Shown one piece after another: positions 1 through 64,000 of a DNA stretch of 64,000 nucleotides (position 1 is its first letter; each line of letters opens with the position of its first letter). The position numbers were made by a program, and so were the translations under genes. Source of the stretch: [Phormidium] sp. LEGE 05292 (GTDB lineage: Bacteria; Cyanobacteriota; Cyanobacteriia; Cyanobacteriales; Aerosakkonemataceae); assembly GCF_015207735.1 (NCBI RefSeq), contig NZ_JADEWG010000021.1, positions 1-64,000 on the forward strand. Reading direction: 5' to 3'. The notes under the pieces are model-generated. The model searched no databases. It worked only from the letters and a program-made list of their open reading frames with translations, and was not told the DNA's origin.

Positions 1-2635
1 GTAGGGAGGTGGGGAGAGGAGTGGAAGAATAATTCTCCCCATCTCCCCATCTCCCCATCTCCTTTTTCCCCTCACTCCTTACACGCAAAGTTACCCCTCC
101 TTCGCTGGTAAATTTAATTGCATTGCCTAGCAAGTTGATTAAAACTTGCCTCAGTTTGCCTTCATCGGTTTTTACATATAAAGGAACATTAGGGTCGCAA
201 TCAAAAATTAGCTGTAATCCTTTAGATTCTGCTTTCAGGCGCAGCATTTCTGCGAGACTTTTTACTAAGTCAGGCAAATTAAATTCATTCTGGTTTAAAG
301 AACTTCTACCTGCTTCAATTTTGGACATTTCCAGAACATCATTAATCAAATTCAATAAATGTTCACCACTACGATTAATGATTTCTATGTATTCTTTGAC
401 AGAATTTTCTAAAGAACAGTCCTTCATCATCAGTTGAGTAAAACCCAGGATGGCATTAAGGGGCGTTCGCAGTTCGTGGCTCATGTTGGCGAGGAATTCA
501 CTTTTAGTCCGATTGGCTATTTCGGCTGCCTCCTTAGCTTTGGCAAGAGCGTGTTCTGCCCGTTGGCGTTCTTTTTCTATGCGTTTGCGATCGCTAATAT
601 CCCGCACAATTAACAATACTTCATTAGTACCAACTACAGAAATTCGTACTTCCTCAGATAAGATTTTCCCGTTAATTTCAAATTCCTGCTCAAATACTTG
701 TAATTCATTTGTTAACAAAGCTTTTTGAATAAAATGTAGTTGACGTTCTGCTAATTCTGGTGGCAAGACTTGTGACAAATGCTTACCTATAATATCGCTA
801 CCAAATGCTGCTTTAAACTCTGGTGGCGCAACACGGTCTAGATAGTAACCCTCTCTATTTACCCGAATTAATAAGTCAGGAATTGCCTCTAACAATGCTC
901 GATTATGCGCTTCACTGTGTCGCAAAGTTTCCTCAATTTCCTTGCGTGTAGTAATGTCCCGTGCCACGATAATTACGGAGTCTTCCGAGAGGGGAGAAAT
1001 CCGGGCAGATAACCACATATCACGCCCCCGAATCGGTAGACTATATTCTAGGTCGATCGTCTGCTGATTATTTAGACTGGCATGAATTCCGTCAAGCAAG
1101 AGATTGGCAACAGAAAATGGTAATGTTTCATGTAATGTTTTACCGATCATTTCCTCAGCTGATTTATACAAGTAAGGACTGGGTGAAGCAATTTTTAGGC
1201 ATCGTCCGTTCACATCCCTAACAATGACAATATCGGTCATCGCGGAAAAGAGGATGTGTAATTCTGCTTCTGTTTGACGGGCGCTGATAAATTTTGAAAT
1301 GCTTTGAGCCATTAGCTCAATAATTTCTTTTTCATGATTTTCAAATCCGTTAGGTCTTGGCTCATTAGAAAAGAAACAAAGAGTACCGTATAGTTCTCCT
1401 TTAACAAAAATAGGTGTACCAATATAAGATTCTATTTTTAACTTTTTATATAGTGGGTGCGATCGCATTTCCTGCATTTCACCAACATGAATAAAACAGA
1501 TGGTTTGACGGTTTTCCACTACTTTACCGCAGTACGAATCTGACAATTTAATTGTTAAGTTGGGAACTAAGCTTTCAATTTTTGATTTGATTGCTAAAAA
1601 AGTATAGCTATCATTTTCTACTTGACCAACTGCACCCGCTGAAAAATTAAGTACTTCACATCCGGTTTGGATATAATCAGCAAGTAGTGATTCCATGCTA
1701 TCAAAATTTGTCATATTTAACCGATGCAACTGTTTCAAACTATTACTAAAAGCTGTCAAGGCTTGCGATTGTTTGAATAGCTGAAGTTCCCCGGTTTTCC
1801 GTGCTGTAATATCACGATATTTCCATAGGTGTCCTTGGTAGTCTTGTTCGTAGAAAATCGGAATATAATCTCTTTCAAAGATTCGACCATCTGCTAAAAA
1901 AATATTTTCATTTACAACAACCTGTTTTTCAGCTAATATTTGTTCAACCCGCTGGACAAATCGATCGGGTTTCCTAAATAATATTTTGCTCTGTTCTGCT
2001 GCTTGGGAACAGTCAGCACCAATGAGAAACTCTGGCGAAACAGGAATGTTAAATTGGTCGCAAAATTTTTGATTAACTAGAACAATTCGTCGATTTTCAT
2101 CTTCAAGCAAAACACCAGCTTGCAGATTTTCAATTAGTGTTGTTAATCGAGGGGTTGTTTTATATAAATCTTGCTCAATTCGTTTGTACTCAACAATTTT
2201 CTGTTCCAAAAATTGATTCCGCTCAATCAGTTCTTTTTGCAATTTCGCCATCTTCAATTGGTACTCAATGCGAACCAGTATTTCTTGTACTGAATATGGT
2301 TTAGTAATAAAGTCTGCTGCTCCCACAGCAAACGCAAAAACTTTATCTGTTACTTCTGATAAAGCACTGGCAAAAATTACTGGAATGTTGCAAGTTTGCT
2401 CATTAGACTTAAGTGTTTTACAGATTTCATACCCGTTTATTATTGGGGTCTTGATATCCAACAAAATTAGATCGGGTAGGAGCTTGTATGTTGTCTCTAA
2501 TGCTTCTGAACCATCTGTTGCTAAACATACTTCATAGCCTTGCTCAGATAAAAGCTGGAATAATAACCGTAAGCTATCGGAACTATCATCAACAACAAGA
2601 ATTTTAGGTTTTGATTTTAACTGTTCTCTACTCAT
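1..2635 (-). CDS. Hybrid sensor histidine kinase (REC-PAS-GAF-PAS-PAS-HisKA-HATPase), 3' end beyond window
   Basis: The reading frame is open from an ATG near residue 1 ([17 protein letters not shown]) to the window edge, about 878 codons. It begins with a receiver domain (acidic pair at D16-D17, phospho-acceptor D60 in LILLDIKTP, conserved Lys in ITKPYS). A PAS segment, a GAF domain (about 330-500), two more PAS domains (ending DITTRK and DISDRK), a HisKA box [10 protein letters not shown] with the phospho-acceptor near H720, and the start of an ATPase domain with the N-box [11 protein letters not shown] follow. It is a cytosolic phosphorelay kinase with no membrane segment in view. It diverges from the response regulator gene at 3090, a likely partner. 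The ATPase domain contains an odd repeat-encoded stretch right at the edge, so whether it is functional cannot be judged here. Confidence 0.9.
35..62. repeat. Three-copy 9-bp tandem repeat inside the kinase ATPase domain
   Basis: The unit CTCCCCATC is repeated three times. It stays in frame with the histidine kinase and encodes GRWGDGE-like residues between the N-box region and the missing G-boxes. Confidence 0.75.
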
Positions 2636-3089
2636 TGAGATTAAACTGATTATAATAATTCTCCATACGCTTAGTTTTTTGGATTAAAAGCGTTGGATTG
2701 TTATCCTTCTCTCTTCTCTTTGATCGGGGATTAATCTTATTATGTAGTAAAAAAGTAAGAGACTTATAAACTATTTGCAAAATTAATTTATTTTCAAGAC
2801 AAAGCGTAAAATATCAGTCCATTAATATTTTGATTCTAAGCAGTATATTTACGCACTATCACATAAAATTTTATACCAAAAGTAATAAGAACGGGATAAA
2901 TTACGTATCCTTTTTTTATCAGCGTGGGATCAAATTAGATTGCTTTGGATTTAAAGATTCGTATTTACATCTTTACCTGAATATCTCCTTAGCCATTTCT
3001 AAAAAAACAGGGCATTATAAATATAGTGGTGCAAACTATCACCTCAAGTTATTTAAAATACATCACCTTAATTAACTCGTATTATAAAA
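2636..3089. promoter_or_regulatory. Divergent intergenic region between kinase and response regulator genes
   Basis: This AT-rich 450-bp stretch has no convincing gene. It must carry the promoters for the two divergent signalling genes. No clear operator or strong hairpin was recognised. Confidence 0.5.
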
Positions 3090-4685
3090 ATGAGAATTTT
3101 GTTAGTTGACGATGATGAATTACTGGTGCAAATGCTGGCAAAGAATCTAACAGAACAGCATTATGCAGTGGATATTGCTACGGATGGAGAGAAAGGTTGG
3201 GATTTTGCCCAAGCTGTTGTTTATGACTTAATTGTGTTAGATATAAATCTGCCAAAATTAGATGGAATTCGCCTGTGCCAAAGGCTACGTCAAAACGGTT
3301 ATAAGGAACCAATTTTGTTACTCACAGCTAAAGGAGGAAATATAGATAAAGTTATCGGTTTAGATGCTGGAGCCGATGATTATGTTGTTAAGCCTTGCAG
3401 TGTTGAGGAACTGAGTGCGAGAATGCGAGCGTTGCTTCGTCGCCAACATTCATCAAGTACGCCTTTGTTGGAATGGGGAAGTTTGTGTTTAAATCCCAGT
3501 ACTTGCCAGGTGACTTTCCAAGGAGAGGAAGTATCTCTTTCGGCAAAGGAGTATTCGTTGCTGGAACTGTTTCTCCGTAATCCGCAACGGGTGTTTAGCA
3601 GTAGTTTGATTTTGGAGCATTTGTGGAGTTTTGAAGATACTCCTGGTGAGGAAACAGTTAGAACTCATATTAAAAGATTACGACGTAAGCTCAAATTGGC
3701 GGGTATCCAAGAAATAATTGATACGGTGTACGGAATGGGCTACCGCCTGAAACCTCTAACTGATGAAGATTTGAAGGATGCAGCAGTCAGCCAAAAATCC
3801 GCGAAAAATGTGCCAATTAGCACTTCGGCGGTGATGGCTAATCAGGCAAGAAAGGCGGCGATCGCTCTTTGGGAGCAGTTCAGAGAGCCGTCTTTAGAAA
3901 GGTTAGCAGTGCTCGATCGAACTGTTTTAGCACTGCAATCTGGTAATTTGTCTCAAGAGTTACATAATGAAGCAAAAAATGCGGCACACAAACTCGCTGG
4001 TTCTTTGGGAATGTTTGGCTTTCTTAAAGGTTCAGATTTAAGTCGGGAAATTGAACATTGGTTGCAAAATACTAACCAGATAACAGAATTTGCGGTGTTC
4101 AAGTCCTTGGTGATTAGGCTACATCAGGAACTTGATCCTGCTTCTAATTTATTGGACGATCTAGACCCAGATTTGCTTTTTGATCTCTTAGAGGTAAAGA
4201 AAAATCAGGTAGAGAAAAGTTCCTTACCTTCATGGATAACTAATAACGAAAAATGTTGCCAATTGCTAAATACGAAGATTGTGGTGCTGGCTGTAGATGA
4301 TGATTCTGCGGTGCTAGAAACCCTTAACCTGTTTCTTCCTAAATGGGGAATTTATCTCAATATTTTGAATGATTCCCGTCAGGTAATGGAGTTGTTAGAA
4401 ACGAATACTCCTGATTTGCTGATTTTGGATGTAGAAATGCCTGGTATCAATGGAATTGAAATATGTGAAATGATTCGGCGCGATCGAACTTGGGATGGGC
4501 TACCGATTTTGTTTTTGTCTGCTTGTAGAGATGCAGAAACGATTCATCAGCTTTACGGTGCTGGGGCTGATGATTATCTTGCCAAGCCTTTTACGGAAGC
4601 AGAAGTAGTGACACGCATCTTTAATCGATTAGAACGTAATCGTCTTTTAAGAATGTTGGGAAACTCTGAGGAAAACAGAATTTAG
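3090..4685 (+). CDS. Multidomain response regulator (REC-OmpR wHTH-HPt-REC)
   Basis: The 531-residue protein starts with a receiver domain (ILLVDDDE, phospho-acceptor in IVLDINLP, Lys in VVKPCS). An OmpR/PhoB winged helix comes next at about 125-220 (AKEYSLLELFLRNP ... ETVRTHIKRLRRKL ... YGMGYRL). An HPt-like helical segment carries the phospho-transfer box AAHKLAGSLGMFG with His300. A second receiver lies at about 395-510 (VDDDSA, LLILDVEMP, LAKPFT). REC, DNA-binding, HPt and REC on one chain suggest it both relays phosphate and regulates transcription. It faces away from the large hybrid kinase upstream and is followed within 70 bp by a lone receiver, so the three probably form one phosphorelay. 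The partner assignment is inference. Confidence 0.9.
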   Translation: MRILLVDDDELLVQMLAKNLTEQHYAVDIATDGEKGWDFAQAVVYDLIVLDINLPKLDGIRLCQRLRQNGYKEPILLLTAKGGNIDKVIGLDAGADDYVVKPCSVEELSARMRALLRRQHSSSTPLLEWGSLCLNPSTCQVTFQGEEVSLSAKEYSLLELFLRNPQRVFSSSLILEHLWSFEDTPGEETVRTHIKRLRRKLKLAGIQEIIDTVYGMGYRLKPLTDEDLKDAAVSQKSAKNVPISTSAVMANQARKAAIALWEQFREPSLERLAVLDRTVLALQSGNLSQELHNEAKNAAHKLAGSLGMFGFLKGSDLSREIEHWLQNTNQITEFAVFKSLVIRLHQELDPASNLLDDLDPDLLFDLLEVKKNQVEKSSLPSWITNNEKCCQLLNTKIVVLAVDDDSAVLETLNLFLPKWGIYLNILNDSRQVMELLETNTPDLLILDVEMPGINGIEICEMIRRDRTWDGLPILFLSACRDAETIHQLYGAGADDYLAKPFTEAEVVTRIFNRLERNRLLRMLGNSEENRI

Positions 4686-4750
4686 AGCAATATTAATATG
4701 AGAAGATATAGATAGTTGAAAAACATAACAAGTTCAAACAATTGGTGTGT

Positions 4751-5137
4751 ATGGCAACTAAAAATGTTTTGATTATTGATGATGAAAGTGATATCCGCGA
4801 AATTGCGAAAATGAGTTTGCAGTTAACTAGAAGTTGGAATGTAGAAGGGGCGGGATCTGGTAAGGAAGGATTGGCGATCGCGATCGACAAACAACCCGAT
4901 GTGATTTTGCTCGATATTATTATGCCAGAAATGGATGGGTTAACAACCCTGAAACTTCTAAAGGAAAATCCGTTTACTCAGCAGATTCCAGTGATCTTGC
5001 TAACTGCTACAGTGAAAGTTGCTACTAAGCAGCAATATGCACTACTAGGAGCCAAGGCGGTGATGATTAAGCCTTTTGATCCGGGTATATTGGCAGATCA
5101 AATTGAAACGGCGGTGGGATGGAAAATTATTAACTAA
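4751..5137 (+). CDS. Single-domain response regulator (CheY-like)
   Basis: The protein of about 128 residues consists only of a receiver domain: acidic triad at IIDDESD, phospho-acceptor in VILLDIIMPEMDG, Thr in LLTATV and Lys in MIKPFDP. The ATG giving MATKNVLIIDD was chosen; a TTG three codons upstream is possible but has no better ribosome binding site. There is no output domain, so it is either a phosphate shuttle or acts by protein contact. It lies downstream of the REC-wHTH-HPt-REC gene on the same strand and probably belongs to the same relay. Confidence 0.88.
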   Translation: MATKNVLIIDDESDIREIAKMSLQLTRSWNVEGAGSGKEGLAIAIDKQPDVILLDIIMPEMDGLTTLKLLKENPFTQQIPVILLTATVKVATKQQYALLGAKAVMIKPFDPGILADQIETAVGWKIIN

Positions 5138-5187
5138 TCTTTAGATTTTAGATTTTAGAATGCTTTTGCTCTGCCTTTTACTTGCCA

Positions 5188-6402
5188 TTATGCAAGGCTG
5201 GAGAGAAAAGAAGCATTAATAGGAATGTTTGCTGGTTTTGTTTTGTTCTCTTCCAGATACTTTTGGACAACTTGCAGAACTTTAGTTTTTTCGGGGGGTT
5301 TTGCTAAAAATTCGGAAGCACCTACCATCCTTGCTCGAATTCGATCGATCATAGTATCCTGTCCAGTTAAAATTATGATTGGTGTATCCTGAAATACTGA
5401 AGTTTTGCGGAGAAAGGTACAGAGTTCATAGCCATTTGTATGGGGCATAATTAAATCAAGAAAAATTAGATCGGGTTTATTGTCCAATAATGTCACAAAT
5501 CCTTCTAATGGGTTAAGAATAGATAGTACTTCATAGCCTACAGGTTGTAAAATTTGTTTAAGTGTTTGACAAATAATCGGAGAATCATCAATGCAAGCAA
5601 TTAAGCTTTTCTTGTTGGAGGTGAATGAGAATTTACGTTCCGCGATCGCTGGATAAGGAAATGGTAAGTCAGAAATTTCTTTTAATTCAATAATCCCTTG
5701 GCGAATCAGGGGTAAGAGCGATCGAATTACTGTATACAGTGGTCGATTCATTGTTAATGCTACATCCCATAAAGTTCTTTTCCCCTGCATTAATTTAGTC
5801 AGGTTAGCATTAACGCTGGAAGAAGTTTTCGCTGCCAATAGAGTAGGATCTTTAATAATTGGAGCTAGATCGGGGGAGAATTGAGGTACAAATTCTTGCA
5901 GATGTCCTAATCCCGCAGAACGCCACTCTTGGCGAAGTTTTTGGGCTTCTTGAATGATTTGCTCGACAGAAAGAAATGCTGTTTGTTGGGCGATCGGTTG
6001 ACTAGGTTGCCAGCTAATTTCTAAACTTTTTTGTTCCACAAAACCAAAGACTACTTCTTGAATAATGCTTTGTACTACAGCTTTGGCTTGAACTGTGGTA
6101 ATTTGCCCTTGTTGAATTGCCTGATTTAATATATCAGCTTGCCATAGTTTACTTGTAGGTTTTACCTTAGTTAACCAACCAGATTTATAGCTATCAGGGC
6201 AGTGATGGCGAAATACACGATACCATTGTCTTACAGGATGAACACCTCCAGTGGCAAACACAAGTCGTCCTAAATAGAAGTAAAGCTGCCATTGGGATGC
6301 TGATTGATTACTGGTAATAACTAATTCACCTGTTGCTCTTTGCTGCTGCAATTTCTGCAAATCATGGATAATTTTAGTGCTTACGGTTATCTCTGTAGAC
6401 AT
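5188..6402 (-). CDS. PatA/PilG-like response regulator with N-terminal PATAN (DUF4388-like) domain
   Basis: The 404-residue protein has an N-terminal domain typical of cyanobacterial PatA-family regulators (TGELVITSN ... QLYFYLGRLVFATGG). A helical middle region follows, then a C-terminal receiver (ACIDDSP, LIFLDLIMPHTNGYEL, ILTGQD, LAKPPEK). Known family members act in heterocyst patterning (PatA) or phototaxis (PixG/TaxP1), usually through protein contact. No chemotaxis genes are adjacent, so the process controlled here is unknown. The gene runs toward the lone receiver gene at 4751 and is downstream of a sensor kinase on the same strand, a plausible partner. Confidence 0.85.
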   Translation of the reverse strand: MSTEITVSTKIIHDLQKLQQQRATGELVITSNQSASQWQLYFYLGRLVFATGGVHPVRQWYRVFRHHCPDSYKSGWLTKVKPTSKLWQADILNQAIQQGQITTVQAKAVVQSIIQEVVFGFVEQKSLEISWQPSQPIAQQTAFLSVEQIIQEAQKLRQEWRSAGLGHLQEFVPQFSPDLAPIIKDPTLLAAKTSSSVNANLTKLMQGKRTLWDVALTMNRPLYTVIRSLLPLIRQGIIELKEISDLPFPYPAIAERKFSFTSNKKSLIACIDDSPIICQTLKQILQPVGYEVLSILNPLEGFVTLLDNKPDLIFLDLIMPHTNGYELCTFLRKTSVFQDTPIIILTGQDTMIDRIRARMVGASEFLAKPPEKTKVLQVVQKYLEENKTKPANIPINASFLSSLA

Positions 6403-6542
6403 GGTTCCTTATTTGGCGATTTAAACTGAATTGAACAAAAAATAACAACTTTTAGTTGCTGACGGTTTATTAGTTGTAGAAGTTAACAGTTCCAACGGTA
6501 GAATTGATTCTCCTAGTAGTAGATGATAAATAATTTACAGAC

Positions 6543-6560
6543 AAGGGGCTCAAGCCCCTT
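6543..6560. repeat. Short palindromic hairpin in kinase/PatA intergenic region
   Basis: AAGGGGCTCAAGCCCCTT is an almost loop-free inverted repeat in the gap between the two minus-strand signalling genes. There is no T-run beside it, so it is better read as a dispersed palindrome than as a terminator. Confidence 0.5.
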
Positions 6561-6669
6561 AATCCGTAAATAGTAGATGCACCCTTAGAGCTGAGAATTT
6601 ATGACAATTCTCTAGCTCATGTCTTAAATATAAAATATGAAACGTGAAAATCTTGTGACAGTTTATCTG

Positions 6670-8925
6670 TCAGGCTGCTTTGCAGCTATTTTGACAAACA
6701 GGAATCTCGATCGCAAATTCTGTACCCTTTCCTACTTCTGAGGAATAGTAGAGTTTACCATTATGCTTTTCTACAATAATTTGATAACTTATTGATAATC
6801 CTAAGCCTGTACCTTTACCGACTGGTTTGGTGGTAAAAAATGGATCGAATAACTTTGATTGTACTTCCTGGCTGATTCCTAAACCATTATCTACAATCCG
6901 AATTCTAATCCAGTAATAGTTAATTGATTCTGTGGTAATTACAATAGTGGGTGTGAACTGAGATAAAGACTTTTTCTGTTGAATTTTTAATATTTCCATC
7001 TTTTCTTCTAAGGCATCAATGCTATTATTAATAATATTCAGTAATACCTGATTTAGTTGCCCTGGATAGCATTCTATTTGCGGAATATGGCTGTAGTTTT
7101 TAACAATTTTTATCTGCGATCGCTCTGAGTTAGTTTGCAATCGATGCTCTAAAATCATTAATGTGCTATCTATTCCTTGATGGAGATCGGCTTCTTTAAA
7201 TTCAGCTTCGTCTAGACGGGAAAAAATTCTGAGCGATCGCACAATTTCCCCAATCCTTTCTATGCCAACTTTCATAGAAGATAAAACCTTGGGTAAATCT
7301 TCAGCTAAAAAATCTAAATCAATCTCTTCTATTCCCGCTTGAAATTCCTGTGTCGGGATGGGATAAACTCGCTGGTAAAGTTGCAAAATATTCCACAAAT
7401 CTCGAAAGTATTGATTAACATGAGTAATGTTACCATAAATAAAATTAACTGGGTTATTAATTTCATGAGCAACTCCAGCCACCATCTGTCCCAAACTTGA
7501 CATTTTTTCATTTTGAATCATCTGAGATTGAGTTAGCTTCAGTTCTTGTAAAGTAGTTTCTAATTCCTTTGCTTGTTGTCTGAGAAGTATTTCACTTTGC
7601 TTTAATGCCTGTTCTGCGAGTTGTCGATCGCGTGCTTCAATTGCTAGGGCAAATAATTCTGCGATCGAACGCAGAAAGTTTTCGTCTTCAGCACTCCAGA
7701 GGCGACAAACTGCAACTTTTTCAACACAGAGTACACCAACGGTTTTTCCTTTTAAACGTATTGGTACATCCAACATAGAGCGAATATTTAATGGAGTTAA
7801 GTAAGTCTGAGAAAATTCTGAGGTGCGAGGATCGTGGTGAGCATCATAGGCAGAGATTAAATCTTCTGTATCGATCGCTTTAAAATAAGCCGGATAATCA
7901 GCAAGATTTAGTTTAGCTCCTGCACTATGTCCTTGAGAAATTGGTTCAAACAAATTTAGACAAACCAGATAATTATCGTGAGAATCATATAGCCACACAC
8001 TCGCCCGTTCTACATTCAAAAGATGAGCAATGATTAGCGTAATTTCTTGAGCAAATTCCTGTAAATTACCGTCAATAATTGCTCGATGTTTAGCCAGATT
8101 ACTTAACAGTATATTTTGTTTACGAAGGAGTTCGGCTCGTTCATTTAATACCATTTCTATCTGTTGCTGTTGGTGAAAGATAGTGTCAAATGTGTCTGCG
8201 AGAAATTTGATTTCACTGTTAGGTAAGTGAGTAGGTAAAGAGAATTTCTTGGTTTTATTACTTATAAGTACTGCTTTATTTAAGCGATCGAGCGGTTTGA
8301 GAACAATTTTTCGCACCACAAACCCCATAATACCGATAATCAGCAAAAACCCTGTTCCCATAGTTGCAGTAGACTGCCAAAAAATCTGTTGGGCTTTTTG
8401 TTGCTCGATTTCCCTATCAATCACTACTAGGACTAATCCATGCTGTTTGGAGATGTTAAATAATTCACTTTGAAATGGTGAGAGATAGACAATCACGGGT
8501 TTATTGTGCATTCTCATGAAGTGATGCGCTTCTACCCCTGTCTGCATGATTTGTTGTATGATGCTGATTAATTCGGGATGGGTCGATTTATATGATTGAG
8601 ACTGTTCCTCAGAATTGGTATGAGCTAATGTATTTCCATTGGGATCGATAATCAAAACTTCTACAACTTCCGGGAAAGTAGCATACTTTTGCACAATTTG
8701 TTTTAAGGCGCGTATATTCCCAGTTTCTAGGAGTCCTTTGTTAGCGAAATCTATCGATCGGGCAATAGCTTCTGCTCGCTCTTGCACTTCATGTTCTAGG
8801 TTAGATGCCACTGAAAGATAGTTGAGCGATAGTGTTGTCAATCCTACTGTAGTCAGTGAAATCGCAAAACCTGCAAGTAATTGAGAAAATAAACTGCTTT
8901 TATGTGAGTGGCGTTTGGATTTCAT
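6670..8925 (-). CDS. Membrane-bound sensor histidine kinase (periplasmic sensor-HAMP-GAF-HisKA-HATPase)
   Basis: The 751-residue protein has an N-terminal membrane helix (about 12-40), an extracytoplasmic domain of roughly 140 residues, a second membrane helix (about 185-205, TGFLLIIGIMGFVV), a HAMP-like linker, a GAF domain (about 280-440), a coiled-coil stretch and a HisKA domain with GVAHEINNPVNF (His near 486). The ATPase domain shows NQVLLNIINNSIDAL, DNGLGIS and GKGTGLGLSISYQ. It looks complete. This HisKA subtype is common in cyanobacterial kinases. The PatA-like regulator gene lies about 270 bp downstream on the same strand. The ligand cannot be read from sequence. Confidence 0.9.
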   Translation of the reverse strand: MKSKRHSHKSSLFSQLLAGFAISLTTVGLTTLSLNYLSVASNLEHEVQERAEAIARSIDFANKGLLETGNIRALKQIVQKYATFPEVVEVLIIDPNGNTLAHTNSEEQSQSYKSTHPELISIIQQIMQTGVEAHHFMRMHNKPVIVYLSPFQSELFNISKQHGLVLVVIDREIEQQKAQQIFWQSTATMGTGFLLIIGIMGFVVRKIVLKPLDRLNKAVLISNKTKKFSLPTHLPNSEIKFLADTFDTIFHQQQQIEMVLNERAELLRKQNILLSNLAKHRAIIDGNLQEFAQEITLIIAHLLNVERASVWLYDSHDNYLVCLNLFEPISQGHSAGAKLNLADYPAYFKAIDTEDLISAYDAHHDPRTSEFSQTYLTPLNIRSMLDVPIRLKGKTVGVLCVEKVAVCRLWSAEDENFLRSIAELFALAIEARDRQLAEQALKQSEILLRQQAKELETTLQELKLTQSQMIQNEKMSSLGQMVAGVAHEINNPVNFIYGNITHVNQYFRDLWNILQLYQRVYPIPTQEFQAGIEEIDLDFLAEDLPKVLSSMKVGIERIGEIVRSLRIFSRLDEAEFKEADLHQGIDSTLMILEHRLQTNSERSQIKIVKNYSHIPQIECYPGQLNQVLLNIINNSIDALEEKMEILKIQQKKSLSQFTPTIVITTESINYYWIRIRIVDNGLGISQEVQSKLFDPFFTTKPVGKGTGLGLSISYQIIVEKHNGKLYYSSEVGKGTEFAIEIPVCQNSCKAA

Positions 8926-9286
8926 AGTTTTTTGGGAACGAAGATAATTAGCCTTCTTACAAGGTAAAAGAGAAATGTGGCAAGCCTGTGAAAGGTTTCA
9001 ATACTGCTCGCTTAAGTGCCTCTCTTGTATTTATGGTGATAAGTAAACCTGATTCGTTTCTAGAATGCTTGATTTACGAGAAATCCCAGTCCCTAAAACC
9101 AAGTGTTTCACCATAAGTACAAAAGAGTCGAAAAGCTTCGTGTCACGTAGTTGACACATTTGAAACGTACTATGAAATTCAGGAAGTCAACTTAGTAATA
9201 GAAAAATGTTGTCTCAAGCCTCATTTTTTTCATCGCTAAAAGACTTGATAAGACTTAAACTTTATCTCGATTAGGAAATATGACAA
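8926..9286. promoter_or_regulatory. Divergent intergenic region, sensor kinase / HisKA-EAL gene
   Basis: This 360-bp AT-rich gap separates two divergent genes. I see no repeat, RNA gene or hairpin of note. Promoters for both genes are presumed here. Confidence 0.4.
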
Positions 9287-10360
9287 ATGAACGTTAATCA
9301 AGATAATTCTGATTTACGACTTACCGAACAGTTGGCTAATTTTTCATCGCTGGTTAGTCACGAACTGCGAACACCACTGACTTCAATTCGAGCAGTATTA
9401 GGGCTTTTGAATAATGGATATCTCGGTTCGCTGTCTGAAGATGGTTTACGATTGTTGGATATAGCGATTCATAATACAGACCGCTTAGTGCGGTTAGCAA
9501 ATGCGATCGATCGCGAATCTTCTGTGGCAATGGCTATTTTATCTGATGCAGATATCGAGCAATTACAGCTAGAAAATGACCTGCATTCGGCATTGAAAAA
9601 TCAGGAGTTTCGACTTTATTATCAACCAATTGTTTCGCTCGAAACTAACAAAATCATTGGCTTTGAAGCACTTTCTCGCTGGCAACATCCTGTTAAAGGT
9701 TTGATCTCTCCTACAAAATTTATTCCCTTAGCCGAAAAAACCGGATTAATCCACAAACTCGGACTTTGGAGTATTGAGCAAGCTTGCTATCAGTTGCACA
9801 AATGGCAGCAGCAATTTCCTAACGATCCTCCACTCACCATGAGTGTTAATTTTTCCACTTTACAGCTAATTCAGCCTAATTTAGTAGAGAAGATTCAAAG
9901 CATTCTTCAGACGGTTGATATTGCACCAGATAGCTTGAAATTAGAAATAACAGAAAGTTCTTTAATTGAGAATCTGCAAGAAGCGATCGCCATTTTTAAT
10001 CAGCTTCAAGCATTAGGTGTTCAGTTCTATGTAGATGACTTCGGTACGGGTTATTCGGCACTGGGACGTTTAAAAGACCTGCCGATCGATGCTTTAAAGA
10101 TCGATCGCTCTTTTGTACTTGAAAAGAAATGGGATATTAGTGAAACTATTTTAATTTTAGCTAAGAAATTAGGCTTGGACGTGATTGCCGAAGGAGTAGA
10201 AACCTTGGAAGATTTAGCCTTTATTAAAGCATTGGGTTGCCAAAAAATGCAGGGATATTTCTTCTCAAAACCCGTAGAACAAGAGATAGCCAGTATGTTA
10301 ATTTATCAGTCTTTGAAAGGAGATGAAAATTGTGATTTTCCCATTACAACTGCTATCTAG
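9287..10360 (+). CDS. HisKA-EAL protein, putative cyclic-di-GMP phosphodiesterase
   Basis: The 357-residue protein opens with a HisKA-like dimerisation segment (about 15-75) with the phospho-acceptor box [15 protein letters not shown]. There is no ATPase domain; instead an EAL domain fills about 95-350. The EAL signature residues are present: FEALSRW, MSVNFS, LEITESSL, YVDDFGTGYSAL, ALKIDRSF, IAEGVET and QGYFFSKP. Cyclic-di-GMP hydrolysis to pGpG is therefore likely. The HisKA box could be phosphorylated in trans by a kinase or could serve only for dimerisation. It is the last gene of the signalling block and is transcribed away from the kinase at 6670. Confidence 0.88.
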   Translation: MNVNQDNSDLRLTEQLANFSSLVSHELRTPLTSIRAVLGLLNNGYLGSLSEDGLRLLDIAIHNTDRLVRLANAIDRESSVAMAILSDADIEQLQLENDLHSALKNQEFRLYYQPIVSLETNKIIGFEALSRWQHPVKGLISPTKFIPLAEKTGLIHKLGLWSIEQACYQLHKWQQQFPNDPPLTMSVNFSTLQLIQPNLVEKIQSILQTVDIAPDSLKLEITESSLIENLQEAIAIFNQLQALGVQFYVDDFGTGYSALGRLKDLPIDALKIDRSFVLEKKWDISETILILAKKLGLDVIAEGVETLEDLAFIKALGCQKMQGYFFSKPVEQEIASMLIYQSLKGDENCDFPITTAI

Positions 10361-10700
10361 ATGGGTTCTTACGCAGATTTAGTGAAAGGGGGTCAAAGGC
10401 ATCTTGCAGGGAACTCTACTGAGGCTGGAGTAGATCTAGCAAAGCTGTTATCAGGGGCAAAGTACACTAATTGACGAAACTTTTGACTAAATCTCCTGAA
10501 CCTTAATTTAGGAAATTAGCAGTTATCTAGAAAATTTTCTGAGGTTTCTTTCGGAAATCAAATGTATTCTTGAGTATGTACAATCAGAACTAATCAATTA
10601 TTGATATTTATCTCACAAAAGGAAAACTTTATGAATATTTTCAAGTGGTAGGCAAATTATCAACTATTATGCTATTATATAGAAATAGTTATATGATTCC
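10361..10700. other. Intergenic stretch without recognised features
   Basis: AT-rich DNA after the EAL gene. A fragment GGTTCTTACGCAGATTTAG resembles the end of a cyanobacterial dispersed repeat, but no gene was recognised. Confidence 0.35.
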
Positions 10701-10701
10701 T

Positions 10702-11071
10702 AAGTAGGAAGGCGCAAACTAACAGAAGTCTGTAACGGAAAGTAAATTTGGCGGAAACCCTCTTCCCTTCTGCCTTGTCGAAGACGATAATTTTTCCGGC
10801 CTACCTACTTAACTCCAAGATTTTTTGACAGTTTTAGATGGCGGTGAGACTAATCGCATCTGCCTGTGAGGGTAAAGAAGTATGTAGCCCTATTTAGCAG
10901 GAAGCCCATATCCGTGAGGTGGGAACTCTGGTGCTTTTCTGAGTTTTAGGTACTCAGCAGCCGCAGAGAATGTCACAGTTAAAAACCTAGAACTCATTTG
11001 TTGTTTTTAATGATTTATCCCCCAGTCGAAAGAGCAGAAACAGCTCTTTTGACTGGGGGATTCTATTTTTT
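10702..11071 (+). ncRNA. Possible structured noncoding RNA ending at a strong terminator
   Basis: No open frame fits this stretch, but it folds by eye into several helices. An outer stem pairs TAAGTAGG near 10703 with CCTACTTA near 10811. An inner helix pairs CGGAAA with TTTCCG. Hairpins include CTGAGT/ACTCAG and CCCA/TGGG, and a long-range GACA/TGTC pairing lies near the 3' end. A textbook terminator closes the stretch. Signature boxes of RNase P RNA, tmRNA and SRP RNA were looked for and not seen. It could be a 6S-like RNA, another small RNA, or the decayed end of a mobile element. The 5' limit is a guess. Confidence 0.35.
11019..11071 (+). terminator. Strong intrinsic terminator
   Basis: A 17-bp near-perfect stem (arms beginning CCCCCAGTC and ending GACTGGGGG) with a short loop is followed by a T-rich tail on the plus strand only. 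It ends a plus-strand transcript although no plus-strand protein gene lies just upstream. Confidence 0.8.
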
Positions 11072-11095
11072 AGCTCAAGATGAAGCCGTAGTTGG

Positions 11096-11374
11096 CTATT
11101 TTGATGAAGGGCTAAAACTCTCCGTTCCAAAAATACTAATAAACAGATACCGACGGAATTGACGTAGCTGTTGGTTTTGCTCCTGAGCATTAGTCATCCG
11201 TCGTTCAATTGTAACTGTTAAAATTAAGTATCCGTGAATAAACCACTCTTGCTCGTGCATTGTTTGAGAGCAAAAGTAGTTAAATGAAACTTCTGCTTTT
11301 TTTGTTCCCCGCTCGTGTAACACGGCATCTTCCGAATCGAGGAAAGCTTTAAAAAGCAGAAGTTTATCCAGCAT
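11096..11374 (-). CDS. Short GvpC-like protein (C-terminal GvpC motif)
   Basis: The 92-residue protein ends in AQEQNQQLRQFRRYLFISIFG, which resembles the C-terminus of cyanobacterial GvpC (consensus roughly Q-x-x-L-x-x-F-R-x-x-L-F-x-S-I-F-G). GvpC stiffens the gas-vesicle shell from outside. The rest lacks the 33-residue GvpC repeats, so this is a shortened or degenerate copy. The ATG has an AGGA ribosome-binding site about 8 bases upstream, and the gene begins 49 bp after gvpA on the same strand, the usual place for gvpC. It could also be an unrelated small protein; the C-terminal match is the main argument. Confidence 0.5.
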   Translation of the reverse strand: MLDKLLLFKAFLDSEDAVLHERGTKKAEVSFNYFCSQTMHEQEWFIHGYLILTVTIERRMTNAQEQNQQLRQFRRYLFISIFGTESFSPSSK

Positions 11375-11423
11375 TTAAATGTCCTAAATTCCCAATCGGT
11401 TGATTGTAGAATTATCTATAGTC

Positions 11424-11639
11424 TTATGCAGGCATTGCAGCTGATTGAGTTAAACCAACAGCTTCAGCATACTTCAAATAAGTTTCCACAGAAGCAATTA
11501 CCACACGAGCTTCGATCGCTAACAATTCAATACCAACCAGCGATACACGAGCCCATGCGTCAATAACAATACCTTTGTCTAAAATGCGATCGATAACTTC
11601 GGCTAAGCTAGAAGAAGAATTGGTTTTTTCGACAGCCAT
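11424..11639 (-). CDS. gvpA: Gas vesicle structural protein GvpA
   Basis: This 71-residue protein matches the highly conserved cyanobacterial GvpA along its whole length ([20 protein letters not shown] at the start, [20 protein letters not shown] in the middle, [12 protein letters not shown] at the end). GvpA is the small hydrophobic subunit that forms the ribs of the gas-vesicle wall. Upstream, GAGTAAAGG may act as a weak ribosome-binding site. The usual following genes (repeat-bearing gvpC, gvpN, gvpJ, gvpK, gvpF/L) are absent here except for a short GvpC-like gene, so vesicle formation would need a second gvp locus elsewhere. Confidence 0.97.
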
Positions 11640-12047
11640 TGTTTTATACCTTTACTCATTGTTGTTTTTGTTGTTATCGGTGCCTTGCGTTGGCCTGGGC
11701 TTCCGACAATATGAATTTATCAATTTTTTTTGGGCTTGTAAAGAGGTTATAGCGTTTTTTATCAATAACAAATGTAAACTAAAACACTGTAATCGTGCTA
11801 GTATTTCTGTTACAGAATTTGATTTTCTCCGTACTATTAGTGACATGAAGTAAATTTATTTTTACGTATTTATTGATACATTGCTTATCCATTTGACATT
11901 GATCAACTAATCTAGGATGGCTATTTATACAAGATTTTGGGCGAATAACCCAACCACATCTAAATGATTTATGAACAACACGCCTACCTATTGAAATTAG
12001 TAAAATTAAATTTTAATGATTAGTAAAAAACTAAATATGCTCAAAAA

Positions 12048-12290
12048 CTAAGTCTCTTCTTCTCTAGGAAATTTAGCATTTGAAAAAAACCGGATGATTC
12101 TTAGCCAAGACTTTCTGGAGCCAATCTCTGTTTTTTCATTTTTTACTATCTCTGACTGAGATTGGCGGTTGATTGAAGCTGATTTTTTACTACTAATATT
12201 GGCAAATGACAGCAGCGCATAGTCACTTGAAAACACATTTTGTTTATATTTGAAATAGAATCCTTCTTCATCCGGTATCAGGCTTTTCAC
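12048..12290 (-). CDS. Doubtful small hypothetical protein
   Basis: An 80-codon frame (MKSLIPDEEGFYFKYKQN...) with no recognised domain. It is Ser- and Lys-rich in the middle and may be a chance ORF or a remnant. No good ribosome-binding site is visible. Confidence 0.2.
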   Translation of the reverse strand: MKSLIPDEEGFYFKYKQNVFSSDYALLSFANISSKKSASINRQSQSEIVKNEKTEIGSRKSWLRIIRFFSNAKFPREEET

Positions 12291-12549
12291 GGAAGTTTTG
12301 TCGGAAATATCTCTCAGTACTTACAGCACCAGTCCAGTCACAGAGGTTGACAAAAATTACAATGGATGCTTGTTATCTATTAATCGAGCCTTAAGGAGCA
12401 CGCACAGCTCCTGCCAACAGTTTGTCAACCGTTTACAAGCTTCTAAACTAAACCGTGTAGGTTGCCCCTGATGACAGATATGTGATATCAACGCCATAAT
12501 GATAATTCTCAGGACTTACGCATTGATACTAAATATGGTGGAATAGTGC

Positions 12550-12582
12550 GGTGCGTTACGTTAGCACTAACGCACCCTACGG
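12550..12582. repeat. Dispersed palindromic repeat (GGTGCGTTA type)
   Basis: GGTGCGTTA is followed by its inverted copy TAACGCACC and CCTAC. The same element occurs at 35430-35461 with a different loop. Such palindromes are frequent between cyanobacterial genes. Confidence 0.7.
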
Positions 12583-12654
12583 ATAGAGGCTCTTGCAGAT
12601 TGTCAGGCATAATAATAATTCTGCAAGATATCTGTTTATACATTCTTAAAACGA

Positions 12655-13332
12655 ATGACTCTAATTCTCACGAACGATGACGGCATCGATGCCCCTGGCA
12701 TTCAAGCATTACGAAAAGCAGTCAACGGCAAAGGAATAATTGTTGCTCCAAAAGAACATTTATCAGGTTGTGGGCATCAAGTTACCACCACTCGCCCGAT
12801 AAATGTTTTGCGCCGTTCGGAAACAGAATTTGCCATTGGTGGCACTCCCGCTGACTGTACAAGAATTGCTTTAAGTCACCTTGTTCCTAATACTAAATGG
12901 GTGCTTTCAGGGATTAATGCTGGGGGCAATTTAGGGGTTGATGTTTATATTTCGGGGACTGTCGCTGCTGTTAGGGAAGCAGCAATTCTCGGAATTCCGG
13001 GAATTGCGGTTTCTCACTATCGCAAAGGGAAGCTAAATGTTGATTGGGATACGGCGGCGAGATGGACGGCGAATGTATTAGCTGATTTGTTCGATCGACC
13101 TTTGGAACCTGGGAGTTTTTGGAATGTAAATTTACCGCATTTATTACCGGGAGAACCTGACCCAGAAGTTGTATTTTGTGAGCCTTGTAAAGGTCGTTTA
13201 CCTGTTAATTATCGGATTGAAAATGATGATTTTTATTATCATGGGAAATATGCCGATCGCGACCGCACTCCCAACAGCGATGTCGATGTCTGCTTCTCTG
13301 GTAAAATCGCCGTCACTCAACTAAGGTTGTAA
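12655..13332 (+). CDS. surE: 5'-nucleotidase SurE
   Basis: The 225-residue protein fits SurE: the metal-binding start ILTNDDGIDAPG (Asp pair), the APKEHLSGCGH segment, GGTPADCTRIAL and the metal-ligand Asn in SGINAGGNLG. SurE hydrolyses nucleoside 5'- and 3'-monophosphates in the cytosol and belongs to stationary-phase and damage-response metabolism. At 225 residues it is slightly short for the family but looks complete. It precedes a CSP41-like gene by 76 bp on the same strand. Confidence 0.93.
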   Translation: MTLILTNDDGIDAPGIQALRKAVNGKGIIVAPKEHLSGCGHQVTTTRPINVLRRSETEFAIGGTPADCTRIALSHLVPNTKWVLSGINAGGNLGVDVYISGTVAAVREAAILGIPGIAVSHYRKGKLNVDWDTAARWTANVLADLFDRPLEPGSFWNVNLPHLLPGEPDPEVVFCEPCKGRLPVNYRIENDDFYYHGKYADRDRTPNSDVDVCFSGKIAVTQLRL

Positions 13333-13408
13333 AATAACTAAAGTTTGTTGAAAAAGCAAAGTCAATCAGAAGTAAAATCAGATAGTTGACAATTGGGAAC
13401 GAGACAAA

Positions 13409-14341
13409 ATGCGAATCTTAATTATGGGTGGGACTCGGTTTATCGGAGTTTATTTAACGAAAATTTTGGTGGAACAAGGTCACGAAGTTGTATTATTTAA
13501 TCGAGGCAATAAACCCGCACCAGTAGAAGGTATAGCAGAAATTAATGGCGATCGCACTAATGCTGACATAATCAAAGAAAAGTTAGCTGATGAAAAGTTT
13601 GATGCCATCTTTGACAACAACGGACGCGAACTTAGCGATACTCAAGTTTTAGCTGATATTTTTCACGGCAAAGTTAAACATTTTGTCTATATGAGTTCGG
13701 CGGGAGTTTATCTCAAAACCGATCAATTACCTCATATTGAAGGAGATGCGATCGATCCGAAAAGTCGCCACAAAGGAAAGTTTGAAACCGAAGCTTATCT
13801 GCAAGAAAAAGGATTACCTTTTACCTCCATTCGTCCCACTTATATTTATGGCCCTCAGAATTATAATGATGTAGAAGCATGGTTTTTCGATCGCATAGTG
13901 CGCGATCGACCCATCCCGATTCCCGGTAACGGATTACACATTACCCAACTCGGTCATTGTCAGGATTTAGCAAATGCAATGGCAGCAGTTTTAGGCAATG
14001 AAAAAGCGATCGGACAAGTGTACAATATCTCCGGTGAACGTTACGTTACCTTTGACGGATTAGCCCGTGCTTGTGCAATTGCTGCCGGAAAATCACCCGA
14101 TTCTTTGCAAATTGTCCATTACGACCCAAAAAAATTCGACTTTGGCAAACGTAAAGGTTTCCCATTACGACTTCAGCACTTTTTCGCCTCAATTAATAAA
14201 GCAATGACTGAACTGAATTGGAAACCAGAATATGATTTAGTTTCTGGTTTAAAAGATTCATTTGAAAATGACTTTCTCGTCTCTGGAAGAGATAAATCGG
14301 AAATAGATTTTTCTGTAGATGATGAGATACTAAAAGCCTAA
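13409..14341 (+). CDS. NAD-dependent epimerase/dehydratase family protein, CSP41-like
   Basis: The 310-residue protein begins with an extended-SDR Rossmann motif (MRILIMGGTRFIGVYL). VYMSSAGVY and the SIRPTYIYGP block are present. The catalytic Tyr-x-x-x-Lys is not evident at the expected place: the segment after SSAGVYLKTDQ reads KSRHKGKFETE. This is typical of the CSP41 group, plant chloroplast RNA-binding/endonuclease proteins with cyanobacterial relatives. A sugar-nucleotide epimerase role is therefore less likely than an RNA-related one, though this rests on family resemblance. A hairpin terminator follows the stop at once. Confidence 0.85.
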   Translation: MRILIMGGTRFIGVYLTKILVEQGHEVVLFNRGNKPAPVEGIAEINGDRTNADIIKEKLADEKFDAIFDNNGRELSDTQVLADIFHGKVKHFVYMSSAGVYLKTDQLPHIEGDAIDPKSRHKGKFETEAYLQEKGLPFTSIRPTYIYGPQNYNDVEAWFFDRIVRDRPIPIPGNGLHITQLGHCQDLANAMAAVLGNEKAIGQVYNISGERYVTFDGLARACAIAAGKSPDSLQIVHYDPKKFDFGKRKGFPLRLQHFFASINKAMTELNWKPEYDLVSGLKDSFENDFLVSGRDKSEIDFSVDDEILKA

Positions 14342-14345
14342 AAAA

Positions 14346-14380
14346 GTAGAGACGTTGTATACAACGTCTCTACTTTTTTA
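14346..14380 (+). terminator. Terminator hairpin built from a dispersed palindrome
   Basis: Arms GTAGAGACGTTG and CAACGTCTCTAC surround a TATA loop and are followed by seven T. A related palindrome (GAGACGTT/AACGTCTC) occurs at 29222-29247. Confidence 0.85.
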
Positions 14381-14412
14381 CAGGATATAATAAAGTTGGT
14401 GACAGATACTCG

Positions 14413-14557
14413 ATCCCCCCTAACCCCCCTTAATAAGGGGGGAATAAGAAACTGGTTTAAGTCCCATTTTTTTAAGTTTAAATCTTACTTTTTTAATTCC
14501 CCCTTAAAAAGGGGAATTTATTTTAAGTCCCCCTTGGTAAGGGGGATTTAGGGGGAT
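14413..14557. repeat. Cluster of CCCCCTTAANAAGGGGG palindromes
   Basis: At least three related units (GATCCCCCCTAACCCCCC, TTAATAAGGGGGG, CCCCTTAAAAAGGGG, GGTAAGGGGGATTTAGGGGG) lie between two genes. The same type forms the core of the element at 34383. Confidence 0.75.
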
Positions 14558-14629
14558 CTCAGATTTAAGGAACAAAAGGGTGTGAATGATATTCTTTAAT
14601 TGGAGAGTTTCTAAAACAATAAGAAAATC

Positions 14630-15049
14630 ATGGGATTGAATATCAAACTTGGCGCTGTAGCAGCATCTATGTTGGTGGGAATAACTGCGATCGCACCTGC
14701 TACCATTGTCCTCACAACTCCCCAATCTGTAGAAGCAGCAACCGCCACAGGAAGGGGAACATTAGCAATAGTTGGTCGTCCGGTACAGACAATCAATCGC
14801 GTCACAGTAGAGACAATAGCTGATAACACTGCAAGATTGCAATTGAGAACCACTAACGGGAGTCAAATTAACTTTGGTGGAAACTGGGTAAATGGCCCGC
14901 AAAACCAGCTATTAATCACCTTAACTAACTCTGGTAACGCAGATGCTTCGGGAACTGTAATCGTCACTTTCCGCAACGGTCAAATTCAGTCTGTTGTTGG
15001 TGGTGGAAAACTAGACAATCAACCGTTCACGATGGATTTTAGACGTTAA
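14630..15049 (+). CDS. Conserved exported protein of unknown function
   Basis: The 139-residue protein has a clear signal peptide (MGLNIKLGAVAASMLVGITAIAPA..., cleavage probably after VEA near residue 36). A small beta-rich domain rich in Asn, Thr and Gly follows (LQLRTTNGSQINFGGNW, LLITLTNSGNADASGTVIV). No named family was recognised. It is probably periplasmic or surface-located. It sits alone between a repeat cluster and the convergent pgsA. Confidence 0.75.
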   Translation: MGLNIKLGAVAASMLVGITAIAPATIVLTTPQSVEAATATGRGTLAIVGRPVQTINRVTVETIADNTARLQLRTTNGSQINFGGNWVNGPQNQLLITLTNSGNADASGTVIVTFRNGQIQSVVGGGKLDNQPFTMDFRR

Positions 15050-15149
15050 AAACACCAACTAAAAAACTCGGTTTCTGGAGATCTTTTCCCGTGAAATGAT
15101 TATAAAGGAACCGGGTTTTGCATAAATTATTAAATTTCTATGTAAAATT

Positions 15150-15677
15150 TTACTGAGAAAATTCATTGCCACTTGGATTTGGTGGCAAAACATAGATAAC
15201 GCCTGAAATTAAGGTGAAAACAACAGAAATCCAAAAAGCAATTACAGAATATACTTGCCAAGTTACAGGTAAAGGTGCGATCAAAAGAGCGATCGCCAAA
15301 ATTTGACTAACAGTTTTAAGCTTTCCCCAAATATTCGCCCCAGAAATTTTAGTTTGATTGACGCGCCAACCTGCGATCGCTAACTCTCTAGCCAAAATTA
15401 AAAACACACCCCAAGCAGGTATTTGACCTAATTCGATCAACGCCAATAATGGCCCTAAAACCAGCAACTTATCCACCAAAGGATCGAGAAACTTGCCCAG
15501 ATCCGTCACTTGGTTAAGTTTTCTGGCTAAATAGCCATCCAGCCAGTCCGTACCAGCCGCTATAAGAAAGATTACTAAACATACCCAACGACTTGAAGTA
15601 CTTGGATAATGTAAACCATAGAGTAGAAAGGGCAATCCCAAAAGACGAGACAGGGTGATCCAGGTCGGAATAGTCAT
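15150..15677 (-). CDS. pgsA: CDP-diacylglycerol-glycerol-3-phosphate 3-phosphatidyltransferase
   Basis: The 175-residue membrane protein has the CDP-alcohol phosphotransferase signature DG-x2-AR-x8-G-x3-D-x3-D, seen as DGYLARKLNQVTDLGKFLD followed by PLVD. About four hydrophobic helices surround it. It makes phosphatidylglycerol-phosphate, the precursor of phosphatidylglycerol, an essential lipid of thylakoid photosystems. The motif is complete and the length is normal. It is convergent with the exported-protein gene and has its own promoter region at about 15.7 kb. Confidence 0.93.
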   Translation of the reverse strand: MTIPTWITLSRLLGLPFLLYGLHYPSTSSRWVCLVIFLIAAGTDWLDGYLARKLNQVTDLGKFLDPLVDKLLVLGPLLALIELGQIPAWGVFLILARELAIAGWRVNQTKISGANIWGKLKTVSQILAIALLIAPLPVTWQVYSVIAFWISVVFTLISGVIYVLPPNPSGNEFSQ

Positions 15678-15825
15678 ATATTAGTTAATAGCAGATTCTT
15701 CGCTCTGAGTAGAACAGTGAGGAGATATAAACAGTGGAGGAGTACGAAACATGAACCGCAATAATTATAGAAAACATCCGAGCACAATATCTGTAAACAC
15801 CCAAAAATCTTAAAGAAAAATAACT

Positions 15826-16356
15826 ATGCAAAACCGTTGGGCAGATCAAAAACTGAAAACTTGTGAAGCATCATTAATCTGTTTAGAAGCAGCTTGGAAA
15901 CAATATCAACAAGCTACCAGAGGTATCAAAGAAGCAATAGCAGATGGAATGCCGATCGCTTTACTAGAACAAACTTACACCTTAAATTGGGAAAAAGTTT
16001 GGCAAGCAACTCGAAATAACAAATCTTGGGGGCAAAAATCATACCAATTGTGGAAATGGTTGCACCAAGGAGAAGTAATTCAGCAACACTTAATGCAAAT
16101 AGAATTACTCATGGCTGATTACCGATTACAAATACATAATTCCGGCAAAAAAGCCACTGAATTTTGGCAGGGATACGCTGAAGGCAAAGTTCTTTGTCGT
16201 ACTCCTTGTGAACGATCGCCAACAATTAATGGTTCTCCCACAGCTTATCAAAAAGGAGTACTTTTGGGTTGGCGTTATGCGGTAGTCAAGCATGAAATTC
16301 AAACCAGACTTTATTGCTGTCGGAAAACTACAGCTGATTTGTTTACTTGGGGTTAA
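15826..16356 (+). CDS. Conserved hypothetical protein
   Basis: The 176-residue protein is mostly alpha-helical and rich in Trp, Gln and Lys (LEAAWKQYQQATRGIKEA, WQATRNNKSWGQKSYQLWKWL). Two Cys pairs lie near the C-terminus (CRTPCER, YCCRKT). No domain was recognised. Its stop codon is only 3 bp before the TTG start of the next gene, so the two are probably co-translated. Confidence 0.65.
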   Translation: MQNRWADQKLKTCEASLICLEAAWKQYQQATRGIKEAIADGMPIALLEQTYTLNWEKVWQATRNNKSWGQKSYQLWKWLHQGEVIQQHLMQIELLMADYRLQIHNSGKKATEFWQGYAEGKVLCRTPCERSPTINGSPTAYQKGVLLGWRYAVVKHEIQTRLYCCRKTTADLFTWG

Positions 16357-16359
16357 ATT

Positions 16360-17811
16360 TTGAGTTCAAATCAACAAGGGGAAAATACAATTTCTATCTC
16401 TCATCAAAAACGCGCATACTCCTTAGATGCCTTAAGAGGATTTGCGGTTTTAACAATGGTGCTATCGGGGACAATTTCTTACCGAATTTTACCCGCTTGG
16501 ATGTATCACGCCCAAGAACCCCCACCAACTCACACTTATAATCCCAATTTGCCCGGTTTAACCTGGGTTGATTTAGTTTTTCCTTTGTTTTTATTTGCTA
16601 TGGGTGCATCTATTCCCTTAGCACTTTCTCGCCGGATACAGTCAGGAATTACTAACAAATTTAATGTAATTTTTTATATTCTCAAACGCGGCTTTTTTTT
16701 AGGGGCATTTGCTATATTTCTTGAGCATTTTCGACCAGGTGAAATTGCTGATAATTCAGTAGCAAACAAATGGTTAATTGCCTTAATAGGGTTCGTTATC
16801 TTATTTTTCATGTTTGTTCGCTTGCCAAATAATTGGAGGAAAATCCCCCAACCAGCAACTACAATTGCTGCTTGGATATTAGCAGTTATTATTATTTCTG
16901 GAATTCATTATACTAATGGCATAGGTTTTTCTCTTGCACGCAGCGATATTATTTTAATTGTCCTGACAAATACAGCCGTTTTTGGTTCAATAATTTGGTT
17001 ATTTACCAGAAATAATTTATGGTTGCGTGTGGGATTAATAGGATTATTATTTGCCCTGCGTCTATCTTCGACAGTTGCTAAAAGCTGGACTGCTGCGTTG
17101 TGGTCATATTCTCCTGTACCTTGGTTATTTAAATTTCATTATTTATCTTATTTGTTTATCGTAATTCCCGGAACTATTGCCGGAGATTTGATTCTAAACT
17201 GGATAGGAAAAGCTGATTTAGATAAGGATTTTAATAGAAAGCATAATTATAAGTTATTAGCAATTATATTTCTGTTGTTAGCTAATATTTTAATCTTACT
17301 TATCGGTTTACAAGCTAGATGGGTATGGCAAACAACATTAGTTAGTGCAGCTATTTGCTACTTAACTGACTTTCTGTTCATTAAACCAGAAAATGAAACT
17401 GAGATTTTAATTCAAAAATTGTATTGTTGGGGCGTTTATTGGTTGGTGTTAGGTTTACTTTTTGAACCTTACCAAGGGGGAATTAAGAAAGATCCGGCTA
17501 CTTACAGTTACTTCTTTTTAACTACAGGAATCGCGTTTTTTGTCTTGATTGTTTTCACGATATTAATAGATATTTTTAAATTACAAAAGCCTCTACATTT
17601 GTTAATTGAGAACGGACAAAACCCGATGATTGGTTATGTAGGATTTGCCAATTTAGTATGGCCTATTTTTATTAATTTGGGAATTGATAGTTTTGTTATT
17701 GCCAATGTAAAAACTCCTCTGCATGGGTTTTTAAAGGGTGTTTTTTATACTTTAGTTGTTGGCTATATTGTCAGTTTATTTACTAGGTTCAAACTATTTT
17801 GGCGCACATAG
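16360..17811 (+). CDS. Multi-pass acyltransferase-like membrane protein (DUF5009/HGSNAT-like)
   Basis: The 483-residue protein has about ten to twelve membrane helices. Its N-terminus, RAYSLDALRGFAVLTMV, carries the LDxLRG motif of membrane acyltransferases related to heparan-alpha-glucosaminide N-acetyltransferase and bacterial NagX. FPLFLFAMGASIPLAL and the late NGQNPMIGYVGFA segment also fit that family. The predicted role is acyl transfer to a sugar at the membrane; substrate unknown. The start is a TTG directly after the previous stop; the next in-frame ATG would remove the LDxLRG motif, so the TTG was kept. Confidence 0.75.
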   Translation: MSSNQQGENTISISHQKRAYSLDALRGFAVLTMVLSGTISYRILPAWMYHAQEPPPTHTYNPNLPGLTWVDLVFPLFLFAMGASIPLALSRRIQSGITNKFNVIFYILKRGFFLGAFAIFLEHFRPGEIADNSVANKWLIALIGFVILFFMFVRLPNNWRKIPQPATTIAAWILAVIIISGIHYTNGIGFSLARSDIILIVLTNTAVFGSIIWLFTRNNLWLRVGLIGLLFALRLSSTVAKSWTAALWSYSPVPWLFKFHYLSYLFIVIPGTIAGDLILNWIGKADLDKDFNRKHNYKLLAIIFLLLANILILLIGLQARWVWQTTLVSAAICYLTDFLFIKPENETEILIQKLYCWGVYWLVLGLLFEPYQGGIKKDPATYSYFFLTTGIAFFVLIVFTILIDIFKLQKPLHLLIENGQNPMIGYVGFANLVWPIFINLGIDSFVIANVKTPLHGFLKGVFYTLVVGYIVSLFTRFKLFWRT

Positions 17812-17841
17812 GAAAAATCACAAACTCAGGGCAATTTTTAA

Positions 17842-17883
17842 CAGGGCTAAAGTAGCAAGAAAGAAGTTGCTACTTTAGCCCTG
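17842..17883. terminator. Long hairpin after acyltransferase gene
   Basis: The 17-bp perfect arms (CAGGGCTAAAGTAGCAA and its complement) flank an 8-base loop. No immediate T-run follows, though T-rich DNA starts about 15 bases later. It could be a dispersed palindrome used as a terminator. Confidence 0.55.
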
Positions 17884-18021
17884 TACCAAACAAACCTTTT
17901 ATTTTTTGCTCATACAAGCCTGGATAGCGGCTACAGATTTATGAACTACACACAAATTCTGGAAAATTGCGTTAAATTAAGAAATGTAAAGACTGCGATC
18001 GAAAAACAAAATTAGGAATTT

Positions 18022-18675
18022 ATGGGATTATTCGGATTTGGCAAAAAACTTAGCTTACCTACTTCAGATCAAGCATTACCCGGACGTAAGGAAACTATGG
18101 ATGTACCTGCGCGTCATTTTGTTAATGGTAATCCTCTAAAACCCCCCTTTCCAGAAGGAATGGAAAAGGCAGTATTTGGGATGGGTTGTTTTTGGGGTGC
18201 AGAACGTAAATTTTGGCAACAAGAAGGCGTATTTACTACAGCAGTTGGTTATGCAGCTGGGATAACTCCTAACCCAACTTATCAAGAAGTTTGCAGCGGA
18301 ATGACGGGTCATAATGAAGTTGTTTTAGTTGTTTTTGACCCCAAAGTAATTAGTTATGAATCACTGCTCAAAGTTTTTTGGGAAAGTCACGATCCAACTC
18401 AAGGAATGCGCCAAGGTAACGATGTTGGGACTCAGTATCGTTCAGGAATTTATGTTTATTCTGCAACCCAAAAGCAAATAGCAGAAGCCTCAACAGCAGC
18501 TTATCAAAAAGCGTTGAATGCTTCGGGTTATGGAAAAATTTCCACCGAAATTATTGATGCACCAGAATTTTATTACGCTGAAGCTTATCACCAACAGTAT
18601 CTTGCCAAAAATCCTAATGGGTATTGTGGTTTAGGTGGGACAAAAGTTTGTTTCCCAGAAACAACAACAGCTTAG
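18022..18675 (+). CDS. msrA: Peptide methionine-S-sulfoxide reductase MsrA
   Basis: The 217-residue protein carries the MsrA catalytic motif [10 protein letters not shown] with the nucleophilic Cys. The conserved blocks [46 protein letters not shown] and AEAYHQQYL are present, and a C-terminal Cys lies in NGYCGLGG. It repairs oxidised methionine (S-epimer) using thioredoxin, a major need in an oxygenic phototroph. The N-terminal extension of about 45 residues ([20 protein letters not shown]) is common in this type. It is monocistronic, with a T-rich hairpin-like stretch after the stop. Confidence 0.96.
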
Positions 18676-18837
18676 AAGTTAAACGGGATAAAGGGTTAAC
18701 TTTTCCCTTTTCCCTTTTTCTAAAGCAGTTATTGTTAAATTTTCTAATTATGGAGAAAATGGAACGAAAAAATGGCAAAATAGGTCTATGAAGATAGTTA
18801 ATACTGTAAGTAATTTTAATTGTCAGAAGGACTGAAA

Positions 18838-19317
18838 ATGAAAACTATTGGTTCGGTTTTGGCGATCGCCCTAAGCACCACCGCCTTAATTGGTAGCACA
18901 ACTGCGATCGCGCAAACTCCCACTACAACAAGTCAGTTTTCCAGCGTTAGCGGTACTGTTACCTATCGGGAACGAATTGCTTTACCACCAGATGCCTTAG
19001 TGATTGTACAACTACAAGATGTATCTAAACAAGATGCGCCCGCAGTTGCGATCGGTCAACAAATTATTCCTACTCAAGGTCGCCAAGTTCCTTTTCCCTT
19101 TGAAATTGTCTATAACCGAGACACAATTAACCCAAGTCACACATATACAGTTCAAGCCCGAATTATTGTTGATAATCGAGTGCGTTTCATTAATACAACT
19201 TCTTATCCCGTGATTACTAACGGAAATCCTAACAAAGTCGAAATTGTAGTTAATTCAGTAGGAACTTCTCCCCGACCAAAAAGTGTATTTTCCAGATTTG
19301 AACCAATCAACAAATAA
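18838..19317 (+). CDS. YbaY/YscW-like exported protein
   Basis: From the ATG preceded by AGAAGGA the product is about 159 residues. It has a signal peptide (MKTIGSVLAIALSTTALIGSTTAIAQ) and a single beta-sandwich domain of the YbaY type (GTVTYRERIALPPDALVIVQLQD, PFPFEIVYNRDTINPSHTYTVQARI). Family members are periplasmic or lipoprotein partners; here no lipobox Cys is present, so it is probably soluble in the periplasm. An upstream TTG would add six residues but does not fit the ribosome-binding site. Confidence 0.8.
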   Translation: MKTIGSVLAIALSTTALIGSTTAIAQTPTTTSQFSSVSGTVTYRERIALPPDALVIVQLQDVSKQDAPAVAIGQQIIPTQGRQVPFPFEIVYNRDTINPSHTYTVQARIIVDNRVRFINTTSYPVITNGNPNKVEIVVNSVGTSPRPKSVFSRFEPINK

Positions 19318-19454
19318 GGTTCTCTTGTACTTGTGGCAGAATAGGGACTGGGGATTGGGATTTTTGATAAATCAAGCATTCCCCAAATTAATCACCTTTA
19401 CCGATCGCCATAAGTACGAGAGTAACTTAACTTTTTCATTGACTATTCACAGAA

Positions 19455-19649
19455 TTAACTGCGATAAATTGCCGCAATCACTAAAGCAGCAATAAAGGGA
19501 ATGAGAATTGGTATAGCTACAATCAATCCCCATTTACCAAAACGGATTTCTTCTCCTTCAGACTTGAGGAGTGCAACCCAAGCAGCCGTCCCCATAATTG
19601 CCCAAAGGACACCAAACGCCAGAAAAATTACAAAGGTTGAATCTTCCAT
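19455..19649 (-). CDS. Small membrane protein
   Basis: The 64-residue protein has two hydrophobic helices (FVIFLAFGVLWAIMGTAAWVAL and KWGLIVAIPILIPFIAALVIAA) joined by a charged loop. The Met giving MEDSTFVIF was chosen; starts 17 codons or more upstream are possible but add an odd basic segment and approach a repeat element. No function can be assigned. Confidence 0.5.
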   Translation of the reverse strand: MEDSTFVIFLAFGVLWAIMGTAAWVALLKSEGEEIRFGKWGLIVAIPILIPFIAALVIAAIYRS

Positions 19650-19715
19650 TTCTGATTTTTTTTGTGAAACTACTACGTAAATTAGAGCGAATAATTTCAT
19701 AAATATAAAGCTTGT

Positions 19716-19820
19716 TGCGAGCACTTTAGTGCTACAGTGCTGAAGCACTGACAATAAACAATGTTAAATATAAAGTTGGTTGTGAACACTTTAGTGTTCC
19801 AGCGCTGAAGCGCTTACAAC
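19716..19820. repeat. Two tandem copies of an ACTTTAGTGC/GCACTGAAGC-type repeat
   Basis: The copies at about 19716-19752 and 19775-19820 share TTGT-G-GA-CACTTTAGTG, a short spacer, GCTGAAGC and then a complementary run. They differ by compensating changes (GTGCT..AGTGCTGAAGCACT versus GTGTT..AGCGCTGAAGCGCT), which suggests a conserved hairpin. Confidence 0.7.
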
Positions 19821-19824
19821 GGAC

Positions 19825-19860
19825 TTAAAAAATAAAAACTGGGCTTATTTAGCCCAGTTT
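19825..19860 (-). terminator. Intrinsic terminator of the 72-residue hypothetical gene
   Basis: The 10-bp perfect arms AAACTGGGCT/AGCCCAGTTT are followed on the minus strand by TTTATTTTTT. It lies just downstream of the minus-strand gene that ends at 19927. Confidence 0.8.
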
Positions 19861-19926
19861 ATTTCTTGAGAGTTCAGTAAATTTTCAAACTTCATAACTT
19901 AATCTATATTCCTAGTGCCAACCAAA

Positions 19927-20145
19927 TTACATTACAACAGAGATTTCATCAACTATTTGCAAACGTCCCCGACGCACACCATAAAGTAATCTATCTAAAC
20001 TAGTTTGTTCTTCTTCAGTCAAGCAACCTTCTAGAATAGCTGCTTTTAGTCCGTAGCGATCGGCAAGTGTAATATGTCCAGAACTGGTAACGTCGGCGAA
20101 TAAGTCAGAAAGGGCGGTGGGGAGGAGGTTGATTTGGTGGCACAT
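19927..20145 (-). CDS. Small conserved hypothetical protein
   Basis: The 72-residue protein (MCHQINLLPTALSDLFADVTSSGHITLADRYGLKAAILEG...) is soluble. Its helical C-terminal part includes EEQTSLDRLLYGVRRGRL, a pattern seen in small cyanobacterial proteins of unknown role. It has its own terminator and is divergent from the deaminase gene. Confidence 0.65.
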   Translation of the reverse strand: MCHQINLLPTALSDLFADVTSSGHITLADRYGLKAAILEGCLTEEEQTSLDRLLYGVRRGRLQIVDEISVVM

Positions 20146-20303
20146 GGCTGATGGCTGAACTCTATGCTTTTATTATGGAAACAAATTAAGCTAACCTCGG
20201 TGATTACACTGATGACAGGCTTGTGATAGTCATATATTAAGAAAAGTGATCTCGATCACAATTAGTTAATATTATTGAGTCAAATAGGTAGTGAGGTCAG
20301 AAC

Positions 20304-20729
20304 ATGAGCCCAGAAGAGTTGATGAGAATAGCTTTAGCAGAGGCCAAGCAAGGCGATGCGCCCTTTGGTGCGCTGATCGTGAAGGATGGAGAAATTGCGA
20401 TCGCAGCACACAACACCGTCAAACGCGATCGAGATCCTTCCGCCCACGCCGAAATTAACGCCATTCGACTTTTAGCCAAAAAGCTCAACAGCACTTCTTT
20501 AGATGGTTATACCTTGTATACCACCTGCGAACCTTGCCCAATGTGCGCTACAGCTTGCATTTGGGCTGGCATTTCCGAAATTATCATTGGCGCTTCCATT
20601 AAAGATTTAATTGAGTTAGGCGTTCCGCAAATAGACTTAAGTTGCGAAGAAATTATTGCTAAAAGTTTTCGCAATATCAAAGTTACTAAAGGTCTACTAA
20701 AATCCGATTGCCTATCATTATTTAAATAG
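20304..20729 (+). CDS. Nucleoside/base deaminase (cytidine-deaminase superfamily)
   Basis: The 141-residue protein has the zinc signature HAEINAIRLL (zinc His and catalytic Glu) and TCEPCPMC (two zinc Cys). It deaminates a base, nucleoside or tRNA adenosine. The short LIVKDGEIAIAAHNTVKRDRDPSAHAE layout and GVPQIDLSCEE tail look more like a guanine/cytosine deaminase relative than TadA, but this cannot be settled by eye. It stands alone with a long palindrome downstream. Confidence 0.85.
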   Translation: MSPEELMRIALAEAKQGDAPFGALIVKDGEIAIAAHNTVKRDRDPSAHAEINAIRLLAKKLNSTSLDGYTLYTTCEPCPMCATACIWAGISEIIIGASIKDLIELGVPQIDLSCEEIIAKSFRNIKVTKGLLKSDCLSLFK

Positions 20730-20907
20730 TCTCTTTCCCTGCTTCATTTACTAGTGAATACCCGCCACATGATAAAAACAGTAAAACTTAAATAACCAAA
20801 CACAGTCAGCCAATCTAACCAGTTATCAGAAGTAATTAGCATTCGATCGTTCAAATTTTCTATTTCCTCATATATATTACTCCTAAATCAATTTCTTTCT
20901 TTGTGTT

Positions 20908-20956
20908 CTTTCTTCGTGTCCTAAAACGCGACAGCGTTTTAGGACACGAAGGAAAG
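20908..20956. repeat. Long perfect palindrome
   Basis: Arms starting TTCGTGTCCTAAAACGC pair perfectly around a GACA loop for at least 17 bp. No T-run follows, so it is probably a mobile palindromic repeat. Confidence 0.7.
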
Positions 20957-21058
20957 AGAAGAAGTTTACCAAATATCATCATTTTGTAACTTCTGTTACA
21001 GAAGCTTGAAATTTTTAGTGTAAATTTCAAAAGTAGAGAAACTAAAAATTAATAGCTT

Positions 21059-21246
21059 CTAGGGTTCCGGTTTGGATAAAACGACGAGAAAGTATTGCCA
21101 AACGCTGGTCCGAGAGAAGCAGCTGGCAAACCTCAGTTTTATTTTTTTGGAAGGATTAGCTAGCCACACGGCGGGAGAAAAGCCCGGGAGAAAAGCACCA
21201 GTCAAAAAGATTGAAGCTTTGTTCTCCTGGGCTTTCTCTTTATTTT
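21059..21246 (+). promoter_or_regulatory. Guanidine-I (ykkC class) riboswitch
   Basis: The conserved guanidine-I boxes occur in order: CTAGGGTTCCGG, then CTGGTCCGAGAG, then ACACGGCGGGA and AAAAGCCCGGGAGA. The 3' part of the aptamer overlaps the left arm of a strong terminator hairpin, so guanidine binding should prevent the terminator and allow transcription of the guanidine-hydrolase operon beginning 53 bp downstream. Aptamer about 21059-21192. Confidence 0.95.
21175..21246 (+). terminator. Riboswitch expression-platform terminator
   Basis: The arm beginning GAGAAAAGCCCGGGAG pairs with a late arm ending CTCCTGGGCTTTCTC, followed by TTTATTTT. The left arm includes the aptamer's CCCGGGAGA, giving the mutual exclusion expected of an ON switch. 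Confidence 0.85.
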
Positions 21247-21298
21247 CAGGAGAAAAGCTAGAAAATCTAGTCGTTTTACAACTATTCAAGGTGTCCCA

Positions 21299-22504
21299 AT
21301 GACTGAGAATCCTTCGGAAAATCCTTTATTTAATAGCCCTAACTCCAATAATGGGCATATACCCAGCCAAGCAGAACGGGCTTTAGAATGGGAGGCGCGG
21401 TTGCCGTTAACAGGTTGGCAACAGGAGGTATCGCAAGGGCTGGAATATGGATTAGAAGCAGCTGAGAGTATTCGCGATCGCACTATTCCCACTTTCTCTC
21501 GTGGCGAACTGCCCCACTACGCAGGCATCAACACCTTCATGAAAGCACCTTATTTAGAAGATGTGCGAAAAGTTGGGGAGTACGATGTGGCAATAGTTGG
21601 TGTTCCGCACGACTCAGGAACTACCTATCGTCCCGGTACTCGGTTTGGCCCACAGGGGATTCGCCGGATTTCTGCATTGTACACCCCTTACAACTTTGAG
21701 TTAGGCGTTGACTTGCGCGAACAAATTACCCTTTGCGATGTTGGCGATATTTTCACCATTCCTGCAAATAACGAAAAGTCATTTGACCAGATTTCTAAAG
21801 GTATTGCCCATATTTTCAGTTCTGGGGCATTTCCAATTATTTTAGGCGGCGACCATTCGATCGGCTTCCCCACAGTTAGAGGTATTTGTCGCCACTTGGG
21901 AGACAAAAAAGTTGGTATTATTCATTTCGATCGCCACGCCGACACCCAAGAAACCGACCTCGACGAGAGAATGCACACCTGTCCTTGGTTTCACGCCACT
22001 AACATGGTAAACGCCCCAGCGAAAAACTTAGTACAGTTGGGAATTGGCGGTTGGCAAGTTCCTCGTCAAGGCGTGAAAGTTTGCCGGGAACGCGCCACTA
22101 ACATCCTCACCGTTACCGACATTGTGGAAAAAGGAATCGATGCCGCTGTTGATTTTGCCTTAGAACGCGCACTCGACGGAACTGACTGCGTTTACATCAG
22201 CTTCGATATTGATTGCATCGATGCGGGATTTGTCCCTGGTACAGGTTGGCCGGAACCAGGCGGTTTATTACCCCGTGAAGCCTTAAGTTTGCTAGGAAAA
22301 ATTGTGCAAAAAGCCCCAGTGTGCGGTTTAGAAGTAGTGGAAGTTTCCCCTCCCTACGACATCAGCGACATGACTTCACTGATGGCAACTCGCGTAATTT
22401 GCGACACAATGGCACATTTAATCGTCTCCGGGCAACTACCCCGCAAACAAAAACCCGCCTACATTCACCCAGAAGCGCAACCTCAGCTTGTCGCCTGGAC
22501 TTGA
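21299..22504 (+). CDS. gdmH: Ni-dependent guanidine hydrolase (GdmH), agmatinase/ureohydrolase family
   Basis: The 401-residue ureohydrolase has the bimetal-site motifs GGDHSIG, HFDRHADTQ and SFDIDCIDAGFVPG. It would be called agmatinase (SpeB) by similarity. The guanidine-I riboswitch, the HypA- and HypB-type nickel chaperones directly downstream and the ABC importer match the Synechocystis sll1077-sll1082 order, whose Sll1077 product is an experimentally proven nickel enzyme splitting guanidine into urea and ammonia. The long N-terminal extension (about 75 residues before YDVAIVGVPHD) and the AYIHPEAQP tail fit that group. The inference is strong but rests on context and family. Confidence 0.92.
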   Translation: MTENPSENPLFNSPNSNNGHIPSQAERALEWEARLPLTGWQQEVSQGLEYGLEAAESIRDRTIPTFSRGELPHYAGINTFMKAPYLEDVRKVGEYDVAIVGVPHDSGTTYRPGTRFGPQGIRRISALYTPYNFELGVDLREQITLCDVGDIFTIPANNEKSFDQISKGIAHIFSSGAFPIILGGDHSIGFPTVRGICRHLGDKKVGIIHFDRHADTQETDLDERMHTCPWFHATNMVNAPAKNLVQLGIGGWQVPRQGVKVCRERATNILTVTDIVEKGIDAAVDFALERALDGTDCVYISFDIDCIDAGFVPGTGWPEPGGLLPREALSLLGKIVQKAPVCGLEVVEVSPPYDISDMTSLMATRVICDTMAHLIVSGQLPRKQKPAYIHPEAQPQLVAWT

Positions 22505-22620
22505 AGAAAGGCAGAAGGCAGAAGGCAGAAGGCAGAAGGAAAAAAGGGGAAAGGGTAGAACGACAATTTAATTCCCCACTGCCCAGTCCCTAGTCCCCAG
22601 TCCCCAATCCCTAATCCCCG
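22505..22620. repeat. Heptanucleotide tandem repeats
   Basis: Two runs lie between gdmH and hypA: GGCAGAA repeated about four times, then CCCAGTC/CCCTAGT-type heptamers repeated about five times. The first unit also recurs inside the gene at 63345. Confidence 0.8.
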
Positions 22621-22624
22621 AACT

Positions 22625-23008
22625 ATGCACGAAACAGACATGACTAAGGCGTTAATTGTAACTGTGCGGAAATGGTGGTCAGAACAACCGGAAAAACCCC
22701 AAATTTCTGGCATTCATCTCACGGTTGGCAAGTTTACTTGTGTGGAACCTGTGAGTTTACAATTCGCCTTTGAAGTTCAGACTCGCAACACCTTTTTAGA
22801 AGGAGCAAAATTAGTTATTCAAGAAACTCCTTTAATTGCTTTTTGTCATCATTGCCAACAAGAATATCAGCCGGAAATTGGGATTGAATATGCTTGCCCG
22901 ACTTGTCTATCGCCAATGGAAGACATTCGATCGGGCCGAGAGTTAAAAATCGATCGAGTTGAATATAGTTCTGATTCTGTGGAAACTAGTTATGCACCAA
23001 ACATTTGA
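22625..23008 (+). CDS. hypA: HypA-family nickel chaperone for guanidine hydrolase
   Basis: The 127-residue protein starts MHET, giving the N-terminal nickel-binding His2 and Glu3 of HypA. It has the zinc site as CHHC and CPTC. In Synechocystis this paralogue (Sll1078) is a nickel accessory factor for guanidine hydrolase rather than for hydrogenase, and its place between gdmH and a HypB gene supports the same role here. It overlaps the next gene by 17 bp, which suggests translational coupling. No hydrogenase genes are nearby. Confidence 0.93.
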
Positions 23009-23693
23009 CGCTGCTTTAGGAATTAATTTGCTCCATGCTAATCAAGAAGGGGCCGATCATAACCGGGAACATTTTGATGAGTGGGGAATTACTTGTTTTA
23101 ATGTGATGAGTAGTCCCGGTGCCGGGAAAACTGCATTGCTAGAAAAGACTCTGGCTGTATTAACAAATGAATATAAAATTGCCGTGATTGAAGGCGATAT
23201 GACAACAGAATTAGATGCCGATCGTCTCCGCAAATATAACGTTCCAGTAATTGCCATTAACACAGGTCGTTCCTGTCATTTGGATTCCAAAATGGTTTCC
23301 GGTGGAATTCATCGGTTAGCAAATGAATACAACCCCTCAGAATTTGATTTAGTATTAGTTGAAAACGTGGGAAATTTGGTTTGTCCTGCCGAATTTGAAG
23401 TAGGTGAACACGCCAAAGTTGCTTTATTAAGTATTACCGAAGGGGAAGATAAACCTCTGAAATATCCAGTGATGTTTCAAGAAGCAAATTGTTTGTTAAT
23501 CACCAAAATGGACTTAGCGCCCCATTTAGATGTTGATGTTAATCAAATAATTGCAAATGTCCGTCAAATGAATCCCCATGTAACGATAATTCCCGTTTCC
23601 GCCAAAACAGGAGAAGGATTAAATATTTGGTTTGATTGGGTGCGTTCTCAGTTAGTTCAATCTGCAAAACAGCAATTATCAGTTGTTCATTAA
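22992..23693 (+). CDS. hypB: HypB-family nickel-insertion GTPase for guanidine hydrolase
   Basis: From the ATG giving [14 protein letters not shown] the product is 233 residues. It has the P-loop [13 protein letters not shown], the metal-site region [27 protein letters not shown] (GTPase switch) and [11 protein letters not shown] (NKxD-like, as TKMD). HypB uses GTP hydrolysis to load nickel. A TTG further upstream lies inside hypA and would add an unrelated hydrophobic start. There is no His-rich nickel-storage N-terminus. A hairpin follows the stop. Confidence 0.93.
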
Positions 23694-23700
23694 CTCTAAT

Positions 23701-23733
23701 AGAAACCCGACTTCTTAAAGAAGTCGGGTTTCT
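23701..23733. terminator. Hairpin after hypB (AGAAACCCGACTTC type)
   Basis: The 14-bp perfect arms surround TTAAA. The sequence belongs to a common cyanobacterial palindrome (AGAAACCCG.../...CGGGTTTCT). There is no T-run, so it may only weaken transcription into the ABC genes. Confidence 0.6.
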
Positions 23734-23948
23734 GGAAATAGTGAGATTTTTTAGTCTGTAAAAATGCCAAATTTGGCGTTGCACAGGCTCAAATTGTCAT
23801 GCTTCTACAAACTTTTCCGAATCTCAAATTAATTAGCTATTTTGTAGCACAAATAACAAAGCGGTGACAACCTTTTCTGCTACACCTAATTCACCGCTAT
23901 AAAAAGTGTCAATGACGAAATAATAAAACCTGTCTCAAGGTAGATGTT

Positions 23949-25001
23949 ATGAAAGTGCGATCGCTCCTTTCCTACTGCATCCTTTTTTTTGTTACCTTCA
24001 GCCTAGCCGTAGGTTGCGTTAATCCAGCAGTTTACATCAAAACCACTAACGAAGTTGACTCTACTGCGTCTTCAACTAATGTTAATGCCGTCCGTTTAGG
24101 ATTTAGTGCTTGGCCCGGTTGGTTTCCTTGGCAAATTAGCCAAGAACAAGGCATTTTTAAAGCAAATAATGTTCCTGTAGACCTCAAATGGTTTGATGGA
24201 TATTTGGAGTCTATCAGCACTTTAACAGCCGGACAAATAGAAGCTAATAGTCAAACTTTAGGAGATACAGTTAACTCAGTTTCCGGTGGTGCAGATCAAG
24301 TAATTGTGTTGGTAAATGATAACTCTACTGGCAATGATAAAGTTATTGTCCGAGAAGGTATTAATTCCGTCGCTGATTTAAAAGGAAAAAAGGTTGCCGC
24401 AGAAGAAGGAACAGTCGATCATTTTCTGTTACTTTTAGGATTAAAAAAAGCAGGGTTATCACCAAAAGATATTCAATTTGTCCCCTTAGAAACAGGTAAA
24501 GCAGCAGCAGCATTTGTCGCTGGACAAGTCGATGCAACGGCAGTATTTGCGCCTTTTACCACACAAGCATTAAAGCGGACTGGTAGTAAAGAATTATTCA
24601 GTTCTAAAGACTTTCCAGGAGCAATTTCTGACCATTTAGTAGTTTCCCGCAAGTTTTTGCAAGAAAAACCGGAACAAATCCAAGCATTAGTTAATTCTTG
24701 GTTTACCACCTTGGATTATATGCAAAAAAATCCCGAACAAGCTTATGAAATTATGGCAAAAAGAGCAGGTGTTCCGGTATCTGAATATAAAGAATACGCT
24801 GGTGGCACTCGCATCTTTACTATTGAAGAAAACCTAAAATCTTTTCAACCAGGAAATGATTTGAATTCTTTACAGTTTGCCGCCCAAGAAATGAGTAAAT
24901 TTCTGATAGAAGTAGGATTAGCAAAAAGCCAACCTGACACTAGTAAATTATTTGACGATCGCTTTGTCAAATCCTACGCCGAACAAGTCAAAAAATCATA
25001 A
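23949..25001 (+). CDS. ABC transporter substrate-binding lipoprotein (guanidine importer)
   Basis: The 350-residue protein has a lipoprotein signal peptide with lipobox SLAVGC (lipidated Cys23) and an NMT1/SsuA/TauA-type solute-binding fold (VRLGFSAWPGWFPWQISQEQGIFKANNV, GKKVAAEEGTVDHFLL, ATAVFAPFTTQALKRTG). By homology of gene order to Synechocystis sll1080 it is the guanidine-binding protein. The gap of about 255 bp after hypB may contain a second promoter. Confidence 0.88.
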   Translation: MKVRSLLSYCILFFVTFSLAVGCVNPAVYIKTTNEVDSTASSTNVNAVRLGFSAWPGWFPWQISQEQGIFKANNVPVDLKWFDGYLESISTLTAGQIEANSQTLGDTVNSVSGGADQVIVLVNDNSTGNDKVIVREGINSVADLKGKKVAAEEGTVDHFLLLLGLKKAGLSPKDIQFVPLETGKAAAAFVAGQVDATAVFAPFTTQALKRTGSKELFSSKDFPGAISDHLVVSRKFLQEKPEQIQALVNSWFTTLDYMQKNPEQAYEIMAKRAGVPVSEYKEYAGGTRIFTIEENLKSFQPGNDLNSLQFAAQEMSKFLIEVGLAKSQPDTSKLFDDRFVKSYAEQVKKS

Positions 25002-25018
25002 AATATGGAACTTTAACC

Positions 25019-25864
25019 ATGAATGAAAGCCCTGGCTCAATTAGAGACTATATCCGTCCAAAAAAACTCCAACCAACAGTTTTTTGGCGCATTGCTGAAG
25101 ACATTCCCAGACCTCTCAATACAGCCTTAGTTATTACTTCAATTGGTGCGCCTTTGTTACTGTGGTGGTTAGTAACTACCTTCGGAAACATTGACCCCAA
25201 ATTTTTGCCTTCACCTGCCAAAGTAATGGAAGCATTTGGCAGATTATGGAGTACACGCGAACTGCTGAAAGATACAGTAGCAAGTCTGTGGCGCGTCGGT
25301 GTCGGGTTTATTTTAGCAGCAGCATTTTCTATTCCAATTGGTGTATTAATGGGCAGTTTTGCCAGTATTCGCGCATTATTAGAACCCTTATTTGGACTAA
25401 TGCGCTATATGCCTGCACCTGCCTTCATCCCCCTACTAATTTTATATTTGGGAATCGGAGAAGAACCGAAAATTACCCTTATTTTCATCGGTGTTTTCTT
25501 CTTTAACTCCTTGATGGTGATGGATACTGTAAAGTTTGTATCAAAAGATTTGATTGAAGCGACTTATATTTTAGGAGGCGATCGCAAACAAGCCCTATTA
25601 CAAGTAATTTTTCCCCACGTCTTACCGGGAATCATTGACGCTTGTCGCATCAACTTAGCAGCAGCTTGGCAATTAGTAATTGTTTCCGAACTAATTGCCG
25701 CCACAGAAGGTTTAGGTCGTCGCATTAGTGTAGCAGGTAGATTTCTTAGAACCGATGAAATCTTTGTCGGACTAATAGTAATAGGAGTAATTGGATTATC
25801 TTTCGACCTATTTTTCCAATATCTTTTACGAGTTTCCTGTAAATGGACAACTCAGAAACGCTGA
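25019..25864 (+). CDS. ABC transporter permease (guanidine importer)
   Basis: The 281-residue inner-membrane protein has about six helices and the permease EAA-type loop (EATYILGGDRKQALLQVIFPHVLPGIIDACRINLAAAW). It is a member of the nitrate/sulfonate/taurine permease family. It lies 17 bp after the binding-protein gene and is followed by the ATPase gene, so the three form one importer. It corresponds in position to Synechocystis sll1081. Confidence 0.9.
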   Translation: MNESPGSIRDYIRPKKLQPTVFWRIAEDIPRPLNTALVITSIGAPLLLWWLVTTFGNIDPKFLPSPAKVMEAFGRLWSTRELLKDTVASLWRVGVGFILAAAFSIPIGVLMGSFASIRALLEPLFGLMRYMPAPAFIPLLILYLGIGEEPKITLIFIGVFFFNSLMVMDTVKFVSKDLIEATYILGGDRKQALLQVIFPHVLPGIIDACRINLAAAWQLVIVSELIAATEGLGRRISVAGRFLRTDEIFVGLIVIGVIGLSFDLFFQYLLRVSCKWTTQKR

Positions 25865-25934
25865 GAGAAGCAGAGGGGAGTAAATAAAAGCTTTTGTTCC
25901 CAGCAAATCTGCAAGTTAAATATAGAAATACTAA

Positions 25935-25996
25935 ATTAATTGGAAATACTTCTTCTTCTTTCCTTCGCGTTCTTTGCGTCCTTTGCGGTTCAAAAA
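25935..25996. repeat. Dispersed CTTTCTTCGCGTCCTTTGCG-type repeat
   Basis: The stretch TTCCTTCGCGTTCTTTGCG-TCCTTTGCGGTTCAAAAAAA lies in the short gap before the ATPase gene. A second copy lies at 52228-52305. Confidence 0.7.
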
Positions 25997-26022
25997 AAAG
26001 CAAAATTAGTGAGGCTAAAACT

Positions 26023-26799
26023 ATGTATTTGCAAATTACCAACCTGAACAAAGATTTTCAAACCAAAAACGGTACTTTAGTCGTCCTTAAAGACATTAAT
26101 ATGACGATTAAAGAAGGAGAATTTATCTGTGCTGTTGGGGCATCTGGGTCAGGTAAATCTACCTTATTACGACAAATTGCTGGACTTGATAAACCTACTT
26201 CTGGAGAACTCAGAATCGATGGCGAACTGATTACTGGGCCTGGGCCCGATCGCGGAATGGTATTCCAGCACTATACACTTTATCCTTGGATGAATGTACA
26301 AGAAAACACTGAATTTGGATTGAAGCTTCAAGGCGTACCAAAAAAGGTGAGAAGAGAGCAAGCAAGCTACTATTTAAGTGTAGTGGGATTGGCTAATTTT
26401 GCTAAGTCATTGCCTAAAGAATTATCGGGGGGGATGAAACAACGTGCTGCGATCGCACGCGCCCTAGCTTCCGAACCAAAAGTATTATTAATGGACGAAC
26501 CTTTCGGCGCATTAGATATTCATACCAAAGAGTCAATGCACGAATTTATGTTAGACCTTTGGAAAAGAACAAAAATCACCATTTTTATGATTACTCATGA
26601 TGTCGAAGAAGCCGTATTTCTCTCCAATCGAATTTACGCTTTAGGGGCACGTCCTGGTACAGTCAGAAAAGAAATTACCATCAAATTACCCGATCGCACT
26701 CACAGTGTTAAACGCCACAGCATTTTCCATGACTACCGAGACGAACTAATGGAATTATTACGTAAACATGGACAAGAAGCTGTAGCAGTCGCCGCCTAA
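26023..26799 (+). CDS. ABC transporter ATP-binding protein (guanidine importer)
   Basis: The 258-residue ATPase has Walker A GASGSGKSTL, Q-loop VFQHYTLYPW, signature LSGGMKQR, Walker B VLLMDEPFGALD and switch His in MITHD. It belongs to the nitrate/sulfonate/taurine importer ATPases. The ATG giving MYLQITNLNKDF was chosen; a longer frame upstream would only translate the dispersed repeat. A good terminator follows, ending the guanidine locus. Confidence 0.92.
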   Translation: MYLQITNLNKDFQTKNGTLVVLKDINMTIKEGEFICAVGASGSGKSTLLRQIAGLDKPTSGELRIDGELITGPGPDRGMVFQHYTLYPWMNVQENTEFGLKLQGVPKKVRREQASYYLSVVGLANFAKSLPKELSGGMKQRAAIARALASEPKVLLMDEPFGALDIHTKESMHEFMLDLWKRTKITIFMITHDVEEAVFLSNRIYALGARPGTVRKEITIKLPDRTHSVKRHSIFHDYRDELMELLRKHGQEAVAVAA

Positions 26800-26817
26800 A
26801 AAGAAAAGCTCAAGGTA

Positions 26818-26883
26818 GAGGGAAAAGGTTAAAGGTTAAAAAGTTAAAGCATCTATACAAACCTTTCCCTCGTTTCTTTTTTG
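26818..26883 (+). terminator. Terminator of the guanidine operon
   Basis: GAGGGAAAAGGTT pairs with AACCTTTCCCTC around a roughly 28-base loop and is followed by GTTTCTTTTTT. Confidence 0.65.
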
Positions 26884-26982
26884 ACATGAATTAATTTCCT
26901 AAAATTGCACCTTAGAGTGATGCAAATTCTCCTGTGTTACTGACAAAATATAAACAGCGAACGCAGCAGAAGAGGTTTATCG

Positions 26983-27909
26983 ATGTTTATACCACCTGGT
27001 TTTGGAGAGCGATCGGTCAATACCTTTTTAGGAGACATGGTTTACTACACTGCCGTTGACCAACCTTGGGATAACAATGGCACCAAAGAAAGCGAGAAGA
27101 CACTAATTTTTTTACACGCTTTTGGCGGCGGTTCTTCCGCTTATGAATGGTCTAAAGTTTACCCTGCATTTGCTTCTGAATATCGAATATTAGCACCTGA
27201 TTTAATTGGTTGGGGACGTTCCAATCATCCAGCCAAAAATTACCAAATAGACGAATATATTAAGATTATTCAGGAGTTTATTGAAAAAACTTGCGATCGC
27301 CCAGTAACAGTTATTGCTTCTGGATTAACTGCTGCTTTTACAATTCGGGCAGCAATTAATCGGCCTGAACTATTCAAGTCATTAATTTTAGTTACTCCCG
27401 CAGGATTAGCAGAATTCGGAACAGATTACAGTCAAAGTGTTTCTGCTAAAGTAGTTAAAATTCCGCTGTTAAATCAAGTACTTTATAGTGCTGGAGTCGC
27501 TTCAGGTTTAGGGGTTCGTAGCTACTTAGAACAACGCCAATTTGCTCATCCCGAACGAGTTTACCCAGAAATTGTTGACGCTTATTTAGAATCTGCTCAA
27601 CAACCAAATGCAGAATACGCCGCCCTCTCATTTGTCAGCGGTGATTTATCTTTTGATTTAGCAGAATATATTAATCTACTCACTGTTCCTACAGCAATTA
27701 TTTGGGGAAGAGAATCTGAATTTACTGGGCCAGAAATCGGTCGTCGTTTAGCACAAATGAACCCGCAAGCAATTCGCTTCTTTTATCATTTAGATGATGT
27801 CGGTTTTACCCCGCAATTAGAACTTCCCTCTGTGACTATTGGGCTAATTCGGAAATTTTTACCTTTGCTAGATACAGAACAAGCTAATACCGTTTACACA
27901 AATGATTGA
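26983..27909 (+). CDS. Alpha/beta-hydrolase fold protein lacking the catalytic triad
   Basis: The 308-residue protein has the fold landmarks LIFLHAFGGGSSAYEW (oxyanion loop) and ILAPDLIGWGRSNHP. The nucleophile elbow, normally G-x-S-x-G, reads ASGLT at about 112-116 with Gly in the Ser position. The late acid site reads WGRESEF and the usual Gly-His reads VGFTP. It is therefore probably not a hydrolase; it may bind a ligand or a protein. It follows the guanidine operon terminator by about 100 bp, so a link to guanidine use is not supported. Confidence 0.8.
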   Translation: MFIPPGFGERSVNTFLGDMVYYTAVDQPWDNNGTKESEKTLIFLHAFGGGSSAYEWSKVYPAFASEYRILAPDLIGWGRSNHPAKNYQIDEYIKIIQEFIEKTCDRPVTVIASGLTAAFTIRAAINRPELFKSLILVTPAGLAEFGTDYSQSVSAKVVKIPLLNQVLYSAGVASGLGVRSYLEQRQFAHPERVYPEIVDAYLESAQQPNAEYAALSFVSGDLSFDLAEYINLLTVPTAIIWGRESEFTGPEIGRRLAQMNPQAIRFFYHLDDVGFTPQLELPSVTIGLIRKFLPLLDTEQANTVYTND

Positions 27910-28143
27910 TACAAATGAGGTAGGGGCGGGTTTAGCCAGAAGTTCCCCATACCCAACAATAAATATTGAAGTCAAAACCCGCCCCTCCCAAGCATTCGTA
28001 GCAAACATTTAGGTAATCGATATAAGTAATAGCTAACATTGAAATGGCAAAGTCCCCGTAGACCCAGGTTGAAACCTGTGCAAACAAGGGGGTTGTCCAA
28101 ACAGTTAATCCGTAAAATATTCAACTATACTTGATGTCAATTA

Positions 28144-29154
28144 GTGAAATTTAGTTCCACTGACATCATGCTGCAACGAATTGCTTTCATTATCACCATT
28201 GTCACATTAACAGTTTTAGGTTTACTATCTTTATTAGTCTACTTTGCTTGGGATTGGCCTTTAGAACTAATAGCTCATTTCCGAGTTCAGTATTTAATCT
28301 TAGCAGTAATATTCGCTATCTTTTTAATTATTCTACGGTTAATCGGTAAATTAAAAAATAAAGCCTTAATTATTGTTGCTTTATTAATTGTCGGGTTAAA
28401 CGCAGTTGATGTAATTCCCTGGTATTTACCTCATTCACAACAGGTAACTGGTACTCCAGGTAAACCAATGAGGGTTTTATTTTTTAATTTGAATATTCAA
28501 AACAATCAAGACAACCAGATAGTTAATGTAATCCAAAGTAATCGCCCTGATTTAGCTTTATTAGCAGAAGTTGACGAAAGCACATTTAAAATATTAAACA
28601 TTAATTTAAAAGACACTTTACCTTATACTTTTAAAAGTCCGGGTGGAGGTTTAGCTGTCTTCAGTCGCTTTCCCTTTACAGATATTAAAGCCGATCGCTT
28701 AAATGGTCAAGGAAATCATAATATCATTGCTAGTCTGGAAGTCAACAAACAACAAATTAAATTTATTGGCATTCATCCCTTAGTACCTATAACTTACGAT
28801 AATTTTCTCCGCCGTAATAGTCAGTTAGCCGCAGTCAGTGATTACATTCAAAAGCAAAATCAGCCATTAATCTTAGTAGGAGATTTGAATACCACACCTT
28901 GGTCGCCTTACTATCGGCAGTTAATTAACAAAACTAAGTTATATAATACCCAGCTAGGGTTTGGTCTTTTACCCACTTGGCCTAGATCGTCAACTCATGT
29001 CCGTTTACCTTCTTGGCTAATTCCTTTAGTGAATATTCCCCTCGATCACTGTTTAGTTAGTCAGCAGTTTGGGGTACGGCAAATTTATACAGGCAGAAAT
29101 GCTAATTCCGATCACGCATCGCTGATAATTGATTTAGTGTTACAAACAAATTAA
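28144..29154 (+). CDS. Endonuclease/exonuclease/phosphatase (EEP) family membrane protein
   Basis: The 336-residue protein starts with about three membrane helices (residues 10-95). An EEP domain follows with MRVLFFNLNIQN (Asn), LALLAEVDES (metal Glu), IGIHPL, LVGDLNTTPWSP (Asp and Asn) and NSDHASLIIDL (catalytic His). Relatives hydrolyse phosphodiesters in DNA, lipids or phosphoinositides; the substrate is unknown. The membrane anchor suggests a periplasm-facing phosphatase. The GTG start was kept; an ATG eight codons in is an alternative. Confidence 0.82.
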   Translation: MKFSSTDIMLQRIAFIITIVTLTVLGLLSLLVYFAWDWPLELIAHFRVQYLILAVIFAIFLIILRLIGKLKNKALIIVALLIVGLNAVDVIPWYLPHSQQVTGTPGKPMRVLFFNLNIQNNQDNQIVNVIQSNRPDLALLAEVDESTFKILNINLKDTLPYTFKSPGGGLAVFSRFPFTDIKADRLNGQGNHNIIASLEVNKQQIKFIGIHPLVPITYDNFLRRNSQLAAVSDYIQKQNQPLILVGDLNTTPWSPYYRQLINKTKLYNTQLGFGLLPTWPRSSTHVRLPSWLIPLVNIPLDHCLVSQQFGVRQIYTGRNANSDHASLIIDLVLQTN

Positions 29155-29220
29155 TCAGCTGGTCTGGGATTTTGTTAAATAATGGAGGAAACTGACATGA
29201 GTCAAACAATAGCCATAATG

Positions 29221-29247
29221 TAGAGACGTTATATATAACGTCTCGAA
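29221..29247. repeat. GAGACGTT/AACGTCTC palindrome
   Basis: TAGAGACGTTATATATAACGTCTC is a relative of the terminator palindrome at 14346. Confidence 0.7.
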
Positions 29248-29439
29248 AAGGTTTTGGGTCAAGAATACTAAGGCTGATTAGTCGGACATGATATCAATAT
29301 CTTCTGTACCTTAAGTTTTAATGCTTGAGATTGATGTCACTTTATTAATTATTAGTTATCTTGATTATTGTGAATCAATTGGGGTCAGCTTAAATAAAGA
29401 CCCTAACTATAAAATCTACTTTTTTATCGACTTATCGAC

Positions 29440-29473
29440 AAAGCCAACTCAGCTTTTTGGAGTTGGCTTTAGC
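29440..29473. terminator. Hairpin upstream of small gene, possible terminator
   Basis: AAAGCCAACTC and GAGTTGGCTTT form an 11-bp perfect stem with a 9-base loop. It sits downstream of the minus-strand gene ending at 29637. T-richness is weak on both sides. No other feature was recognised in the surrounding region of about 480 bp. Confidence 0.45.
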
Positions 29474-29636
29474 GATTTTGCAGGTGAACAAATTTTCCGA
29501 CCATGACTTCCCGGAACTTGCCGGAGTTGTAGCCAAAACTGCTGCTTTTGCAGACATTCAAATATTTCAATATGGTTTAACAGATGCGAACAGCTTTGAG
29601 GGGATAAATCATGATGGGAAAGGTCTAGTTTTGCTG

Positions 29637-29837
29637 TTATTTTAGTAACCTAGTTACTCGCACGTCGTATTCAATACCCTGTGGATGATCTGTTCTGGCT
29701 TGTACCTTTGCCATGCTGTCGGCTGTTTGTCTAGATTGTGCATCAATCTCGTAGCGTGTTGTTTCCCTGCGACAGTCATTGTTTGTTGGTTCAAGATATT
29801 CTTTGATATCAACCAACACCTCATAAGTATGATACAT
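29637..29837 (-). CDS. Small hypothetical protein
   Basis: The 66-residue protein (MYHTYEVLVDIKEYLEPTNNDCRRETTRYEIDAQSRQTADSMAK...) has a strong ribosome-binding site (GAGGAGG, eight bases before the ATG), the main reason for trusting it. The first half alternates like a beta-strand, the second half is helical. It may be a small modulator protein; no family was recognised. Confidence 0.65.
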   Translation of the reverse strand: MYHTYEVLVDIKEYLEPTNNDCRRETTRYEIDAQSRQTADSMAKVQARTDHPQGIEYDVRVTRLLK

Positions 29838-30385
29838 TTTGGGTGCCTCCTCGTTTTACTTGTAAACGATCGAGATTTATAAAAATAAGTATAGGAACAC
29901 TAGCGGAGTCCATCCTTAAATGAATACAATTCTTAGCAACTCTTTATGTTTTACTCAATAAACTAATTTTTCTAAATTTTTAAGTTTAAGAAGACTTGTT
30001 AAAAAATGTTAAGCCTGACTGTGCAATAAGGCAGAAAAAAAGTTTTTCAGTTTTTTTCAACTGATTATTTATTTCTGCTGCCATAGTGCGATGCTGTAAT
30101 TCATCTGCATAAAGGTAGATTATTTTGAGTGTTTAATTTTATTTTTAGATAATTTATTCTGTTTTTCTATAAATATAGAATTTTTCTTATACTAAAGCAG
30201 TAAATTTACGTATTTATTTTATATATTGCAGTTTGTTTAAGAGTGAATATTGTTATTGAGAAAGTTGCACAATAAATATTGTGATAATTAATATGTAGCA
30301 GTGGAAAGACATTAAAGTTAGAATAGTAAACTTTTGAGTGTAATTATTTTATATTAAGTTAAAATACCTTTTAATAAAGTGGAAT
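29838..30385. promoter_or_regulatory. Long AT-rich leader of the giant hybrid kinase
   Basis: The 540 bp are strongly AT-rich with runs of A and T and no gene recognised. The promoters of the small gene (minus) and of the hybrid kinase (plus) must lie here. Bends or nucleoid-protein sites are plausible but were not identified. Confidence 0.45.
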
Positions 30386-33300
30386 ATGTTCGCGATCGAC
30401 GACCCAGTTATTTGCTATCAGTTAGCGGGATATGAACGACTGCAAACACCGATTTGGATTTATGATATCCAAAATCTTAAAATGAGGTGGGCGAATCGCG
30501 CCGCTTTACTCCTCTGGAATGCCGCAAGTTTAGAAGAATTACTCAGTCGTGATTTTAGTCAAGTTTCTACTGCAACGCATACCCGCTTGCAAACTTACTT
30601 AGAGCTTTTTGAGCAGGGTAAAACAGTAGTTGAACAGTGGACATTTTACCCAAAAGAAAATACCCTATCTGTTCGTTGTACCTGTTCTGGTATTCACCTG
30701 GAAAACGGACGTTTAGCAATGTTAGTGGAAGCAGAAAAAATAGAAATTCGCCAAACAAAAGATCCGATAACTGGTTCAAATATGCTGTTGGTGAATGAAA
30801 ATGATATCACCTCATTGAAGCAAACAGAAGAGAAATTACGCTGGAAAGAAACTTTATTGCGCTCGATGACTAATACTTCCCCTTTAGGGTTTTATGTAGT
30901 AGATAATTGTACCGATGAAATTCTTTATTTTAATCATAAACTTTGCCAAATTTGGGGAATTGAGCATTTAGAATCCCAAATGGATCGCGGTCAAATAAAA
31001 AATCTGGATGTGATTGCCGAGTGTGTAAAACAATTAGTAGATGTCGCGGGATTTACTAAAGTCTGTAAACCGTTACAAAATCAAGAAAACAGGGCTATTG
31101 TAGAAGATGAAATTCCTTTTAAGGATGGCAGAATTATTCGGCGGTTTTCGGCACAGATTCGCGATCCAGACGATCGCTATTTCGGCAGACTCTACATATT
31201 CGAAGATATCACTGAACGCAAACGAATTGAAGAACAACTACAATTAGCAGATTTTTCTCTAGAACACTCCTCTTTGGCTACAGTCTGGATCGATCGCAAT
31301 GCCAAAATTATTCGCGCTAATAAAAAAGCCTGTGAACAACAGGGTGTTTCCCGTGAAGAGTTGTTATCAAAATACGTTTGGGATAACGATCCTAACTTTC
31401 CGAAAGCAGCATGGACTGAACATTGGGAAGAACTGAAACGACAAAAAACTTTGTCTTTTACCTCAGAACATCGCCGTAAGGATGGCACAATTATTCCGGT
31501 AGAAATTACCTTGAATTATTTAGAATTTAATGGCAAAGAATATAACTTCTCTTGTTGTCGTGATATTAGCGAACAGCAAGCTGCGCTATGCGAACGCAAA
31601 AAAGCCGAAGCAACTTTACAACGAAGAGAACAAGAATTTCGCGCTTTAGTAGAAAACGCTCCTGATATTATCATGCGAATCGATCGGGAATTTCGCTATC
31701 TTTACATCAATCCTACAGTAGAAAAACATTTAGGAATTCCTGCCAGAGAATTTATCGGTAAAAACATGGCAGAATTTGGTGCAGATGAATCATTAGTGCA
31801 ACTTTGGCAAACAACTATTCAACAAGTATTTGAAACTGCTCAAGAACAAGAAATAGAATTTCAATCTCCATCAATTCAAGGAATACTTTATTATGCTACC
31901 CGTATAGTGCCAGAATTTGCTAGTGATGGTTCTGTGCAGTCAGTATTAGCGATCGCGCGGAATATTACCGATCGAGTAGAAGCTGAAAAAGCCTTGCGAC
32001 AGAACGAAGAAAGAATGCAAGCACTATTAAAAGCCATACCCGATACAATGTTTCGTCACCGAGTAGATGGCACTTATTTAGATATACAAGCAAATGAAAA
32101 TACCTTACTCGTACCAGCGGAAGTTCTCATTGGCAAAAAATTAACAGACTTAAATATGCCTGAACACATCTCAAAAGGATTGCTCGAAAATTTTCAAGCC
32201 GCAGTCACCACCGGAAAACTACAAACATTTGAGCATGACTTAAAAAAACCTGATGGAATGTACACTTATGAAGCTCGAATTATCAAAAGCGGTGCTGATG
32301 AAGTAGTTTGTATTGTTCGAGACATTACAGAACGCAAACTAGTCCAAAAAGCCTTGCAGGAAAGTGAAGAACGCTATCGTTCTGTGGTGACAGCAATGGC
32401 AGAAGGCATTGTTTTGCAAGATGCAAACGGTGTTATTCATACCTGTAACAGCAGTGCGGAAAGAATACTCGGTTTAAACTGCGAACAAATGATGGGAAAA
32501 ACTTCCGTCGATCCTCTTTGGCAAGCAATCAAAGAAGACGGATCGCCTTTTCCAGGGGAAGAACACCCAGCAATGGTGACGCTAAGAACTGGTGAACCTT
32601 GCGTTAATGTAGTCATGGGAGTGCATAAACCCGATGGTAGTTTAACCTGGATTTCTATTAACTCTCAACCTTTATATAAATCTGGTGATTCTCTACCTTA
32701 CGCAGTTGTCACTTCATTTTTTGATATTACAGAACGTAAACATGGAGAAGAAGCTTTACAAAAAGCACTTGCAGCAGCACAAGCAGCATCGATTTCTAAA
32801 AGTCGTTTTCTCTCCCAGATGAGTCACGAACTGCGGACACCGCTGAATGCAATTCTCGGTTTTAGTCAGGTAATGGCAAGAAGCAAATCTCTTTCTGCTG
32901 AACAACAAGAACAGCTAAAAATTATTAATCGCAGTGGCGAACATTTATTAAATTTGATCGACGACATTTTATCAATGTCTAAAATTGAAGCAGGTCAAAT
33001 TACACTAAATGAAAATCGCTTCGATCTCTATCAATTACTCAACGATATAGAGCAAATGTTACGATTCAAAGCTGCTGGGAAAGGCTTACAATTAATTTTT
33101 GAACGATCGGCAAATCTTCCCCAATATATTGAAAGTGATGAAAGCAAGTTGCGGCAAATTTTAATTAACCTGTTAGGCAATGCCGTTAAGTTTACCAATG
33201 AAGGTACTATTTATTTAAGGGCGAAGTTGGGAAATAGTCAGCAAGCTCAATCTTTAATTAACTTTGAAGTAGAAGACACTGGTGCGGGAATCGCACCTGA

Positions 33301-34210
33301 AGAAATCCCCACTATGTTCGATCCTTTTGTGCAAACGGAAACAGGTCGTAAATCTATGCAAGGAACTGGATTAGGTTTACCGATTAGCCGACAATTTGTG
33401 CGCTTAATGGGGGGAGATATTGCAGTTAAAAGTCAATTGGGTAGAGGCACAATTTTTACTTTTGATATTAAAGTTAAACAAGTAGATAGGATTCAAGTAA
33501 AAAGTACATTGACTCTTAAGCGAGTGATTGGATTACAACCTAATCAACCTACTTATCGAATTTTAATCGTTGAAGATATCGAAGAAAATCGGCTGTTGCT
33601 AGTTAAATTATTGAAACCCTTGGGATTTGAAATACAGGAAGCGGTTAATGGACAAGAGGCGATCGCTTTATGGTCAACTTGGCAACCTCACCTAATTTGG
33701 ATGGATATGCTCATGCCAATAATGGATGGTTATGAAGCTACTAAACAAATTAAAGCCTTGCAACAACAAAGATTGACAAATGAAAATGTTCCCAAAACAG
33801 TGATTATTGCCCTAACAGCTAGTGCTTTTGAAGAAGAAAAAGCGAGTATATTTTCATCTGGTTGTGATGACTTAGTGCGGAAACCTTTTCAAGAGTCAGA
33901 GTTGTTTGAAAAAATGGCTCAACATTTAGGAGTGCGCTATATTTATGCAGATGAAACTCAACAAACTTCATTACCCTCAGCAATTCCCAAGAAGTTGCAC
34001 GCAGAAGATTTAAAAGTAATGCCGATCGACTGGATAGCCGAACTAAATCAAGCCGCACTCTGCATTAATGATGATATCATTTTGGAATTAGTTAAGCAAA
34101 TTCCTGAAACTGAAGCTGCTTTGGCTGATACCCTGACAGATTTAGTCAAAAACTTTCGCTTGGATTTAATCTTAGAGTTAACCGAAGCAATTATTCCTTC
34201 CGACAGCTGA
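30386..34210 (+). CDS. Large multi-PAS hybrid histidine kinase
   Basis: The 1274-residue soluble protein contains about six PAS/PAC units (closing motifs NDITSLK, EDITERK, CRDISEQ, ARNITDR, VRDITERK, FDITERK). A HisKA domain with [14 protein letters not shown] (His814), an ATPase domain ([36 protein letters not shown]) and a receiver domain from about 1055 (ILIVEDIEENRLL, IWMDMLMPIMDGYE, VRKPFQE) follow. A helical tail of about 85 residues resembles the linker seen before an HPt but has no clear phospho-His. There is no membrane segment. It stands alone, so the partner regulator is unknown. Confidence 0.92.
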   Translation: MFAIDDPVICYQLAGYERLQTPIWIYDIQNLKMRWANRAALLLWNAASLEELLSRDFSQVSTATHTRLQTYLELFEQGKTVVEQWTFYPKENTLSVRCTCSGIHLENGRLAMLVEAEKIEIRQTKDPITGSNMLLVNENDITSLKQTEEKLRWKETLLRSMTNTSPLGFYVVDNCTDEILYFNHKLCQIWGIEHLESQMDRGQIKNLDVIAECVKQLVDVAGFTKVCKPLQNQENRAIVEDEIPFKDGRIIRRFSAQIRDPDDRYFGRLYIFEDITERKRIEEQLQLADFSLEHSSLATVWIDRNAKIIRANKKACEQQGVSREELLSKYVWDNDPNFPKAAWTEHWEELKRQKTLSFTSEHRRKDGTIIPVEITLNYLEFNGKEYNFSCCRDISEQQAALCERKKAEATLQRREQEFRALVENAPDIIMRIDREFRYLYINPTVEKHLGIPAREFIGKNMAEFGADESLVQLWQTTIQQVFETAQEQEIEFQSPSIQGILYYATRIVPEFASDGSVQSVLAIARNITDRVEAEKALRQNEERMQALLKAIPDTMFRHRVDGTYLDIQANENTLLVPAEVLIGKKLTDLNMPEHISKGLLENFQAAVTTGKLQTFEHDLKKPDGMYTYEARIIKSGADEVVCIVRDITERKLVQKALQESEERYRSVVTAMAEGIVLQDANGVIHTCNSSAERILGLNCEQMMGKTSVDPLWQAIKEDGSPFPGEEHPAMVTLRTGEPCVNVVMGVHKPDGSLTWISINSQPLYKSGDSLPYAVVTSFFDITERKHGEEALQKALAAAQAASISKSRFLSQMSHELRTPLNAILGFSQVMARSKSLSAEQQEQLKIINRSGEHLLNLIDDILSMSKIEAGQITLNENRFDLYQLLNDIEQMLRFKAAGKGLQLIFERSANLPQYIESDESKLRQILINLLGNAVKFTNEGTIYLRAKLGNSQQAQSLINFEVEDTGAGIAPEEIPTMFDPFVQTETGRKSMQGTGLGLPISRQFVRLMGGDIAVKSQLGRGTIFTFDIKVKQVDRIQVKSTLTLKRVIGLQPNQPTYRILIVEDIEENRLLLVKLLKPLGFEIQEAVNGQEAIALWSTWQPHLIWMDMLMPIMDGYEATKQIKALQQQRLTNENVPKTVIIALTASAFEEEKASIFSSGCDDLVRKPFQESELFEKMAQHLGVRYIYADETQQTSLPSAIPKKLHAEDLKVMPIDWIAELNQAALCINDDIILELVKQIPETEAALADTLTDLVKNFRLDLILELTEAIIPSDS

Positions 34211-34315
34211 GAAACCACCCTTTCGGGTGATTGGCATTAACTATAAGTTGTTGAATAATGATATCAAGGTTAAAGATTTATCTGCTTCTATTTCCAAATT
34301 CTATATGTAACTAAG

Positions 34316-34352
34316 AGCCTATCTCTATCAGTGGAAATAGGCTTTATTATTT
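34316..34352 (+). terminator. Terminator of the hybrid kinase gene
   Basis: AGCCTAT and ATAGGCT form a 7-bp stem followed by TTATTATTT. A smaller CACCCTTTCGGGTG hairpin lies directly after the stop codon. Confidence 0.6.
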
Positions 34353-34382
34353 GGTTTTGTAAGCTGTTTCGCATTGAAAATA

Positions 34383-34499
34383 TAGGACTTACGTAGGGTT
34401 TGCCTAAAACCTAGATCCGAACTAGCCCCCCTTAATAAGGGGGGAACCTTCTAAGCCCCCTTATTAAGGGGGTTGGGGGATCTGGGTGTGTAAGTCCTA
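34383..34499. mobile_element. 117-bp MITE-like element with TAGGACTTAC terminal inverted repeats
   Basis: The ends are perfect 10-bp inverted repeats (TAGGACTTAC and GTAAGTCCTA). The interior holds two CCCCCTTAATAAGGGGG-type palindromes and no ORF. A similar end (AGGACTTACGCA) occurs at about 12512, which suggests a dispersed, non-autonomous family. Confidence 0.6.
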
Positions 34500-34531
34500 A
34501 AATAGATGATTGGGAAACAGAAAAAAATTAT

Positions 34532-34894
34532 TTACTCAATTCTCCAACCATAGATCTTACTCTCTTGTCTAGACTGATTATCGATCGTTGTTACAAAAAG
34601 GTTTTGCCCTTTAGCATTCCTAAATTGAAACAAACAAAGCCCTAATCCTGTTCCAGAACAATCAACAATTTCTGTATAGCCTTTTTTGATTAAATAATCG
34701 ATCGTACTGTCTGGAACTCGATTATTTACTTGTTCGGAATTAACTACAGGTCGCCAGCCTCGCTGAATTAACATAGTTCTGGCTTGAGCATAATTCATAT
34801 TTCGCCGCAATCTAGGCAATGATTGGGCAAAAGATGACATTTGAACTGAACAAATTATAGTTAGAAGTACGCCGGAAAAGAATAGTTTATTCAT
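34532..34894 (-). CDS. Small exported protein of unknown function
   Basis: The 120-residue protein has a signal peptide (MNKLFFSGVLLTIICSVQMSSFAQ). A short domain with two Cys, probably forming a disulfide, follows (VDCSGTGLGLCLFQFRNAKG). The repeat-like start NYAQARTMLIQRGWRP resembles PASTA-like or small periplasmic domains, but no family was assigned. It is probably periplasmic. Confidence 0.7.
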   Translation of the reverse strand: MNKLFFSGVLLTIICSVQMSSFAQSLPRLRRNMNYAQARTMLIQRGWRPVVNSEQVNNRVPDSTIDYLIKKGYTEIVDCSGTGLGLCLFQFRNAKGQNLFVTTIDNQSRQESKIYGWRIE

Positions 34895-34917
34895 ATCTGA
34901 TCTTTTACTTGGTTATT

Positions 34918-35015
34918 TTAGAGAGGGATTTTGGCAATTATATTAAGTTCTTGTCGCCAAATAGCCGTAACAATTGATTGGTTTAAATCAGCATCAGCTT
35001 GATACAAATGCTCAC
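34918..35015 (-). pseudogene. Remnant of a DUF5615 PIN-like toxin
   Basis: Directly after the DUF433 gene, with a GTGA stop-start overlap, the DNA encodes YQADADLNQSIVTAIWR, the typical N-terminal motif of DUF5615 toxins. It is out of frame with the GTG by two bases and ends about 30 codons later. The toxin has lost its start frame and most of its body. Confidence 0.7.
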
Positions 35016-35341
35016 TTCTGTGAATTCTCCCTATGAGCTTTAACTGATATTAGTTTCTGATATAAAGCTGGATCGTCCTCTTGTAAAGGTTGAGGCATGA
35101 CATCAAATTTCGCCTCTTCTTCTAAAATGTAATTATCAATTTCAGCACGATTGGCAAGGTAAAAAGCGATCGCTCCGTAAACTTGTTCTAATGTTAGTAA
35201 TGGAAAAGACTGAACAATTGTTTCCGCAGAGAGTCCGTTACGAAAAGCATACACGATTGAATCTAAAGAGATTCGCTCTCCTACAATCCAATAACCTCCA
35301 CTCCGATACTCTACATAGACTTTAGCTTCTACAACTGGCAT
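35012..35341 (-). CDS. DUF433 family antitoxin-like protein
   Basis: The 109-residue protein matches the cyanobacterial DUF433 proteins that pair with DUF5615 toxins (AKVYVEYRSGGYWIVGERISLDSIVYAFRNG, SFPLLTLEQVYGAIAFYLANRAEID). It contains a short helix-turn-helix and is expected to act as antitoxin and autorepressor. It is intact, but the partner toxin gene overlapping its stop codon is ruined, so it is now an orphan. Confidence 0.85.
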   Translation of the reverse strand: MPVVEAKVYVEYRSGGYWIVGERISLDSIVYAFRNGLSAETIVQSFPLLTLEQVYGAIAFYLANRAEIDNYILEEEAKFDVMPQPLQEDDPALYQKLISVKAHRENSQK

Positions 35342-35429
35342 AGCTTAATTTTGTTAGCTCTAGATGGATTATAGGCGATCGCCTTTTTTATTGGTGAATA
35401 CATGAAAGTGCGATCGCAGTATCTTTCAA

Positions 35430-35461
35430 GGTGCGTTACACTCATCGCTAACGCACCCTAC
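35430..35461. repeat. Second copy of the GGTGCGTTA palindrome
   Basis: GGTGCGTTACACTCATCGCTAACGCACC, then CTAC; compare 12550-12582. Confidence 0.7.
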
Positions 35462-35492
35462 CTATAGTTTAGGAAAAGTACAGCGTGCTACT

Positions 35493-35726
35493 ATGTTCAA
35501 TTATGATTATTTACAAGCTTCTTCTTTAATTATCAAACAAACTGATTCGATCAATTTTTGGCTAATTGGGGCAGGAGGTACTGGTTCTTGGCTATCGTAC
35601 CATGTTGCACGACTGGCACGGAGTTTGGGCAAGTTGGGGAAAAAGGTGCAGTTGGCGATCGCAGATCCCGATATAGTTGAAGAAGCTAACATCAGCAGGC
35701 AGGCTTTCTGCGATAAGGAAAGATGA
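35493..35726 (+). pseudogene. N-terminal fragment of a ThiF/E1-like adenylating protein
   Basis: The 77-codon frame has the E1/ThiF nucleotide-binding start FWLIGAGGTGSWLSYHVARL and the IADPDIVEEANISRQ strand-turn with the Arg-Gln of this family. It stops right afterwards; complete proteins are about 200 residues or longer. The break falls at about 35.70 kb, where a fragment of a different gene on the other strand begins. Confidence 0.75.
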
Positions 35727-35941
35727 TTGCGAGTTAACAGAATCAATCCACGCGATAGCGCAATTGCCGCGATTCTTGCATCCATCTTTGCCAGTTGAAT
35801 CCGCTGTGTTTTTAATTGCTCAAATGTTGTAGCAGCACCCGCATCAAATGGTAGGATGGGTAACACTTTAAAGTCATTAACGTTTGGTAATGCACTCAAT
35901 CCTTGATGCCTTTTGGTTAACTGACGTGAGGCAATACACAA
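35712..35941 (-). pseudogene. C-terminal fragment of a VapC-type PIN-domain toxin
   Basis: The frame encodes RHQGLSALPNVNDFKVLPILPFDAGAA, then KMDARIAAIALSRGLILLTRNHLSLSQ, the second half of a VapC PIN domain (D-x-R-I-A-A-I-A and LLTRN). It lacks the N-terminal catalytic Asp half. The frame then runs on into the antisense of the ThiF fragment, which is not meaningful. It lies next to the GRE activase gene and marks one edge of the GC-rich block. Confidence 0.75.
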
Positions 35942-35945
35942 GACT

Positions 35946-36920
35946 TTATGGTTTGAATTCTTGTGTTTGTTCTAATAGGCCGCTGCGACCCAATGCCTCA
36001 TCAATAATGGCTCGCAGCCGCTGCACCAATTCAGGTGAGGGGGATGTAAAGTCTTTTAGTTCATACACTCTGCCCAGAAATCCATACTTGCTTTCACCAA
36101 AGCGGTGATAGGGCAGTAACTCATAGTCAATGACATTGGGGTACGGACGAATGAACGCTAGCACCGATCGAATGTGCTCTTCGTCGTCATTCACACCGGG
36201 AATCAGCGGGGTACGGGCAATAAAGGTTTTGTCGGGAAAGGTTTCATAGGCTCGCTTCATGTTGGCTAGAATCTGACGATTATCTACACCACACCACTTT
36301 TTATGTCGCTCTGGATCAGTCAGCTTGTGGTCATGGAGAACCACATCCACATGGGGCAATACCTTTTCCACATGGGACCAGGGAACATTGAATGCGGTTT
36401 CGATCGCGGTGTTAAATCCCCGTCGGTGGGCTTCCTGGAGCAGTGCCGCACTGAAATCCGGTTGCAGTTGACACTCGCCGCCGCTGAGCGTCATTCCACC
36501 ACCCGATTCCCGGTAAAACGTGCTGTCCTGCTCCACCTCATCGAGTACCTGCTCCACGCTCATGGCCTGACCAAACAGGTAAAGTGCCCCCGTTGGGCAG
36601 AGGTCAACACATTCCTGTCCACAATCAGTCGCTAAATCCCAATTGACGCGGATGCGATTGTCCTCTCCTTCCAGGACATAGAAAGCACCTTCTGAGCAAG
36701 GTGGCTTCAAACATAGACCGCACTGCTTTTTGCCAATGCACTTGCTAATGTTGTAAGCCAGTTCAGGCTTAGGGTGAATACTTTCGGGATTGCTGCACCA
36801 TTTGCATCGTAATGAACAGCCCTTGAGAAAAACTGTAGTGCGAATGCCCGGACCATCGTGGGTGCAGAAATGCTGAATGTTGAGCACCAGTCCGGTTGGG
36901 TTTGTTGATGAATTTGTCAT
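35946..36920 (-). CDS. Glycyl-radical enzyme activating enzyme (radical SAM, PflA-like)
   Basis: The 324-residue protein has the radical-SAM cluster C-x3-C-x2-C (Cys35, Cys39, Cys42 in KGCSLRCKWC) next to the typical DGPGIRTTVFLKG. Two ferredoxin-like clusters (C61-x5-C-x2-C-x4-C75 and C100-x3-C-x3-CP) are the insert seen in activases of glycerol dehydratase, HPAD and CutC type enzymes rather than PflA itself. ESGGGMTLSGGE (SAM binding) is present. It abstracts a hydrogen from the glycine of the GRE encoded at the other end of the same operon. Ribosome-binding site GAGGAG. Confidence 0.95.
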   Translation of the reverse strand: MTNSSTNPTGLVLNIQHFCTHDGPGIRTTVFLKGCSLRCKWCSNPESIHPKPELAYNISKCIGKKQCGLCLKPPCSEGAFYVLEGEDNRIRVNWDLATDCGQECVDLCPTGALYLFGQAMSVEQVLDEVEQDSTFYRESGGGMTLSGGECQLQPDFSAALLQEAHRRGFNTAIETAFNVPWSHVEKVLPHVDVVLHDHKLTDPERHKKWCGVDNRQILANMKRAYETFPDKTFIARTPLIPGVNDDEEHIRSVLAFIRPYPNVIDYELLPYHRFGESKYGFLGRVYELKDFTSPSPELVQRLRAIIDEALGRSGLLEQTQEFKP

Positions 36921-36933
36921 GGGTTTTATCTCC

Positions 36934-38082
36934 TCAACCTCCTAAACAGATGCCAAGCGATCGGGCAATCTGGACAAATTCACTATCCGCTGGCACAGTG
37001 CGAATTTTGTTGATTGCTTCTACTAACGGCACGAAGTTAAGGTTGGACGGTTGAAAATTCACCATCACTCCGGTTTGCCCTGCATTTAAAGCCCTTACCG
37101 CTCCGGCCCCATAGCCTAGACCGAGTTGGCGATCGACGGCGGTGGGAGTGCCCCCTTTAATTAAATTTCCCAACACCAGCGGATAGGTTTCCTGTTCGAT
37201 TAATCGCTGAAGTTGGAACGCAACAGTTTGTGCCGCATACCCCGATCGCTGGATGACATGACTTCCTTGATAGTCGCTGGCTAAGGGCGATAGGGAGGCT
37301 TTAAGGGGATTCGCAGAGGCAACAACTGCTTCTGGGTCTACGGATACCGCTCCCTCTGCAACGATCACCAATCCATGCGATCGCCCTGCCCTAAACTTGT
37401 CCTGAAGTTTCGCGGCTACTTTTTGCAGGTCATAGGGAATCTCTGGAATCAGCACCGCATCGGCACAAACGGCTATCCCCGCTTGCAAGGCCAGCCAACC
37501 GCTATGTTCTCCCAACACTTCCACAACCCCAATCTGGTGGGAAGACTGAGCCGCTTGTTTAGCGCGATCGAGCAGTTCAGTGACAAAACTCAGGGTACTG
37601 TTAAACCCAAAAGATAGCGCCGTTGCCGCGATGTCATTTTCTACTGACCTTGGGATGCAGACGGTTTTGAGTCCTTTGCGGTGCAGCTTATAGAGAATGC
37701 TCAGTCCCTGTAGCCCAACGATTGAAATCACAGCATCAATGCCTTCTACCCGCAAGGTTTCCAGCAGGTCATCCGATCGGTCTACCTCTTCAACTAAGCT
37801 CTCAGCGGTGATGGTACGGACGTGAAAAGGATCGTTGCGAACGGCAGTCCCCAGAATGTTGCCGGATGGATCAAGGGTTTCCATCCCTTGAGGGGTGAGG
37901 GGAAGCAGTCCACCCTTGGGATAGCGATCGCGAAACAACACTCCCTCAAAGCCATCCCGGATGCCAACGACCTCCCATCCCAGCTCATTTGCAGCCAACA
38001 CCGCTCCGGTGATTACTGTATTCAGTCCTGGACTGTAACCAAAGCCCACATTAATCGCAATGCGTTTGATTGTTGCGCTCAT
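36934..38082 (-). CDS. Phosphofructokinase-family protein with altered catalytic motifs
   Basis: The 382-residue protein has the overall PFK layout (GFGYSPGLNTVI at the start, VEVLGEHSGWLAL, LIPEIP, LGNLIKGGTPTAVDRQLG). Key residues differ: GGDGT is GLQGL at 123-127, PKTIDND is PRSVEND at 144-150, the MGR motif is LGE, and the GHxQRGG motif is GNLIKGG. Mg-binding and the catalytic Asp are thus changed. It may phosphorylate a different substrate, use another donor, or not be catalytic. It lies 13 bp upstream of the activase gene and 21 bp after the SDR gene, within the GRE operon. Ribosome-binding site GGAGG. Confidence 0.8.
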   Translation of the reverse strand: MSATIKRIAINVGFGYSPGLNTVITGAVLAANELGWEVVGIRDGFEGVLFRDRYPKGGLLPLTPQGMETLDPSGNILGTAVRNDPFHVRTITAESLVEEVDRSDDLLETLRVEGIDAVISIVGLQGLSILYKLHRKGLKTVCIPRSVENDIAATALSFGFNSTLSFVTELLDRAKQAAQSSHQIGVVEVLGEHSGWLALQAGIAVCADAVLIPEIPYDLQKVAAKLQDKFRAGRSHGLVIVAEGAVSVDPEAVVASANPLKASLSPLASDYQGSHVIQRSGYAAQTVAFQLQRLIEQETYPLVLGNLIKGGTPTAVDRQLGLGYGAGAVRALNAGQTGVMVNFQPSNLNFVPLVEAINKIRTVPADSEFVQIARSLGICLGG

Positions 38083-38103
38083 GACTATGAATCCTCCGCT
38101 GCT

Positions 38104-38928
38104 CTAGTGCTTGTCGTGAGCCGCTTGCATATCAGCCATGCGTTGCCGGATAACGGGACGCAAATCTTCTCCAAATCCAGTGAGCGCACCACCATCGACG
38201 GCCAGGGTTTGCCCCGTGATCATGTCAGACCGATCGCTGGCGAAAAACACCGCCGCATTGCCCAGATCTTCGATCGTGCACCAGCGACCCAGGGGGATTA
38301 ATCGCTTCGTCGTCATATCCCTGTATTCCTGAGTCGTATTCTGCTCTGCCAGGGGCGTGAGAACGGCTCCAGGGGCGATCGTGTTGACATTAATGTGGCT
38401 ATCAGCCAACTCCCAAGCCAGATGATTGGTTAAGCCTGTAACGGCATATTTAGAGGCAGTGTAGTTCGCGCCACCAAAAAAAGTCATGCGAACCCCAGCC
38501 ACAGATGAAACATTGATGATTTTGCCTTTGCCCTGCGCCATCATTTGGGGAATCACAGCCTTACAGCAAAAGAAAACCCCCTTGACGTTGACCGACATCA
38601 CCCGATCCCAGACCTCTTCGGAAATGTCTTTCAACAGGGTTGGCGGACTTTCAATCCCCGCATTGTTGACGAGAATGTCCACCCGACCAAACTGTCTCAC
38701 CGTCTCTGCCACCATTGCCGTGACCTGATCTTCCTTAGCGACATCAGCCGCGATCGCAATGGCAGTGCCCCCAGCCGCTCGAATCCTCTCAACCGTCTCC
38801 TGGCAATCTTGCTCTTTGCGGGAGTTAATCACCACTTTGGCTCCTTCACGAGCTAAACAAACTGCGATGCCCTCGCCAATGCCTCTGGCTGAGCCTGTGA
38901 CGATCGCCGTTTTCCCTTGTAGTTCCAT
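38104..38928 (-). CDS. SDR-family oxidoreductase
   Basis: The 274-residue classical SDR has the cofactor motif TGSARGIGEG, NNAG, the catalytic Ser in INVSSVAG and Tyr-x-x-x-Lys in YTASK, plus INVNTIAPG. SRK after the second strand leaves NAD versus NADP preference open. It probably reduces or oxidises the carbonyl made by the adjacent GRE. Directly after the GRE gene (33 bp) and before the PFK-like gene, with ribosome-binding site GGAGAG. It appears complete with a normal length. Confidence 0.93.
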   Translation of the reverse strand: MELQGKTAIVTGSARGIGEGIAVCLAREGAKVVINSRKEQDCQETVERIRAAGGTAIAIAADVAKEDQVTAMVAETVRQFGRVDILVNNAGIESPPTLLKDISEEVWDRVMSVNVKGVFFCCKAVIPQMMAQGKGKIINVSSVAGVRMTFFGGANYTASKYAVTGLTNHLAWELADSHINVNTIAPGAVLTPLAEQNTTQEYRDMTTKRLIPLGRWCTIEDLGNAAVFFASDRSDMITGQTLAVDGGALTGFGEDLRPVIRQRMADMQAAHDKH

Positions 38929-38961
38929 AATGTGTACTCTCCGTTATCAATTTTGTCTGAC

Positions 38962-41460
38962 TCAACCCATGTGTTCTTCCGTTCGGGCGATAATCTCTGC
39001 CTGTTGCATGGGCGATAAATCCACAAAGTAGGCGGAATATCCAGCAATTCGCACAATTAGGTTGCGATACTTATCGGGATCTTTCTGGGCTGCCATCAAG
39101 GTTTGCTTATTGATGATGTTGAACTGAACGTGCCAGTGCTTCAGTTCGCTCCAGGTGCGGATAATTTGCATCAAACGGCGCGTCCCTTCTTCCCCTGCCA
39201 CATTCGCTGGGCTGAACTTCAGGTTAATCAGATCGCCGCCCTTTTCCCGGTAGCTCAAATCCCTGCCGTGTGCCATAGACGTGAGTGCCACGGTTGGCCC
39301 TTTCACATCCATGCCGTGAGATGCTGAAATCCCTTCTGCCAGGTATTCATTGGCGGGTCTGCCGTTGGGAGTTGCCCAGGTGACTTTACCCAGAGGCACA
39401 TGGAAGGTGACGGGGATCTGGCGTAGTAGGAAGCACTGGTCGTGGGGTTTGGGATGCTGATGCAGGTACTCCAGAATGAAGTGCTCAATCTCCCAACCAA
39501 TTTGATCGACCCACTCAATGCCGTTGCCGTATTTGGGCGCATTCAGGCACATCTGCCGAATCGCTTCGTGTCCTTCCCAATTGGCCTCCATTGCCTCCAA
39601 TAGCTGATCCCAGGTCAGGCGTTTGGTGTCAAAAATCAGGTGCTTGACCGCCGCTAGACTGTCGATCGCGGTGCCTTTGCCAATCGCCTCAAAGCAGGAA
39701 TGGTCGATCGCACCAGGGATGTAGTCACCGTGACTGTGCAGATCGCGGCAGTGCTCCATTGCCAGGTCATGCAACATGGAGGTGGCAGGAGCCGCAAAAT
39801 AGTTCGGTTTAATCTTTAAGGCTAAATGCTGTTGAATCAGAGCATGTTTTGCCAGATACCCAAGCTGAGTGCAGAAAGCGTTCCACACCTGATCAAAGCT
39901 CGTCCAGGTGCGCGGGTCGCCCGTCTGCACGCCGAACTGGATATCCTTCAGGACTTTTAGCTTGCCATTGCGGAAGGTCATTTCCGTCACTGAGCCATAG
40001 TTGATGCCGCCGTTCCCGGTGACATTGGTTTCCCGGTTAATCAAGCGGTTTTCGCAACAGCCCGAAATGTTCCAGTCCAGGGCTTCCTTCATCGTGGCTC
40101 CGTTCGCCAGGTAGAAGGGAATCACCATTTCATCGTTGAGCAGTTTTGGAAATCCCTTGCCGTCCTTAATCACTTCTGCAACATAGTGCAGCAGGCGATC
40201 GGGCGTGTTGGCATGGATGCGGATGCAGGGTTCCGGCACCGGAATTTGCAGTGCCCGCGTCGATTCCAAAATTAAATAGGTCAATTCATTGGTGGCATCC
40301 TTACCATCCGTCGTTTGTCCGCCCAGACAGATATCCTCAAATTTGGAAAAACCCTCGGTTCCGGCTGCCGCAACTGGATTGAGTTTGATTTCAACACATT
40401 GTGCCATCTGAATCCAGAGACACTGGAAGAGTTCTGTAGCCGATTCAGGCGCGATCCGACCTTCTGCCAAGTCTTTCTGATAGTAGGGCAGCAGGTACTG
40501 ATCCATGCGCCCCTGCCCCATGGCGCTACTGGTTTGCTCGATGCGGTTAAACATCTGTCCCCACCACTGGGCCTGTATCGCTTCATGGAATGTCCGAGCG
40601 GGATTTTCGGGCACCCAGTTGCAGACTTCAGCGATCGTCAAAAGCTCCGGTTTGCGCTGGGGATTTTGCTCTTTAGCAGCCATTTCAGTAGCCAGTTGAG
40701 CGTACCGTTTAGACCAGATAGTCATGGCATCACAGGTCGCGATCACCGCTTCCAGGAAGGGTTTTTTGTAGATCATGTCCCGTGGCTCGGTTAGGGCATC
40801 CAGCTTCGCCCGCGCCTCTGCCCGAATCCCTTTAACCCCTCGCGTCAGAATTTTATTGAAGTCCGGTGTCCAGTTTTGGGAATGCCGGATGTTGGAGGTT
40901 GCCAGGACAACGCAGGTTGGCAGGAGCAAATTTTTTGGATCGGGACCAAACATCAAAAAGCGGGTTTCTTCGGGCAGGGCATCATGAAAGGCCGAGGCAT
41001 AGTCCTTGCCTGTCCAGTAGGGCGTTAGAACGTCGTTGATCAGCCGGGCATCTTCGTCCGTAACGATCACTTCCCCAGCCTGACCCTTATTTTTGCGAAA
41101 CATCTCTACCCCCCCTGGCATGATGCTGCCATCCAGTTCGGGATAAACGATGCCCCACCGCCCCAGCCAGGTGTTGGGACGACCGACAATCAGCTCATCG
41201 TCAAAAATGGCGATCGGGGCTTTCTCGGCATAGTGCTTGAGCGCCTTAGCCCAGCGCACCACCATCGGCTGGCTCTCGGTTTCCTGAAACGATTCAGTGA
41301 ACAGGACTGCCCGATCCAGCGCGACCCGTGGCGGGCCATAACCACGAATCGCTTCATACATTCGCAACACGCGATCGCTAACGTTTTCATATAGAGATTT
41401 CTTACCTTCTGCGATCGCCCGTTCTTGAGCTGTCAGCGTGGGTGTCGTCACGGATGTCAT
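38962..41460 (-). CDS. Glycyl radical enzyme (dehydratase/lyase/decarboxylase class, substrate unknown)
   Basis: The 832-residue protein has the C-terminal glycyl-radical loop IVRIAGYSAYF with the radical glycine near residue 807. The thiyl-radical site is SGCCENR (Cys468 or Cys469, Glu470). The C-x-E pattern places it with GRE dehydratases, C-N/C-S lyases and decarboxylases rather than pyruvate formate-lyase, whose site is a bare Cys-Cys. The N-terminal DELIVGRPNTWLGRWGIVYPELDG and the late ATPNGRPANEYLAEGISASHGMD also fit. The ATG was preferred over an upstream TTG (ribosome-binding site GGGAGA). It heads the operon with SDR, PFK-like and activase genes. Activity must be limited to anoxia. 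Confidence 0.95.
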   Translation of the reverse strand: MTSVTTPTLTAQERAIAEGKKSLYENVSDRVLRMYEAIRGYGPPRVALDRAVLFTESFQETESQPMVVRWAKALKHYAEKAPIAIFDDELIVGRPNTWLGRWGIVYPELDGSIMPGGVEMFRKNKGQAGEVIVTDEDARLINDVLTPYWTGKDYASAFHDALPEETRFLMFGPDPKNLLLPTCVVLATSNIRHSQNWTPDFNKILTRGVKGIRAEARAKLDALTEPRDMIYKKPFLEAVIATCDAMTIWSKRYAQLATEMAAKEQNPQRKPELLTIAEVCNWVPENPARTFHEAIQAQWWGQMFNRIEQTSSAMGQGRMDQYLLPYYQKDLAEGRIAPESATELFQCLWIQMAQCVEIKLNPVAAAGTEGFSKFEDICLGGQTTDGKDATNELTYLILESTRALQIPVPEPCIRIHANTPDRLLHYVAEVIKDGKGFPKLLNDEMVIPFYLANGATMKEALDWNISGCCENRLINRETNVTGNGGINYGSVTEMTFRNGKLKVLKDIQFGVQTGDPRTWTSFDQVWNAFCTQLGYLAKHALIQQHLALKIKPNYFAAPATSMLHDLAMEHCRDLHSHGDYIPGAIDHSCFEAIGKGTAIDSLAAVKHLIFDTKRLTWDQLLEAMEANWEGHEAIRQMCLNAPKYGNGIEWVDQIGWEIEHFILEYLHQHPKPHDQCFLLRQIPVTFHVPLGKVTWATPNGRPANEYLAEGISASHGMDVKGPTVALTSMAHGRDLSYREKGGDLINLKFSPANVAGEEGTRRLMQIIRTWSELKHWHVQFNIINKQTLMAAQKDPDKYRNLIVRIAGYSAYFVDLSPMQQAEIIARTEEHMG

Positions 41461-41487
41461 CACCAATTCTCCCTTCTTTTCAAAACC

Positions 41488-41908
41488 TCAGTTCGATTGC
41501 CGATTGTTAAAAGCAGCCAGTTCTTCGGCCAGGATAGGCACACCCAAATAACAGGACTCCATTCCAAAAGCAACGCAGACCTTCAGCACTTCCATGATTT
41601 CCTCCATCGTTGCGCCCAACTTCAAAGCCGCTTTAATGTGCCGACGAACCTAAACTACAGGAATGGATTGACATCACTGATGCCATCTTTAAAATCATCA
41701 AAATCTCATCCTGAGTTGCTCCGGCTACGAGGGCTGTGCGAATGTGCCGACGAGTTCCATCGGCTTGCAAATTCGTACAGGCCGCATTTAACCCAATGCA
41801 GATTAACTCGATTGTTTTGATATCTAAAATCCCGTTTTTCCAGGGATTCGTTGTCATGTTTAGATACTGTTCTGCCCAGGCTGGATCCCATTCTCGCAAT
41901 TGATTCAT
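41488..41908 (-). pseudogene. Degenerate two-domain CMD-family (carboxymuconolactone-decarboxylase-like) gene
   Basis: The first part encodes a CMD domain (ELICIGLNAACTNLQADGTRRHIRTALVAGATQDEILMILKMASVMSIHSC). After SLGSSAH a stop occurs, and another frame then continues with RRHIKAALKLGATMEEIMEVLKVCVAFGMESCYLGVPILAEELAAF, the end of a second CMD domain. The two similar halves have been joined by an internal deletion. Its ribosome-binding site (AAGGACAC) is intact, and it lies 28 bp upstream of the GRE gene on the same strand. Confidence 0.8.
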
Positions 41909-41946
41909 TGAAGTGTCCTTTCAATCCTTCACAACCTGACTTGCGA

Positions 41947-42083
41947 TCATGCGATCGCAACCATGACCTTCCCATCTATCACCTGAACCTGATAGGAGTT
42001 TAGGGTGACTTCGGGATTGTTCGCCATACAACCTTTAGTGAGATTGAACTTCAACCCATGAGCGCGACACGGGTGCAGGAAGC
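41947..42083 (-). pseudogene. C-terminal Rieske [2Fe-2S] domain fragment
   Basis: The frame ends CRAHGLKFNLTKGCMANNPE, then VTLNSYQVQVIDGKVMVAIA and a stop, matching the second Cys-x2-His half of a Rieske domain and its final strands. The first Cys-x-His half is missing, and the DNA before it joins a truncated BKACE gene. It was probably a small ferredoxin encoded in the original operon. Confidence 0.7.
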
Positions 42084-42128
42084 AACGCCCCCTGCGTGGG
42101 GATGCACCGTCTATACAAATGCAATTTG

Positions 42129-42617
42129 CTACAGAATACTTGTTGGGGAAGTGATTATTCCTGCTGGTTTAGGTAGCACAGCATCACTCTCATAAGTCAG
42201 AAAACCTTTATAGCCTTCGGGACGGTTGGGTGGCAGACCGAGGTTGAAAAGCGTTTCTTCTACCGTGTCATACCAGACATCGAGCTTCTTGGCTTTTGCG
42301 TCCTCTGTGTGCGGCGCGAAGGAGATCGAGCCCCCAACCTGAAGGATCATCTTCGGTACTGCCTCACGCAGCCGCCCAATAAATTCGTTGTACTGGTCGA
42401 AGTTGGTCGAACCCTGCCCAGTCTTAGGATCGCGCACATGGACGTGCAGCATCGTCGCACCTGCATTGTAGCAATCTACCGCAGCCTGTACCTGCTCGTC
42501 CCACGAGACGGGAATATCCTCGACATCACCCGGCAACCACTCAGGACCGAAGGGAGCCGCTGTGATGATGAGCGGTTGCATATTTTCGGGAAACAAAGAG
42601 TCATCCGTGAAATACAT
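42129..42617 (-). pseudogene. Truncated BKACE (DUF849, beta-keto acid cleavage) gene
   Basis: The 162-codon frame matches the N-terminal half of the beta-keto acid cleavage enzymes (PLIITAAPFGPEWLPGDVEDIPVS, AVDCYNAGATMLHVHVRDPKTGQGS with metal His-x-His, LREAVPKMILQVGGSISFAP). The TIM barrel normally needs about 280-320 residues, so half is missing and the product is probably dead. Same strand as the GRE operon. Confidence 0.8.
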
Positions 42618-42631
42618 AAGTAAAACCTAGA

Positions 42632-42735
42632 TTAGAGTTGAGCAACTGTCTCACTGTGATGCAAAAACACATTGTCTAAGGCTTGCTCATTGTTGGCTTG
42701 ATATTTAGTGCCAAACTCAATAAATTTTGTGAATT
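42632..42735 (-). pseudogene. C-terminal gene fragment fused behind the AraC regulator
   Basis: In a frame different from the regulator the DNA reads KFIEFGTKYQANNEQALDNV, then FLHHSETVAQL and a stop. It looks like a genuine protein tail of unknown family and suggests that a deletion joined two genes here. Confidence 0.45.
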
Positions 42736-43632
42736 AATAAATGGATCTTTTAGCAAATCCAATGCTAAACGGAAGCGAACCTGGTCAATCAGACGAGAAT
42801 AGCTGAGTCCATCCTCAGCTAATCGTCGTTGAAGGCTACGAGTGCTTAGACCTGCTGTTTCCGCAGCTAAGGTTACAGGCAGACCTCCATCAGGTAGATG
42901 CGATCGCACCAGTTGCTTTAATGAGCCAACAAAGTCTGTTTTGGGAGCTAAAGTCACTAAGGTTTCATAATCCTGTTGCAGACTTGATGGATGGGCCTCT
43001 ATCGACTGTTTGATTGGCAGACTGAGGAGAGCTTTGGCAAATCCGATCGCATTATTAGGTTGATTAAAGTGAACCCGTGCCTGGGAAAACAGCTCAATGT
43101 CCTCTAAACCCCTCAATTGACGGGCTTGAAAATGTAAATCTGTCGGATGCCATTCGGTTCCAACAACTTGTTGAATGATTTGAACATAGAGACAACAGGC
43201 ATAGTACTGAGCCTGTTGATTGTTCAGGCTTTCTGATTGGATGTATTGGTGGTTGAACCAAACCCGATCGTTGGTTTGTGTAACCCAGGCTCGTGCACCA
43301 GAATTATGAGTCTTTGTCAGCAAGATCGCGACTGTGTGCAGAAAATCGTACAACGTTAAGGACTGGCAAGCGACTTTAGCAAATAAGCCAAAATCATCAA
43401 CTTGAGCCTTTTGAGCAGCCAATAATCCAAAAAGTTCAATCCCTTCTTGCTGGGCGGCTGATTCAGCAAAGGCAAACGCACGATGAAGAGGAATTAGGGC
43501 TACTGGATCGTCTAGAGCCATGACAGGTAACTTCGCCTGCCTTAAGAATCGCTCTGATGGAACTCCCATCTGGTCAAGATATCTGACTAGTGGGCTAATA
43601 GCACTCGCGCGGACTAACGGAATTACACTCAT
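42676..43632 (-). pseudogene. AraC-family regulator truncated in its second helix-turn-helix
   Basis: The 318-residue frame has an arabinose-binding-like N-terminal domain (RASAISPLVRYLDQMGVPSERFLRQA..., HRAFAFAESAAQQEGIELFGLL). The first HTH is complete (LPVTLAAETAGLSTRSLQRRLAEDGLSYSRLIDQVRF). After LALDLLKDPFIN the expected second HTH (LGYS..SNFTRAFKRW) is replaced by SQNLLSLALNIKPTMSKP. DNA binding is probably impaired. Homologues regulate neighbouring catabolic operons, so it may once have controlled the GRE locus. No ribosome-binding site is evident. Confidence 0.75.
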
Positions 43633-43658
43633 AAATTACTGTGCTTAGCCTGACGGGG

Positions 43659-43711
43659 TGACAACAATCGGTAAACCCCTTACTGTGTGCGGGGTTTACC
43701 GATTGTTGTCA
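43659..43711. repeat. 21-bp perfect inverted repeat
   Basis: Arms TGACAACAATCGGTAAACCCC and complement surround an 11-base loop, followed by nine A on the plus strand. It is not a terminator in either direction. It lies exactly at the junction between the AraC gene and an IS4 remnant and could be a mobile-element end. Confidence 0.65.
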
Positions 43712-43750
43712 AAAAAAAAGAGGTAGAATCTTCTCAAGAAGACCTAACTA

Positions 43751-43947
43751 ATGAAAAAAATGAATTTATTACCATTATTTTACACGCAGCACTTAAAAAC
43801 TCAACTAAAAAGAGCAGAGTTTTTAATTTTATTGATATTAGTTGTTATCTTGCAACAGCATCGAAGAGTAAAATTGGAAGAATTGGCTAGTCAATTTCCC
43901 CAAAAAATTCTCGAAGACAAGCCGTTTTCCTTAGCGCCAATCGTCTA
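43751..43947 (+). pseudogene. N-terminal remnant of an IS4-family transposase
   Basis: MKKMNLLPLFYTQHLKTQLK then RAEFLILLILVVILQQHRRVKLEELASQFP resembles the N-terminus of cyanobacterial IS4 transposases (L-x-x-H-L-x-x-x-Q-x-x-x-L-x-x-L...VKLExLA). It stops after about 65 codons. A short frame follows at about 43900-44063 (SANRLRQKHPIDCNQIRLVC...YQWAKSTDATQLAAMIDV) that belongs to an unknown protein fragment. Confidence 0.55.
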
Positions 43948-44185
43948 AGACAAAAACATCCGATCGATTGTAACCAGATTCGTTTGGTTTGTGCATACCA
44001 GTGGGCCAAAAGTACCGACGCTACCCAATTAGCGGCAATGATAGATGTGCGCCAAATTCAGTAGACCGAAAAGTTATCTGAATTAAAGCAGGGATTAGGG
44101 GTTAATCGTAGCTTGTGAATCAAGATTTGGAGCCAAAAAAAAGAACTCTCCAAAGATCCAAAGTGCGATCGCACGCACCATTTCC

Positions 44186-45028
44186 TTAAGTTACAATCTT
44201 CTTTTTGATCGTAGGCTTAGGCTTATCAGTAACAGTAGGTGGAGAACTTTTTGCTTGATCGACGTTACTCGCTTCCTCCGCTTTAGCCCGCTTCTGCTGT
44301 TTCTTCAATTCCAGTACTTCTGCCTTCAAAGCCTTACCAGGTTTGAAATGTGGTGGTATTTCCTCGGTAGGTATCCCATTCAAAGATTCAAACCCAAACA
44401 TATCCCTACCTGGGATAAACCGTGCTTTTATCTCCACAAAATAACGCTTACCTTGCTCCTCCTTCTGAAGTTTTGGATTGAATCGGAATGGCGGTACGAG
44501 TGCATCTTTCCAAATTAAGGGAAGATGTTGAGCTTTCATGAATCGAACTTTCCGTGCCGAGTCTAACGGTTTAATTCTAGCTTTAATCTCCTCATTAAAA
44601 TTCCGAAAAACTGAAATGCACGGCGTTCTACACACTGGAATAAATTGCCACAGTCCACAAAGTTTAAACTCAAAATCTTGTGCAGTGAATACATCCTTAT
44701 CAGATGAATTGTCCTCACCATTTATAGGTGCGAATCCTACAAGTGAGAATCCTAATATGTGTGTTTTATCCCGCCCCGGAAAATGCAACGCTTGGGGATA
44801 TACCGTTAGCCTTAATTCCTTTGACCCATTTTCTCCTAATTCCAGTTTTAGTGCATCCCAAGCTCTCATCCCTTTGTTATGAGGCGCGTATTTCAAGGGA
44901 TACTCCTTCCCTTGTACCTGGACAAATGCTCTATTGATTTCGGAGTCTAACCTGACTTTCCCTGGTAAAATCCCAATAGCTTGAAATAATGTGGGCTTTT
45001 GTTCGCTAGGCTGTGGTTCGTTGGTCAT
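44186..45028 (-). CDS. Conserved hypothetical protein with Lys-rich tail
   Basis: The 280-residue protein has a globular body with beta-rich segments (ILPGKVRLDSEINRAFVQVQGKEYPLKYAP, KTHILGFSLVGFAPING). A basic C-terminal tail (KALKAEVLELKKQQKRAKAEE ... KPKPTIKKKIVT) suggests nucleic-acid contact. No domain was recognised. It lies inside the mosaic region between IS4 remnants and may be part of a mobile cargo. It diverges from the AAA ATPase gene. Confidence 0.6.
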   Translation of the reverse strand: MTNEPQPSEQKPTLFQAIGILPGKVRLDSEINRAFVQVQGKEYPLKYAPHNKGMRAWDALKLELGENGSKELRLTVYPQALHFPGRDKTHILGFSLVGFAPINGEDNSSDKDVFTAQDFEFKLCGLWQFIPVCRTPCISVFRNFNEEIKARIKPLDSARKVRFMKAQHLPLIWKDALVPPFRFNPKLQKEEQGKRYFVEIKARFIPGRDMFGFESLNGIPTEEIPPHFKPGKALKAEVLELKKQQKRAKAEEASNVDQAKSSPPTVTDKPKPTIKKKIVT

Positions 45029-45170
45029 AAATAAAAAGTTAGTCCCTAATATTTGGGCTTTTTCCAGCTATCATAGCTCAAATTTTAAACTTCCTTCCCA
45101 CAACGCAAGTTCCATCAATAGCAGGTATTGGATAAAATCTTTTGGTTTTGCCCAAACTAAAATAAAATTA

Positions 45171-45287
45171 ATGGCGAAAACAGCCGAGGAACGATATCAA
45201 AGCGCTTTCGGAATCAAAGCTGATTTAGAAGAATGCCTCCATCAGTTTCAGATCTGTGGTGCAATATCAGATTTGCAGGCGGTTTAG
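45171..45287 (+). pseudogene. Short fragment of a giant Ser/Thr kinase-ATPase-histidine kinase gene
   Basis: The 38 codons read KLMAKTAEERYQSAFGIKAD then LEECLHQFQ, the conserved linker after the protein-kinase domain in multidomain cyanobacterial Ser/Thr kinase-ATPase-sensor proteins. The frame ends in a stop and overlaps the start of the AAA ATPase frame. Confidence 0.6.
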
Positions 45288-46141
45288 AGTTACTCGATAA
45301 ATACTTAAACGATGTAGTCAAACTATTAGCACCAGAAGCTAAACAATATAATCTAAGACCACCAAAAGGAATGTTATTCTGGGGACCACCGGGTACTGGT
45401 AAAAGTTTAAGTGCAAAACTGACTGCCAAAAAATTAGGCTATGCACTACTAGCAATGAGTTGGGGTAACATTTTAGGTAGTGCCAATCCAGACCGAGCTT
45501 TAGCTAAAATTTTAGAGACAGCAGAACATTTAGGCGGTTGTGTATTATTTGCAGATGATTTCGACAAAGGATTTGCTGGGTGGGATTTTAACGCAGATGG
45601 TGGTATAGCGAGAAGGTTATCGCAGAAATTACTAACTTGGATGCAAGAACAGACTTCTGATGTACTGATGTTAGCTACCGTTAAGCGATTGGGAATGCTA
45701 CCTTCTGAATTAATTCGGAGGTTTGATGATGGTGGTATCTGGTTTGTCGATTTACCCCATAATGGTGCCAGGTACGAAATTTTTAATCTGCACCTGGCTA
45801 AATATTTCCCACAGCAATTTGGTGAAGGTCAACAAAATCCTTGGAGCGATCGCCAATGGTATTCGCTACTATCTGATTATGCTGGTGCTACCCCAGCTGA
45901 GATTGCTAATGCTGTCAAATGTTGTGCCGAACGTGCATATTGTCAAGGCCGACCTGGTAAAATTGAACTGGCTGACTTGCGCTATCAAAGAACTCAGTTT
46001 GTACTATCCTCACAGCGAAGTTCTGAAGATATTCAAGCTATTCGCAATCAAGCATCATTTGCTAAACCAGCATCGGGTGAAGATACTTCTAAATTTGCTA
46101 CCACCAAACCTGACGGTGTGACAACTATGGCTAAAAGGTAG
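45233..46141 (+). CDS. AAA+ ATPase, N-terminally shortened Ycf46-like
   Basis: The 302-residue protein has Walker A WGPPGTGKSLSAK, Walker B GGCVLFADDFDKGF, a sensor-1-like VLMLATVKRLGMLP and the Arg finger region ELIRRFDDGGIWFVDLP. The C-terminal helical lid follows. Ycf46 relatives have an extra N-terminal domain of about 200 residues, which is absent; the frame starts just before GGLELLDKYL at a junction with a kinase fragment. It may be a remodelled ATPase of unknown function. The start codon is uncertain. Confidence 0.65.
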   Translation: MPPSVSDLWCNIRFAGGLELLDKYLNDVVKLLAPEAKQYNLRPPKGMLFWGPPGTGKSLSAKLTAKKLGYALLAMSWGNILGSANPDRALAKILETAEHLGGCVLFADDFDKGFAGWDFNADGGIARRLSQKLLTWMQEQTSDVLMLATVKRLGMLPSELIRRFDDGGIWFVDLPHNGARYEIFNLHLAKYFPQQFGEGQQNPWSDRQWYSLLSDYAGATPAEIANAVKCCAERAYCQGRPGKIELADLRYQRTQFVLSSQRSSEDIQAIRNQASFAKPASGEDTSKFATTKPDGVTTMAKR

Positions 46142-46565
46142 ACTGGATAAGTATCTCGGCTCTTCGACCTCGCTGATAATAAGGTCGTTTATGTGGACTT
46201 AATGACATTAATTGAGCAGTTTGTTCATGCAACAAAGTCAAAGATTCCACCCAAGCATAGCCGTGTATACCAATATAAAAGCTGCTATGACGGCGCTCTC
46301 GTTCGACGTTTTTCCTTAACGTGACCGACATATTTAACTACTCCCTTATTTTTGATTTTTTCTCCTGACATAATCGAACTGGTGTAAGCTAAAGTAATCA
46401 ATATAATTAAGGCAATTAAGCGGTTGTCAGAGATACCTGTTGACTCTAAATTATAGCCACCACTTTTATAATCTCGAAACATTTCCTCGATACCAAACCG
46501 TTTTTGATAAGCTGATAAAGCTTGTTTTCAATCTGTGAAATTGGTCAAAATAAATCAAGCTTCTT
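46131..46565 (-). pseudogene. Decayed C-terminal part of an IS4-family transposase
   Basis: The minus strand encodes YQKRFGIEEMFRDYKSGGYN (the IS4 catalytic Glu region) and KGVVKYVGHVKEKRRT. After a frameshift it continues with ERRHSSFYIGIHGYAWVESL and MSLSPHKRPYYQRGRRA. Two TGA stops at 46528-46530 and 46555-46557 stand where Trp codons are expected. The gene is dead and lacks its N-terminal half. Confidence 0.85.
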
Positions 46566-46876
46566 CTGTGGAAATGCCACGATCGCTTCGATAGCGAAAG
46601 TTAATAAATCTTGCAACTCTTGATACATATTGTGTTTGTTAAATCTTTTTTAGGGAAGCGGCGATCGCCGCTAGAACGAAAATTCTTCCAGTTGGTTAAT
46701 TATTCGAGGTCAATTTGGTTTTTTTCTGGCTATGACTGGGTTTGAGCTTCTTATTGTCAGCCATTAAATCCAAAATCTTCTCACAGGAAGAGAGTGAAAT
46801 GGTTGTAATTTCTTAAAATTCCTTATATTAACGCATGATTCATGGAGTGTATTTCGAGGGAGTTTTATAATTGCTC
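46566..46876. other. Intergenic stretch after the IS4 remnant
   Basis: About 310 bp with a GCGGCGATCGCCGC palindrome near 46660 and no gene recognised. It is probably further mobile-element debris. Confidence 0.4.
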
Positions 46877-48694
46877 ATGAATTATTTACATAACTATTAT
46901 CTGACTGAAGCGGAGAAAGCACGGGGTTATTGTCAGTGGTTTGAAGCAGAAGAATTGTATGAACAAGCGATTCAAACTGCTAGAGATAATGGATCTATTC
47001 AAGAAGAAGCGTTAGCCTATGAATTAGCTGCCAAATTTTACCTGTTGCGTGGCCGGGAAAAATTTGCTCAAACTTACATGAAAGAAGCTCACTACTGTTA
47101 TGAACGGTGGGGAGCCACTGCAAAAGTCAAAGATTTAGAAACTGGCTATCCACAATTCTTTGCCCAATCGTCGGCTGTAGCTGGCTTACCAAAACAAGCA
47201 GAAACTGCACTCCGGGATAGTGAAGCGAGATATCAGCTCCTGTTTGAGAATAATCCCAATCCCATGTGGATTTTTGACGCTCACACACTAGCATTTCTAA
47301 TGGTCAATGACGCAGCTATTCAGCATTATGGCTACTCAATTGATGAATTTTTAGCAATGACCATTCTTGATATTCGACCCAGTACAGATGGTTCAAAGCT
47401 CGTCAATCACGTCAGTTGGCTTAGAAATACACTTTACACGCATTCTGGAGAGTGGCAGCATTGCCAGAAAGACGGCACCGTGATTGATGTGGAAATTACG
47501 TCACACGCGATCGTTTGGTCAGGGGTGGCGGCTCGATGCGTTCTGGTGAAAGACATTACGGAACGAAAACGTACAGAACGATTACTGGCAAATTACAACC
47601 AGACATTAGAGCAACAGGTTGCAGACCGAACAGCAGCTTTACGGGAAAGCGAAGCGGCATTGCGCGATGTCTACGACGAGCTTCGCTTACGAGAGCAGGA
47701 ACTGCGGTTAATCACCAATGCACTCCCTGTTTGTATCAGCTATGTGGATGCCAAGCAGCGCTATCGCTTTGTTAACAGCACTTACGAGGACTGGTTTAAC
47801 CGCTCTCGAGAGCAGATTTTGGGCAAGCCTGTTCGTGAACTCTTAGGCGAGCAGGCGTATGAAGTGTTTGAATCGTACATCAATCAAGTATTTGCAGGGC
47901 AAACGGTGACGATGGAAGCAGAAATGCCCCTGCCATCTGGCAACAAGTATATCAGTGCGATCTTGATTCCTGATTTCGCGCGGGATGGTCAAGTGAGAGG
48001 ATACTATGCTCTAAGTACAGACATCAGCGAGCAGCGCCATGCCGCAATGCGCGAACGCAAACGCACTGAGGAGGCATTACTTTTAAACGAACGCAACCGC
48101 ATGGCGAGAGAAATTCACGACACGCTCGCTCAGGCATTTACTAGCATCATCTTTCACTTAGAATCCGCTAATTTGAGACTCACTACTGATTTAGAAACAG
48201 CCCAAGCGCTACTTAAAACCGGGCGCGAGCTCGCTCGTTCTGGGCTAGCTGAAGCACGGCGATCGGTAGAGGCACTGCGTCCCCAGGCACTAGAAAATTG
48301 TGACCTCTACAGTGCCCTCCAGCAACTAACAAAGCAGATGTTTTTCCACACCGAAACGCGAGTAACCTACAACCTGGTCGGTTCGGTTTTTCCCTTAGAA
48401 TCGATTGTAGAAAACAACCTGTTGCGGATTGGGCAGGAGGCGTTGCACAATGCCTTGAAATATGCCAAAGCCAGCGAAATTCGGATCGAGTTAGTGTATG
48501 AGCGATCGCGCTTCACCCTGCGGATCGCAGATGATGGTCAAGGTTTTGTCCTGAACAAAGATTCGAGCGGCGGGTTTGGTTTACTGGGGATGACTGAACG
48601 AGCCGAGCGCATTGGTGCAAACTTGACGATTCAGAGTATACCCGGACGGGGAACAGAAATTGTCGTATTGGTCGAACTGAGGAAGCCATCATGA
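46877..48694 (+). CDS. NarL-type sensor histidine kinase with TPR-like/PAS/PAS/HisKA_3 domains
   Basis: The protein of about 605 residues has two PAS domains (about 120-235 and 270-395). A HisKA_3 domain with MAREIHDTLAQAFTS (His near 414) and an ATPase domain (IGQEALHNALKYAKA, IADDGQGF, GGFGLLGMTERAERIG) follow. The first 105 residues (AEKARGYCQWFEAEELYEQAI ... HYCYERWGATAKVKDLETGY) match the end of the helical part of giant Ser/Thr kinase-ATPase sensors, so this gene may be the tail of such a kinase that acquired its own start. It overlaps its response regulator by 4 bp (ATGA). No membrane segment. Confidence 0.88.
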   Translation: MNYLHNYYLTEAEKARGYCQWFEAEELYEQAIQTARDNGSIQEEALAYELAAKFYLLRGREKFAQTYMKEAHYCYERWGATAKVKDLETGYPQFFAQSSAVAGLPKQAETALRDSEARYQLLFENNPNPMWIFDAHTLAFLMVNDAAIQHYGYSIDEFLAMTILDIRPSTDGSKLVNHVSWLRNTLYTHSGEWQHCQKDGTVIDVEITSHAIVWSGVAARCVLVKDITERKRTERLLANYNQTLEQQVADRTAALRESEAALRDVYDELRLREQELRLITNALPVCISYVDAKQRYRFVNSTYEDWFNRSREQILGKPVRELLGEQAYEVFESYINQVFAGQTVTMEAEMPLPSGNKYISAILIPDFARDGQVRGYYALSTDISEQRHAAMRERKRTEEALLLNERNRMAREIHDTLAQAFTSIIFHLESANLRLTTDLETAQALLKTGRELARSGLAEARRSVEALRPQALENCDLYSALQQLTKQMFFHTETRVTYNLVGSVFPLESIVENNLLRIGQEALHNALKYAKASEIRIELVYERSRFTLRIADDGQGFVLNKDSSGGFGLLGMTERAERIGANLTIQSIPGRGTEIVVLVELRKPS

Positions 48695-49317
48695 GCGTTT
48701 CTCCTATTGATGTGCTGATTGTGGATGACCATGTGATGGTGGCACAGGGTCTAGCCAGTTTGCTCGCATCACAGTCAGACATCAGGATAATTGGACTTGC
48801 CAGTAATGGGCGTGAAGCGCTCGACCTGTTTGGCCAGCATCAACCAGATATTGTGTTGATGGATCTACGAATGCCGGAAATGGGTGGGGTAGAGGCAATA
48901 ATTACCATTTGTACTCAATTCAAGCAGGCTCGAATTATTGTATTGACAACCTACGATGGAGATGAAGATATTTATCGCGGATTGCGGGCTGGGGCTAAAG
49001 GATATTTACTCAAAGATGCCGAGGCTCAGGAACTCTTAAGCGCAATTCGGGCAGTTCATGCAGGACAACAACACATTCCACCTTCCGTCGGTGCAAAATT
49101 GGTTGAACGCATGGGTATTCCAGAATTAAGCGCTCGCGAGTTAGAAGTGCTGAACTTGATGGCAAGGGGCAAGAATAACCAACAGATAAGCACCGACCTT
49201 TTAATTAGTGAGAGTACCGTCAAGTTTCACACTAAGAATATTATGGGTAAGCTGGGAGCAAAGGATCGGACACAAGCAATCATTACAGCACTCAAGCGAG
49301 GGATAATCACAATTTGA
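48691..49317 (+). CDS. NarL/FixJ-family response regulator
   Basis: The 208-residue protein has a receiver domain (VDDHVMV, IVLMDLRMPEMGG, TTYDGD, LLKDAE) and a LuxR-type HTH (LSARELEVLNLMARGKNNQQ, ISTDLLISESTVKFHTKNIMGKLGAKDRTQAI). Its start overlaps the stop of the HisKA_3 kinase, so it is the cognate partner. It is a transcription regulator acting as a dimer; targets are unknown. Confidence 0.95.
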   Translation: MSVSPIDVLIVDDHVMVAQGLASLLASQSDIRIIGLASNGREALDLFGQHQPDIVLMDLRMPEMGGVEAIITICTQFKQARIIVLTTYDGDEDIYRGLRAGAKGYLLKDAEAQELLSAIRAVHAGQQHIPPSVGAKLVERMGIPELSARELEVLNLMARGKNNQQISTDLLISESTVKFHTKNIMGKLGAKDRTQAIITALKRGIITI

Positions 49318-49420
49318 CATACTCCCCTTGTTGAAAGGAAGGGGATTCAAAGGCAACAACCTGTCTATGAGACAGGTAAAAAACTCTCCTTGAGCGGGGC
49401 GACAAGCAGTGAAAATTTTC
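49316..49420 (-). mobile_element. Probable end of an IS200/IS605-type element (no transposase left)
   Basis: Read on the minus strand, a segment containing GAGAGTTTTTTACC, a CTGTCTCATAGACAG hairpin, GTTGCCTTTGAATCCCC and a CCTTCCTTTCAACAAGG hairpin resembles the right end that follows tnpB in cyanobacterial elements. No tnpA or tnpB is nearby. The resemblance is from memory and needs an alignment. Confidence 0.45.
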
Positions 49421-49499
49421 CTTATAGTAAGTTCATACTTGTTGCGGAGGTTTAGCAAACTTATCGGGCAGCAACACTTTTTCTAAATGGACTGAATGG

Positions 49500-50045
49500 A
49501 TGGAGCGGCTAAACTATCCGAATCGAGCTATCTTAGCGATCGCTCCCCACGACCACTTGCAAGGTGTCATCGATGCACCCACGACTCTGATTGAGTATGG
49601 CGACTACCAATGTCCTTACTGTGCCCAAATGCACAAGATGATTCAAACGATTCAACACCAACTCAATCCTCAATTCTGCTTTGTGTTTCGTCACTTTCCC
49701 CAAAGTCAGTTTCATTTCCAGGCACAAAAAGCAGCCGAGGCAGCCGAAGCAGCTGCTGCTCAGGGACAGTTTTGGCAAATGCACAATCTGCTGTTTGAGC
49801 GTCAGAAATTCCTCAATGATGGCAATTTGTTGGAATATGCCAACGAATTAGGACTAGATCTCTATGAGTTCCTCGGGGCGATCGCTCAACGCCAATATGC
49901 TGACCGAGTGGCTCAAGATATCTCCAGCGGCATTCAAGGTGGAGTGGCTTGTACCCCAACCCTATTCATCAACGGAAGTCGCTACAACGATGCCTGGGAA
50001 GTGGAGCGATTGTCCACAGCTATTCAAAACCAAGAAGCACAATAG
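49500..50045 (+). CDS. DsbA-family thioredoxin-fold protein
   Basis: The 181-residue protein has the thioredoxin-like DsbA active site C-x2-C in YGDYQCPYCAQM, FVFRHFPQSQFHF, the helical insert and the cis-Pro region GVACTPTLFINGSRY. No signal peptide is seen, so it probably acts in the cytosol as a FrnE-like dithiol oxidoreductase. The sequence is less AT-rich than the surrounding host genes. It lies next to a fragment of an alpha/beta hydrolase and an NmrA-type SDR. Confidence 0.88.
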   Translation: MERLNYPNRAILAIAPHDHLQGVIDAPTTLIEYGDYQCPYCAQMHKMIQTIQHQLNPQFCFVFRHFPQSQFHFQAQKAAEAAEAAAAQGQFWQMHNLLFERQKFLNDGNLLEYANELGLDLYEFLGAIAQRQYADRVAQDISSGIQGGVACTPTLFINGSRYNDAWEVERLSTAIQNQEAQ

Positions 50046-50098
50046 CGTAGTTAGGAAAGTGGGGAAATCCTTTCGTCTAGATAGAAGGAGAAACATAG

Positions 50099-50252
50099 AT
50101 GTCTGTAGTCTTTGTACATGGTGTTCCAGATACCTATCGTCAATCAGCGCGAACTCAGTCGTGTAATCCAGGTTAAATGGTTTAGCTGAACTTTCAGCCA
50201 CCCGATCGCTGTTCGTCCATGCAGCGGCTGAATTAAAGAAACATCTGCAATA
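50099..50252 (+). pseudogene. Remnant of an alpha/beta-hydrolase (haloalkane dehalogenase/epoxide hydrolase-like)
   Basis: After a good ribosome-binding site (AGAAGGAG) the frame encodes MSVVFVHGVPDTYRQ, the typical first strand and oxyanion loop, then stops after 25 codons (at 50176). A later frame ends LFVHAAAELKKHLQ, the tail of such a protein. The middle is deleted. Confidence 0.65.
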
Positions 50253-50291
50253 GGTAAATCAAGTTTTCTCTCATATTATGGGAATTTGGTC

Positions 50292-51041
50292 ATGAAAATT
50301 GTTGTTATTGGCGGTAATGGGCTGATCGGTAAAAAACTCGTGAGTAGGCTGCGTGAGGTCGGACATGAGGTGGTGGCAGCATCCCCTTCTTCGGGTGTTA
50401 ACGCTGTTACGGGTGCAGGACTAGCTGATGTGTTGGTAGGTGCAAAGGTTGTGGTCGATGTGACGAACTCACCCTCTTTCGAGGATGAAGCGGTGCTAGA
50501 GTTCTTCGAGAAGTCATCCCATAATCTGCTGGCAGCGGAGACTAAAGCAGGTGTAGGTCATCATCTGGCATTGTCGATCGTCGGTGTCGAGCGCCTCCCC
50601 GATAGTGGCTATATGCGGGCGAAAGTTGTTCAGGAGAAGCTGATCGAGTCCGCTGGGATACCCTATACGATTCTGCGTGCTACCCAGTTCTTCGAGTTGA
50701 TGGGAGCGATCGTTCAATCCGCAACCGATGGGCAAACAGTTCGCTTGCCTTCTGCCTTGATGCAGCCTGTTTTGTCAGATGACGTTGCTGCCATGTTAGC
50801 CGAACTCGCACTTGGAGAACCAGTCAACGGCATCGTTGAACTCGCAGGTCCCGATCGATTCCGTTTCGACGAACTCATCAGCCAATTCTTGAGTGCAAAT
50901 CACGACACGCGCCTTGTGGTTGCAGACAGTCAAGCTCGTTACTTTGGTGTCAAGTTGGACGAGCAATCTCTTGTTCCACAGGGCAACTCGCGCATCGGTT
51001 CGACCCATTTTAAGGACTGGCTCAACCAGGCGAGCGCCTAA
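50292..51041 (+). CDS. NmrA-like SDR (NAD(P)-binding) protein
   Basis: The 249-residue protein begins [20 protein letters not shown], a G-x-x-G-x-x-G cofactor motif. [15 protein letters not shown] and the NmrA-like [20 protein letters not shown] and [12 protein letters not shown] follow. The Tyr and Lys of YMRAK may be catalytic. It could be a quinone- or flavin-reducing or regulatory NAD(P)-binding protein. The ATG was chosen over a TTG two codons earlier. It shares its base composition with dsbA-like DNA upstream, which suggests joint arrival. Confidence 0.85.
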
Positions 51042-51160
51042 CGAGCGGGATTGTTCTTAGCGATAGGAATGTAGTTCCACTGCAAACCAAGACGCTTCCA
51101 TCCCTGTGGTTCACTTCGTTTGACATTAATTGATAATTGGCGGGAGCAACCCGCCGAAAT

Positions 51161-51261
51161 GCTATTAGATTGATTCGGAAATGAACTCTAGCTAGTAATT
51201 CTTCAATACTAAAAGGTTTAACTACATAATCATCGGCTCCGGCATCTAAACCAGCAACGCG
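51161..51261 (-). pseudogene. Fragment of a response-regulator receiver domain
   Basis: [20 protein letters not shown], then [10 protein letters not shown], is the alpha4-alpha5 end of an OmpR-type receiver, without start or remainder. Confidence 0.75.
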
Positions 51262-51279
51262 ATCGCTTCAAATGTAAGC

Positions 51280-51675
51280 TTATCTTGAAATGAAATTCCT
51301 AGTACTGATGGCGACTCCTTCGTTAAGTCCCAATTTCATTAAAGTGCCACGCAGGTTAACTGATGCGGGAACGGTGGGTTTGCCTTCGGATAAGCGTTTG
51401 AGGTTGTTGGCGATCGCACGTCCCTGTTGATAAGCAACTTGTGCGGTGGAAGGTTGAGGATTTTCGCTTTCTACTGCACAGTCTCCTGCGGCAAAAACTT
51501 CGGGAAAATCTGGCAGTTGTAAGATTGGCGTAACGATTAAGCGTCCTCGTTTGTCGCGCTTTTCCGGTGAAATTGATAAATTCATCAAAAAGGGATTGGG
51601 AGCAGTTCCGGCTGTCCAGGCAATTGTTCCGGCTGGTAAAATTTGGGTTTGTTCTTGTTGGCGATATTCGATCGC
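51280..51675 (-). pseudogene. Internal fragment of a type II NADH dehydrogenase (NDH-2)
   Basis: The frame ILPAGTIAWTAGTAPNPFLM ... LIVTPILQLPDFPEVFAAGDCA ... QPSTAQVAYQQGRAIANNL ... RGTLMKLGLNEGVA is the FAD/NAD-binding C-terminal half of NDH-2. Its N-terminal FAD domain and membrane-anchor tail are missing, and it is abutted by unrelated DNA at both ends. Confidence 0.8.
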
Positions 51676-51676
51676 T

Positions 51677-51945
51677 ATCAAGTACGACAACAACAGAAAA
51701 TTTATTGGTATTATAAATTACAGGCAACTGAACCGATTTTTGAGCAAACAAAAGATCCCCAAAAGAAGAGTAAGTATAAACATTTGGGACGGGCCTTTTG
51801 TGAGGAGCATATCACCGCAGTCGTCCAGGTGGTTAGACGTAGCCAAATTGATGAACTTGAACGGACTATTAATTCTTTAACTAACAGTTTAATTGACTTA
51901 TATTATGACGGTGAAAGTGAAATTATTCCCGATAAGCTTGATTGA
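51677..51945 (+). pseudogene. Unidentified gene fragment
   Basis: A plus-strand frame reads YQVRQQQKIYWYYKLQATEP ... IFEQTKDPQKKSKYKHLGRA ... VVQVVRRSQIDELERTINSL and ends EIIPDKLD. It looks like a real helical protein tail but starts abruptly at the NDH-2 junction. Family not recognised. Confidence 0.4.
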
Positions 51946-52430
51946 TTAGTTCCTAAATTTTTGGCCTGACCTCTTGATATTAAAGCTTGTTAAACAATAA
52001 ATTGCTTCGCGTTTATTCATCGCGAAATACTTTTCCTCTTTGTCCAAAGTCCAATTGTTAATCTAAGAGTGAGAGGAAACTGAGCAGTTATAAAGAATAG
52101 GTTAATAGATTTATGAAAAACTCTCAGGAAATTTTCAGGAAAAATTTATAGCAATTTGCTATTAATAAAGTACAATAAATTACAAACCATCTTATAGCAA
52201 CCCAAAATCAACAGGAAAAAATTCTTCTCCTCCTTCTCTTTCTTCGCGTCCTTTGCGTCCTACCCTGCGGGAAGGCTACGCCTAATGCGGTTCAAAAAAA
52301 ACTTTATAAACCCTGGCTGAATATTTAATAAAATATAACCATAATATTAATAGATTTTTCAGTTTGCTCTCAGTCCGATCGCATTTTTCCCAGCCATACT
52401 TTTAGATAAAGTGATCAGGAGAATAAAACT
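51946..52430. other. AT-rich leader of the glucosidase gene with a dispersed repeat
   Basis: It holds the second TTCTTCGCGTCCTTTGCGTCC-type repeat (52228-52305, interrupted by a HIP1-like GCTACGCC segment) and otherwise nothing recognisable. The promoter of the GH63 gene should lie here. Confidence 0.5.
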
Positions 52431-55148
52431 ATGACCAAGCAAACACCAGAAGTAACTCGTCTAGAAGCTACTCGGATGCAAACAGCAGACTGGCAAAAAT
52501 GGGGCCCCTATTTAAGCGAAAGACAGTGGGGAACAGTGCGTGAAGACTACAGTACTGATGGGAGTGCTTGGGACTATTTTACTCACGAGCAAGCCCGATC
52601 GCGTACCTATCGTTGGGGTGAAGATGGAATTGCGGGAATTTCCGATCGCCATCAACAATTATGTTTTGCGATCGCACTTTGGAATGGTGCCGATCCTATT
52701 CTTAAAGAGCGCATTTTTGGACTGACAGGAAATGAAGGTAATCATGGTGAAGATGCCAAAGATTATTACTTTTACTTGGATAGTACGCCAACTCATTCCT
52801 ACATGAAAGCGTTGTATAAATATCCTCAGTCAGCTTTCCCTTACGCTGAATTAGTAGCAGAAAATCGCCGCCGTAGTCGCCATGAATTAGAATTTGAATT
52901 GTTAGATACTGACGTATTTGATGAAAATCGTTATTTTGATGTATTTGTAGAATATGCCAAGCAGTCGCCCGAAGATATTTTAATTAAAATCACGATCGCT
53001 AACCGAGGATTAGAAACCAAAACTTTGCACTTGTTACCTACACTTTGGTTCCGCAATACTTGGTCATGGAATGGAGATGAAAATAAACCTATTTTACAAG
53101 CGGTAAATGATGAAAACAGCACCATTATTGCCTCTCATTCAACATTAGGCAAATACCAATTAAGCTGTTTGGGAAACCCAGAATTATTGTTTACTGAAAA
53201 CGAAACCAACAACGAAAAATTGTTTGGTGATCCTAATGCTTCACCTTACGTAAAAGATGGCATTAATAACTACATTGTCGAAGGAAATAGAGAGGCGGTA
53301 AATCCAGCAAAAATTGGCACAAAAGCCGCTGCTCATTACTTACTAACAATTGCAGCCGGAGAAAGTAAAACTGTACAGCTACGGCTTTCTTCTATTCCAG
53401 ATATTAACACTAATGGAATGTATGCTTTACATTCTAAACCTTTCGATAATTTTGAAGCAATTTTCGCAATCCGTCAAAAAGAAGCCGATGAATTCTATCA
53501 GAATTTAACACCATATCCCCTTGATAATAAATTGCGAAATATCCAACGACAAGCATTAGCTGGAATGTTGTGGAATAAGCAGTATTACAACTACTATGTT
53601 AACGTTTGGTTAAAGGGTGATTCTGCTACACCGCCTGTTCCAGCAGAGAGGAAAAAAAGTAGAAATAGTGAGTGGTTTCATCTCCAATGTGAAGACATTC
53701 TTTCCATGTGTGATAAATGGGAATATCCCTGGTTTGCTGCTTGGGATTTAGCATTTCATTGCATCCCTTTAACAATGGTCGATCCTGAGTTTGCGAAGAG
53801 TCAACTCGATCTGTTGACGCGGGAGTGGTATATGCACCCAAATGGGCAAATTCCCGCTTATGAATGGTCTTTTAGTGATGTTAATCCGCCTGTTCATGCT
53901 TGGGCAACTTGGCGCGTTTACAAGATTGAGCAGAAGATGTGGGGAAGAAGCGATCGCCAATTTTTAGAAAGAGTATTTCAAAAGCTTTTACTGAATTTTA
54001 CTTGGTGGGTAAACCGCAAAGATGTAGAAGGTAAAAACGTTTTTCAAGGTGGTTTTTTGGGATTAGATAATATTGGAGTGTTCGATCGCAGCGCCGCCTT
54101 ACCAACTGGAGGCTATCTCGATCAATCTGATGGTACTAGTTGGATGGGAATGTATTGCTTGAATATGCTAGAAATTGCTTTAGAATTAGCAAAAACTAAT
54201 CCAGTTTATGAGGATATTGCAACTAAATTCTTTGAGCATTTTATCTACATTTCTGATGCGATGAACCACATGGGCGAGGATGGAACTAGCTTGTGGGATG
54301 ATGAAGATGGTTTCTATTACGATGTGTTGCGTTTACCTAATAATGATTCGATTAAATTGAAAGTGCGATCGATGGTTGGGTTAATTCCCTTATTTGCCGT
54401 AGAAACTATCGAATCGGAAACTTTGAAACAATTTCCCGCTTTTAAAGCAAGAGTTGAATGGTTCATTAAAAACCGCGTTGACTTGGTACAAAATATTGCT
54501 TGTATGCGACGGGAAGGTGTGGGAGAAAGGCGGTTATTAGCGATCGCATATCCCGAAAAACTACGTCGCATTCTGCAAAAAATGTTAGATGAAACCGAAT
54601 TTTTGAGTCCTTACGGAATTCGTTCCCTCTCTCGTTGTCATGCTGAAAAACCCTACACTCTTCATGCTAACGGCAATGAATTTCGAGTAAATTATGAACC
54701 TGCGGAATCTAGCAGCGGTTTGTTCGGTGGTAACTCTAATTGGCGTGGCCCAATTTGGTTCCCTGTTAACTATTTACTAATAGAAGCTTTGCAAAAATTT
54801 CATTACTATTTTGGTGATACTTTCCAAGTAGAATGTCCTACAGGTTCAGGTAATTTTATGAATTTGTGGGAAGTCGCCAGCGAACTTTCTCAACGATTAA
54901 CGCGAATATTTGAGACAGATTCATTCGGTAAACGTCCTGTTTATGGAGACACTACAAAGTTTCAAACTGACCCACATTGGCGCGATTTAATCCTATTTTA
55001 TGAATACTTTCATGGCGATAATGGAGCAGGTATTGGCGCAAGTCACCAAACAGGTTGGACAGGTTTAGTTGCCAAACTAATTCATCAATATGCCGCTTAT
55101 GAAGGGCAAGATATAATACCAGATTTGGCAATAAAAACGCCTGTTTAA
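52431..55148 (+). CDS. GH63-type glucosidase (MGH1-like)
   Basis: The 905-residue protein matches the large cyanobacterial glucosidases related to eukaryotic processing alpha-glucosidase I and to mannosyl/glucosylglycerate hydrolases ([68 protein letters not shown]). An (alpha/alpha)6 catalytic barrel is expected in the second half; the acidic residues of [13 protein letters not shown] and [18 protein letters not shown] are candidates for catalysis. No signal peptide, so cytosolic. The AGGAG before ATAAAACT is a good ribosome-binding site. Its substrate, perhaps a glucosylated compatible solute, is inference. Confidence 0.85.
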
Positions 55149-55383
55149 GCAAGATTTGTAGGGGCGATCGCGTAGCGTACCCCTACAAGGTTAATTTGCC
55201 GATATTATTCAAAAATAATAAATTTTGTCAGGAATTATAAGGACATTTTAAGAATGAATTGTTATGGTTAGTGCGATCGCACTTTGTTTTTAGCAGGGAG
55301 AGGGCGATCGCATTTTCTTTTTTGGGTGGGGTGGGGAGAGTGCGATCGCTAAATCCCTTGGTCTTGCCATTTCCAGCTTTATT
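55149..55383. other. Repeat-rich intergenic stretch
   Basis: It contains a TTGTAGGGG/CCCCTACAA palindrome interrupted by a HIP1 site at about 55157-55188, and four further GCGATCGC-type sites within about 100 bp. No gene recognised. Confidence 0.5.
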
Positions 55384-55414
55384 GTCACTTATAGTCTGTA
55401 GACTTATAAACTAC
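55384..55414 (+). promoter_or_regulatory. C-box operator of the restriction-modification controller
   Basis: ACTTATAGTCTGTAGACTTATAAACTAC matches the known controller-protein operators of type II systems (paired GACT/AGTC half-sites around TGT with TATA-like spacing). It ends about 20 bp before the C gene start. Confidence 0.8.
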
Positions 55415-55434
55415 TATTCACTCAACATTAGACT

Positions 55435-55671
55435 GTGACAAAAAAGGATGAATTAAGTATTAAACAGCGCTTTGGACTTGCTATCAAGCAACGTCGAGGT
55501 GAGCTAGGTATTTCCCAGGAAGAGCTAGCTTTTAGATCTGGACTCCACCGTACTTACATTTCTGACATCGAGAGAGGTACCCGCAATCCTTCCTTAGAAA
55601 ACATTGAAAAGCTGGCAAAGGCACTGGAAATTTCTATTTCTACTCTATTTGCCAACTATGGAATTGAGTGA
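55435..55671 (+). CDS. Controller (C) protein of the restriction-modification system
   Basis: The 78-residue XRE-family protein (FGLAIKQRRGELGISQEELAF then RSGLHRTYISDIERGTRNPSLENIEKLAKALEI) has the compact helix-turn-helix and length of C proteins, which delay nuclease expression. GTG start with no visible ribosome-binding site, consistent with the leaderless mRNAs known for C genes. The nuclease gene start overlaps its 3' end, and a C-box lies upstream, so autoregulation with nuclease control is expected. Confidence 0.92.
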   Translation: MTKKDELSIKQRFGLAIKQRRGELGISQEELAFRSGLHRTYISDIERGTRNPSLENIEKLAKALEISISTLFANYGIE

Positions 55672-56554
55672 GACAAATAAAATGGTTAGCGATAGCGAAT
55701 GGTTTACACAGAAGTCAAACGGTAAAGTTCAAATAAATAGCATAATAATTTATAGAAATCTGTCAACTGAATTAGTAGAAAAACTTGATAATAATCAATC
55801 TGTTAATCAAATAATCAACTGGCTTAAAGATAGAACAATAGTAGCTTTTAGATCTAATTATGGCAAAAATCCCGAAGTTGGCGCTCTTAACAATGCAGCG
55901 GGAAGATGGAATGAATTTATAGCAACTAGCTTATTATCTGAGATCATTTTCGATATAAATCAACAAAATAATAGTTGTAGTTCTATATTTTCACTGCCAA
56001 ACTCTCAATTACAAAGTGAGGGAACAGATGAAGTTTCTTCCAAATTTATTAGCTTATTCAATAATGAGCAATTCATTGATGGAAATGACTTAGCTAAAAT
56101 TGCACCTTTTAAAGATAAAATCTTTCTCCCAAGTCCAGATTACATTATTGTTGAGATGAATAATAGGAATACTTTTTCATCTATTCAGACACTTCTAAAA
56201 GAACAGGCAAAAAATCCAGATAGTCTAGCACTTTACAACCGTTTTAAGGGTAAATTACAAGCAACAGAAGTAAAAGCAGCAGTTTCTTTAAAAACCTCCA
56301 ATCGTCCCGATCGTAGATATCAACCATTGTTTGAGGCAGCAATGATCAAAGCAATGGGATATACATTAACCCAAAGTTGGGGATATTATATGGTTGCTAG
56401 TGAGTTAACCTCTGCTGATAGAACTATATTTAGCACAGCAGTTGCCCCTCATGGCATTGTAATGGAACAAAATTTTAAACTAGTAGATGGTACATATCTA
56501 TATAATAAAAAACAAGATTTAATACCGTTACTTGAAGATGCTTTGAGGCGATAG
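55658..56554 (+). CDS. Type II restriction endonuclease, Cfr10I/Bse634I-like
   Basis: From the ATG giving MELSETNKMVSDSEW the product is 298 residues (a second ATG eight codons on is possible). It shows a PD-motif PSPDYIIVE (Asp161) and a late S-L-K motif in VSLKTSNRPDRRYQPLFEAA (Lys212) with Glu226 fourteen residues after the Lys. Cfr10I and Bse634I (RCCGGY) use a Lys in S-V-K with a Glu fourteen residues further on, so the enzyme probably belongs to that group and may cut a related CCGG-containing site. The start overlaps the C gene by 14 bp. AT-rich. Confidence 0.75.
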   Translation: MELSETNKMVSDSEWFTQKSNGKVQINSIIIYRNLSTELVEKLDNNQSVNQIINWLKDRTIVAFRSNYGKNPEVGALNNAAGRWNEFIATSLLSEIIFDINQQNNSCSSIFSLPNSQLQSEGTDEVSSKFISLFNNEQFIDGNDLAKIAPFKDKIFLPSPDYIIVEMNNRNTFSSIQTLLKEQAKNPDSLALYNRFKGKLQATEVKAAVSLKTSNRPDRRYQPLFEAAMIKAMGYTLTQSWGYYMVASELTSADRTIFSTAVAPHGIVMEQNFKLVDGTYLYNKKQDLIPLLEDALRR

Positions 56555-56566
56555 AATATGCAAAAT

Positions 56567-57757
56567 TTAATAAAATATAAGTGGTAAATCTAATTGCTGA
56601 TTAACTGGTACTTCATAATCCCATTTTCTTGTTTCTAAAAAATCAAGAATAGTTTTAGCAATAGCTTTTGCAGCTAAGTAAGGAACACCATTACCAACAG
56701 TTTTAAACATATTAGTTAGTGACATATTAGCAGGAAGAATAAAGTTTTTAGGTAAAGATTGGATAGCCAGTGCTTCGGAAACTGAAAGTCTACGAATTTT
56801 ATAAGGATGTAAATGTACTTCATTATTTCCGTAGCAAGCTGTTGGAGAATATCTCCATCTATGAAGTCGCTTAAATGATTTTTTGGAAACATCTCCTTCA
56901 TCAACTGAAGCGAATCTTGTAATTCCAGCTTTTGGTTGAAAATGGTGTTCAGCATTTAGATGATTAAGGACATCATTTTCTCTGAACCAATACTCTACTG
57001 TTAAAGGTAGTGGTATGCTATCACGATCAGGCAATACGGAATTTTCTTTAAAAGTGTTGGTAGTAGGCCAAGGTAAAGAAAAAACTTTATTGCTAGGATG
57101 TATTATATATTTATCCCAAGGGAAATATGCTTTTGGTAATAACTCGATATCACTATTAATTGTAATTCCTAAATCCTGAAGTAAATTAGTTCTGAAACCA
57201 ATTAAAATAATTCGTTCTCTGTCTTGGGGAACGCCGTACTCTATAGCATTAATTAGACGTTCTACTAATATATAGCCTGATTGGATTAGCTGACGTTTAA
57301 GTTGTTCAAAAAAAGTCCGGTGTTTTTTAGTTCTCCACAATCCCTTGACATTTTCAAACAAGAAAAAATCCGGCTTCTGTTGGCAAATTAATTCAATATA
57401 ACAAGCTGAAAGCTTACCATTATCTCCTTCCTTACCTCGGTTTTTTCCACCAATGGAAAAATCAGGGCAGGGAGGCCCACCTATAAAGCCAATAATATCC
57501 GCATCTTTACGAGCATCCTGTATAAAGTAATAAAGATTTAAAGCTTCTTCTCCTTCGATTAAATTAGTTACATCTTTTTCATGATACCCATATTTTGGCG
57601 CACTTATTTTAAGATATTCTCTAGAATAACGATATGCTTGCATAAAAGGGGAATAAATTTCGTTGACATATAGGATGTCAAATCCATTTAACTCAAAACC
57701 TAAATCGAGAAAACCTGAACCTGCAAAAAAAGAAAAAATCTTTAGGTTACTGCTCAT
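56567..57757 (-). CDS. DNA (cytosine-5) methyltransferase of the restriction-modification system
   Basis: The 396-residue enzyme has the C5-methylase motifs in order: I FSFFAGSGFLDLGFE, IV GGPPCPDFS with catalytic Cys97, VI FENVKGL, VIII QDRERIILIGFR, IX RRLSVSEALAIQSLP and X GNGVPYL. It protects the host from the convergent nuclease gene, whose 3' end is 12 bp away. The recognition domain between VIII and IX holds the specificity. It is transcribed with or right after the helicase-pentapeptide gene 27 bp upstream. Confidence 0.95.
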   Translation of the reverse strand: MSSNLKIFSFFAGSGFLDLGFELNGFDILYVNEIYSPFMQAYRYSREYLKISAPKYGYHEKDVTNLIEGEEALNLYYFIQDARKDADIIGFIGGPPCPDFSIGGKNRGKEGDNGKLSACYIELICQQKPDFFLFENVKGLWRTKKHRTFFEQLKRQLIQSGYILVERLINAIEYGVPQDRERIILIGFRTNLLQDLGITINSDIELLPKAYFPWDKYIIHPSNKVFSLPWPTTNTFKENSVLPDRDSIPLPLTVEYWFRENDVLNHLNAEHHFQPKAGITRFASVDEGDVSKKSFKRLHRWRYSPTACYGNNEVHLHPYKIRRLSVSEALAIQSLPKNFILPANMSLTNMFKTVGNGVPYLAAKAIAKTILDFLETRKWDYEVPVNQQLDLPLIFY

Positions 57758-57784
57758 TGATTTATCTTAAATTTTAAATAATAT

Positions 57785-60508
57785 CTATAAATATACCTTA
57801 TTCTCTCCCCACTCAACTCCCACAATATTCGCTCCCGTCAAATCTGCGTTAGTCAAATCAGCAGCACTTAAATTTGCCCCCAACAATTTCGCCCCTATTA
57901 ACTTTGCATTTCGCAAATCTGCATCACTCAAATCTGCACGACTTAAATCTGCGCCGCTTAAATTTGCATCCCTTAAAATTGCGCCCATTAATTTAGCTTT
58001 TCGCAAACTGGCGTTACTTAAATCTGAGTTACTCAAATCGGCAATTACCAATTTTGCGCCATCCAATTTAGCATTGCTTAAATTAGCATTATTCAACTTA
58101 ACACTAATTAAATTTGCACTTCGTAAATTAGCACCAGCTAACTGAATTCCTCGCAAATCTGCATTTTGAAAGTTTCTTCCACCTGCTGCGTATCTTTTTA
58201 ACAATTCCCCAGCATCGGTGACACTAATTTCGCGTTTTGGGCGATGATTGAAGGTAAAGGTAAAGGTGTCGCCACTGGCAATTACTCGGCGCATTTCTTC
58301 ATACATTTGATAGTTACCAACGCCACTTAATTTTACCCAAGCGCGAGTTCTGGTTAAAGCGATAAATAGTTGATTTCTTAATCTAATATTACTTTCATCT
58401 TTGGCAATATTATCTAAACCAACTACATAAACCATGTCTGCTTCGTTACCTTTGGCGCGATGAATGCGGGAGACGGTAACGCCGCCTTCACACCAGAATT
58501 TGTTTCGATCGCTATTCTCCACCTCTCCCTTTAAAATGTTACAATCAGTTGTCCCAGGAATAAATATATCGATACCTTCGGACATTAAGAATTCAGCAAC
58601 ATGATTTTCTAATTGCATCGCCTCGAAAAACGAACCTAAAACTATGACCAAAATTTCTTTGCTGGGTTGGAGGCGATCGCACAAAACATCCCTTATAATA
58701 CTATCAGCTAAAGCCCTTAACTCCGCCTGTCTAGAATTATAAGTTTCCAACTCTAAAACTGGCTTTTCCCAAAGTTTTGTGATAAGATTTGGAGAACCTT
58801 CGGTTAAACGTTTGAGAGTCACTTGTTGACCGCGAGTAAACCGACCTTGTACTTCATAACCTAACGCTTGCCAATCTTCCGTTCGCGTAATTCCTGATAC
58901 CATTCCCCCGCGACGTAGCAAACCCATACTCATCGCATGAGCAGCAGTTACAATAGGGTCAGGAGTACGATAACAGCGGTGAATAATTTCCGTTTTCTTG
59001 ATACCATCGGGATATTGACCTGTTACTAAATGTGCTAATTCATCACCAAACAATTCGCCTGCTGTAGGAATATTTAAACTATCTAAACTTTGTGCTTCGT
59101 CATACGCCCAAATTAAGCGACGTTGTTCGGGATGGTGTTCATCAAAAGGTCGTAAAGCTTGATACGCCATCCAATAAAAAGGCTGTTTATCTTGAAATTT
59201 GAATTCCTCATCTACCATCAAATCTTGACCTTCATCAATTAAAATAGCGTCAAATATTTGGGGAATTGGATTTTTTTCTAAAAGGAAACTACAAACTTCT
59301 GCTAAAGATTCATTTGGTTGTTTATTTTCGGTGTCAAAAACTGTTAATCTGGGGGCGTTTGCTGCTTCACAAATAATGCTGTAAAGTCCCGGTTGATTTT
59401 TCGCACCCCAAGCATGGAGTACGCGCAACTTTTCATTGTTTGGATTATACTGAACTTCGTTATGACTAAAGCGGCGTATCCATTTATCTATTTGGGTAAT
59501 GATTTGTTCGTATAAACTGCGACTAAAAAACACTAAAGCAATATCCCATTCGGGATATTTTAAGTGCATATTTGCCGCTTTTTGACATAATAAAACGGTT
59601 TTTCCCGAACCTGCAATTCCGCGAATTCTTTGCATTCCGGGGGGAATTTGTTTACCAATATTTTCTTGTTGTAAGTCGAATTCTGATAAGTGTTGTCTGA
59701 CTTGTTCTAAAATGCTGGCGCGAAAACCTCTCCCCCCTTCCCCCTCTCCGTTTACGGAGAGGGGGGGAAAGACACCGCTAATATTCCTTTCTTTGTTTAT
59801 AGAAAGGCGAGGAAATACACCTCTAACTTCCCCCTCTCCGTCTACGGAGAGGGGGACTGAGGGGGTGAGGTTCTTCCGCCGAAAAACTGGATTTCCTCCT
59901 AATACTGATAACAGTAATTTCCACTGTTCAAGGTTCAGTTTTTTCCCTTTAATTATGGGGGAAGTTTGACAAATTTTATCTAAAAATGTGGGATTTTCGG
60001 TTTCTAAAAACAGATTTTCTTGGAAGAGGATAGGCGGCGAACTGGGGAGTTTAGCGAAACCTTTGTTTTGCCATTGCTGCTGGGAAATGAAGGGTAAGGC
60101 TACTATCACTCTACCACTGACTTGACTGCGGAGGTTGGGTTCGCGATCGCAATATCCCAACAAACCAAACAATTGATTTTCCGCTTGTTCATAAGGGTTG
60201 CTGCTATTAGTATAAAAGTTGCGTAACTCCCAACGATGACCATTAATAGCGAGAATTTGGTCAATTGTTATCGATTTTACCTCAATAACAATTAGACCAA
60301 GTTCCATATCACCTATTAAAATATCCGGTTCTTTACGAACTTTCCTGACTTCGCAAAAAATGGGATAGCGCCAATAAGCAATACATTCCCTTTGGGAAAA
60401 TATGCTTTTGACAGCTTCCCAAACTTTGCGTTCACCCTTTTGACCACTTTTTCCTAGTGGTTCTGTAGCGATAAATTTATGGTTATTATTGAGAAAGATA
60501 CCTCCCAT
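57785..60508 (-). CDS. Nuclease-related domain / UvrD-like helicase / pentapeptide-repeat fusion
   Basis: The 907-residue protein has three parts. An N-terminal NERD-like region (about 15-150) includes a PD-x-K nuclease core, EPDILIGDMELGLIVIEVKS. A superfamily-1 helicase (about 285-745) has Walker A GIAGSGKTVLLC (near 298), Walker B ILIDEGQDL (near 424), VSRIHRAKGNEADMVYVVGL and LFIALTRTRAWV. A C-terminal stretch of about 125 residues has some 25 pentapeptide repeats A-D/N-L-x-x. Residues about 213-261 are a repeat-encoded insert. It precedes the methyltransferase gene by 27 bp on the same strand, so a role in the defence locus is suspected but not shown. Confidence 0.88.
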   Translation of the reverse strand: MGGIFLNNNHKFIATEPLGKSGQKGERKVWEAVKSIFSQRECIAYWRYPIFCEVRKVRKEPDILIGDMELGLIVIEVKSITIDQILAINGHRWELRNFYTNSSNPYEQAENQLFGLLGYCDREPNLRSQVSGRVIVALPFISQQQWQNKGFAKLPSSPPILFQENLFLETENPTFLDKICQTSPIIKGKKLNLEQWKLLLSVLGGNPVFRRKNLTPSVPLSVDGEGEVRGVFPRLSINKERNISGVFPPLSVNGEGEGGRGFRASILEQVRQHLSEFDLQQENIGKQIPPGMQRIRGIAGSGKTVLLCQKAANMHLKYPEWDIALVFFSRSLYEQIITQIDKWIRRFSHNEVQYNPNNEKLRVLHAWGAKNQPGLYSIICEAANAPRLTVFDTENKQPNESLAEVCSFLLEKNPIPQIFDAILIDEGQDLMVDEEFKFQDKQPFYWMAYQALRPFDEHHPEQRRLIWAYDEAQSLDSLNIPTAGELFGDELAHLVTGQYPDGIKKTEIIHRCYRTPDPIVTAAHAMSMGLLRRGGMVSGITRTEDWQALGYEVQGRFTRGQQVTLKRLTEGSPNLITKLWEKPVLELETYNSRQAELRALADSIIRDVLCDRLQPSKEILVIVLGSFFEAMQLENHVAEFLMSEGIDIFIPGTTDCNILKGEVENSDRNKFWCEGGVTVSRIHRAKGNEADMVYVVGLDNIAKDESNIRLRNQLFIALTRTRAWVKLSGVGNYQMYEEMRRVIASGDTFTFTFNHRPKREISVTDAGELLKRYAAGGRNFQNADLRGIQLAGANLRSANLISVKLNNANLSNAKLDGAKLVIADLSNSDLSNASLRKAKLMGAILRDANLSGADLSRADLSDADLRNAKLIGAKLLGANLSAADLTNADLTGANIVGVEWGENKVYL
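59733..59880. repeat. Triplicated repeat inside the helicase gene
   Basis: Three copies of a CCCCCTCTCCGTTTACGGAG-type palindromic unit (last one at about 59830-59856) are read in frame as PLSVNGEGE, RLSINKERN and PLSVDGEGE variants. Removing them would leave a normal helicase linker. Confidence 0.8.
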
Positions 60509-60531
60509 TTTCTAGTTAATAGTTAAATTGT

Positions 60532-61146
60532 TTAACCTTGTTCGTCTTTTTTCGTTCGATTTTCTTGAATTACATGAATAATTGATGGAATCAAAGACAC
60601 AACAATGATTACCAAGATAACTGGTATGAGATACTTATCTACATCAGGAATTACTGTTCCTAAATAGTATCCCATTAAAGTTATACCGAAAGTCCAGCCA
60701 AAGCCGCCAATCAAATTATAAGCCATGAATGTTTTGTAACGCATAGCGGCGACACCTGCGACAATTGGCGCAAAGGTGCGAATTATGGGCAAAAATCTTG
60801 CTAAGACTATGGTCTTTTTTCCATGCTTTTCATAGAAGTTTTGGGTTTTAATCAGATGCTTTTTCTTGAATAACCAAGAATCTTCTTTTTCAAATAGGCG
60901 ACGACCGAATTTATAGCCAGTTGTGTAGCCAACATTATCACCTAACACCGCGCAGACAAAAGCACCAAATACTAACACGCGAATGTCAAAAAAATTAGGT
61001 TGGGAAGCGATAAAACCAGCCGTAAATAATAGACTATCTCCAGGTAGAAAAAAGCCAATAAATAATCCCGACTCAGCAAAAATAATTGCCCATACTCCTA
61101 AGTAACCTATGTGTTTTATTATTTCTTGCAAATGTGTGCTATCCAT
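60532..61146 (-). CDS. DedA-family membrane protein (VTT domain)
   Basis: The 204-residue protein has the DedA landmarks LFIGFFLPGDSLLFTAGF, VLGDNVGYTTGYKFGRRLF and the F/Y-x-x-HG and R-FxPxxR motifs (FYEKHGKKTIVLARFLPIIRTFAPIVAGVA). Such proteins flip or transport polyprenyl or aminoglycerophospholipids and support membrane homeostasis. The ATG was taken in place of a TTG four codons upstream. It is followed by a second DedA-family gene on the same strand. Confidence 0.92.
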   Translation of the reverse strand: MDSTHLQEIIKHIGYLGVWAIIFAESGLFIGFFLPGDSLLFTAGFIASQPNFFDIRVLVFGAFVCAVLGDNVGYTTGYKFGRRLFEKEDSWLFKKKHLIKTQNFYEKHGKKTIVLARFLPIIRTFAPIVAGVAAMRYKTFMAYNLIGGFGWTFGITLMGYYLGTVIPDVDKYLIPVILVIIVVSLIPSIIHVIQENRTKKDEQG

Positions 61147-61158
61147 ATTCAGCCCCAA

Positions 61159-61764
61159 TTACATTTGATTTTTCATTCTTTTTCTGACAATCCAAATAAT
61201 CAAAGCAACTACCAAAATCACAGCGACAATTTTAGAAACTGGGGCGAGATATTCATCTACTAATTCATAGTTTTCCCCTAATTTATAACCAGTGAAAGTG
61301 AGTAAACTAACCCAAATTGTCGTACCGATCGTAGAATAAATTAAAAATGGGATTAACTTCATATTGCTGATACCTGCTGGCAAAGATATCAGAGTACGAA
61401 TTCCCGGTACTAAACGACCAAAAAAAACGGCCTTTTCGCCGTGTCTGTGAAACCATTGGTCTGCTTTTTCAATATCTTTTCTACTAATTGAAATCCACTT
61501 ACCGTATCGATCGGCTAACCGTTTGATGTTCTCTTCTCCGACCAGTTTACCTACATAATACCAAGGCAAAGCACCCAACATTGTTCCCAAGACTCCGGCG
61601 AAAATGGCGGGGAAAAATTCCATTTGTTTTTGGGAAATTGTAAACCCTGCCAAAGGCATAATTAATTCCGAAGGTATGGGGGGAAAGAGATTTTCTAAAA
61701 ACATCAATAAGCCAATTCCCACATAATTGAGGGAAGTCATGATTTGCAGTATCCACTCTTTCAT
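61159..61764 (-). CDS. DedA-family membrane protein (paralogue)
   Basis: The 201-residue protein resembles the neighbour: LENLFPPIPSELIMPLAGF, ALPWYYVGKLVGEE, FHRHGEKAVFFGRLVPGIRTLISLPAG, and a C-terminal helix. The start MKEWILQIM was chosen; an upstream GTG- or TTG-like frame runs into a tandem repeat and would give a nonsense N-terminus. The gene ends only 12 bp before the next DedA start, so the two are an operon and may form a heteromer, though their first motifs differ enough to suggest separate substrates. Confidence 0.9.
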   Translation of the reverse strand: MKEWILQIMTSLNYVGIGLLMFLENLFPPIPSELIMPLAGFTISQKQMEFFPAIFAGVLGTMLGALPWYYVGKLVGEENIKRLADRYGKWISISRKDIEKADQWFHRHGEKAVFFGRLVPGIRTLISLPAGISNMKLIPFLIYSTIGTTIWVSLLTFTGYKLGENYELVDEYLAPVSKIVAVILVVALIIWIVRKRMKNQM

Positions 61765-61775
61765 AGTTTTTGGTT

Positions 61776-61875
61776 TTAGGTAGTTGGTGATTGGTTGTGG
61801 GTAGTTGGTAGTGGGTGATTGGTAGTTGGGATACACTTGCCTATTACCCATTACCCGCTACCCACTACCTATTAT
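61776..61875. repeat. GGTAGTTGGTGATTGG-type tandem repeat
   Basis: Seven- to fifteen-base units (GTAGTTGGTGATTGG, GGGTAGTTGGTAGTGG) followed by a complementary CTACC/TACCC run form a low-complexity intergenic block between dedA and ahcY. Confidence 0.7.
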
Positions 61876-61878
61876 CGA

Positions 61879-63165
<1,287 letters not shown>

Positions 63166-63344
63166 TTACCTAGAACTTTCTAGCATAGTATCTTTCGGTT
63201 GTCGCTAATTCAGTGATGTTATTGAGTAAGGTGGAGAAATTTTTACAAAAAATTCATGAAAACTATTGCTGAATGATAGACTCTTAGGACGAAAATATGG
63301 TTCCGATCGATGACTTGATGGTTGGTTAGTTATCCCGAACTTTT

Positions 63345-64000
63345 ATGATGTTGCCTAAGTTTGTCGGTTTTCCGGTTTCTGCTGCGTGGCTGAAGTTGAT
63401 ATTTTGTGTCAATAGTACTAGTGCCAGAAGGCAGAAGGGAAGAAGGCTTTTATCTTCAGCTTTTTACCTGTTTTCCATTGCTCAATTATTTCTGCCATAC
63501 TGCACTAGTCCATTATTTGCTCAACGGATTCCTGTACCACGTCTTCCCCAGCCGCCAACAACGCCGCTACCTTCTCCGTTACTTACGCCGACACCTTTAC
63601 CGCCGCCAGAGGAGTTGTTGATTCCGCCTTCTGCGTTGCCTAGTGTTCCTGAATTACCTTTACCTAGTGATATTCCTGGGGAAATTAAGGTGGATGGGTA
63701 CGAGGTGGTGGGGAGTACGGTTTTTAGTAAGGCAGATTTTGACAAGGTTTTGCAACCTTTTGTGGGGAATATTTCTTTTGCTCGGTTGTTGCAGGCGCGA
63801 TCGGCTGTAACTGAACTTTATACTAAAAATGGCTATATTACTTCGGGTGCGTTTATTCCGCCGCAAACTCTCACGGGTGGGGTGGTGAAAATTCAGGTGG
63901 TGGAGGGTTCGATTGAGGAGATTAAGGTTACTGGTACTGGGAGGTTAAATCCTGGTTATGTGCGATCGCGCTTACAATTAGGTGCGAAAACTCCTTTAAA
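63345..64000 (+). CDS. TpsB/ShlB-type two-partner-secretion outer-membrane transporter, N-terminal part
   Basis: The frame runs off the window edge after about 218 codons. A basic-hydrophobic signal (RRLLSSAFYLFSIAQLFLPY, then CTSPLFAQ) is followed by a proline-rich linker (PQPPTTPLPSPLLTPTPLPP) and a POTRA_2-type domain (IKVDGYEVVGSTVFSKADFD, LYTKNGYITSGAFIPPQTL, GGVVKIQVVEGSIEEIKV), typical of cyanobacterial FhaC-like proteins that export filamentous adhesins. The signal sequence is preceded by about 30 unusual residues encoded by a GGCAGAAGG repeat; the start codon is therefore uncertain. Confidence 0.8.
   Translation, partial: MMLPKFVGFPVSAAWLKLIFCVNSTSARRQKGRRLLSSAFYLFSIAQLFLPYCTSPLFAQRIPVPRLPQPPTTPLPSPLLTPTPLPPPEELLIPPSALPSVPELPLPSDIPGEIKVDGYEVVGSTVFSKADFDKVLQPFVGNISFARLLQARSAVTELYTKNGYITSGAFIPPQTLTGGVVKIQVVEGSIEEIKVTGTGRLNPGYVRSRLQLGAKTPL

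Follow-up and report, generated by a model that had tools for sequence, protein, structure and literature searches.

Glycyl radical enzymes (GREs) that split sulfonates are known chiefly from strict anaerobes. The parts consulted of two publications point the same way (PMC6453916, PMC12890257). The closest described systems are HpsG/HpsH, a DHPS sulfolyase with its activase (NF048011 and NF048010; PDB 6lon), and the isethionate sulfite-lyases IseG and IslA (PDB 5ymr and 7kq3). In the consulted part of PMC6453916, the IseG/IslA cluster is delimited at an edge of roughly 60% identity; there and in the consulted part of PMC8473560, an Arg/Gln/Arg set is conserved across this cluster but not in other GREs. 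The locus described here lies in a window of 64,000 nucleotides (the whole stretch of DNA analyzed) from the cyanobacterium [Phormidium] sp. LEGE 05292. It resembles HpsG/HpsH in that a predicted GRE eliminase with the CxE motif and both sulfonate-binding arginines is encoded together with an activase, and differs in that SDR and phosphofructokinase (PFK)-like genes belong to the same operon.

Gene organization of the cassette

The four genes, in the order GRE, SDR, PFK-like protein and radical-SAM activase, occupy positions 35946 to 41460 on the minus strand (Table 1). All four ORFs are open, each with a single terminal stop and no internal stops; the intergenic gaps are 33 bp (GRE-SDR), 21 bp (SDR-PFK-like) and 13 bp (PFK-like-activase), and purine-rich, Shine-Dalgarno-like stretches precede all four starts. 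The GRE carries the glycyl loop RIAGYSAYF (Gly807) and the thiyl loop GCCE (Cys468/Glu470), and the activase contains 13 cysteines in total. The initial annotation, which described a complete and tight GRE operon with a glycyl loop, a thiyl site and a cluster-rich activase, is borne out by these features. Given the profile E values of all four proteins and the recurrence of the same four genes in six other genomes, chance is excluded, and the cassette is a genuine GRE system. The mechanical ORF of the GRE reaches further, to a TTG at 41466. A promoter and terminator scan yielded fewer matches than shuffled sequence (8 versus a shuffle mean of 10.8; 7 versus 9.9).

The SDR motifs listed in Table 1 and the radical-SAM motif of the activase are present in all seven cassette copies. 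The nearest PDB chains of the window SDR are FabG-type reductases. The closest NCBIfam family of the window activase is HpsH, with 375.9 bits against NF048010, under the cut-off of 430, whereas its 330 bits against TIGR02494 exceed the cut-off of 174.35.

Table 1. Genes of the cassette and of the adjoining upstream region, in window positions
Feature	Positions	Strand	Evidence or comparison
Radical-SAM glycyl radical activase, 324 aa	35946..36920	-	Radical SAM E=3e-14; NF048010, TIGR02494; CX3CX2C as CSLRCKWC
PFK-fold protein, 382 aa, ATP/Mg and catalytic residues replaced	36934..38082	-	PF00365 4.6e-62; residue table; model and PDB fold matches
SDR oxidoreductase, 274 aa	38104..38928	-	SDR profile E=2e-67; TGxxxGIG, NNAG, YxxSK
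Glycyl radical enzyme, 832 aa, ATG at 41460	38962..41460	-	PF02901 E=2e-170; NF048011; trees; active-site table
CMD-family gene (carboxymuconolactone-decarboxylase-like), broken by a deletion within it and a change of frame	41488..41908	-	Intact homologue L032:9287-9967
Rieske-type ferredoxin, C-terminal remnant	41940..42080	-	Cf. L032:6954-7262; assignment and limits by eye
BKACE gene, large in-frame internal deletion, 162 aa versus 370 aa in L032	42129..42617	-	PF05853 over 15-97 only
AraC-type regulator, about half of the C-terminal helix-turn-helix missing versus L032	42676..43632	-	PF12625 full

Clade and active site of the glycyl radical enzyme

That the GRE is not a pyruvate formate-lyase, as had been proposed from its residues, is confirmed by its score of 84.9 bits against TIGR01255, far under the cut-off of 994.2. 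The best PDB matches are 5ymr, 6lon and 7kq3 (824, 771 and 771 bits, respectively; next, 501), with identities of 46.7% to IseG, 44.5% to HpsG and 44.2% to IslA, and of 43 to 49% to 14 sister-clade GREs. In the trees, an analysis that the initial annotation had suggested, the cassette GREs form a clade of their own (support 100/100) beside the characterized IseG/IslA/HpsG clade; the order in which the three GRE clades branch is loosely constrained (AU p 0.144). The cassette GRE thus falls outside the IseG/IslA/HpsG clade and below the identity of about 60% or more expected of its members: it is nearest to these sulfonate lyases yet belongs to a distinct clade.

These data bear on the simplest explanation, namely, that the GRE is a plain HpsG or IseG orthologue, so that only the host of an already known sulfolyase for DHPS or isethionate would be new. 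The window GRE scores 992.3 bits against the HpsG equivalog NF048011, under the cut-off of 1000 by less than 1% (next NCBIfam family, 543), and the activase is likewise closest to HpsH. However, all four cassette GREs scanned miss this cut-off (992.3, 988, 995.2 and 966.8 bits), compared with 1128 to 1583 bits in six of six sister-clade proteins scanned; moreover, the separate clade, the identities of 44 to 47%, below the cluster edge given in the consulted part of PMC6453916, the loss of Gln193 and the lack of a PFK-like gene at all six sister loci make such orthology quite unlikely.

Residues R189, R678, C468, E470 and G805 (IslA numbering), which the cassette shares with IseG/IslA, are present in 6/6 cassette GREs examined. 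R678 is missing from all four outgroup GREs, R189 from only one of them; three of the outgroup enzymes, HypD included, have this Arg, so that R189 is not specific. The third sulfonate ligand, Gln193, is replaced by Asn in 6/6 cassette GREs, and further pocket changes relative to IslA are S190H, I192Q, T312S, S684F and the substitution of Phe682 by Val or Ile. The structure model of the GRE (pLDDT 70, with active-site stretches below 50) was not used for conclusions.

Given the Gln193 replacement and the altered neighboring positions, an anion other than sulfonate is possible. The GRE would then be a dehydratase or lyase of a carboxylate (e.g., glycerate or 3,4-dihydroxybutyrate), a phosphate or a phosphonate, with the two arginines holding the anion and the SDR reducing the aldehyde formed after water loss. 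The remodeled pocket would fit this alternative, as would the gene neighborhoods: no sulfite- or sulfonate-handling family was detected among 30 neighbor ORFs scanned at L032 to L035, L037 and L038 (a selection of the ORFs of these loci, with L036 left out), and a gene of the BKACE (beta-keto acid cleavage enzyme) family adjoins the cassette in the two cyanobacterial copies only. Conversely, outside the cassette the complete pair of arginines is a hallmark of the sulfonate cluster, both in the residues compared here and in the consulted parts of PMC6453916 and PMC8473560, and a gene for sulfoacetaldehyde acetyltransferase (Xsc), scoring above its cut-off, lies near a sister-clade GRE. A non-sulfonate anion is, accordingly, a serious possibility, although not the one that we favor.

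The Xsc-associated GRE belongs to an uncharacterized sister clade (L059, L060, L062 and L064) that shares both arginines with the cassette but has Ala at position 193, where the cassette has Asn, and no PFK-like gene nearby. By tblastn, an activase gene is present and a PFK-like gene absent at all six sister-clade GRE loci inspected; a generic SDR gene (37 to 39% identity) was found at two of the six, 4.5 to 6.3 kb from the GRE, that is, at two of the three inspected loci with Ala-193.

Distribution and transfer of the cassette

A search for the four-gene neighborhood, likewise suggested at the outset, recovered the same cassette in six other genomes, from Elainella, Planctomycetota, Deltaproteobacteria, Verrucomicrobiales and two Alphaproteobacteria (seven with that of the window); the GRE of Elainella saxicola is 94% identical. 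The cassette was not found elsewhere among the genomes sampled; the contig scan relied on exact 8-residue patterns of the window protein and so gives a lower bound for divergent members. The statement that this gene combination matches no characterized pathway stands, in that no description was found in the literature searched. Of the seven cassette genomes, several of which are MAGs and possibly incomplete, only one proved to encode an anaerobic ribonucleotide reductase.

Spread by descent within cyanobacteria was considered and rejected: of 386 sampled cyanobacteria, none but the genome of the window has a close GRE, and the same holds for 40 relatives. GRE matches at E<=0.001 occur in 106 other sampled cyanobacteria, and among the matches listed all are at <=40% identity and many are short C-terminal pieces. 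In four other groups, the high-identity GRE is likewise confined to the seed genome (1/247, 1/397, 1/240 and 1/246; E limit, 1e-150); in the group of 247, 13 further genomes have GRE matches at 44 to 49% identity. Phage or plasmid carriage was rejected as well: no relative was detected in the viral contigs searched, the best plasmid GRE match is 36% identical and the PFK-like matches on plasmids, in 24 records, are all under 60% (32 to 36% in the 8 listed).

The GC content of the cassette is 50 to 54%, compared with 38 to 41% in its surroundings, and a same-genus genome, collinear with the left flank (20959-34361) apart from small gaps, has no GRE match at E 1e-60. From the foreign GC content and this GRE-less genome, the cassette was apparently acquired horizontally. 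The dN/dS values between the two cyanobacterial copies are 0.042 for the GRE, 0.045 for the SDR, 0.10 for the PFK-like protein and 0.039 for the activase; the cassette genes are under purifying selection.

Conceivably, the foreign GC content could mean that the contig is a contaminant or that the island is in decay, the more so as the assembly comprises 351 contigs with a contamination value of 2.84 and the CMD, BKACE, Rieske and AraC genes upstream are broken. These broken genes and the foreign GC content, like the replaced residues of the PFK-like protein described below, go beyond the initial annotation. In L032, the BKACE gene (5488-6600) matches the whole PF05853 profile and the HTH_18 domain of the AraC-type regulator is complete, whereas in the window regulator only positions 2-41 of 80 are matched, at 21 bits, below the cut-off. 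Against artefact or dead DNA stand the collinear left flank, the Elainella cassette, the low dN/dS values and the open reading frames, so that this explanation is barely credible. The initial assignment of the contig to a cyanobacterium is upheld.

Two further features were considered. Homologues of a GH63/MGH1-like glycosidase (52431-55148 in the window) adjoin the GRE in L032, L033, L034 and L037, which had suggested glucosylglycerate metabolism. The glycosidase was rejected as a part of the system: 22 of the 40 relatives, counting the genome of the window itself, encode it, and the same-genus genome does so at 90% identity, whereas the genome of the window alone among the 40 has the GRE. 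Finding the glycosidase in the window is therefore no evidence for membership. Separately, L033 has a sigma-54-like site (9404-9418) that points to the GRE and lies beside a sigma-54 activator gene; with three such matches in the locus versus 0.98 expected, and 7 of 100 shuffles as high, its role as a control element of the GRE is suggestive only.

The PFK-like protein and the proposed function

The PFK-like protein shares family and fold with the ATP-dependent 6-phosphofructokinase PfkA (PF00365), as indicated by profile, model and PDB fold matches; the model (pLDDT 70, pTM 0.59) supports the fold only. It differs from PfkA in that the ATP/Mg Asp, the catalytic Asp and the substrate Arg are replaced. 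The Asp residues of GGDGS/T, TIDND (catalytic) and GGDAPG, which we take to be the motifs of a 6-phosphofructokinase, are absent in 7/7 cassette copies: D104 and R172 are lost, D128 is Glu and D13 is Tyr. In six other PFKs of the cassette-bearing genomes, D104, D128 and R172 are all kept, and D13 is kept in five. Kinase activity with ATP or PPi, by which the protein would make or use a phosphorylated sugar linked to the GRE substrate, would agree with the clear family and fold, the purifying selection and the retention of E223, N129 and D130 (Met1 numbering) in 7/7 copies, but in view of the consistent losses it is very improbable. Judged by its residues, the protein is not a normal phosphofructokinase, though its gene is under purifying selection. 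The initial suggestion of a sugar-derived or polyol substrate, handled via the PFK, finds no support, given both the absence of residues expected in a sugar kinase and the grouping of the GRE with organosulfonate lyases, with both sulfonate arginines kept. We know of no role for a PFK-like partner in any sulfonate-lyase operon.

Our preferred reading, with a probability of roughly 0.45, is a horizontally acquired catabolic cassette in which the GRE would be a 1,2-eliminase whose substrate is a small, negatively charged hydroxy-compound (most likely a hydroxysulfonate), the SDR would handle the carbonyl and the PFK-fold protein would be a repurposed partner. The CxE motif and the relatives point to the reaction class, which, like the substrate, leaving group, SDR direction and PFK role, is a prediction. 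Under anoxia, the activase (SAM, [4Fe-4S]) would place a radical on Gly807, from where it would move to Cys468; the thiyl would abstract an H atom from the substrate, gripped by Arg192 and Arg680 of the window GRE, Glu470 would accept the hydroxyl proton and the neighboring group would depart. The leaving group would most likely be sulfite, from a C2/C3 hydroxysulfonate (isethionate, DHPS) or a close analogue. With NAD(P)H, the SDR would reduce the resulting carbonyl, or else supply the substrate, and the outcome would be a redox sink and sulfite for assimilation. The PFK-like protein may bind a ligand and serve as a regulator or accessory factor, or it may have a new activity. The cassette would presumably act in the dark, under anoxic conditions.

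A bolder reading, rather unlikely in our estimate, is that the GRE carries out a new reaction on an anionic substrate, the radical chemistry or product handling of which would depend on a dedicated PFK-fold pseudokinase that senses energy or metabolites. The whole would be transferred between phyla as one unit and would equip an oxygenic phototroph for a catabolic step in the dark under anoxia. To our knowledge, no such sensing partner is known from any radical enzyme.

A separate clade, with a gene set of its own that is constant across cyanobacteria, Planctomycetota, Verrucomicrobiota and Alphaproteobacteria, would extend the range of radical C-S or C-O cleavage. The cassette would also offer a case, open to testing, of an enzyme that O2 destroys being preserved intact in an oxygenic phototroph, and a case of a glycolytic kinase fold, its kinase residues replaced, recruited into a radical-enzyme operon.

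The four-gene cassette and its distribution

The window sits in a 74,099-base contig (C145) of a 7.5-Mb genome of 351 contigs, and the initial annotation had described there an operon for a glycyl radical enzyme (GRE), a short-chain-type oxidoreductase (SDR), a phosphofructokinase (PFK)-like protein, and an activase. That description was accurate: the gene order, the gaps, and the Pfam assignments (PF02901 and PF01228 in the GRE, SDR, PF00365 in the PFK-like protein, and radical SAM in the activase) all agree. In a Pfam search of the whole genome, the GRE was the sole match to PF02901.

Features of the window and of two loci from other genomes
Feature	Coordinates	Strand	Remark
Four-gene cassette	35946-41460	-	GRE -> SDR -> PFK-like -> activase; gaps of 33, 21, and 13 bases
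GRE	38962-41460	-	
SDR	38104-38928	-	
PFK-like protein	36934-38082	-	
Activase	35946-36920	-	
BKACE gene	42129-42617		in-frame deletion of ~200 codons relative to Elainella; both ends left
CMD gene	upstream of GRE		deletion and frame change
Rieske gene	upstream of GRE		remnant
Regulator gene	upstream of GRE		about half of helix-turn-helix domain missing
Arginase-family gene (401 aa), HypB-like gene, ABC transporter	21299-26799	+	in a row
280-aa ORF and surroundings	44157-45162		91% match to two places in same-genus genome
NDH-2/FAD-dependent oxidoreductase gene	51280-51751	-	two overlapping fragments, apparently broken (by eye)
GH63/MGH1-like glycosidase	52431-55148	+	
DNA cytosine methyltransferase-like gene and adjoining 316-aa ORF	55604-57757	- and +	by eye
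Sister-clade locus with GRE and nearby Xsc gene	L073:13242-14963 and L073:7701-10178		
Sigma-54-type site, Planctomycetota copy	L033:9404-9418		directed towards GRE

A scan of a genome collection described as covering 84,980 species identified seven cassette loci in six genomes: Elainella saxicola E1 (94% GRE identity to the window) and MAGs from Planctomycetota (81%), Deltaproteobacteria (81%), Xanthobacteraceae (76%), Verrucomicrobiales (75%), and Alphaproteobacteria (two contigs, 75 and 79%). Close relatives of the SDR, the PFK-like protein, and the activase are encoded near the GRE in all six. Five share the order GRE-SDR-PFK-activase, one of them with its GRE split across two contigs; the exception is the deltaproteobacterium, with the PFK-like and activase genes upstream of its GRE. 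Identity to the window ranges from 94 to 75% for the GRE, 89 to 64% for the SDR, 89 to 51% for the PFK-like protein, and 94 to 74% for the activase. Elainella ranks highest for all four genes and the remaining genomes rank in roughly the same way from gene to gene, a pattern that would fit joint travel as one unit, judging from identities rather than trees.

Beyond the four genes, a carboxymuconolactone-decarboxylase-like (CMD) family gene is found near the cassette in four of the six genomes (loci L032, L034, L035, and L037), a beta-keto acid cleavage enzyme (BKACE) gene adjoins it in the two cyanobacteria only, and at L037 a SAM synthetase gene is immediately upstream of the GRE. The glycosidase of the window is present in 22 of 40 relatives, and at four of the cassette loci from other genomes a homolog sits beside the GRE. 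Cassette regulators may differ by host, being of the AraC type in cyanobacteria; the sigma-54-type site of the Planctomycetota copy adjoins a divergently oriented PAS/sigma-54 activator gene.

Six GRE loci from sister clades (L073 to L078, 14 to 19 kb each) were searched by tblastn. The activase adjoins the GRE at all six, a PFK-like gene occurs at none, and a generic SDR is present at two (L074 and L073; 39 and 37% identity to the window SDR), 4.5 to 6.3 kb from the GRE. These two are about as close to the window SDR as are the second SDRs of cassette loci L032 and L035, and an SDR by itself is weak evidence. The counts thus mark the PFK-like partner and the tightly linked SDR as features of the cassette clade. 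A GRE with its activase is already known; the clade and its fixed partners are new. Among the titles and abstract openings listed for GREs, cyanobacterial GREs, and Elainella, none contains a description of the cassette, in line with the earlier statement that the gene combination could be matched to no characterized pathway.

Placement and active site of the glycyl radical enzyme

The top NCBIfam model for the window GRE is HpsG (NF048011; 992.3 bits, cut-off 1000; runner-up, 542.5). Other cassette GREs score 988, 995, and 967 against this model, and sister-clade proteins score 1128 to 1583 in all six scanned. The top PDB chains are 5ymr (824 bits) and 6lon and 7kq3 (771 each), after which scores fall to 501; 7kq3 is IslA by its PDB name, and we take 5ymr and 6lon to be IseG and HpsG. 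Identities to IseG, HpsG, and IslA are 46.7, 44.5, and 44.2%, respectively. In a maximum-likelihood tree of 27 GREs, the six full-length cassette GREs form one clade (100/100). This clade falls outside a group consisting of IseG, IslA, HpsG, and another uncharacterized clade (87/87; 89/88 with a reduced outgroup); which of the two uncharacterized clades branches first is not settled by the AU test (p 0.144), and the outgroup branches are long. The other uncharacterized clade, with Ala at IslA position 193, is probably another sulfonate-related GRE: at L073, its GRE lies ~3 kb from a gene for sulfoacetaldehyde acetyltransferase (Xsc; 771 bits, cut-off 676), an arrangement that speaks for sulfonate chemistry in the broader group.

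All six cassette GREs possess R189, R678, C468, E470, and G805 in IslA numbering (R192, R680, C468, E470, and G807 in the window GRE). The clade-specific changes are S190H, I192Q, T312S, and S684F, and the x of CxE is Cys. Adjacent cysteines are reminiscent of pyruvate formate-lyase (PFL); despite this pair, a PFL identity was rejected because the PFL model scores only 84.9 (cut-off 994), bearing out the initial annotation. Excerpts of the IseG/IslA literature describe Arg/Gln/Arg as sulfonate ligands conserved within this cluster but not across GREs outside it (PMC6453916, PMC8473560), with HypD carrying Arg at the R189 position (PMC8473560). In our residue table, R678 is missing in all four outgroup GREs and R189 in just one, making R678 the telling residue. 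The ligand Gln is replaced by Asn in all six cassette GREs. Together, the kept Arg pair, this Asn, and the clade-specific changes point to a pocket that should hold a small anion otherwise than in IslA or HpsG.

The PFK-like protein and the setting of the cassette

Against TIGR02483 (cut-off 430), the PFK-like protein reaches 250 bits, and the best matches of its structure model are PFKs. Seven cassette copies were compared with an E. coli PfkA sequence and with six other PFKs of cassette-bearing genomes (G000, G409, G410, two of G411, and G413); the ATP-loop alignment is uncertain for L035 and L038, each carrying a short insertion. In all seven copies, D104 and R172 are lost and the catalytic D128 is Glu, whereas all six other PFKs retain these residues; D13 is Tyr in all seven and D in five of the six others. 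R244 and H250 are also gone from all seven but are variable among the other PFKs (3/6 and 4/6). E223, N129, and D130 are retained. The genome of the window also encodes another PFK, in which these residues are the usual ones. These replacements make a kinase role unlikely, and a dN/dS of 0.10 argues that the protein is kept and repurposed rather than the product of a dead gene.

This value comes from a Nei-Gojobori comparison of the two cyanobacterial copies (dS 0.60 to 1.45), in which the GRE, SDR, and activase gave 0.042, 0.045, and 0.039. Among the genes of the stretch 35946-43632, those of the cassette are the intact ones relative to Elainella, where the BKACE, CMD, Rieske, and regulator genes are all complete. 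Assembly error may be the source of the broken upstream genes in the window. GC content is 50.3 to 53.9% in the cassette genes versus 37.7 to 41.2% in the flanks; in Elainella, the cassette (51.8) is nearer to its surroundings (far flanks, 45.6 to 49.5). Positions 20959-34361 align in the same order, apart from small gaps, with a genome of the same genus (G386), so the contig is cyanobacterial; this collinearity stops 1.6 kb short of the cassette, and no GRE was found in G386 at E 1e-60. The GC contrast and the lack of a GRE match in G386 point to acquisition of the cassette by horizontal transfer.

Several other features were observed in the flanks. The arginase-family protein scores 174.6 bits against the agmatinase model (cut-off 174.3), and its cluster presumably resembles that of nickel-dependent guanidine hydrolase. 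The region 44157-45162 appears to be a repeated gene or element, and the 316-aa ORF may encode a restriction enzyme partner of the methyltransferase-like gene.

Putative substrate and role

Judged only by its clade and the Arg pair, the cassette GRE most likely acts on a hydroxysulfonate, and it would employ the same eliminase chemistry as that described for IslA (PMC8473560). Cyanobacteria are described as rich sources of sulfoquinovose, of which DHPS, the hydroxysulfonate substrate of HpsG, is a degradation product; HpsG yields hydroxyacetone and sulfite (excerpts of PMC12890257). Hydroxysulfonate-type substrates would therefore be near at hand. Anaerobic ribonucleotide reductase was found in one of the seven cassette genomes, and the natural reading is a putative short-term anoxic role for the cassette.
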